Shown here: piece after piece, positions 1 to 35,069 of the stretch
Layout of the letters: every line of letters starts with the position of its first letter
Numbering within the stretch: position 1 is the first letter of the stretch
NCBI GenBank assembly: GCA_029879765.1
Contig: JAOUPQ010000004.1
Span: 1 to 35,069 of the forward strand
Reading direction: 5' to 3'
DNA: 35,069 nucleotides
Source of the DNA: Nitrospinota bacterium
Lineage (GTDB): Bacteria; Nitrospinota_A; UBA7883
The notes under the pieces: generated by a model
Database searches by the model: none
What the model saw: the letters and a program-made list of their open reading frames with translations, nothing else
What the model was told of the DNA's origin: nothing
Program-made: the position numbers and the translations under genes

Positions 1-2
1 AC

Positions 3-179
3 TATTGGCGAGCTTTGCAGGATCTGCCAGACAAGGGGATAAGCCATGATGGGGTCCACCCGTCGGTGGCCCCAGAGGGGAGCGGCGTTTTCACCCCAGA
101 GGCGCTGCGCTATGGCCATAACGTACGCAGCTTCACATTCATGCAAACCCTGGGCAAGCTTACCGCCGCTTTGGATTGA
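3..179 (+). CDS. C-terminal fragment of an SGNH/GDSL-like hydrolase (truncated by window start)
   Basis: Frame 3 reads YWRALQDLPDKGISHDGVHPSVAPEGSGVFTPEALRYGHNVRSFTFMQTLGKLTAALD* ; the DGVHPS motif resembles the Asp-x-x-His block of SGNH hydrolases. Absent from the ORF track because the start lies outside the window. Confidence 0.55.
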   Translation, partial: YWRALQDLPDKGISHDGVHPSVAPEGSGVFTPEALRYGHNVRSFTFMQTLGKLTAALD

Positions 180-199
180 CGCCGGGCGCGCCCGCTGGC

Positions 200-1672
200 T
201 TATCGCAGATCAGGCGAAGCCCTGTGGGACGCGCCGGAGCGCTCCAGGATCTTCTTTTCGGCGGTCGCGGTTCGTTCGTTGTCCACCACAATGATCACCC
301 CTTTTTCCAGCTCGATAACTGTGTATTTCCCCTCGGTATTATCCAGCAGCCGGGCCAGGGTCTTCATATCCCCCACAGGCGTCCCGTTCACCTTGGCCAC
401 TTCGCTGTAGAACAGATCCTGATATCCTGCGTTCATGGGATGGGCCAGGGTGTTGCTCAGCATCACGATCTCCCTGCGCTCTTCCGTCACCAAGGCGCCC
501 TGAGTCTCCGCCACCAGCTTTGGCGGGGCGTTGTGGCTCCAGGAAGGGCCCCATTCCATCAGGTAGTTTATGGTCAGGGGAGTGAACACCATCCCTCCGA
601 ATATGTAATAGCTCGGAACCTTGTCATACACCAGGGGGATCAGCGGCTTCTCACCCAGCAGGGGAAGCTTGATCTTGAAGCGGGTCTTGTCCCGGATGAT
701 ACTCAACTCGATCTCATCGCCCAGAAAGCGCTTGCGCACCAGATAGTCCGCCGACACACGAAGATCATCCGTCATCAGGATAGAGCCATCATTGGCCACA
801 GGGACGCCATCGATCTCCGTCACCACATCGCCCGGCTGGATATGACCATAGGCGGAGCCGCCATAGGCCACCATGACCACGAGCACCCCGGTTTCCCCTT
901 TTTTCATGCCATGATAATCGCGCAAAGCTTCGTTTTCCATGGGCTGGGCCAGGACGCCATCATCGGGAAATCCATCGAACTTGCCGTCCTCCACATCCTT
1001 AAGGAAGTGGTTTATCACAGGGGTGGGGATTATATAGCCTATATTCTCCCCTTGTCGCAGCGACTGCATGGCGATGCCGGCCACCTGACCATCCATCAGC
1101 ACGGGGCCTCCGCTGTTCCCCGGATTGATGGCCGCGTCGATCTGCACACCCAGAAGCTTGAAAGATCCGTGGGCGTATACCATCATTTCTATCCTGCTCA
1201 CGATCCCCTTGGTGATGGATATCTCGTTGCCCCCCTGCGGATAGCCGAACACCGACACTTCATCCTGGGGGTTTGGCAAGCCTCCCAGCTCCAGGCTTTC
1301 CGTCCCCTCGAAGAACGAATTGTCCTCCATTTCCAATATGGCCAGGTCGCACTGATGGCCCACGCTTTTCACCCTGGCCTGATACTTCTCCGGATCCCCG
1401 GCCTTCTTCACCTGGATGAACACACTGTTGGCCACCAGATGGGCGTTGGTCAATATCCGGTTTCCCTTCAGGATCACGCCGGAGCCGATCCCTTTCTGCT
1501 GGGTTTTGCGTTGCCACGGCATGTAAAAATGGGGCGCGTGGGTGATGGAGAATATTTTCACCACCGCCTTGTTTATTTTTTTCGGCTGGATCCCGGCGTG
1601 GGAATCGCCAGCCACCAGCGCAAAAGCCAGGGTCGTCCATATGGCGATCCGCGGAAGAGATATCCCTTTCAT
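200..1672 (-). CDS. HtrA/DegP-like trypsin-type serine protease with PDZ-like region
   Basis: Signal-like N-terminus; triad contexts TNAHLV (His), CDLAILEM (Asp), NPGNSGGPV (Ser); downstream PDZ-like segment GDVVTEIDGVPV. Confidence 0.85.
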   Translation of the reverse strand: MKGISLPRIAIWTTLAFALVAGDSHAGIQPKKINKAVVKIFSITHAPHFYMPWQRKTQQKGIGSGVILKGNRILTNAHLVANSVFIQVKKAGDPEKYQARVKSVGHQCDLAILEMEDNSFFEGTESLELGGLPNPQDEVSVFGYPQGGNEISITKGIVSRIEMMVYAHGSFKLLGVQIDAAINPGNSGGPVLMDGQVAGIAMQSLRQGENIGYIIPTPVINHFLKDVEDGKFDGFPDDGVLAQPMENEALRDYHGMKKGETGVLVVMVAYGGSAYGHIQPGDVVTEIDGVPVANDGSILMTDDLRVSADYLVRKRFLGDEIELSIIRDKTRFKIKLPLLGEKPLIPLVYDKVPSYYIFGGMVFTPLTINYLMEWGPSWSHNAPPKLVAETQGALVTEERREIVMLSNTLAHPMNAGYQDLFYSEVAKVNGTPVGDMKTLARLLDNTEGKYTVIELEKGVIIVVDNERTATAEKKILERSGASHRASPDLR

Positions 1673-1770
1673 ATAACACTCACCTTGAAGCTTGGTTTAT
1701 GGCAAAGCCCTACTATATATGGAGAAGCGCGCAATATACAACTCCGTTCGCTCCGGGTGGCCGCCTCCTG

Positions 1771-2340
1771 TCACCCCGGCATGCGGCCCACCGCTTCGGC
1801 GGTCACCACATAGCGCATCGGCCCTCCGGGGGTCACCGCGTCGAATGGCCAGCAGGTCACCAGCGCCAGAAGAGGCTCCCCTCCGTCATCCACGATCGTG
1901 GCGGTTCGGGAGTCCGCCACCTCCAGGGAGACGATGCGATATACGATCACCTCCCTGGCGGGGGTGTGGGCCAGAAGCACATCCCCTTTTTTAAGCTGAC
2001 GCAGGAAACTGAAATGAGTGTCCCTGTGTCCGCTGAAAACCGCCACACCAGGCGCCCCCGGCATGGCGGACCCGGGCGCGTGGCCCGGGCCGAATGCCAA
2101 TGTCCTGCCGCTGTCCCCCTCCAGCGCCACCATTCTCGTTCCCAGTCTGGGCGCCTCCAGCAGCGCCACTGGCCGGGTATCCGCCCAAGGCCACGGTTTG
2201 GGGGCTTCTTTCGCTTCCGTCGACTGGCGCCAGGCTCTTTCGATCAGCGCCTGGGCCAGGGCGGCCTTGGCGTGAATGTAACCTCCACTCAGCGCCAGGG
2301 CCACACCAGCGGCCGCTGTCATCATGGCAATCCATCTCAT
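1771..2340 (-). CDS. Class GN-type (proteobacterial dedicated) sortase
   Basis: Start at internal Met MRWIAMM, overlapping the stop of the upstream gene; FSGHRDTHFSFL (His), LALVTCWPFD (TLxTC-like Cys) and MRYVV (Arg) sortase signature. Confidence 0.88.
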   Translation of the reverse strand: MRWIAMMTAAAGVALALSGGYIHAKAALAQALIERAWRQSTEAKEAPKPWPWADTRPVALLEAPRLGTRMVALEGDSGRTLAFGPGHAPGSAMPGAPGVAVFSGHRDTHFSFLRQLKKGDVLLAHTPAREVIVYRIVSLEVADSRTATIVDDGGEPLLALVTCWPFDAVTPGGPMRYVVTAEAVGRMPG

Positions 2341-4397
2341 TTTTCCAGCCTTTTCGCCGCCAGGAACCATAGGCCCATGGAAAGAGCCAGCAGGAAAAGC
2401 CCCCCATAAAGGAGCAGTTGGGCGTGGGTTGCGGTCTTGGCCATGCCGAACACCTTCCCATGCTCCCAACCCCTGGGCATGTTGGTTTTCATCGCATGGG
2501 TGGTCAGTTTTTCGTTTCCAGGCCGGACGGGGGTCACATCCACCGCCACCATGCTGGTGAACTTGCTCACCAGGTGATGCTCGATGGACAAATCCACCAC
2601 CGCCTGGCGGATGCCTGCCGCGTCCGGGCCACCCGTGGCTTTGTTATGCCTCTCCACCAGCGAGTCTATCTTCCACCTGGCCCACATCTTCCCCACGCCG
2701 GGGCGCTCTTCCGGGGTCATCTCGGGGGCCGCGGTATAGGTTTGGCCGCCCATATCTCCCGTGACAGTCAACTTGGTCAGTTGTGTTTCCGATCGCACCG
2801 CCACCACCACCGGCTCTCCGGAATAGAGGTCCGGGATCGGGTCGGGGAACATTTCCACCTCTCCTCCGCCCTCAACGGTCAGTTTTATATCGGTGAGCGC
2901 CGGCGATTCGAGCTTCCGGAAAAGTCGGGTCATTTTCTCCTCCACCTCCTCCACCGAGCTGATGAAAGTGTATGTCCCCTTGCCGCGTCTGGCGGCATGC
3001 TCCATGAAATAGCCGTTGGGCGCTGAACCTATCCCCACTGTGAACAGCCGGGCGGCGCCGATATGCTCGCTGATGGCCTCCAGCACCCGCTCCTCGTTCC
3101 CCACGCTACCGTCGGTGAGGAATACGATCTGCGTAAGCCTTCCCTTCTCGTTACTCACATGGGATAGGGCCAGCATCAGCGCTGAATATATTTCCGTTCC
3201 TCCCTCGGCGTTTCTGGCATTGACAAAGCTCTTGGCCCGGGCCACGGCGGCCCTGTCCGCGGGGATGGTCTTCAGAAAAAGAGGGAACTGCCTGTTGTCG
3301 AAGGCTATGACGTTGAACGTGTCTGTTTCCTTCAGCCTGTCCAGCGCCATCAGCAACGCCCGCTTGGCCTGTTTGATACTCTCCCCGGCCATGGAGCCGG
3401 AGATGTCCAGAACGAATATCACCTCTCTGGGGATGGTAGATTCTAAATCGGAGGTGGGGGGGGTGAGGGTCAGCAATGAGTATACGGCCTTATCGGTTTT
3501 CTCCGTGAACAAAGCGGCCTCGGTCTGGCCCAGGGCAGGTTTCCATTCCAGGTTAAAATCCCCATCGGCGAAGTAATCTCCATCCAGCGCCACTATCCCA
3601 TGCCCCGGCTGCTCCTGGGTCACCTTTATCTTGTGCGTGGCGCTTCGGATATACTCCATGGTATAGCCGGGCATCAGGTCCACCTCCAGGGAAACGGGAT
3701 TTATCTTTCCATGATCAGGATGCTGGACCGGGGGCGTGATGGAGGCAGCGTCCGGAACCTGGTCCGTATCCGGAGCCCAGCCCAGGCCTGACGGGGGGCG
3801 ATTTGTTACAGCAGCGCCGGGGATATAGCGCGGCCCCACAACCATGGGGAACCGCAGGGAGCTTATCCCCTGATCCTGGGTGACCATCTGCTGGTATTCG
3901 ATCTCCACAGTCACCCTGCCACCCGGCTCGATGTTGGCCACCGATATGGTGAAGATGTTCGGCCTGTTCTGGTCCACCAGTCCGGCCCTTTTCCCCTGGG
4001 CCTTGGCCGCGTCGTATGTTTTTTTCGCCTCTTTTTTCTCCTGAATCATCCCCTCGATCACTCGATCGCCGATCCGAAGCCGCATCCCATCCACCGCCGC
4101 GCCCGCGGGCAGGGGGAACACATAAACCCCCTCGGCCCAGCGATTCCAGGGATTGTTAAACTCCTGGCGCACCACAGCCCGGACCAATGGCCCGGTGACC
4201 TTCAACTGGACATTGGTGCTAAGGAGCGGGGCCATGTCCATCTCCCCCTCGCTGTTAAGGATCAATCCCCATGCGCCCGGTTTGTTCAGCATCGCCGAAA
4301 GCCTGGCGTCCTGGGCGGCTTTGCCCTCTGGCGCGATTAGAATTGACCATGTGATTACCATCCAGACAAACGTTTTTTTCATCATAAAATCCTCCAT
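2337..4397 (-). CDS. Marine proteobacterial sortase target protein (VIT + VWA domains)
   Basis: VIT-like N-terminus (VQLKVTGPLVRAVVRQEFNNPWNRWAEGVYVFPLP), VWA MIDAS (FVLDISGSMAGESI), C-terminal TM plus basic tail; immediately upstream of the sortase. Confidence 0.9.
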   Translation of the reverse strand: MEDFMMKKTFVWMVITWSILIAPEGKAAQDARLSAMLNKPGAWGLILNSEGEMDMAPLLSTNVQLKVTGPLVRAVVRQEFNNPWNRWAEGVYVFPLPAGAAVDGMRLRIGDRVIEGMIQEKKEAKKTYDAAKAQGKRAGLVDQNRPNIFTISVANIEPGGRVTVEIEYQQMVTQDQGISSLRFPMVVGPRYIPGAAVTNRPPSGLGWAPDTDQVPDAASITPPVQHPDHGKINPVSLEVDLMPGYTMEYIRSATHKIKVTQEQPGHGIVALDGDYFADGDFNLEWKPALGQTEAALFTEKTDKAVYSLLTLTPPTSDLESTIPREVIFVLDISGSMAGESIKQAKRALLMALDRLKETDTFNVIAFDNRQFPLFLKTIPADRAAVARAKSFVNARNAEGGTEIYSALMLALSHVSNEKGRLTQIVFLTDGSVGNEERVLEAISEHIGAARLFTVGIGSAPNGYFMEHAARRGKGTYTFISSVEEVEEKMTRLFRKLESPALTDIKLTVEGGGEVEMFPDPIPDLYSGEPVVVAVRSETQLTKLTVTGDMGGQTYTAAPEMTPEERPGVGKMWARWKIDSLVERHNKATGGPDAAGIRQAVVDLSIEHHLVSKFTSMVAVDVTPVRPGNEKLTTHAMKTNMPRGWEHGKVFGMAKTATHAQLLLYGGLFLLALSMGLWFLAAKRLEK

Positions 4398-4514
4398 TTG
4401 TTAAATATATGCCGTCCCGAGGCGGTAGGGGGTGTAGGCGGGAGCTCCGATCGGCCTGGAAGGTAAATCTGCCCATCGAGCCTGTCGCGCCCCGGGACGG
4501 CTGTTGAATTGCGC

Positions 4515-4700
4515 TCAGCGCTCATCGGTTTCCCTGGCGCCTTCGCGTTTTGTTTTTGGCCGACAGCGGCAAAGACATGTGCCATGGAGCCTTGCGGGTT
4601 CCATGTTGGCGTTGGTGCATCCATGGATCCCCTCCGCGCTACGGATCTCATGGTTCTCCATCCGGGCCTCATCCATTTCTTTCATCTGCGCCTTTACCAT
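4515..4700 (-). CDS. Candidate 61-aa Cys-containing small ORF in the divergent intergenic region
   Basis: MVKAQMKEMDEARMENHEIRSAEGIHGCTNANMEPARLHGTCLCRCRPKTKREGARETDER; AAGGA lies about 6 nt upstream of the ATG. No family recognised. Confidence 0.2.
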   Translation of the reverse strand: MVKAQMKEMDEARMENHEIRSAEGIHGCTNANMEPARLHGTCLCRCRPKTKREGARETDER

Positions 4701-4874
4701 CGGTTTTCCTTTCCCTGTTTTCACCCTGAGGCTATTAAACCAATACCGAATGGAGAGCCCGTGACGGCAAAATGGAGAACAGCGGTGGAGATAATGGAAA
4801 ACCGGTGGAGACACAAAATTGAGGGCTGGCCAGGAGCCATTCGGCGTTATACTTTCCCCAAGGAGGCGCCAAAT

Positions 4875-5573
4875 ATGCCGAAAATCATAGGGATAGTGGA
4901 AGACGATACGGACCAACTGGAAAACTACGCCGACGCCATGCGCCGGAAAGGGTATGAGCCGGTGGGGTATACCCGGGCGGACCAGGCGCTGGAGGCCTTC
5001 ACCAAAAATCCGCCGGACCTGGCGGTCCTGGATATTTCTCTGGGCGCCGAGGTGGATGGAGGATTCGAATTGTGCCGAAGCCTGCTGGCGGCGCATCCCG
5101 GCCTGCCGGTGATTTTCCTCACCGACAGGGTGGATGAGATAGACAAGATATCCGGCTTGCGCCTGGGGGCGTGGGATTATGAAACCAAACCCATATCCTT
5201 AAACTTTTTGGCGGAAAAGGTGGCGGCGATCTTCCGGATCATGGAAAGCCGCAGCCAACCCCATGGAAAAGCGGAAGGGATCATCAAAACCGGGGATCTT
5301 GCTCTGGATGAAAACCGGATGACCGTGACATGGAAAGGGGCGCCGCTGGACCTGACCCTGACCGAGTTTCGCATCGTGGCGGCGCTTTGCCGCAGGCCAG
5401 GGGATGTGAAAAGCTACGAGTCGCTGATGGATTCGGCAATCCAGACAGTGGTGGCCCATAACACCGTCAACACCCATATCAGGCATATCCGCAAGAAGTT
5501 CGCCGCCTTGGATCCCGGCTTTGACAAGATACAAAATGAATACGCCCTGGGGTATCGCTGGGCGGAGGATTGA
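4875..5573 (+). CDS. Dedicated sortase system response regulator (receiver + winged-helix, OmpR/PhoB-like)
   Basis: ATG at 4875 preceded by AGGAGGCG; receiver motifs EDD, LDIS, K (ETKPIS) and a C-terminal wHTH; adjacent to a histidine kinase and divergent from the sortase operon. Confidence 0.85.
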   Translation: MPKIIGIVEDDTDQLENYADAMRRKGYEPVGYTRADQALEAFTKNPPDLAVLDISLGAEVDGGFELCRSLLAAHPGLPVIFLTDRVDEIDKISGLRLGAWDYETKPISLNFLAEKVAAIFRIMESRSQPHGKAEGIIKTGDLALDENRMTVTWKGAPLDLTLTEFRIVAALCRRPGDVKSYESLMDSAIQTVVAHNTVNTHIRHIRKKFAALDPGFDKIQNEYALGYRWAED

Positions 5574-7642
5574 CAGATGAAGAGCGCTGGTCCTCCAATT
5601 CCTTCCTTGCCGGGGCTATATCCATGAGGTTGGGTATAAGGGCAAGGCTCATTCTGCTGACCCTGGCGTTTCTTGTCATTCCGGTGCTGGCGTATATCTC
5701 GTCCCAGGAGATGAAGCGTTTCATGCTGCGCCACCAGCAATCCTCCCAGCTGATCGCCGCCCAGGCCCTGGCCGCCTCCTTGCATGGCCAATATGCCCAG
5801 TTCCAAATGCGCCAGGAGAAGAGCGGAGAGCTGACAGACGCGGCGATGTTCATCCATCGCGCCACGAGCCCATTCCGGATGGATGGCCTGGCGGACGAGT
5901 GGGCGCCCGCCGCCAGCGCTGTCCGCGAATTCGGCAGGGAGAGCCTGCTGATGGAATCGGGGGGTGGATTCGACCCTGCGACGGGGGGATTCAAGCTGAT
6001 AGTGGCAAGATGGGAGGATCACATCTATCTGCTGGTGTCCGTGCAAGATGAAACCGTAATCCCGATAAGTCGGGGCTGGACTGATCCAGGGAAAGCGGAT
6101 CATCTGCGGTTGGGGCTGGGCGCGCCGGGGGAAGGGGAGAGGAAATATATCGTCCCGGTATCATCCGATGGGGAGCTTTCCTTCCTGGAGGAGGCGCCAG
6201 GCGGCGGAAGGGTGGAAAGAAATGAGACTTTGGCCGGGCGAGTGAAAATAAATTCGCGCGGATATGTGATGGAGATCGCCCTGCCGGAAAGCCAGATCGC
6301 CGGCTCCATGACGCTTCGGATAATAGCGGAGGATGTGGACGACCAGAGGCGGGGCAGGGTGAAGTCGGCGATCGGGCCCATGGAAGATGGCGCCCCTGGC
6401 CTTATTCACCTGGCATACTTTCAGTCGCCCGAAATCCAGGGCATGCTAGATAGTCTGGATTTGGCGGAGGTGGAAGCCAGGGTGTTCGACAGGGCAAGGC
6501 GTTTGCGCGCCTCCACCGGGTTTGCGGCGGATGTATCGGGCGAGGGTGAGGCGCTCCGTATCCTGGCAAGTGGCGCTCCCTATTATACGAATATAGAAAC
6601 AGGCCCGAATGGGGAGAAAGTGGTGGCTGCGGCGCCGATAAAAGGCTCCGATGGTGGATCGCTGGGCGTCGTGATCCTGGAGCGCTCCACACGGGGGGCG
6701 GATTCGATGCAGGACAAGGCGATGGAGAACACCCTTTGGGGCGCCTTTCTGGCCTTTGTGGCCGTGGCCGCCGGGCTGGTGATATTTTCCACACGTCTCT
6801 CCTGGCGCATCCACAGGCTTCGCGGCGAGGCCGAGCGGGCCATAGACCAGGAGGGTCGCGTGCGGGTGGATGGGCTGGAAGCCAGCCGCGAATCGGGGGA
6901 TGAGATCGGCGACCTGTCCAGATCCATATCCGGATTGCTGAAAAAATTGCGCAGCCATCATGATTTTCTGGCGATCCTGCCCAGGACCCTGAAGCACGAG
7001 ATCAACAATCCCTTGAACACCATCACCGTTTCCCTGGAGAATCTGGCGGCGCAGGAGATGGGGCAAGCCGGGAGCAAGTATATCCAAAGCGCCGGGCGTG
7101 GAGTGGCGAGGCTGCGGGAAATAGTGGACAACCTGGCGGAGGCGGCCAGTGTCGAGGATTCGATCCAGGAGGAGAAGTTCGAGCCGGTGGATCTGGCGCT
7201 CATATTGGAGAGGTATATGGAGAACAGCGCTGGAGTTTACAAAGATCGCCGGATACAGTTCTCCAACCGGGCAGGGAAGGCGGCTATTCTTGGCTCTGAT
7301 TACCGGATCGAGCAGCTGCTGGACAAGCTGATGGACAACGCGCTGGATTTCACTTTCCGGGATGGAACCATCGAGGCGCGGCTGGAGCGAATGAATGGCA
7401 GGTTCCTGCTGACCTTTTACAATGACGGTCCTCCGATCCCGGAGAGGACTTTGGGTAATATGTTTGATTCCCTGGTGGCGGACAGGGAAGGGGATAAAAG
7501 CGCCCGGACGCATTTGGGGATCGGGCTTTATGTGGCGCGGGCGATCTGTCAGGGGCATGGGGGGGGCATCTCGGCAAGGAACACATCGGATGGAAAGGGG
7601 GTGGAGTTTCTGGTGATTCTGCCCGCGGCGAGGCACGGATGA
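5570..7642 (+). CDS. Dedicated sortase system histidine kinase (start may be 5624)
   Basis: TM segments, HAMP-like linker, H-box LKHEINNPLNTI, N-box DNALDF, G-box GIGLYVARAICQGHGG; overlaps the response regulator stop. Confidence 0.88.
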   Translation: MTDEERWSSNSFLAGAISMRLGIRARLILLTLAFLVIPVLAYISSQEMKRFMLRHQQSSQLIAAQALAASLHGQYAQFQMRQEKSGELTDAAMFIHRATSPFRMDGLADEWAPAASAVREFGRESLLMESGGGFDPATGGFKLIVARWEDHIYLLVSVQDETVIPISRGWTDPGKADHLRLGLGAPGEGERKYIVPVSSDGELSFLEEAPGGGRVERNETLAGRVKINSRGYVMEIALPESQIAGSMTLRIIAEDVDDQRRGRVKSAIGPMEDGAPGLIHLAYFQSPEIQGMLDSLDLAEVEARVFDRARRLRASTGFAADVSGEGEALRILASGAPYYTNIETGPNGEKVVAAAPIKGSDGGSLGVVILERSTRGADSMQDKAMENTLWGAFLAFVAVAAGLVIFSTRLSWRIHRLRGEAERAIDQEGRVRVDGLEASRESGDEIGDLSRSISGLLKKLRSHHDFLAILPRTLKHEINNPLNTITVSLENLAAQEMGQAGSKYIQSAGRGVARLREIVDNLAEAASVEDSIQEEKFEPVDLALILERYMENSAGVYKDRRIQFSNRAGKAAILGSDYRIEQLLDKLMDNALDFTFRDGTIEARLERMNGRFLLTFYNDGPPIPERTLGNMFDSLVADREGDKSARTHLGIGLYVARAICQGHGGGISARNTSDGKGVEFLVILPAARHG

Positions 7643-7722
7643 ATTATAATCCTCATTACCACCCTGCTTCAAAGGCGGGGGGGCCGGATGTGAACCATGA
7701 CAAGTGGAAGGTTATCTGGTAA

Positions 7723-9822
7723 ATGGCAATTAACGTGAAAAGTAAATCCATCAACTCCAACGGGCGCTATTTCATGAGTCGTCCGGATCATTTCAACATC
7801 GAGTATGTAATCAATCCATGGATGGAGGGGAATATCGGCCGGGCCGATTCCGCCCGGGCCATGGACCAATGGAGCACGCTGTACCATCTGGTCGCCGATC
7901 GGGCAAAGGTGGAGCTGATTCCCCAGGCGCCCGGATTGCCGGACATGGTGTTCACCGCCAACGCCGGGCTTGTCCTGGATAACACCGTGGTCATCTCCCA
8001 CTTCGCCCATCCGGAGCGTCAGGGGGAGGAGGGGTTGTATCGGAAATGGTTCGAGGATCATGGATACGAAGTTGCTGTGGTTCCCGATGGCATATATTTC
8101 GAAGGGGCTGGGGATGCGTTGTTCGATGGCTCCGGGCGCAGGCTCTGGGCGGCTTACGGGAACAGGACATCGCTTTTCTCCCATCCCTTTCTGGCCGAAA
8201 CCTTCAACATAGAGGTGGTCAGCCTGCGGCTGGTGGATCCCAGGTTCTATCACCTGGACACATGTTTCCTCCCTTTGCCGGACGGCGCCGTGGCGTGGTA
8301 TCCGGGGGCGTTCGACACCAGATCGAACCAGGTCATAGAAAGCCTGGTTCCTTTGGAAAAGCGGATCATAGTGGGGGAGGATGACGCGCCTCGATTTTCC
8401 GCCAACGCGGTGGTGGTGGGGGATTTTGTGATAATGAACTGCGCTTCGGAAAAATTATCCAGGGCGGTGCAGGAGCGCGGCTTGAAAGTCGAGATCGTGG
8501 ATTTTTCCGAGTTCATCAAGGCCGGAGGCTCCGCCAAATGCCTGACGCTACGGCTGGACCAGAGCGCCGAGGCCGATCGGATGGCGCGTTGCACCACGGT
8601 GGCCCGGGAGGTGGAGATTCAGGGGCAGCTTATAGATTCTGCCCTGCTGAGCCGTATATGCGATACCGTGGCCGACTCCGGAGGAGCGTTCCATGCCAGG
8701 GACATGCGCCTGGGACACAAAAGAGACGAGCCATCCCATGTGCTGATGGAGGTGGCGGCGCCGGGGGAAGGGGACCTGGGGGCCATCATGCAGAGAATAG
8801 TGAAGCTGGGGGCGCGTCTGCCTCTGGGCGAAGTGGTGGATGTCCGGCTGGCGCCCGCGCCGAAGGATGGAGTGGCTCCGGAGGATTTTTACAGCACCAC
8901 CATATATCCCACCCAGGTGCGGGTGGAGGGGGAGTGGCTGGAGGTCTTGGACCAGAGAATGGACGGGATAATCGTGGTGGCCGACGGCGCCGCCCGATGT
9001 GTGCTGATCCGTGATCTTTTAAAAGGCGACCTGGTGGCCACCGGCGGGGATGGAATCCGGGCGGTGGCGCCCATGGCCCATCGTTGGGCCAGCGGTGGAT
9101 TCGAATTCATGACCTCCTCTGTTTCCAGCGAACGGCGGGTGGAAGGCTCGGTGGAAAAGGTGGCCTGGGAGATGAACAGGATAAAGCGCCGGGGTGGCAG
9201 GATCGTGGTGGTGGCGGGCCCGGTGGTGGTCCACACTGGCGGATCCGAGCCGATGGCCTGGCTTGCGGCCAATGGCTATATCAGCGCCCTTCTGGGGGGG
9301 AATGCCATCGCCGTCCATGATGTGGAACAGGCCATGTTCGGCACAAGCCTGGGGGTGGACATCAAGACGGGCAAGGTCACCCAGGGGGGGCACAGGAACC
9401 ATATCGCGGCCATAAACCGGGTGCGGCTGGCGGGGTCCATCAAGGAAGCCGTAGAGAACCAGTTGATCAACTCCGGGCTTTTCCGGGAGCTGGTGCTGGG
9501 AGGTATCCCCTTCAGCCTGGCCGGTTCCATCCGGGACGATGGGCCGCTGCCGGAAACCCGGATGGATCTGATCCAGGCGCAGCGCGAATATTCCACCCTG
9601 ATAAAGGGGGCGGACATGATTCTCGCTCTATCCACCATGCTGCACAGCATCGGCGTGGGGAACATGACTCCTTCCGGCGTGAAATTCGTTTGCGTGGATA
9701 TCAATCCGGCGGTGGTGACCAAGCTTCTGGATCGGGGGAGCCTGGAGTCGATCGGGATTGTGACAGACGCCGGTTTGTTTGTGGCCCATCTTGTGGGGAA
9801 ACTGAAAGAAATGGAGGGGTGA
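7723..9822 (+). CDS. argZ: ArgZ/AgrE-like bifunctional arginine dihydrolase / ornithine cyclodeaminase (LOR/SDH-type C-terminal domain)
   Basis: Guanidino-modifying N-terminal domain (RPDHFNIEYVINPWM, MVFTANAGLV, GDALFDG, GGSAKCLTL with catalytic-type Cys) fused to a TIGR00300-like C-terminal domain; 699 aa, similar to the cyanobacterial enzymes. Confidence 0.82.
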   Translation: MAINVKSKSINSNGRYFMSRPDHFNIEYVINPWMEGNIGRADSARAMDQWSTLYHLVADRAKVELIPQAPGLPDMVFTANAGLVLDNTVVISHFAHPERQGEEGLYRKWFEDHGYEVAVVPDGIYFEGAGDALFDGSGRRLWAAYGNRTSLFSHPFLAETFNIEVVSLRLVDPRFYHLDTCFLPLPDGAVAWYPGAFDTRSNQVIESLVPLEKRIIVGEDDAPRFSANAVVVGDFVIMNCASEKLSRAVQERGLKVEIVDFSEFIKAGGSAKCLTLRLDQSAEADRMARCTTVAREVEIQGQLIDSALLSRICDTVADSGGAFHARDMRLGHKRDEPSHVLMEVAAPGEGDLGAIMQRIVKLGARLPLGEVVDVRLAPAPKDGVAPEDFYSTTIYPTQVRVEGEWLEVLDQRMDGIIVVADGAARCVLIRDLLKGDLVATGGDGIRAVAPMAHRWASGGFEFMTSSVSSERRVEGSVEKVAWEMNRIKRRGGRIVVVAGPVVVHTGGSEPMAWLAANGYISALLGGNAIAVHDVEQAMFGTSLGVDIKTGKVTQGGHRNHIAAINRVRLAGSIKEAVENQLINSGLFRELVLGGIPFSLAGSIRDDGPLPETRMDLIQAQREYSTLIKGADMILALSTMLHSIGVGNMTPSGVKFVCVDINPAVVTKLLDRGSLESIGIVTDAGLFVAHLVGKLKEMEG

Positions 9823-9829
9823 ACTTCAT

Positions 9830-11164
9830 TTGTGGAAGAGCCCTTCGCCCGCCCCGCCCCGCCGACCGCCTATGCCGAAAGTAAAAACCAAACGCATCCG
9901 GCGCCATCCTCTGCGTGTATGTTTCTGCATGGGGTTATGGCTGGCGGTTCTGCTGTTCGCCAGGGTGGATCCTGCCGCCGCTGACATCGTCGATGATTTC
10001 TGGACAACCACACGCTCCGGCGCTGCGGCGATATCGCTGACGGAAGACAACGACGCCTTTGTCCCTGGCGTAAACTCCGACCAGGAATACACCAGCGGCC
10101 TGCGTATCCAGTATACATTCCTTGGCAGGGCTTATCTGCTGGATGAGTCTGGCCAAGCCCATGAACTGGAGGCGGGGAGCGATGGGACCGCTGCGATCAT
10201 TCGTCATGGAAAGCCGGTCCGTATCATCGCCGGAAAAGAGGAGGGCTTGGCCGTCTCCGAAGTGGGTTATCTGCGGTTCCGGCTGCGACAAACCCCCGGG
10301 GAAGGTAATTCGCAACTGCAGGCTCGCCTCACGAATTATGGATTCGCCATTGGCCAGGAAATATATACCCCCCGGAATACCCGCGCATATGAGCCTTTGC
10401 CAGATGAGAGACCCTATGGGGGTTGGTTATATTTCGGCGCGTTTGTTCAGACCGCCACCAACGAGGGGGCGTACTACAATATCGAATTGGATATCGGTTG
10501 CATCGGGCCTTGCGCCATGGCGGACATGGCGCAGGGGGTGATCCATAAATACCTTGTCTATTCTTCCGTGGCCCAGGGGTGGAAAAACCAGGTGTCCAAC
10601 GAGCCGGGGGCGATGCTGGGCATGGAGGCGCGCAAAGTGCTCTTTGAATATCCCGCCGCCAGCGAATATGAACACAGGAATGTGGAGATTTCATATTTCG
10701 CCAAGGGAAGCTTGGGGAATATCTTCATGGACACCTCTGTCGGCTTTTCCCTGCGCCTGGGGGCTTTTCACACGGATTTCGCCAGCATGGGGGCTCCTGG
10801 TCGCGCGGCCACCAGGGTGGCCAATGAAGGGGAAGAACGGGAGCAAAAGCGAAATTGGTCCCTGGCCCGCTCCCTTAATGGCGGCGATGATGGGGGGCCA
10901 AAAGAAATGTTTCTTCTTGTGCGGCTGGAGGGGAAAATGGTGCTGCATAACGGCCTGCTTCAGGGGGGGATGTCATCCGCTAATGAAATCCACACAGTTT
11001 CACCCAGCCGGTTTCTGGTGGATGGAGAGGCCGGGTTGGTGGCTCACTATAACTCCCTGAGGATTTTGTTCAGTATCCGCTCCAGAAGCACTGAATTTGA
11101 AAAGGACCAATGGTCGCCCACCCGGCATGTATACGGCAGGTTTCAGATCACCTTCTTTCATTGA
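9830..11164 (+). CDS. LpxR-like lipid A 3-O-deacylase family outer-membrane protein (start may be 9872)
   Basis: LTEDNDAFVPGVNSDQEYTSGLRIQY (DNDxF...D..YT.G signature), GVIHKYLVYSS..GWKNQVSNEP, C-terminal aromatic RFQITFFH typical of a beta-barrel. Confidence 0.72.
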   Translation: MWKSPSPAPPRRPPMPKVKTKRIRRHPLRVCFCMGLWLAVLLFARVDPAAADIVDDFWTTTRSGAAAISLTEDNDAFVPGVNSDQEYTSGLRIQYTFLGRAYLLDESGQAHELEAGSDGTAAIIRHGKPVRIIAGKEEGLAVSEVGYLRFRLRQTPGEGNSQLQARLTNYGFAIGQEIYTPRNTRAYEPLPDERPYGGWLYFGAFVQTATNEGAYYNIELDIGCIGPCAMADMAQGVIHKYLVYSSVAQGWKNQVSNEPGAMLGMEARKVLFEYPAASEYEHRNVEISYFAKGSLGNIFMDTSVGFSLRLGAFHTDFASMGAPGRAATRVANEGEEREQKRNWSLARSLNGGDDGGPKEMFLLVRLEGKMVLHNGLLQGGMSSANEIHTVSPSRFLVDGEAGLVAHYNSLRILFSIRSRSTEFEKDQWSPTRHVYGRFQITFFH

Positions 11165-11200
11165 CAGGCGCCCAAGCCTATCTGGCAACAACAAATAGAA

Positions 11201-12043
11201 TCAATCCCTGATTCGTCCTGCCCGGTAATCTTCTATCGCCTGCTGGATTTCCTCGTCGGTGTTCATCACAAATGGCCCCCATCGCGCCACTGGCTGGTTC
11301 AGAGGCCTGGCCGCCACCACGAAAACTCTGCAGCCGCTGTTCCCCGCCGCCAGCTTCACTATGTCGCCATCGCTCAACTGGCCCAACGTTCCTGCGGTCA
11401 GGGTGGTTCCATCCGCCTTCCCTTCTCCCTGGATCATATACACGAAAGCGGATTTCCCTTCCTCCACCGGGACCGATAAGGATGTGTCGGGAGGCAGGGA
11501 GATATCCACATACAGGGGGATGGTCACGATCCCCTGCACAGGGCCTGTCACACCAAAGGCCTGCCCCGCCAACACCCTGGCCACGGCGCCACCGGGCAGC
11601 CTGGCATGGGGGATCGCCTCCGGCGGGATGTCCTGATACCTGGGGGGAACCATCTTGCTGTCGGCTGGGAGGTTCACCCACAGCTGGAATCCCCATAACA
11701 TCCCTTCTTTCTGCTTGGGCAATTCAGAATGAACCAGGCCCCGGCCTGCGGTCATCCACTGCGCCCCGCCGGGTTGCAACGTGCCGGAATTGCCCGCGCT
11801 GTCCGCATGATCCACCACTCCGGCGATAAGATATGTGACAGTTTCGAATCCTCGGTGAGGGTGGTCGGGGAATCCGCCAATGTAGTCATCAGGATTGTCG
11901 GACTTGAATTCGTCGAAAAGGAGAAACGGATCTAGCTCCATCATCCGGCCAGACCCGATGATCCTGGTGAGCCGGACCCCGGCCCCATCGGAGGTTCTGA
12001 CACCCTCCACCTTTTTTGACACCGTCCTGTTTCTTCGATCCAT
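11201..12043 (-). CDS. Pirin family protein
   Basis: FDEFKSDNPDDYIGGFPDHPHRGFETVTYLIAG and GGAQWMTAGRGLVHSE are classic pirin motifs. Confidence 0.93.
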   Translation of the reverse strand: MDRRNRTVSKKVEGVRTSDGAGVRLTRIIGSGRMMELDPFLLFDEFKSDNPDDYIGGFPDHPHRGFETVTYLIAGVVDHADSAGNSGTLQPGGAQWMTAGRGLVHSELPKQKEGMLWGFQLWVNLPADSKMVPPRYQDIPPEAIPHARLPGGAVARVLAGQAFGVTGPVQGIVTIPLYVDISLPPDTSLSVPVEEGKSAFVYMIQGEGKADGTTLTAGTLGQLSDGDIVKLAAGNSGCRVFVVAARPLNQPVARWGPFVMNTDEEIQQAIEDYRAGRIRD

Positions 12044-12274
12044 GCGTAAAGCCAGTCTAATGTTGTGCTTGTTATAAAGATGCCAGATTGTAGATAACGT
12101 TTCAATTTGGAATCTGGGCCAGCGGATAAAAGGTGACAGGCAAATTTGGGAACAGACAGAAAAAACAAGAATTACCAGATATTTCAGGCTGCTTTATATG
12201 TAATATACGCATTTTTAATGATACAATAACAAAACGTGGAAAAAATAGACGCATCCAAGCGAGGAGAATTAAAT

Positions 12275-14320
12275 ATGTTTAAGGGGAGTTCATTAAGAGC
12301 CAAGCTTCTGGCCGGTTTGTTTGGTGTGGCGGTGTTTGTCCTGTTTTCAGGGCTGGTTGGAAGGTGGGGAGCGAACACTCTAGGGGAAGGGTTGCAGCAC
12401 ATCGCGGAAGAAGAAGCCCCGGTCTCCGACGCCTCCATGGAGCTGGTAGTCACCATCACTGAAACCCTTTATAACATAGAAAAATTCAAAAGCGCCACTA
12501 ATGTGATCGGAAGCGCCGATGCGTCGAAGGTGGATGGCCTGGTTCGGGACTTTAAGGGGATGGTGGAGCACTACGACAAGGTTACGGACCTGATTATAGC
12601 TGGTGGTCAGTTGGATTTGCTCAAAACCACGGGAACCACCAATGAAACCCTGAAAAGAAAAATCATGGAGGCGGACTCGTTCCACAACAGCAAGCTCCAG
12701 CCTCTGGTAGCCAAAATCCATGTCATGGGCGCCGATCTGATGAAAAAAGACGAGGCTCGCGACAAGGCCATGTCCAATATGGAAAAGGCCTATGACAATA
12801 TAGTAAAGCTTGCTTTTGAATTCGAGGACGCCCTTAAGACAAACATAGATCGAAAGCGCCGTCAGGGGCTGATGGATGAAATCCTGGACCAGGATGTGCG
12901 GTGGGCGGATATGTCCATGGAAATCAGATTCACCATTGCGGAAACCAGGATTCGGCTGGAAGAGATTTATCAGCAGACGGATGAGAAGGAATATGAGGAG
13001 ATACGCAAGGAATATGAGAAGACCATCGATACCTTCGATGAGTGGATCGACGCCATGCTCAAAGGTGGAGAAACCAGCGAGGGGTATGTCCCGAAGGTAA
13101 CCGATACCAGGCAAAGGGCGGAGACGGAGAAAATGGACGATTTCCATAACACCGTTTTCCAAAAAGCGGGCAAAAACCTGCTGGAAGCCCAGAAAGCCCT
13201 GATTGCGACTCAGAGTGAAATGGAAGAAGCCCTGGCGAATCTGGATACATTGTCGCACCAGATGATGCAGCTGATGAAGGATGTGGAAGATGAATCGATA
13301 AGGGCCATGGATGTCGCCAAGAACAAAGGTATGGACGCGTGGACCACTGTTAATAGGGTTCTGTTCGTTTCCGTAATTATCTCGTTCATTGCGGCTTTGG
13401 TAATAGGATTGATAGTGACGAACATGATCACCAAGCCTATCAATCAGATCATCGAGCATCTGACCGAGGGCGCAAGCCAGGTCACGTCCGCCTCGTCAGA
13501 CATCGCCACTTCCAGCCAGAGCCTGGCGGAAGGCGCAACGGAGCAGGCCTCCAGCCTGGAGGAATCCTCCGCGTCTCTGGAAGAAATGGCGTCCCAGACC
13601 AGGCTCAACGCCGATAACTCTGTGGAAGCGGACAAGCTTTCCAACAACGCCAGGGCCAGCGCGGAGAGTGGAAGCGGAACCATGAAGAAGATGATCAACT
13701 CCATGGAAGGGATCAACAAGTCCTCCCAGGAGATCGGCAAGATCATCAAGGTAATCGAGGAGATCGCCTTCCAGACCAACCTTCTGGCGCTCAACGCCGC
13801 CGTGGAAGCGGCCCGGGCAGGAGAGCACGGCAAGGGCTTTGCCGTGGTGGCCGAGGAAGTGCGGAACCTGGCCCAGCGCTCCGCCGCCGCCGCCAAGGAC
13901 ACCGCCTCGTTGATCGAGGAGGCTATCAGCCGAGCCAAGGATGGAAACGAAATGGCCGCCGAGGCCGGCAAGTCTCTGGACGAAATTGTGGATAGCATAC
14001 GAAAGGTCAGCGGGCTTATGGCGGAGATCACCACCGCATCCAGCGAGCAGGCTAGAGGAGTGGAGCAGGTGAACATCACCGTGGCGGAGATGGACAAGAT
14101 CACCCAGCAGAACGCCGCCAACGCCGAGGAAGCCGCCGCCGCTTCCGAAGAGCTCAACGCCCAGGCCGAAAGGCTCAACGATGTGGTGCAGGAGCTTGTG
14201 TATCTGGTGGACGGCTCCAGCGGAAGTATCCGGGCCTCACGGGGGGGAGCGCAAGCGGTTCATAAGCTGCTGACACCCAGGAAGGGAGCGCAAAGGCGCC
14301 AGGACGAGTACGAGGATTAA
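12275..14320 (+). CDS. Methyl-accepting chemotaxis protein
   Basis: N-terminal TM and long helical sensor domain; signalling hairpin [56 protein letters not shown]. Start [12 protein letters not shown] chosen for the preceding GAGGAG. Confidence 0.95.
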
Positions 14321-14347
14321 TCCCATCCTCTCTTCCTGAGTTCTTTG

Positions 14348-14370
14348 CCGATTCATAGTCGATGAATCGG
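14348..14370 (+). terminator. Hairpin CCGATTCAT-AGTCG-ATGAATCGG downstream of the MCP gene
   Basis: Perfect 9-bp inverted repeat with 5-nt loop 28 nt after the MCP stop; no long T-tract follows. Confidence 0.4.
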
Positions 14371-14398
14371 TGACGGTTATTGCCCGTTGTGTTAGAAT
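14370..14398 (+). promoter_or_regulatory. Possible sigma70-like promoter for pckA
   Basis: GTGACG (14370-14375), 17-nt spacer, TAGAAT (14393-14398). Confidence 0.25.
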
Positions 14399-14536
14399 GC
14401 GAACTCGTGGAGCTTTGGGGTATTGCTGTTGACGGCGTTCCTTGCGCCGGAAAAAGAGTAATGGACAGCAATCACCCCCACAATCCCTGTGGTCAAATAT
14501 CGCAGAGCCACATCCCGGAAAATATATGGAGTAGAT

Positions 14537-16153
14537 GTGCCCAATAATAAAAAAGCAGTGGAGGACCTGGAAAAGCTGGGTTTTCGAAACCTCGCCCGAA
14601 TATACCGGAACCTCCCCAATCCTGCGTTGTATGAAGAAGCGGTCCGCCGCCGCGAAGGCTCCATCTCCTATCGGGGACCGTTCGTTGTGCGCACTGGGCA
14701 ATACACCGGCCGCTCGCCGGACGACAAGTTCATAGTCAAGGAGCCGCTGAGCCAGGACCGCATCTGGTGGGGGCCTTCCAACATGCCGATGGATGAATCG
14801 TATTTCGACCGATTGATCCTGCGCCTGCAGGCGTATTGGCAGGGGAAGGACATGTTCATCCAGGACTGCTACGCCGGAGCGGACGAGCGATACCGCATTC
14901 CCCTCCGGGTTGTCACCGAGGACGCATGGCATTCCATGTTCGCCCGGGATATGTTCATCCGCATCAAGGAGCAGGATGCTCTGGATAACCATAATCCGGA
15001 ATACCACGTTTTCAACGCTCCCAGATTCACCGCCGACCCTTCAGTGGATGGGACCAACTCCGAGGCTTTCGTGGTGGTTCATTTCGGCAAAAAGATAGTG
15101 ATCATCGGGGGCACAAGCTATGCCGGTGAAATAAAAAAATCGGTGTTCAATCTGCTCAATTACGAAATGCCGCAAAAATCGGTGCTCTCCATGCACTGTT
15201 CGGCCAACGTGGGCTCCGGGGGGGACTCGGCCATATTTTTCGGGCTTTCCGGAACTGGCAAGACAACCCTGTCGGCGGATCCTTCCAGAAAGCTGATCGG
15301 CGATGACGAGCATGGTTGGAGCGACAGCGGAGTGTTCAACTTCGAGGGTGGTTGCTACGCCAAGGTGATAAACCTCTCCAAAGAGGCCGAGCCGGTCATT
15401 TTCGCCAACACCCAGAGGTTCGGCACCATCCTGGAAAACGTGGCCATGGAGTTCAACATGTTACGCAAGGTGGACCTTAATGACGGAACCTTGACGGAAA
15501 ACACCCGCGCCGCTTTTCCCATCACGGAGATCAACGTCCCCAATGCCGAATTGTCGGGGGTATGCGGGCATCCAAAAAACATATTCATGCTCACGGCGGA
15601 CGCTTTCGGGGTGCTCCCTCCCATCGCCCGGCTGACCCCCGATGAGGCGTCGTACCACTTCATTTCCGGATACACCGCCAAGGTGGCCGGCACGGAGCGG
15701 GGGATAAGCGAGCCTGTGGCCACATTCTCCACATGTTTCGGCAGGCCGTTTCTTGCCCTGCATCCTTCGGTGTACGCCAAGCTGCTGGGGGAGAAGATCG
15801 AAAGGCACAATGTGAAATGCTGGCTGCTGAACACCGGGTGGACCGGCGGGCCTTATGGCGTGGGGAGCCGCATGACGATACAGCACAGCCGGGCCTTATT
15901 GAACGCCGCCATAGAGGGGAAGCTGGACGAAGTGGAGTTTGTGGAGGATCCCAACTTCGGTTTCATGGCCCCCACAAAAGCTCCTGGCGTGCCAGAGGAA
16001 ATAATGAATCCACGAAACACCTGGGCGGACAAGGCGGCATATGACGCCAAGGCCCAGGAGCTGGTGGCGCGGTTCAGGGAAAATTTCGAAGCATATCGCT
16101 CCGGCGCGACCGAGGGGGTGCGACAGGTGGCGGACCGGATCGGAGCCAGATAG
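14537..16153 (+). CDS. pckA: Phosphoenolpyruvate carboxykinase (ATP)
   Basis: GLSGTGKTTLSADPSRKLIGDDEHGW, FEGGCYAKVI, NTGWTGGPYGVGSRM; GTG start at 14537 with GGAG upstream preferred over the track start 14489. Confidence 0.95.
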   Translation: MPNNKKAVEDLEKLGFRNLARIYRNLPNPALYEEAVRRREGSISYRGPFVVRTGQYTGRSPDDKFIVKEPLSQDRIWWGPSNMPMDESYFDRLILRLQAYWQGKDMFIQDCYAGADERYRIPLRVVTEDAWHSMFARDMFIRIKEQDALDNHNPEYHVFNAPRFTADPSVDGTNSEAFVVVHFGKKIVIIGGTSYAGEIKKSVFNLLNYEMPQKSVLSMHCSANVGSGGDSAIFFGLSGTGKTTLSADPSRKLIGDDEHGWSDSGVFNFEGGCYAKVINLSKEAEPVIFANTQRFGTILENVAMEFNMLRKVDLNDGTLTENTRAAFPITEINVPNAELSGVCGHPKNIFMLTADAFGVLPPIARLTPDEASYHFISGYTAKVAGTERGISEPVATFSTCFGRPFLALHPSVYAKLLGEKIERHNVKCWLLNTGWTGGPYGVGSRMTIQHSRALLNAAIEGKLDEVEFVEDPNFGFMAPTKAPGVPEEIMNPRNTWADKAAYDAKAQELVARFRENFEAYRSGATEGVRQVADRIGAR

Positions 16154-16172
16154 CATAAACCAGAAAATCGGG

Positions 16173-17261
16173 ATGAGCGCCATGAAGCCATCTTCGGCCA
16201 TTGATATAATCCGCTCTTCCCAGGACTACTACTCCCGCCTTTTCGACGATATACGAAAGGCCAGGTCTTCTGTGTTGATCCAGATGTATATCGTGGATGA
16301 AGACAATATCGGGCTGGAGTTTTCCTCTCTGCTGATTAAAAAGGTGGAAGAGGGGCTGGCCGTGGATCTGATCTACGATTCCGTAGGCTCGATCAGCACT
16401 CCATCCCATTTTTTCGACAAGATGGCCGCCGCTGGAGTTCGGGTCATGGAGTACAACCCCATAAATCCCGGCAAAAGGCCTGGTCCCTTCTCCTTCCGGG
16501 CCATGATGCGTCGCAACCATCGCAAGCTTGCGGTTATTGATGGGTCTATATATTACCTGGGCGGAATGAATATAGGAGAGCGGTTTTTAGGCTGGGAGGA
16601 TATCACCATCCGTGGCGAGGGGAATGTGGCCACGGTGCTGCAGGCTTCTTTCGATAATATCGGCAGGAGAGGGTTTGCCCGCCCAAAAGGCCCGAAATTC
16701 AAGGAGCTGGAAACAAAAAGAATCCAGGTGTGCGACAGCCGCCCCGCATTCCAGAACTACCCGATAAAAAAGATGCATCTTGGCGCCATAAACCGGGCGC
16801 GCAAACGGGTGTGGATCGCCCAGGCCTATTTCATCCCTCGCAGGAAAATCGTAAAGGCTCTGATCCAGGCCGTCGGCCGCGGTGTGGACGTGCGAGTGAT
16901 GGTGCCGGACCGGTCGGACGTATTGATTGCGGATCTGGCGGCGTGGATTCCCCTGCGGAGGCTGATGAAGCATGGAGTGCGGGTCATGCGTTTCACCGGT
17001 GAAATGCTCCACTCCAAAATCACCATCATCGACGATGGATTTGTGACCACTGGCACCGCCAACCTGGACAGCATGAGCTTTTACTGGAATCTGGAAATAA
17101 ATCTGGTGATCAGGGATACGGATGTGGTGTCCCGATTCTCCCGAATATACGAAGATTACGAAACAAAAAGCCGCGTGGTGGACGACCTGGAGCCGGAACA
17201 ACGCTCATGGATTGTCCGGATGATCGGCGCCGCATTGTATCACTACAGCTGGATATTGTAG
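16173..17261 (+). CDS. Phospholipase D / cardiolipin synthase-like protein
   Basis: Two HKD-type motifs: RRNHRKLAVIDGSIYYLGGMNIG and MLHSKITIIDDGFVTTGTANLD. Confidence 0.88.
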   Translation: MSAMKPSSAIDIIRSSQDYYSRLFDDIRKARSSVLIQMYIVDEDNIGLEFSSLLIKKVEEGLAVDLIYDSVGSISTPSHFFDKMAAAGVRVMEYNPINPGKRPGPFSFRAMMRRNHRKLAVIDGSIYYLGGMNIGERFLGWEDITIRGEGNVATVLQASFDNIGRRGFARPKGPKFKELETKRIQVCDSRPAFQNYPIKKMHLGAINRARKRVWIAQAYFIPRRKIVKALIQAVGRGVDVRVMVPDRSDVLIADLAAWIPLRRLMKHGVRVMRFTGEMLHSKITIIDDGFVTTGTANLDSMSFYWNLEINLVIRDTDVVSRFSRIYEDYETKSRVVDDLEPEQRSWIVRMIGAALYHYSWIL

Positions 17262-17353
17262 ATCGCGGCCCGCTTGTAAAAGAAAGGAAAGCGGGTTATC
17301 ATGGCTGGCTCATTAAACAAGAAAGTTTCCATATTCAGGAGATACCAAATATC

Positions 17354-17923
17354 ATGGCTACATATATAAACGCCGGTTCCATCCGGGTCGGTATGATTAT
17401 AATCCATAACAAACAGCTTTGGCGCGTCATGACCTTCGAAACCGTCAAACCGGGAAAGGGCGGGGCCTACGCCCAGGTGAAGATGCGCAACATCACCCAG
17501 GGGAACCAGACCGAAGTGCGGTTCCGCACGGAGGAAAAGGTGGAGCGAGCGGTGATGGAACAGGTGGAGATGGAATATCTTTATGAGGATTCGGCGGGCT
17601 TTTGCTTCATGAATATGCAGTCCTATGAGCAGATGTTCCTGAACAAGGATGTCCTGGAGGACGCCATGGATTACCTGACCCCAAACACCAAGGTCAAAGT
17701 GGAGTTCCACGATGGAAAACCGATCGGCCTGGAGCTGCCCAGGGTGGTGGAGCTGACTGTGACCGCCACCGAGCCAGAAATGAAAACCGCCACCATCACC
17801 AGCCAGAGCAAGCCCGCCACACTGGAGACAGGAAAGGTGATCAACGTTCCTGCGTTTATCTCTGAAGGAGAAAAAGTGCGCGTGGATACCGCCGAGGGTA
17901 AGTATATGGAGCGCGCCAAATAA
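17354..17923 (+). CDS. efp: Elongation factor P
   Basis: MATYINAGSIRVGMIIIHNKQLWRVMTFETVKPGKGGAYAQVKMRNITQGN..., full three-domain EF-P; start at the internal Met. Confidence 0.95.
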   Translation: MATYINAGSIRVGMIIIHNKQLWRVMTFETVKPGKGGAYAQVKMRNITQGNQTEVRFRTEEKVERAVMEQVEMEYLYEDSAGFCFMNMQSYEQMFLNKDVLEDAMDYLTPNTKVKVEFHDGKPIGLELPRVVELTVTATEPEMKTATITSQSKPATLETGKVINVPAFISEGEKVRVDTAEGKYMERAK

Positions 17924-17928
17924 GGCGC

Positions 17929-19020
17929 CTACGCCGTTTTGCTCTTCGGGTGGGGGAATATCCCGCCAAAGAGCCATGCCGCCAGGGACCGGATCGCCAG
18001 CGCCGAAAATATCAACGCGGCGATGAGCTCTGCCTGGGGAGGGAATATCCGGGTCGCCTGGCCGATGGTGGCAGCAGGATCGATATCCAGGGCCGCATAT
18101 AACATATTCAGCGCCATCCCGGCGGACAGGGCGCCCACTGCGATGGCGGCAAGGTATATCGCCATCGACCTCCCCCCCAGGAACTTGCGGATTATAACCA
18201 ATGTTCCTATGTTGGTGGCCGGGCCGGATAGCAGGAACACCAGCGCCGCGCCAGGGGAGAGCCCTTTTAGCATCAAAGCCGCGGCCAGGGGAGTGGACGC
18301 GGTGGCGCATATATACATGGGAATTCCGGCGACCAGCATCACCAGCATGGCTACAAATCCATCCCCGGTGTATTGGGCGAAAAATCCATCCGGGATCAGA
18401 GCTCCTGTCATGCCTGCGGCCAGGATGCCGAACAGCAGGTATCCGGCCAGATCGTCCATCATCTCCACGAAGGCGAAGTGGAAAGTGGCGTTCAGATTGC
18501 TTCTGGGCGCTTTATCCGCTTTTTTGGCGCCATCGGCCACATCGCAATCATCCCCACAGCAATCATCCTTGCAGCCCTTGTCCAGGTTCGACATGGGCGC
18601 CTCTTGCCGGTCGCCCAGGAGGTTTTCCATAACACCGGCAAGCAAAGCGGTGAAAAACGCGGCCACGGGCCGAAAGATTGTCATTACCGGATCCAGCAGG
18701 GCATAGGTTATGGCTATGGAGTCCGCCCCGGATTCCGGAGTGGAGATGAGAAACGCGCTGGTGGCGCCTTTGGATGCGCCGTTGGATCGCAGCGAAACCG
18801 CAGTGGGGATTACACTGCAAGAACACAGGGGAAGGGGAATGCCCACCAGAGCCGCGTTGAGCACGGAGCGGAATCCATCGCCCCCAAGCTTGCGCTTTAT
18901 CAGGTCAATCGGAAGATAGACTTTTACCACGCCAGCCAATAGAAATCCGACCAGAAGAAAAATGGCGGAATCCTGCAGTATTTCCCAGGAGGTTGATAGT
19001 GTGTCGAATACGAAACTCAT
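17929..19020 (-). CDS. SO_0444 family permease (predicted Cu/Zn efflux transporter, DUF318-like)
   Basis: GIPLPLCSCSVIPTAVSLRSNGASKGATSAFLISTPESGADSI and repeat VAGIPMYICATASTPLAAALM; central Cys-rich loop GCKDDCCGDDCD. Confidence 0.85.
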   Translation of the reverse strand: MSFVFDTLSTSWEILQDSAIFLLVGFLLAGVVKVYLPIDLIKRKLGGDGFRSVLNAALVGIPLPLCSCSVIPTAVSLRSNGASKGATSAFLISTPESGADSIAITYALLDPVMTIFRPVAAFFTALLAGVMENLLGDRQEAPMSNLDKGCKDDCCGDDCDVADGAKKADKAPRSNLNATFHFAFVEMMDDLAGYLLFGILAAGMTGALIPDGFFAQYTGDGFVAMLVMLVAGIPMYICATASTPLAAALMLKGLSPGAALVFLLSGPATNIGTLVIIRKFLGGRSMAIYLAAIAVGALSAGMALNMLYAALDIDPAATIGQATRIFPPQAELIAALIFSALAIRSLAAWLFGGIFPHPKSKTA

Positions 19021-19418
19021 GGCGCCCTGTCCACCTCCTGATGAAGAACATGATCCAGCACGGCGGAAAAAGCCCCTTTCACATGTTCGTCATCCAGCCT
19101 GTAATAGACTATCTTTCCGGTCTTTTCATATTTAACCACCCCTTTGTCCCGCAACGTGCGCAAATGATGGCTGGTGGCGGACTGGGATAGCCCCAGCAGG
19201 TGGGCAAGATCACAAACGCACAGCTTGCGGATGGAGAGCGCCTCGATGATGCGCATCCTGGCCGGATCGGAAAGGGTCTTGAAGAATTCGGCGACCTTAA
19301 GGGCCTTGGTCTGGGCGGAAAGCTTCCCTTTTACATAGTCGACGTTTTCCTTGTCGACCAGGTTGACCTCACAAACAGTTTCGTCTTTCATAACCTTCAT
19401 ATATGAATGTGTGTTCAT
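19017..19418 (-). CDS. ArsR/SmtB-family metalloregulator (start may be 19391, MKDETVCEV)
   Basis: wHTH SDPARMRIIEALSIRKLCVCDLAHLLGLSQSATSHHLRTLRDKGVV; ELCVCDLA-like CadC motif; overlaps the permease start by 4 nt. Confidence 0.9.
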   Translation of the reverse strand: MNTHSYMKVMKDETVCEVNLVDKENVDYVKGKLSAQTKALKVAEFFKTLSDPARMRIIEALSIRKLCVCDLAHLLGLSQSATSHHLRTLRDKGVVKYEKTGKIVYYRLDDEHVKGAFSAVLDHVLHQEVDRAP

Positions 19419-19433
19419 ATATAAATATATGAA
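19396..19433. promoter_or_regulatory. Nested palindromic operator candidate for the ArsR regulator
   Basis: TTCATATATGAA (19396-19407), ATATATGAA-N6-TTCATATAT (19399-19422) and TTCATATAT-N2-ATATATGAA (19414-19433), all perfect arms. Confidence 0.65.
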
Positions 19434-19487
19434 AGTGAGCCCATTTTGTCAAGAAGCTATCAGCCTGGCGGAATATGAAGAAGCCAC

Positions 19488-22262
19488 TCAGCCGGAAAGA
19501 GCCGCCTTTATTATAAGGATGATCAGCAGGATCCCGGTTCCCAGGAACAGCGCGCCCGCAGCATAGGCCAACGCCCGCCATTTTGGAGGCCAAGGCGTAT
19601 CGGTCAGCACCTCCTCCAGCCTGCCGGATTCCTTCAGCGCGGCGTATTCCATGCTCCGTTCTTCCATATACTTCTCCTCCGGTGTGAGCCCGGTGAAGAT
19701 CACCGGATCCATGGGGAAGGAGTCCGGCCGCAGGTGGGTATTGAAGAAGTGGATGGTGAATATGAACCCCACCGCCAGCAACGCCTCGTCACTGTGGATG
19801 ACCATCGCCAGATTGATGATCCATCCCGGAAGCCACTGGGTGAAGAAGAACGGGAACCACAGCACCAGCCCGGAAATGCCGATGATGGGCACGCCCCAGA
19901 ATACCGCAAAGTAGTCGAATTTCTCCCAATAGGTGAACCGGCCATAGTCTGGACGAGGCCCCAGCCATGTGAACCATTTTACAGTCCTCCAGAACTGGCG
20001 GATGTCGTTCAGGTTGAACATCATGGAGTCCGGCCCGAATGTGAACCCAAGCCAGGAAAGCCCGCTTTTGCGTTTGAGCTGGACCAGCGCCCGGATGTGG
20101 TAAATGAAGTAACCGAAGGTGATGATCGCCGCCACCCGGTGGATGAATCCGGCCGCCGCCACTCCACCCAGCATCCAGGCCACAGTCTGGGCCCATGGCT
20201 GGTAGGAGTATTTGAGCGCCATGCCGGTGAGCGCCAACGAAAGGAAACTGATAATCACCAGAATGTGGGTGATTCGGTGTCGCAGCTCGAACCGGCGGAT
20301 GTATCGCCCGGTGGGGGTGGGGCCGACCTTGCGGGAGAAGAGGGCATGGGTCAGCGACCGTGGCAGCCACAAAAGGGTGTGTACACCAAAGAAGCCGAAT
20401 ACCCCAAAAAGCAGCAGGGTCATGAACCAGTATGTGTAATAAATGAATGGCCGATCCTCCATGGAGTGATAATCGGCATGGGGGATGAACCCAGTGAAGT
20501 TCCTGGAGATCTGTTTATGGCACTTGCCACAGGTGCTGGCCAGGTTCTCCTTGGCCACCGAGGAGCGCGGATCGGAAGCGGGGAGGATGATATGGGCCAT
20601 GTGGCAGTCGGAGCATTTGGCGGCCTTATCGTATCCCAGCTTGTGGATCTTGCCATGGATGGTTTCCTGGTATGTCTGCGCCAGTTTTTGGTGGCACCCG
20701 CCGCACTGATAATTTATCTCCTGGCTGAACTTGTGGCCTGTGACCTTGGAAATGGTATGGGCGGAATGACAATCGGCGCAAGTGGGCAGTTTAGCCCCCT
20801 TCTTCCCGTCGTCGGCGAAATGGGCGCTGTGGGAGTAGTCGGTGTATATATCCTTATGGCATCCGCCGCAGGTGGTGGGGATATTGTCCTTATATACTGT
20901 GGATGCAGGGTCGGAGCTTTTCCGCATTCCATGGGAACTGTGGCAATCGGTGCAGACCGCAGGGGCCATATGCCCCTTGGCCAGCACCTCTTTCCCGTGG
21001 ACACTGGTGGAATAATCCGCCACCGCCTTGGCCCCCATGGTGGATATGGAGGCTGGAGGAGCGGGGCCTCCATGACACCTGCCACAGAGGGAAGGGATGG
21101 CGGATTTGAATGTAGGGGATGTTTCATCCAGATGGAGCTGGATATCGTGGGCGCCATGGCACGTGGAGCAATGGGGTGCGTCCCTGGTTCCCGCTTCCAG
21201 CGCCTGCCCATGGACGCTTTGGGCATACTGGGCGCCGAATGCGCTGTGGCAATGGGCGCAATCCACCCTGTGGGCTTTGGCGCAGGGACGGTCCTCCAGT
21301 TTAGGGTCCACATCCGAATGGCAGCTTGCGCAGGCGATGGCCTTGTGGACGGAGTTCTTTATCTTTTCCTGGGGAACATGGGGTGCGGTTCCCTCCCCGT
21401 CGTGGCATTGGGCGCAAAGCGTATCGGCCACTCCCTCCGGCGCGGGAGCCTCCCTTTGGGCTGAGTGTGGCTTGTGGCAGGTGACGCAGGAGGGGAGCGC
21501 CCACGGCTTCTCCTTCCACAAGGCCACCTGAAGAGTATTCTCGTGCATAGGGCCGATTTTCAGATGGCATGAGGAGCAGGTGTCCATTATATGTCTGCGG
21601 GAGACAGCTGAATCCGGCTCTGTGCTCTTTAGCTGTCTGTGGGCGCCGTGGCAATCCACACAGGTGGCCGCCACCGCCAACCCTTTTTCGAAAAAGCTCT
21701 TCCCGTGGATCTTTTCCGGGAAATTATCGGCGACGTTCAGTTCTGTGACATCGTTCCCCCGCCGGATCGGGGCGCCCTCGCTGTGGCATTTGCCGCACAG
21801 GAAGGGGCTATTGGCCCGGTTCACCATGGAGTTCGGGGCGTTTGCCTTTTTGATTGCGTGGTCACCATGGCACTGTCGGCAGGTGGGCGCATCCGGGGCG
21901 CCCATGGCCTGGGCCTTTCCATGAGCGCCTTTCTTATACTCAAAGTTTTCACTTTTGTGGCATCCCCCGCAGGATACCTTGTCAAAGGGATATTTGTGCA
22001 ACGGTTTGGAGATATCGATCTCCATGTCCAGATCCAGCTCGACGGTAAGCTTCGCGTCGGGATGGCATTCCAGGCATTTAAGCCCTGCGTGAGGCGATTC
22101 CTTTAAAGCGTCCTCGTCCACATAGATGGATCGCGGGGCGCCTGTTTGGGAGATGATCTCTTTTTTGGTCTCGTGGCACTCCAGGCAGTCTTCCTGCCCG
22201 AAGGAAGGGGAGGGGAGGAGCATGGAAAGGAGGGCGGCAATCGCCAAGATCCTGGCTTTCAT
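19488..22262 (-). CDS. 19-CxxCH multiheme cytochrome c fused to a C-terminal b561/HydC-type diheme membrane domain (CbcL-like architecture)
   Basis: I counted 19 CxxCH motifs in the periplasmic part plus one degenerate CAKAH; C-terminal TM helices with conserved His (ELRHRITH, GFIHRVA, FIYHIRA, MVIHSDEALL, TIHFFNTHLRP). Signal peptide present. Confidence 0.88.
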   Translation of the reverse strand: MKARILAIAALLSMLLPSPSFGQEDCLECHETKKEIISQTGAPRSIYVDEDALKESPHAGLKCLECHPDAKLTVELDLDMEIDISKPLHKYPFDKVSCGGCHKSENFEYKKGAHGKAQAMGAPDAPTCRQCHGDHAIKKANAPNSMVNRANSPFLCGKCHSEGAPIRRGNDVTELNVADNFPEKIHGKSFFEKGLAVAATCVDCHGAHRQLKSTEPDSAVSRRHIMDTCSSCHLKIGPMHENTLQVALWKEKPWALPSCVTCHKPHSAQREAPAPEGVADTLCAQCHDGEGTAPHVPQEKIKNSVHKAIACASCHSDVDPKLEDRPCAKAHRVDCAHCHSAFGAQYAQSVHGQALEAGTRDAPHCSTCHGAHDIQLHLDETSPTFKSAIPSLCGRCHGGPAPPASISTMGAKAVADYSTSVHGKEVLAKGHMAPAVCTDCHSSHGMRKSSDPASTVYKDNIPTTCGGCHKDIYTDYSHSAHFADDGKKGAKLPTCADCHSAHTISKVTGHKFSQEINYQCGGCHQKLAQTYQETIHGKIHKLGYDKAAKCSDCHMAHIILPASDPRSSVAKENLASTCGKCHKQISRNFTGFIPHADYHSMEDRPFIYYTYWFMTLLLFGVFGFFGVHTLLWLPRSLTHALFSRKVGPTPTGRYIRRFELRHRITHILVIISFLSLALTGMALKYSYQPWAQTVAWMLGGVAAAGFIHRVAAIITFGYFIYHIRALVQLKRKSGLSWLGFTFGPDSMMFNLNDIRQFWRTVKWFTWLGPRPDYGRFTYWEKFDYFAVFWGVPIIGISGLVLWFPFFFTQWLPGWIINLAMVIHSDEALLAVGFIFTIHFFNTHLRPDSFPMDPVIFTGLTPEEKYMEERSMEYAALKESGRLEEVLTDTPWPPKWRALAYAAGALFLGTGILLIILIIKAALSG

Positions 22263-22300
22263 CGCTCCTCCTTAATGCTCAGAAAAAATGTAAACCCCCG

Positions 22301-22341
22301 GGCGGGGAGGACGGGGATAAATCCCCTATCCTCCAGCCGCC
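22301..22341 (-). terminator. Long intercistronic hairpin between mtrB-like and 19-heme genes (terminator/attenuator/processing site)
   Basis: GGCGG.GGAGGA.GGGGA-TAAA-TCCCC..TCCTCC..CCGCC: 16 paired positions with small internal mismatches; on the minus strand a TTTTTT run follows about 12 nt downstream. Confidence 0.5.
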
Positions 22342-22361
22342 TGGCTCTCACTAAACCAAAG

Positions 22362-24629
22362 TCACTTCCCCAGCGACCATACGATAAACACCATGGCCTT
22401 ATTGGCCGTAAAGTCAGATTCCTGGGGAACCATGGTGATAACTTCCCGTATGGCGTCGGAAGCCGGCTCCACATCGTCCAGCGACCAGTTGTCCGCTGTA
22501 TACGTCTCCATGGCGTATCCCAACCCGAAGGTCAGGGCGTCGGAGAAGCGATACTTGGCTGTCACATCGATGGAAGTCAGCTTCGTTTTCAGATCCGGCA
22601 TGGCGGTGATATCTCCCACACCGCTGTTCCCGGTCAGAGTGATCGCAGTGGACGAGTCGGACACCGAGTAGTACGCCCCGATATCCAGCTTGTCGTCCAT
22701 CAGGACCACCATTGCCCCAAGCCCGATGGTGGGAGTCTTGTCCTCGTGAGTGGCCCACCAATCGTTATTGGGATCATCGAACATGGTGATCTTACTACCG
22801 CCGCCCCTGTAATACCTGGATGCCTGTTCCGCCGTCATGCTGTCCAAAGTATAGAAGGCGAACAGGGCCAGATGCTTGTCCGGGCGCACGGTCACGTCAG
22901 CCGTGACGCTGGATCCCTTGGAGCTGGTCAGCCCCATCTCCGATTCGCCATACTTGTCCTCGATGGCGGTATAAGAGAGGGTACCGCAGAATGTGGCCGA
23001 GGGCCACACCCCCACAGTTGCGCCGGTGGTGATCCTGTCTCTGGCCGCGATGTCATACTTTCGCATCAGGGGATGATCGTCAAAAGCGGTAACGGGATTC
23101 TGCCCATGGACGTATTCCGGAGTATGATACGCGTCATACACGGCAGCTTCCTCATAGTGCCCGTCGATCTTCCTGCTGGAGCTTGCGTAATTGACCCTCA
23201 GGTTGCCAACCCCGAAATTGTGGGTGATCCCGGCGTTGACCTTGTCCTCGATAGTCTTGGCCACTTCCCTATAGGAGCGCTCCACCGTCTGGTTGAGGTA
23301 TCCCACTTTCAGGATGGTGGCAGGGGCCAGGGTATATGCCAGATCCGCCTTCATATCGGTTTTGGAATGATCCACCGGCAGGTTGTTCAGCGCATGGCCT
23401 CCGTCTATCCCGTCCTGAGCCACTCCGGAATCGAGCGGGATATAGATGAAGGTATCCATGGGTGTTTTATTGTCGGTGGTGTAACTGCGAAACTCCAGGG
23501 CGACGTTCAGCTTGTCCACGGGTTTGGAGTTGGCCTTGATCGCATAGTTCATGACATCGATCTGGGCCTCCGCGCCGCTTCTGGGCAGCGGAGTCGCCAC
23601 CGTGGAATTGGCATTATACGAATAGTCGGCCAGATCGTTGTTCTGCTTGCTGGTGGCCGAATCCACATTCAGCGACAGAGACGTGTTCAGCGGCAGATCG
23701 TTCAACCCGCCAGCCAGGCCGAACCTCTGGTATGTGTTCGACGGAGGCAGGCTCGTCTTGCCCCGGGTGGGATAGTTCACTCCACTTACCGTGGTGGGAA
23801 ACGGGTTATCCCAGATCAGGTACTCGTTGGCGTTGTCGAAGGTGGACGCTTCGAAATCGAGCTTGGCGAAAGCGTTTTCACTTCTCCAGAACAGCGCGAT
23901 GGACATGTCGTTGGTGGTGTAATCCACCGGTCCTGGCAGGTCCACTGCCCTGTTGTTGCCGCCGGATGTACCCAGGGCGCCGATCACGGGCCTCGTGCCG
24001 TCCCTCTTGTCGCTGGAATAGCGCACTTCCACCATGAACATCCCCAGGGGGATTTCAAACTCGGCGGAGGTGGTCTTCCGGTCCACTCGCAGCTTGATGT
24101 CGCGGGCGGCGGAGCTGAGCTGATCCACCATATCCCCCGTATAGTTACCGGGAGTGAATCCGGCGGGCAGGGTCAGGTCCGCTGTGCCATCGCCTTCATA
24201 AATGGTTTTGGCGTCAGAGGATATCAGCCATGGGCTCTGGTCGAACTTCAAAGTTACCTCGTATCCGCCCAGAGACCCGAACTCCAACTTGATCGATCTG
24301 CTGTCGAGCCCCAGATCCTTGCCTTCCAGTTCAAGGTAGAAAAGATCCCTGTCGAATTCCAGCTCCAGTTCGCCGACAAGGAATGTTCCCTTGTCATCGA
24401 TTCCGTTGAATTTGCCATAGTGGGCGGAGACATGGTCAATATCCACATTCTGGGCGCCGAGGGTGATTTCACCTTCCAGTTCGCCTTCCGCCAGGGCGGC
24501 TTGTGGCCATGCCGCCAGGGTCAACGTGACAAGGAGCGCTGCGAACAGCCACAGGGGCGCTCCCACGATCATTCCGGCCCGCTCCGGGTTCTTCCTCCCG
24601 GCGCCTGGGCTAAAATATAAACTATTCAT
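22362..24629 (-). CDS. MtrB/PioB-family decaheme-associated outer-membrane beta-barrel
   Basis: Signal peptide; FGLAGGLNDLPLNTSLSLNVDSATSKQNNDL and alternating beta-strand pattern; directly downstream of an MtrA-like gene; start MNSLYFSPG with AAGGAGG upstream. Confidence 0.82.
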   Translation of the reverse strand: MNSLYFSPGAGRKNPERAGMIVGAPLWLFAALLVTLTLAAWPQAALAEGELEGEITLGAQNVDIDHVSAHYGKFNGIDDKGTFLVGELELEFDRDLFYLELEGKDLGLDSRSIKLEFGSLGGYEVTLKFDQSPWLISSDAKTIYEGDGTADLTLPAGFTPGNYTGDMVDQLSSAARDIKLRVDRKTTSAEFEIPLGMFMVEVRYSSDKRDGTRPVIGALGTSGGNNRAVDLPGPVDYTTNDMSIALFWRSENAFAKLDFEASTFDNANEYLIWDNPFPTTVSGVNYPTRGKTSLPPSNTYQRFGLAGGLNDLPLNTSLSLNVDSATSKQNNDLADYSYNANSTVATPLPRSGAEAQIDVMNYAIKANSKPVDKLNVALEFRSYTTDNKTPMDTFIYIPLDSGVAQDGIDGGHALNNLPVDHSKTDMKADLAYTLAPATILKVGYLNQTVERSYREVAKTIEDKVNAGITHNFGVGNLRVNYASSSRKIDGHYEEAAVYDAYHTPEYVHGQNPVTAFDDHPLMRKYDIAARDRITTGATVGVWPSATFCGTLSYTAIEDKYGESEMGLTSSKGSSVTADVTVRPDKHLALFAFYTLDSMTAEQASRYYRGGGSKITMFDDPNNDWWATHEDKTPTIGLGAMVVLMDDKLDIGAYYSVSDSSTAITLTGNSGVGDITAMPDLKTKLTSIDVTAKYRFSDALTFGLGYAMETYTADNWSLDDVEPASDAIREVITMVPQESDFTANKAMVFIVWSLGK

Positions 24630-24639
24630 GGTAGCCTCC

Positions 24640-25629
24640 TTATCTTGTAAATCTAGGTCCTGACGGATGGTTGGAGCCATGCACCTGCATATGGCAGTTC
24701 ACGCATCCCCTGTATATCTGCTGCTTCGCCGCTCCGGCGTTCACCGGCAGGCCCGAGCCGTTGTATAACGTGCTTGGGTGGTAGTTGGCGTTGTGGCAGG
24801 TTTGGCACAGGTATGGCTGTTTCATCTTCAACAGGCTTTCGTAGTTGGACCCATGAGGATTGTGGCAGTTGCCGCAATTTTCCCTCACCGGGGGATGCTC
24901 CCACAGCAACGGGCCGCGTTTTTCGGCGTGGCAGGAGTAGCAGTTCTCATTGACGGAAGCCTGGCGCAGGTTCGCAGGACCCTTTCCACCGTGGGGCTCA
25001 TGGCAATCCACGCAGGTCATTTTCCCTTCGCGCAGGGGCATGTGGGATGAGCGCATCATGGCCGAGCGCTTGTCCATATGGCAGTTGACGCAAACTTCGG
25101 TGGCCACATTGACTTGCTCAGGCAGGCGCCTAAGTTGCGGGGTCAGCTTCACCGGAGCAGCCGCCAGTTTGCGCTGGTGGCAGTCGATACAGCTAAGGTT
25201 GGCCGCCTCGTGGGAGCTTCCGGCCCAGTGGGTCATCCCTTTTGTTCCAAAATGGCAGTTGAGGCAGATGGCCCTGATTTCCCCCGGGGTGAGGGGCGAG
25301 TCTTTTGACAGGCCCACGATCAGGCTTTTGTCCACAGGGGCCGAGCCCGGCTCGCTTTTGGCCTTGGCGTCGGTCATGTGGCGGGTTCCATCACCATGGC
25401 AAGCCTGGCAACCCATAACCATGCTTTCACTCGATGGGTTTTTTGTAAAAACCTGGCCATGTTTTGTGGGGAGCCATTTGTCGATGTAGTCTTTGTGGCA
25501 TTTCCCGCAGGTCTTCACTGCGCTTTGCGCGTCTTCCGCTGTCACCGCTCCCCATGCCGTCGGCGGGACGGCAGCGGTGATGAACAACAAGACGGCCCCA
25601 TACAGGAAAGCTCTCCTCCATGGGTTCAT
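24640..25629 (-). CDS. MtrA/DmsE-like periplasmic decaheme c-type cytochrome
   Basis: Exactly 10 CxxCH motifs in 329 aa with signal peptide; GGTGCAGCAATG start context; paired with the MtrB-like barrel. Confidence 0.88.
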   Translation of the reverse strand: MNPWRRAFLYGAVLLFITAAVPPTAWGAVTAEDAQSAVKTCGKCHKDYIDKWLPTKHGQVFTKNPSSESMVMGCQACHGDGTRHMTDAKAKSEPGSAPVDKSLIVGLSKDSPLTPGEIRAICLNCHFGTKGMTHWAGSSHEAANLSCIDCHQRKLAAAPVKLTPQLRRLPEQVNVATEVCVNCHMDKRSAMMRSSHMPLREGKMTCVDCHEPHGGKGPANLRQASVNENCYSCHAEKRGPLLWEHPPVRENCGNCHNPHGSNYESLLKMKQPYLCQTCHNANYHPSTLYNGSGLPVNAGAAKQQIYRGCVNCHMQVHGSNHPSGPRFTR

Positions 25630-25691
25630 TGCTGCACCTCCTTTTGTTTAAATGTTTTTAAAAGGATCCAGATGTCGATCCAAAAAGAAAA

Positions 25692-25716
25692 GGACGCGCC
25701 GAAAAGCGACGCGTCC
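25692..25716 (-). terminator. Intrinsic terminator/attenuator-like hairpin in the mtrA-like leader
   Basis: Minus strand GGACGCG-TCGCTTTTCGG-CGCGTCC followed by TTTTCTTTTT, 63 nt upstream of the decaheme start codon. Confidence 0.6.
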
Positions 25717-25859
25717 CGAGAAACAACAAAGATAGGAAGGTTGGGCAAGGCGCACAAAAGCCGGAAGTAATGATGTACTAAAACGGCACATTACGGAACA
25801 CTTCTCACTTTCCACTTCAAGCACTCCAGCCTATAGAAAATGTATGAATCCCCCCCAAA

Positions 25860-25874
25860 CCCGCATCAGGCGGG
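25860..25874 (-). terminator. Short hairpin downstream of the NrfD-like gene
   Basis: CCCGC-ATCAG-GCGGG; on the minus strand followed by TTTGGGGGGG. Confidence 0.25.
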
Positions 25875-25973
25875 AGTGGATGATTTTACTCTAGCGCTTA
25901 CATATGAATATAGGTTCCTAACACCATAATTTACAAATATCATCGGAAATAATCTCACAATATCTGTTGAAAT

Positions 25974-27209
25974 TCATGCCGTGACCACCCTTTCCCGGTT
26001 TTCCTCTGGCTCTTCAATATGTGTCTCGCCCGAATAGACCGGGAGGGTGAACTTGAGCAGCAGCGTATAGATCAGCGCTCCGGTCGCCCAGATGCCCACG
26101 CTCACCCCCAGCTCTATGCCGGAGGGCCAATACTCATAGATCTCCCCCAGGGTGGAAGGAGTGAAGCCTGGAATCACCAGTCCGAATCCCTTTTCGATAT
26201 ACACCCCCACGATTATCAGCACACATCCTATGTTCAGCAGCGCGATATTCCGCCGGGTGGCGGGAACAACGAAAATCACCAGCGCGGTGAGGTTCAGCGC
26301 CAGCGATGTCCACATAAGAGGGACCAGTCCATGGTGGCCATGCAGCCCGAAATACATATATTTCAGCGGCGCCAGGTGGACGCTGTTGGAGTAGAACTCC
26401 TTGAAGACCTCGCAGCCCAGCAGGAATATGTTGAGCGCCATGGTATAGGCGATCAGCTCGGCCACCTTCCGGATGGCCATGATGTCTATGTTTATGCGGG
26501 TGAATTTCCCCACGATCTGGAACACCAGGATGATGATGGCCGGCCCGGAGCAAAAGGCCGACGCCAGGAACCTGGGCGCCAGGATGCCGGCGTTCCAGAA
26601 TGGGCGGGCCGGAAGGCCGTTATACAGGAACGCCGTGACCGTGTGGATGCTCACCGCCCAGGGGATGGACAGGATGATCAGCGGCATGATGGGCGCATAG
26701 CTCTTTCCCTCGTAGATCTTGTAGAGCACATACAGGAAGATGATCGCGTTGATGAAAAGGTAACCGTTGAGCACCACCACGTCCCACACCAAAAGCGAGC
26801 TGGGAAAGTTCGGCGTGCCGATCAGCGGGGCCATGTGCAGTATCCTTTCCGGGCGGCCAAGGTCCGCCGTGACGAACATGATGCACATGCAGATGGCCGT
26901 GATGGCCATTATCTCCCCCAGAAAGACGATCTCCTTTATCGGGCCGAAATGGTATATATACGCAGGCACCACCAGCAGCACCGCCGCCGCCGCCACTCCC
27001 ACCAGGAAAGTGAAATTGGCGATGTAGAATCCCCAGGAGACTTCGTCTCGGATGGATGTGACGATGAACCCTTGGTTCCACTGGACACTATACGCGTATA
27101 GCCCAATTCCCATGACGGCCAGCAGGAAGAATATCCAGGCGTAGTACAGGGGGCTGCCATGGAAAATGTTCATCAGCGCCACCAGGAAGTTTCTTATCTT
27201 GTGAAACAT
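25974..27209 (-). CDS. NrfD/PsrC-family (HybB/DsrP-like) integral membrane quinone-interacting subunit, module A
   Basis: Multiple TM helices; GFYIANFTFLVGVAAAAVLLVVPAYIYHF, TADLGRPERILHMAP typical of HybB/DsrP-type NrfD proteins; downstream of the FeS gene. Confidence 0.88.
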   Translation of the reverse strand: MFHKIRNFLVALMNIFHGSPLYYAWIFFLLAVMGIGLYAYSVQWNQGFIVTSIRDEVSWGFYIANFTFLVGVAAAAVLLVVPAYIYHFGPIKEIVFLGEIMAITAICMCIMFVTADLGRPERILHMAPLIGTPNFPSSLLVWDVVVLNGYLFINAIIFLYVLYKIYEGKSYAPIMPLIILSIPWAVSIHTVTAFLYNGLPARPFWNAGILAPRFLASAFCSGPAIIILVFQIVGKFTRINIDIMAIRKVAELIAYTMALNIFLLGCEVFKEFYSNSVHLAPLKYMYFGLHGHHGLVPLMWTSLALNLTALVIFVVPATRRNIALLNIGCVLIIVGVYIEKGFGLVIPGFTPSTLGEIYEYWPSGIELGVSVGIWATGALIYTLLLKFTLPVYSGETHIEEPEENRERVVTA

Positions 27210-27220
27210 GACGCCCCCTC

Positions 27221-28126
27221 CTAGAAAAAGTAGTAGAACTTGGGTTGGGTGTTCAGGTCTTCCTTAAGCCGGAACACCCTCTTGTGCTCCAGCAGATATC
27301 GCATCTCGCTCTCCGGGTCCAGCAAATTGCCGAACTTGCGCGCCCCCACCGGGCAGATTTCCGCGCAGGCCGGATATTTTCCTTCCCGTGTCCTCTGGAT
27401 GCAGAATGTGCATTTCTCCACCACCCCCTTGGGCCTGGGGCGGTTGCCCAGGTAATGGGTGTTGGTGTTGATCTCATCCTTGGGGATGTCCGGTTCCGCC
27501 AGATTGAAGTGCCTGGCGCCATAGGGGCAGGCGGCCATGCAATATCGGCATCCTATGCACCAGTCGTAATCTACCACCACTATACCGTCCGGCTCTTTCC
27601 AGGTGGCCCCCGTGGGGCACACCTTGACGCAGGCCGACTGCTCGCACATCTGGCACCCGATGGGCATATAGAAGTATCCCTCTTCAGGCACCAGCGCCGG
27701 GTCGTAGTACCTTGTGGAGTTCTCCAGGTCGGCCCACTTGTCCCCCATCTTCGTGCGCATCACCGATATCCAGTGGATCTGCGGGTCGCGGCTTTGGTTG
27801 TTCTCCCCCACGCAGGCATAGACGCATCTGCGGCAGCCGATGCACCGGGACAGGTCCAGGCCATAGCCGAACAGGGTTCCCTCCATCGGAGCGGTGGCCT
27901 TCACCACAAATTCCCTGCCATATTTTGCCGAGTATTCTTTTTCCAGCTTGGCCAGGGTGGATTTTAGCTCCTCCTTGTCCATCTCCTTGAAGTGGCTTTG
28001 GAAGAAGCGATCCCAATTGATATTGTTCACACATCCCTGCGTGGCCAGCCCTGCCATCCCGGCGGTGGCCGCCTTCATGAACCCGCGCCGGTTCATCTGT
28101 TTTTTGTTGTCCGGCTTATTTTTCAT
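27221..28126 (-). CDS. Tat-exported ferredoxin-like FeS protein with four [4Fe-4S] motifs (HybA/DsrO-like), module A
   Basis: NRRGFMKAATAGMAG Tat signal; CIGCRRCVYAC, CQMCEQSACVKVC, CIGCRYCMAAC, CTFC...CAEICPVGAR (16 Cys). Confidence 0.9.
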   Translation of the reverse strand: MKNKPDNKKQMNRRGFMKAATAGMAGLATQGCVNNINWDRFFQSHFKEMDKEELKSTLAKLEKEYSAKYGREFVVKATAPMEGTLFGYGLDLSRCIGCRRCVYACVGENNQSRDPQIHWISVMRTKMGDKWADLENSTRYYDPALVPEEGYFYMPIGCQMCEQSACVKVCPTGATWKEPDGIVVVDYDWCIGCRYCMAACPYGARHFNLAEPDIPKDEINTNTHYLGNRPRPKGVVEKCTFCIQRTREGKYPACAEICPVGARKFGNLLDPESEMRYLLEHKRVFRLKEDLNTQPKFYYFF

Positions 28127-28793
28127 CTTTCTTCCTCAAAGCCAGCTTCGAAGGCGGGATGGGCGCCGGCTTGGGTTCGAGCTTCTGAAACTTGGGATTG
28201 TGCGGGTTGTGGCAGAGGATACACACCCAGTATTCCTTCTCTCCGTTCCAATATCCGGTGCGTTTGCCGTGGATGCCAAAAGACCAGTCGCGGAACTTGA
28301 TGCCATGGCACTGGCCGCAATACTTGAACGCCGCCTGGGGGACCAGATCTTTTTCCAGCTTATCCAGGGGGGTATTTATAACTTGGAAATTGGTGGTTTC
28401 CACATTCTTGGCCTCGCCCACGTTGGCCCCTTTCGGATTGCCCCCATGGCACTTTTCGCAGGTGACCTTGTTTTTGGAGTGTTTGCTCTTGTCCCAGTCC
28501 AGCACCAGCTTCTCATACTTCTCCTTTTCATAATGGCACCGAACGCACACCGACTCATGCTCGAAAAGGCGCAAAAGCAGGCCGAACTCGTCAACTATCT
28601 CCCCATCAGGGTTGACGAAGTATCCCGGGTGATCCTTGGAAGGGACAAGCTCCTCCTCGTCCTGGCCCCAAGCGGAGGGGAAGGAAAGGGCCAGCAGGCA
28701 AGCCAAGGCCGCGTACAAGGCGGACCTGGCCACCCGTGCGGGAATAGGGACCATCCCCCCATTCCCGGAAGATGCAACGCTATTGGACATCAT
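28116..28793 (-). CDS. Tetraheme c-type cytochrome, module A
   Basis: Signal-like N-terminus; CVRCH, CEKCH, CGQCH, CILCH; overlaps the FeS gene start by 11 nt. Confidence 0.85.
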   Translation of the reverse strand: MMSNSVASSGNGGMVPIPARVARSALYAALACLLALSFPSAWGQDEEELVPSKDHPGYFVNPDGEIVDEFGLLLRLFEHESVCVRCHYEKEKYEKLVLDWDKSKHSKNKVTCEKCHGGNPKGANVGEAKNVETTNFQVINTPLDKLEKDLVPQAAFKYCGQCHGIKFRDWSFGIHGKRTGYWNGEKEYWVCILCHNPHNPKFQKLEPKPAPIPPSKLALRKKDEK

Positions 28794-28835
28794 GCCACCA
28801 CTGCGTTACTTGACCGGCGTCAAGGCCGCTGCCGG

Positions 28836-29453
28836 TCAGTGTTTGAACATCAGCTCGTATTTCTTATGCCAGGCCTTGTTCAGCTTTACCATCTCTTCGA
28901 AGTCGAACTTGTATTTTTCGTCCACCTTGGAGTTGAACGGCGAATCCGGGTGGTCATGGCACTCCAGGCACATCTCCTTGGTGGGGGGATATACCTCGCC
29001 CATCGCCGCCGCCTCGGCCTTGGTGAAGGTCTCGTCCTTTTCCTTGTGCAGGACGCGGTATTCGCTGCCTGCGCCATGGCACATCTCGCAACCCACCCCG
29101 CGCAGGTGCTCCGGGCTCTTCTCGTCCTTATATCCGCCGGGTTTGCCATAACCTATGGTGTGGCAGGGGAGGCACTTTGGATCCTTGTCATAGTCCTTCT
29201 TGTAATCCAGCCCCGCGTCCTTCATGGCCTTGTTGTCCCCCCGGCTCCTGCCGGCCGCCAAAAGTATGTTGAACGCGTTGGCGTGGGAGGATTTGGACCA
29301 TTCCTCGTATTCCGTCTTGTGGCAATTGCACCCCTCAACCCCCACATATTCAGGGGCTTTGGCCGCAACCGCATTATAGGTGGCCAACGTGGCCAGACAA
29401 AAAATGGAAACTCCAAGGAAAACCAAATATTTTCTCAACACCTTGCCCTCCAT
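28836..29453 (-). CDS. Cytochrome c554-like multiheme cytochrome, paralog 1 (3 CxxCH + 1 CxCH)
   Basis: YVGVEGCNCHKTEYEEWSKSSHANAF; CLPCHTIGYGKPGGY; GVGCEMCHGAGSEYR; EMCLECHD; C-terminal KYKFDFEEMVKLNKAWHKKYEL resembles the c554 fold. Confidence 0.82.
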   Translation of the reverse strand: MEGKVLRKYLVFLGVSIFCLATLATYNAVAAKAPEYVGVEGCNCHKTEYEEWSKSSHANAFNILLAAGRSRGDNKAMKDAGLDYKKDYDKDPKCLPCHTIGYGKPGGYKDEKSPEHLRGVGCEMCHGAGSEYRVLHKEKDETFTKAEAAAMGEVYPPTKEMCLECHDHPDSPFNSKVDEKYKFDFEEMVKLNKAWHKKYELMFKH

Positions 29454-29542
29454 AGTGTTCTGGTTTCGTCTCCCAAACGGATGAACAACGAAGCTCGTTA
29501 AAACATGTTATCCATAGCTGGCCCAATTCCCCCTAATATGCG

Positions 29543-29567
29543 AAAAGCCCACCGGTTCGGCGGGGGC
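29543..29567 (-). terminator. GC-rich hairpin plus TTTT between the two c554-like genes
   Basis: Minus strand GCCCCCGCCG-AAC-CGGTGGGC-TTTT; imperfect stem with a bulge. Confidence 0.4.
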
Positions 29568-29870
29568 CCGGAAATTCAAAAAGCTGATAACAGGCTGTAT
29601 ATATAAGCTATGGCTGAAAGATCGGAAGAAACGATTATAGATTGGAGCTATGAAGGAATAAGAAGAGGCGATGGCCGCCGCTTCTGTAGACAAGACTACT
29701 TCACTCCTGGTTGACATTACGACAATACCCCAACAGTCAATGACTGGAATGATACCAAAGTTCTGATAGACCTCAAATAGAAAAACGATTTTAAGGAATA
29801 CACCTCCGGAGTCGACTGGCGGCCCGGGGCGTCCATCCACCCCGGGCAGGCTTTTCTCCACGCCATGATA

Positions 29871-30470
29871 TCAGTGCTTGAAGAGCAACTCATACTTCTT
29901 GTGCCAGGATTTCTTCTCTTCCAGCCGGGCCTTGAAGTCGAATCCATATTTGGGGTCCGATTTGGAATTAAATACCGATTTTTCGTTGTCGTGGCACTTC
30001 CGGCACATCTCCTCGGTGGGGGGATATACCTCGCCCAAGGCGGCGGCTTCCTCTTTGGTGAAAGTCTCGTCCTTTTCCTTGTGCAGGACACGATACTTGC
30101 TTCCGGCGCCGTGGCACGATTCGCACCCCACCCCTTTCAGGTCCTCTTTAGTGTTCTGGAGCGAATAACCCCCAGGCTGGTTGAATCCGGTGGTGTGGCA
30201 CTCCAGGCATTTTTCATCCTGGTCATAGTCCTTTTTATAGTCCAGCCCCAGATCTTTCATGGCCTTGTTCTGTTTGCGCGACCTTTTTGAGGCGAATAGC
30301 TGGTCCAATGCCAAGCCATGCGTCGATTCGGACCAGTCTTTTAATTCCGTCTTGTGGCAGTTGCACCCTTCGTTTCCCACAAATTGCGGCGCTTCCGCCT
30401 GGGAGAATGTGGCCCAGGCCAGAACCATAACCAGCATTCCCAGCCATGTGAATGACAATTTGCCTAACAT
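29871..30470 (-). CDS. Cytochrome c554-like multiheme cytochrome, paralog 2 (3 CxxCH + 1 CxCH)
   Basis: FVGNEGCNCHKTELKDWSESTHGLAL; CLECHTTGFNQPGGY; GVGCESCHGAGSKYRVLHKEKDETFTK; EMCRKCHD; FDFKARLEEKKSWHKKYELLFKH. Confidence 0.82.
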   Translation of the reverse strand: MLGKLSFTWLGMLVMVLAWATFSQAEAPQFVGNEGCNCHKTELKDWSESTHGLALDQLFASKRSRKQNKAMKDLGLDYKKDYDQDEKCLECHTTGFNQPGGYSLQNTKEDLKGVGCESCHGAGSKYRVLHKEKDETFTKEEAAALGEVYPPTEEMCRKCHDNEKSVFNSKSDPKYGFDFKARLEEKKSWHKKYELLFKH

Positions 30471-30488
30471 GATCAGCTCCTCTCTTGT

Positions 30489-31688
30489 TTATATGTTCTC
30501 TCCGGCTTGTGAGCCTGAAGAAGTTATCTGCTCCGGGGCTTCCTCCGTGGTTGGTCTTACGCTCAAAAACCTGGTTACTGCAAACAGCACCAAAAACGGG
30601 AGCAGCGTGAAGATGATGGCCATCAATATCCCTTCCTTTTCCAGCCATTGGGGATGGAATTCGCGAAATCCCACATAGCTTTTGGAAAACAGCTGGCCAC
30701 CCACGACGATGTTCCATCGCATCATCCACACCTCGAACAGCAGGTATACCGCCGCCACCGCCCCCATTTTCGCAAAGGAGGTCTCTTCCAGCTTCAGGGT
30801 GAACATGGCCGACAACAGGACGAAGGCCACGCCCAGGCCTATACCAAGCTGCAACACAAAGAAAGAATATTTGAGCTTGGTGAACAGAAGGGTGGATATG
30901 ACGAACCATGCGTCGGATGATTCGTAGTAGAAATAGAGCAGCTCCACCCCTTCCAGGACTATATACATGGCCGTGGAGAACCATAAAAGCGAACAGAGCA
31001 TGCGCAGACATATATATGATTTCTCCAGGTAGCCATACCACCCCAGGTACAGGTATAGCAACAAAACCAGGGCAAGACCGGATATTATCCCGGAGACAAA
31101 GAAGACAAAGGGCATGAGGGGAGTGGACCACCATGGGTTGGACTTTAACGATCCAAAAAGAAAACCGACATACCCGGACAGCACAGCCATGCTGGGGATT
31201 CCGATGGCTGTGAGAATGAACACCATCTGTCGGTCCACTTGTCTGGTGTCATCGTTTAGGTTCTGGTTCCACAACAGCAGTATGGTCAAAATTCTTTTCT
31301 TCAGTCCGCTGGCGGCTTCTGCGGCGCGGATCATATCTTCTCTGTATGCGAACCAGATGATCATGGCCAGTATCACCAGAAACAGCGAGTATATATATCC
31401 GAAACCGCCGATGGCGGAGCGGTGGTTGGGCACGATGACCACGTTCAAAGCTCTCTCCGGATGGCCCAGATGATTAAGAAGAGGCAGAGTGGCGCATAGG
31501 AGAAAAGAGAAAGACACCAGCAGGGAGAACCTGCTCACAGGCTTGAGGCTCTCTATGCCGAAAACGAAATACAAGGCCGAGATACCAAAGGCGCCTGCCA
31601 TGATTCCACTTATGTACGGATAGGTGACTATCATCAGCGACCATATGATATGTGAGTCGTTGGGGAATGAAAACTCGGTGTATATCAT
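30489..31688 (-). CDS. NrfD/PsrC-family integral membrane protein (CbcU-like), module B
   Basis: 399 aa polytopic protein; LLNHLGHPERALNVV, WWSTPLMPFVFFVSGIISGLALVLLLYLYLG; directly downstream of the FeS gene. Confidence 0.87.
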   Translation of the reverse strand: MIYTEFSFPNDSHIIWSLMIVTYPYISGIMAGAFGISALYFVFGIESLKPVSRFSLLVSFSFLLCATLPLLNHLGHPERALNVVIVPNHRSAIGGFGYIYSLFLVILAMIIWFAYREDMIRAAEAASGLKKRILTILLLWNQNLNDDTRQVDRQMVFILTAIGIPSMAVLSGYVGFLFGSLKSNPWWSTPLMPFVFFVSGIISGLALVLLLYLYLGWYGYLEKSYICLRMLCSLLWFSTAMYIVLEGVELLYFYYESSDAWFVISTLLFTKLKYSFFVLQLGIGLGVAFVLLSAMFTLKLEETSFAKMGAVAAVYLLFEVWMMRWNIVVGGQLFSKSYVGFREFHPQWLEKEGILMAIIFTLLPFLVLFAVTRFLSVRPTTEEAPEQITSSGSQAGENI

Positions 31689-31694
31689 GGTTTC

Positions 31695-32483
31695 CTACCT
31701 CACTGCCCTGTCCAGGCCGATATAGAAGCAGTATGGCTCCGTGTTCAGCTCCGGCTTGAGCACCATCACCCGCTGGTTGTCGATAATTTCCCGGACCTGT
31801 GAATTTTTCATCTTCAGGTCGCCGAATATCCTGGCCTTGGTGGGGCATACAGTCACGCAGGCCGGGGCCAGCCCCTTGGTGACCCTGTGGTAGCACCATG
31901 TGCATTTGTCCGCGGTGTGGGTTCTGGGGTCTATATACCTGGTGTCATAGGGGCAGGCCTGGACGCAATAACCGCATCCGATGCAGACCTTCTTGTCCAC
32001 CAGCACCACCCCCTGGGGGCTTTCATATGACGCGTTCACAGGGCACACCTGGGTGCATGGGGTATTGCGGCAGTGGTTGCAAAGCTTCGGGACGAAAAAT
32101 CCCTTTATAACGTTCCCTTCCACATCCTTGGGGGGGAAGCTGTTGATTCCCCCATCCGGTGAGTCTATATACACATGGCCGGTGTCGGTGATCTGGTATC
32201 GCTCCACCCAGGTTCTGCTATAACCGTCTGGCGTGTCGTTTTCCCTTTTGCAGGCCCGCGCGCAGGCGCCGCAACCGATGCACTTTGTGGTGTCCACCAC
32301 ATAGGCGTAATAGTGATCCATCCAGTCCGGCACATGCTTCATCTCCTCGATATTATGGATACGCTGGCCGCTGGATGATTTGGGGATCAGTGTGACGATA
32401 AGCATGCCCGCCATGCCGGAGGCCGCCATTTTCAAAAACTCCCTCCGGCTTCTGGATCGCTTGGGCGCCTTCCTCTTTTTCAT
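31695..32483 (-). CDS. Tat-exported four-cluster FeS protein (CbcT-like), module B
   Basis: MKKRKAPKRSRSRREFLKMAASGMAGMLIVTL Tat signal; CIGCGACARAC, CNHCRNTPCTQVC, CIGCGYCVQAC, CTWC...CVTVCPTKAR. Start overlaps the upstream cytochrome stop (ATGA-type). Confidence 0.9.
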   Translation of the reverse strand: MKKRKAPKRSRSRREFLKMAASGMAGMLIVTLIPKSSSGQRIHNIEEMKHVPDWMDHYYAYVVDTTKCIGCGACARACKRENDTPDGYSRTWVERYQITDTGHVYIDSPDGGINSFPPKDVEGNVIKGFFVPKLCNHCRNTPCTQVCPVNASYESPQGVVLVDKKVCIGCGYCVQACPYDTRYIDPRTHTADKCTWCYHRVTKGLAPACVTVCPTKARIFGDLKMKNSQVREIIDNQRVMVLKPELNTEPYCFYIGLDRAVR

Positions 32484-33031
32484 GCTACCCCCTTGGAAAA
32501 AGCTTTCGGAAAATGGGAGTTGTGGCATCTGCCACAGGGAGCTTTGGTGTCTACTTCGCCCATGGTCTTCTTCCAGCCATCCTTCTTGTGCTTGGCCTGA
32601 TCCTTGATCTGGGGAAACTTGGCCGGGCGGGATGGGAGGAATATGTGGCAGTTCAGGCATGGCTGCTCTGTCTTGTCTATGGGCATAAGTTCCAGCTTCA
32701 CATATTTGCCTCCATCAGCTTTGGCCTTGATGGCCGGGTCCGCCTTGTCGGTGGCGATCGCATGGGGCTTGGGGAGGAAGTGACAGCTCTCGCAGGGGAC
32801 ATTGGCGTGTTTTGCATCGGCCATATCCCATTCGGGTTCATGACAATCCAGGCAATAATCGTCCCCCTTGTGAATAGTGGCTAATGAGGAGGCTTCCAAA
32901 AGATGATCTCCCCGATATCTTCCATATTGACCAAAGGAATCCGGGGCCAGCAGGGCCTGGAACATCTGGAACCCCAGGAAGGCCAGCCCGACCAGGATGA
33001 AAACGTTCATCACATGAGAATATTTGCTCAT
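32480..33031 (-). CDS. Membrane-anchored tetraheme c-type cytochrome (CbcS-like), module B
   Basis: N-terminal TM (NVFILVGLAFLGFQMFQALL); CLDCH, CESCH, CLNCH, CGRCH. Confidence 0.85.
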   Translation of the reverse strand: MSKYSHVMNVFILVGLAFLGFQMFQALLAPDSFGQYGRYRGDHLLEASSLATIHKGDDYCLDCHEPEWDMADAKHANVPCESCHFLPKPHAIATDKADPAIKAKADGGKYVKLELMPIDKTEQPCLNCHIFLPSRPAKFPQIKDQAKHKKDGWKKTMGEVDTKAPCGRCHNSHFPKAFSKGVA

Positions 33032-33192
33032 AACCCAATCGAACTGAATTGTTTTTCTTATTTATAACAATTGTCTTTTAGTCGGCAAATAGCAAATTGG
33101 AGAATAAAAAAAATGAAAAAAATTAAAAACGTATATACAACATATGCATAGCCGGGAGGTTGTCACCCATGGATAGCAAACTTGTGAAAAAG

Positions 33193-33214
33193 CATATCTA
33201 TACAGATAGATATG
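33193..33214. promoter_or_regulatory. Perfect dyad, candidate operator between module B and the lipid kinase gene
   Basis: CATATCTAT-ACAG-ATAGATATG (9-4-9) in the AT-rich divergent intergenic region. Confidence 0.4.
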
Positions 33215-33390
33215 GGTGTCTGGGATTAAAATTTGCATAGAATGTGGGGAAGGGGATGGAGAAAGGTTAATTAAGAATGTATATGCAAGTTTACGGTCTG
33301 GCTGCCTGCGCTTTCAGATTATGTGTTATTTTTCCTTTGGAATCTGATTTTGCGCTGTATGGGGTAAAATAAACCAGAGAGGATTACTCC

Positions 33391-34308
33391 ATGGAATACA
33401 AGTTCATCATAAACAAAAACTCCGGCTCGGGATTGAGCCACCGGCAATTGAATTTCATGAGCGAAAAGTTCAGAAATGAGCTGGGACAGTTTGAGTTTAT
33501 CCTGCCGGAGAGCGGCGTTGAGGCGGAAACCGTGGCCAGGGAGTCGCTGTCCACTGGTGTGGAAAATATCGTGGCCGTGGGGGGGGATGGCACCGCCAAT
33601 TCCGTGGCCAACGGATTCTTCATAGATGGCGCCCCGGCTCACAACGGAACGGCCTTGCTGCTTTCCAACACCGGCGCCGGAAGCGACTATTACGCCTCCA
33701 TAACCCGGGGACATAAAGATGTAGACTGGATGCGGATGGTGAGCGCTCATGAGAAAAGAAGGGTGGATGTGGGGCGTATAACATTCCTTTCCGACAACGG
33801 TTACAGTACAAGGCATTTTCTCAACATGGCGTCCGTTGGCATGATCGCCGATGTGGTGATGACCAAGGAGCGTCTGGGAAAGTGGATTCCGGCGCCCCTA
33901 AGGTATACGGCTCCCACCTTGAAAAGCCTTTTCACGTGGCCATCCACCTTGCTCGAGCTGAAAACCGACAAGGAAACCATAGAGGTGGACGCTCTGACAG
34001 TCTCCATCTCCAAGGGGAAGTTCGCCGGCCGGGGAATGTGGTTTGGCCTGGATGTGGAACTGGATGACGGAATGTTCGAAGTCACCATATTCGAAAACAG
34101 CGGCCCCGTGCGGATGGCCATGAAGCTGTGGCGCATGTATTCGGACAGCTACATGGGAGTGGAGGGGATAAGGAAGATCTGGACCAGAAAGCTGCGGATC
34201 AGCGCGGCCAAGCCCATCCCTTGCGAGTTCGATGGCGAGCTTTACGGAACCACGGATATTGAAGTGGAGGTGCTGCCGAAAGAGATATTCGTGGGATTTC
34301 CCGCCTGA
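33391..34308 (+). CDS. Diacylglycerol kinase-family lipid kinase
   Basis: FIINKNSGSG..., IVAVGGDGTANSVANGF (DAGK catalytic GGDGT), C-terminal DGELYGTTDIEVEVLPKEI. Confidence 0.87.
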   Translation: MEYKFIINKNSGSGLSHRQLNFMSEKFRNELGQFEFILPESGVEAETVARESLSTGVENIVAVGGDGTANSVANGFFIDGAPAHNGTALLLSNTGAGSDYYASITRGHKDVDWMRMVSAHEKRRVDVGRITFLSDNGYSTRHFLNMASVGMIADVVMTKERLGKWIPAPLRYTAPTLKSLFTWPSTLLELKTDKETIEVDALTVSISKGKFAGRGMWFGLDVELDDGMFEVTIFENSGPVRMAMKLWRMYSDSYMGVEGIRKIWTRKLRISAAKPIPCEFDGELYGTTDIEVEVLPKEIFVGFPA

Positions 34309-34326
34309 AAGGTCGGTGATGCGATC

Positions 34327-34701
34327 CTATTGAATAGCTAAAAGATTCTTTACGACTGAAACAAACTTGTTTTGCTCCATGGGCTTGACCAGGTAATCGG
34401 TGAATCCCGCCTCCAGCCCCTTTTGCCTTTCCATTGCCTGGGAACTGTATGCGATAATGGGAACTTTAAAGGCAACAGACGATTCCTTCAAATGTTTGAG
34501 GATTTCATATCCATTTATATCCGGCAGGTTGATATCCAGAATTATCAGATGCAACTCCGAATCCTGGGCAAGTTTGATACCCTCGGCCCCCGTGGTCGCT
34601 GTGACCAGGTTGACCTGGGGCAAATTCTCCAGGGCTGTTTCCACCAGCACTATGCTGTCTGGATCGTCTTCCACGTATAACACGTTATGAGTCGCATTCA
34701 T
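34327..34701 (-). CDS. Single-domain response regulator (CheY-like receiver)
   Basis: YVEDDPDS, LIILDINLPDINGYEIL, PIIAYSSQAM, FTDYLVKPM receiver motifs; no output domain. Confidence 0.92.
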   Translation of the reverse strand: MNATHNVLYVEDDPDSIVLVETALENLPQVNLVTATTGAEGIKLAQDSELHLIILDINLPDINGYEILKHLKESSVAFKVPIIAYSSQAMERQKGLEAGFTDYLVKPMEQNKFVSVVKNLLAIQ

Positions 34702-34862
34702 TTCAAAACTCCGACAGGGGGTGGTTCACCAAGAAAAGGAGAACAGGCGCCAATAAAATGGGTTGGAATAGAGACCGCTTTTCGGTGAATAAAGGATAAT
34801 GGCGCTTCATTTGGAACGGCTGGCCGGGCTACAGGTGATAATCATATGGTATTATATGCTTG

Positions 34863-34997
34863 ATGTTTCAAGACGATTCGAAGCTCCAGCAAAACATTCA
34901 TAGTCCATTAATAGCCGATATTATCCAATATTACAATAGAAAATATCATTATACAATGGGTAAAGAGAGAGCATTCTCGCATATAAGGAAAAGTTGA
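34863..34997 (+). CDS. Possible 44-aa small ORF in the AT-rich end of the window
   Basis: MFQDDSKLQQNIHSPLIADIIQYYNRKYHYTMGKERAFSHIRKS*; no convincing ribosome-binding site. Confidence 0.12.
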   Translation: MFQDDSKLQQNIHSPLIADIIQYYNRKYHYTMGKERAFSHIRKS

Positions 34998-35069
34998 TAG
35001 CAGTGCATCGTTTAGTATTAAAGAAATGTAATGAATTGAGCCGCAATATGGAAATAAGTATATGATAAA

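What the first reader, a model, noticed from the sequence alone, without database searches (positions are those of the whole stretch)
29319..30365. Two c554-like cytochromes share a contracted CxCH (C-N-C-H) where the first CxxCH heme motif is expected
Seen directly: minus-strand codons TGC-AAT-TGC-CAC at 29319-29330 and TGC-AAC-TGC-CAC at 30354-30365 both give GCNCHK. The flanks (YVG.EGCNCHKTE..EW..S.HA.A) align with the first heme site of cytochrome c554 as I recall it (KKCSSCHKAQAQSW), one residue shorter. The copies differ synonymously (AAT/AAC) and in flanking residues, so one sequencing indel cannot explain both, and each reading frame continues intact into three normal CxxCH motifs. CxCH is not a standard c-type heme attachment motif: known natural variants I am aware of lengthen the spacer (CX3CH, CX4CH, CX15CH) or lose a Cys (AxxCH, FxxCH). 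This could be a natural CxCH heme site, a site needing special maturation, or a converted metal/disulfide/open-coordination site.
Basis: partly seen in the sequence, partly recalled or inferred. Interest (0 to 1): 0.85.

Follow-up and report, generated by a model that had tools for sequence, protein, structure and literature searches.

The report
Conserved one-residue-shorter heme-attachment motif
Two neighbouring electron-carrier proteins in an uncultured Nitrospinota bacterium carry a heme-attachment site that is one amino acid too short (Cys-x-Cys-His), and this shortened site is perfectly conserved in their relatives, so it is probably a real heme site of a spacing for which I found no experimental report.

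Summary
Two intact tetraheme-type genes on the minus strand (28836-29453 and 29871-30470; 63% identical) carry CNCH where cytochrome c554 has its first CXXCH, followed by three normal CXXCH motifs. Both belong to Pfam Cytochrome_C554, and the predicted fold (pLDDT 91) matches N. europaea c554 (TM 0.88). CxCH is no accident: it occurs in the two window proteins and all eight intact close homologs (seven Nitrospinota genomes) and in one Sedimenticola MAG, apparently a second origin nested among CXXCH relatives (AU p = 0.038). Exactly one residue is missing between the cysteines. All eleven CxCH proteins have Gly before the first Cys (1 of 70 other homologs does) and keep the seven histidines aligned with c554's heme ligands. 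Of 235 multiheme ORFs fetched, only this clade has CxCH. The near-complete relative G007 has a standard Ccm set, so no dedicated CytC_asm-type synthase is indicated. A crude geometric model finds two thioethers feasible for CXCH. Best reading: a genuine contracted heme-1 site in a periplasmic cytochrome serving NrfD/Fe-S modules and an MtrAB-type conduit. Whether heme is bound, and by one or two bonds, needs mass spectrometry. In the papers searched, CXCH appears only as a bioinformatic search pattern.

The parts
28836..29453 (-). c554-A, exported tetraheme-type cytochrome with CxCH at motif 1 (start could be TTG 29438)
29319..29330 (-). CNCH (C42-N43-C44-H45), contracted motif 1 of c554-A
29871..30470 (-). 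c554-B, paralog, 63% identical to c554-A, CxCH at motif 1
30354..30365 (-). CNCH, contracted motif 1 of c554-B
28116..28793 (-). 225-aa multiheme cytochrome with CXXCH motifs, module A
27221..28126 (-). 4Fe-4S ferredoxin-type subunit, module A
25974..27209 (-). NrfD-type membrane quinone subunit, module A
   Evidence: PF03916, E 3.7e-39
24640..25629 (-). DmsE-family decaheme cytochrome (MtrA-like)
   Evidence: TIGR03508, 235 bits, cut-off 192
22362..24680 (-). MtrB/PioB-family outer-membrane porin
   Evidence: PF11854, E 7.5e-103
19488..22262 (-). 924-aa multiheme cytochrome with a weak b561-like C-terminal match
30489..31688 (-). NrfD-type membrane subunit, module B
   Evidence: PF03916, E 7e-28
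31695..32660 (-). 4Fe-4S subunit, module B
32480..33031 (-). 183-aa multiheme cytochrome, module B

Best explanation
The CxCH is a genuine, contracted heme-c attachment site (heme 1) in a c554-fold tetraheme cytochrome. One codon was deleted between the two cysteines in an ancestor of this Nitrospinota clade, and probably a second time in a Sedimenticola relative. Shown: the precise one-residue deletion, invariance of both Cys and the His, retention of all aligned ligand histidines, the c554 fold (predicted), genomic association with quinone-linked modules, and no extra synthase gene in the near-complete relative G007. Inferred: heme 1 is attached by the ordinary Ccm pathway (cysteine-type CcmE) through His45 ligation and thioether bonds to Cys44 and probably Cys42; Gly41 and a non-helical turn allow the shorter spacing; and the protein passes electrons in the periplasm between NrfD/Fe-S quinol modules and the MtrAB-type outer-membrane conduit.
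For: All ten intact Nitrospinota members (two window proteins, eight homologs; seven genomes) plus L036 have C-x-C-H with Cys, Cys and His invariant and x = N, K or G; one disrupted copy has CRCH. The distances from G38 to C42 and from H45 to W52 equal those in CXXCH sisters. All seven His aligned with c554 ligands (45, 57, 98, 126, 136, 166, 196) are kept in 11/11 CxCH rows, although H136 is His in only 19/70 other homologs. Gly precedes C1 in 11/11 CxCH rows against 1/70 others (one of the 11 rows and the window protein are identical copies of c554-A, but c554-B and L036 also have Gly). The fold matches 1FT6, TMq 0.88, rmsd 2.1. Paralogs have CXXCH, CX3CH (CAGECH) or CX4CH (CAAADCH) at the same site. 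Every Nitrospinota genome searched has CytC_asm and CcmH proteins; near-complete G007 has three CytC_asm proteins and one CcmH. CcmE carries SCPSRY; an organism with this CcmE type matures CX3CH and CX4CH sites, shown by +615 Da heme peptides (PMC11024163; PMC9084895). A crude restraint model gives residual strain of about 0.1 for n=1, 0.25-0.45 for n=2-4, and 2.0-2.9 for n=0. Gene context.
Against: No direct evidence of heme at this site. A review reports that altered cysteine spacing made E. coli Ccm insert an extra sulfur, a sign that spacing matters (PMC3601427). The geometric model is crude: no protein context, no real energy scale, no vinyl stereochemistry. Structure prediction used no heme. 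Invariant Cys and His could also serve another kind of site.
Confidence: 0.7

Rival explanations
1. Single-thioether heme: only Cys44 (the Cys next to His45) is bonded to heme 1, as in AXXCH/FXXCH mitochondrial cytochromes, while Cys42 stays a free or redox-active thiol.
For: C44-H45 keeps the normal Cys-His arrangement and the His ligands are retained.
Against: Cys42 is invariant in all eleven proteins and in a disrupted copy, unexpected if it were dispensable. From memory, E. coli Ccm does not attach heme to single-Cys variants. Geometry does not force this.
Confidence: 0.2
2. The site no longer binds heme: C42/C44 form a CxC disulfide or, with H45, a metal site, leaving a triheme cytochrome.
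For: The spacing is not canonical and no experimental CXCH heme site turned up in the papers searched.
Against: All three histidines aligned with c554 distal ligands are retained, including whichever serves heme 1; the same site varies as CX3CH and CX4CH in paralogs; the fold is unchanged.
Confidence: 0.15
3. A dedicated synthase or chaperone matures the CxCH site, as NrfEFG does for CXXCK and CcsA1 for CX15CH.
For: Precedent for non-canonical motifs (PMC3601427; PMC12285233).
Against: No additional CcmF/CcmC/CcsA-type or CcmH protein in near-complete CxCH-bearing G007; counts in CxCH-bearing and CxCH-lacking genomes are similar. A protein of another family is not excluded.
Confidence: 0.05
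4. Assembly or sequencing artefact, or pseudogene drift.
For: MAG data; one related copy has an in-frame TAG.
Against: Two loci in one genome plus homologs in independent genomes, including G007 in 4 contigs; frames intact, cysteines invariant.
Confidence: 0.01

Closest known systems
Cytochrome c554 (CycA) of Nitrosomonas europaea, PDB 1BVB/1FT5/1FT6
   Same: Fold, order of four heme motifs, seven aligned ligand histidines, size
   Different: CxCH instead of CXXCH at motif 1; about 32% identity; 124 of the 400 bits required by NCBIfam NF043010; context is NrfD/Fe-S and porin-cytochrome genes
CX3CH/CX4CH heme sites, e.g. MmcA of Methanosarcina acetivorans
   Same: Natural departure from two-residue spacing, matured in an organism with cysteine-type CcmE
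   Different: Those lengthen the spacer; here it is shortened
Special-maturation motifs: NrfA CXXCK, MccA CX15CH
   Same: Non-canonical heme attachment motif in a related multiheme superfamily
   Different: Those use dedicated synthases; none was found here
CXCH as a search pattern in the FEET pipeline
   Same: The same string is listed as a possible heme motif (PMC11218250)
   Different: A regular expression only; the passage offers no evidence of heme binding

Membership tests
Pfam Cytochrome_C554 (PF13435) | Score above the gathering cut-off | tested here: met
   78.4 and 71.9 bits, cut-off 20.8
Cytochrome c554 fold | Same three-dimensional fold | tested here: met
   Predicted model, pLDDT 91.3; Foldseek TMq 0.88, rmsd 2.1 to 1FT6
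c554/CycA equivalog (NF043010) | At least 400 bits | tested here: not met
   124 and 113.5 bits
Canonical c-type heme site at motif 1 | CXXCH | tested here: not met
   CNCH in both proteins
c-type cytochrome site at motif 1 | Heme covalently attached to Cys | not testable with these tools
   Needs mass spectrometry or a structure
c-type cytochrome site at motif 1 | Proximal and distal His kept | tested here: met
   Seven aligned His in 11/11 CxCH rows; which distal His serves heme 1 was not determined here
Ccm System I with cysteine-type CcmE | CXXXY in CcmE | tested here: met
   SCPSRY in G000 and G007
MtrAB-type conduit (neighbouring genes) | DmsE-family decaheme plus MtrB/PioB porin | tested here: met
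   TIGR03508 235 bits (cut-off 192), TIGR03509 307 bits (cut-off 240)

The most novel reading that the evidence does not exclude
A natural heme-c site with only one residue between two thioether-bonded cysteines (CXCH), which arose at least twice, each time with Gly before the first Cys, and is matured by the ordinary Ccm machinery. This would extend the usable spacing downwards from two to one.
Probability: 0.45. Interest if true: 0.75.

Novelty: new variant of a known kind. Interest (0 to 1): 0.62.

Why it matters
Heme-c sites are counted by pattern; scripts that count CX2-4CH (e.g. PMC10734462) would call these proteins triheme. A conserved CxCH site would show that the attachment machinery tolerates a shorter loop as well as longer ones, and gives a compact test case for what CcmF/CcmH recognise and for persulfide or single-bond side products. 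It also points to quinone-linked and outer-membrane electron transfer in Nitrospinota outside the families of the phylum that lack this clade.

Tried and rejected
AlphaFold with the ten CxCH sequences alone failed (pLDDT 53); with 81 family members it succeeded. Chance occurrence of the DNA motif was considered and set aside because of the conservation. A duplicate of c554-A entered the first wide alignment and tree in place of c554-B; the second tree has both window proteins. A dedicated synthase was looked for and not found. Literature searches for CXCH gave one mention only, as a regular expression. Wider genome samples (392 relatives and 387 genomes of the class of G059) gave no further CxCH clade members at E <= 1e-45.

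Full report
Observation. The two CNCH sites are present exactly as described. They lie in two intact minus-strand genes whose 205- and 199-aa products are 63% identical, begin with a signal-peptide-like segment (by eye) and carry three further normal CXXCH motifs. Both match Pfam Cytochrome_C554 well above its cut-off; c554-A aligns with the solved cytochrome c554 over nearly its whole length, CNCH lying on CSSCH. The DNA pattern itself is not rarer than chance, so the argument rests on homology.

Conservation. In the relatives first searched, every intact homolog above 49% identity has CxCH: CNCH or CKCH. Across the 24 Nitrospinota genomes held, the clade is found in seven: ten intact members, two of them the window genes, and one copy with an in-frame TAG that still reads CRCH. 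The named collection places these in Nitrospinota MAGs and adds one protein with CGCH in a Sedimenticola MAG (L036), beside ordinary bacterial genes. Distances outside the motif are unchanged against CXXCH sisters, so exactly one residue is missing between the cysteines. In 235 distinct multiheme ORFs from all fetched DNA the spacer is 2 in 1231 cases, 3 in 14, 1 in 11 and 4 in 8; all eleven cases of 1 are this site.

History. Trees built without the motif columns place the Nitrospinota CxCH proteins in one clade (100/99) and the Sedimenticola protein inside a gammaproteobacterial CXXCH clade. Holding all CxCH proteins together is rejected only marginally (AU p = 0.038), and the second origin rests on one MAG, whose other paralog has CGGCH. 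In paralogs the same site is CXXCH, CX3CH (CAGECH, also in the window's own genome) or CX4CH: motif 1 is a length-variable site. All CxCH proteins have Gly before the first Cys, against 1 of 70 other homologs.

Is it a heme site? In c554, as I know the family, four motif histidines and three distal histidines ligate the hemes and heme 2 is the open one; [quoted passage not shown] The seven aligned histidines are present in all CxCH proteins, including H136, which is His in only 19 of 70 other homologs. If heme 1 had been lost, its ligand would be expected to drift. The model made from 81 family sequences is confident (pLDDT 91.3) and matches c554 (TMq 0.88, rmsd 2.1). It contains no heme and cannot show occupancy.

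Maturation. All 24 Nitrospinota genomes have CytC_asm proteins and CcmH. The near-complete G007, which has a CxCH gene, has three CytC_asm proteins (one CcmF-sized, one CcmC-sized, and a third that I take to be HemX-like by size) and one CcmH, so nothing resembling a dedicated NrfE- or CcsA1-type synthase. CcmE in the window's genome and in G007 carries SCPSRY, the cysteine type. An organism with that CcmE type attaches heme at CX3CH and CX4CH sites, shown by mass spectrometry (PMC11024163; PMC9084895). Against easy tolerance, a review states that altered spacing in the E. coli system yielded an extra sulfur between Cys and heme (PMC3601427). A crude restraint model of C-X(n)-C-H on a flat porphyrin found two thioethers plus Fe-His satisfiable for n=1 as well as for n=2-4, and clearly worse for n=0; it omits protein context and stereochemistry at the vinyl carbons and is only a feasibility check.

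Context and role. In the window, c554-B closes a module of small multiheme cytochrome, 4Fe-4S protein and NrfD, and c554-A opens a second such module followed by a DmsE-family decaheme cytochrome, an MtrB/PioB porin and a large multiheme protein. In relatives the CxCH gene recurs next to decaheme-porin pairs, next to NrfD/Fe-S modules, or, in G007 and G011, after a 4Fe-4S gene and a TorD-like gene (the latter by eye), in G007 also a molybdopterin oxidoreductase. The likely role is a periplasmic electron carrier linking quinone-side modules to terminal or outer-membrane partners; this is inference from position.

Verdict. A real, conserved and apparently functional contraction. Heme occupancy with one or two thioethers is likely but unproven. 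In the papers searched, CXCH appears only as one regular expression of a search pipeline; subscription journals are largely outside that library, so novelty is provisional.

Noticed in passing
L131 1465-2037(+); L003 1471-2088(-): Paralogs of the same family in Nitrospinota have CX4CH (CAAADCH) or CX3CH (CAGECH) at motif 1, so one homologous site shows spacers of 1, 2, 3 and 4 residues.
   Followed up: partly
L135, L144, L145, L152, L039: A separate group of C554-type proteins has CX3CH at motif 4 (e.g. CTTACH, CATQCH).
   Followed up: no
L129 (G004:C49:4442-5017): A CxCH family copy (CRCH) with one in-frame TAG, probably a pseudogene.
   Followed up: partly
window 19488-25629: MtrAB-type decaheme/porin conduit with a 924-aa multiheme, b561-like protein in a Nitrospinota genome.
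   Followed up: partly
window 29438-29453: The start of c554-A may be TTG 29438 (after GGAGGG) rather than ATG 29453.
   Followed up: no
window 1771-7642: A sortase-like protein, a VWA/vault-type protein, a response regulator and a histidine kinase in a row, resembling a dedicated sortase system (by eye only).
   Followed up: no
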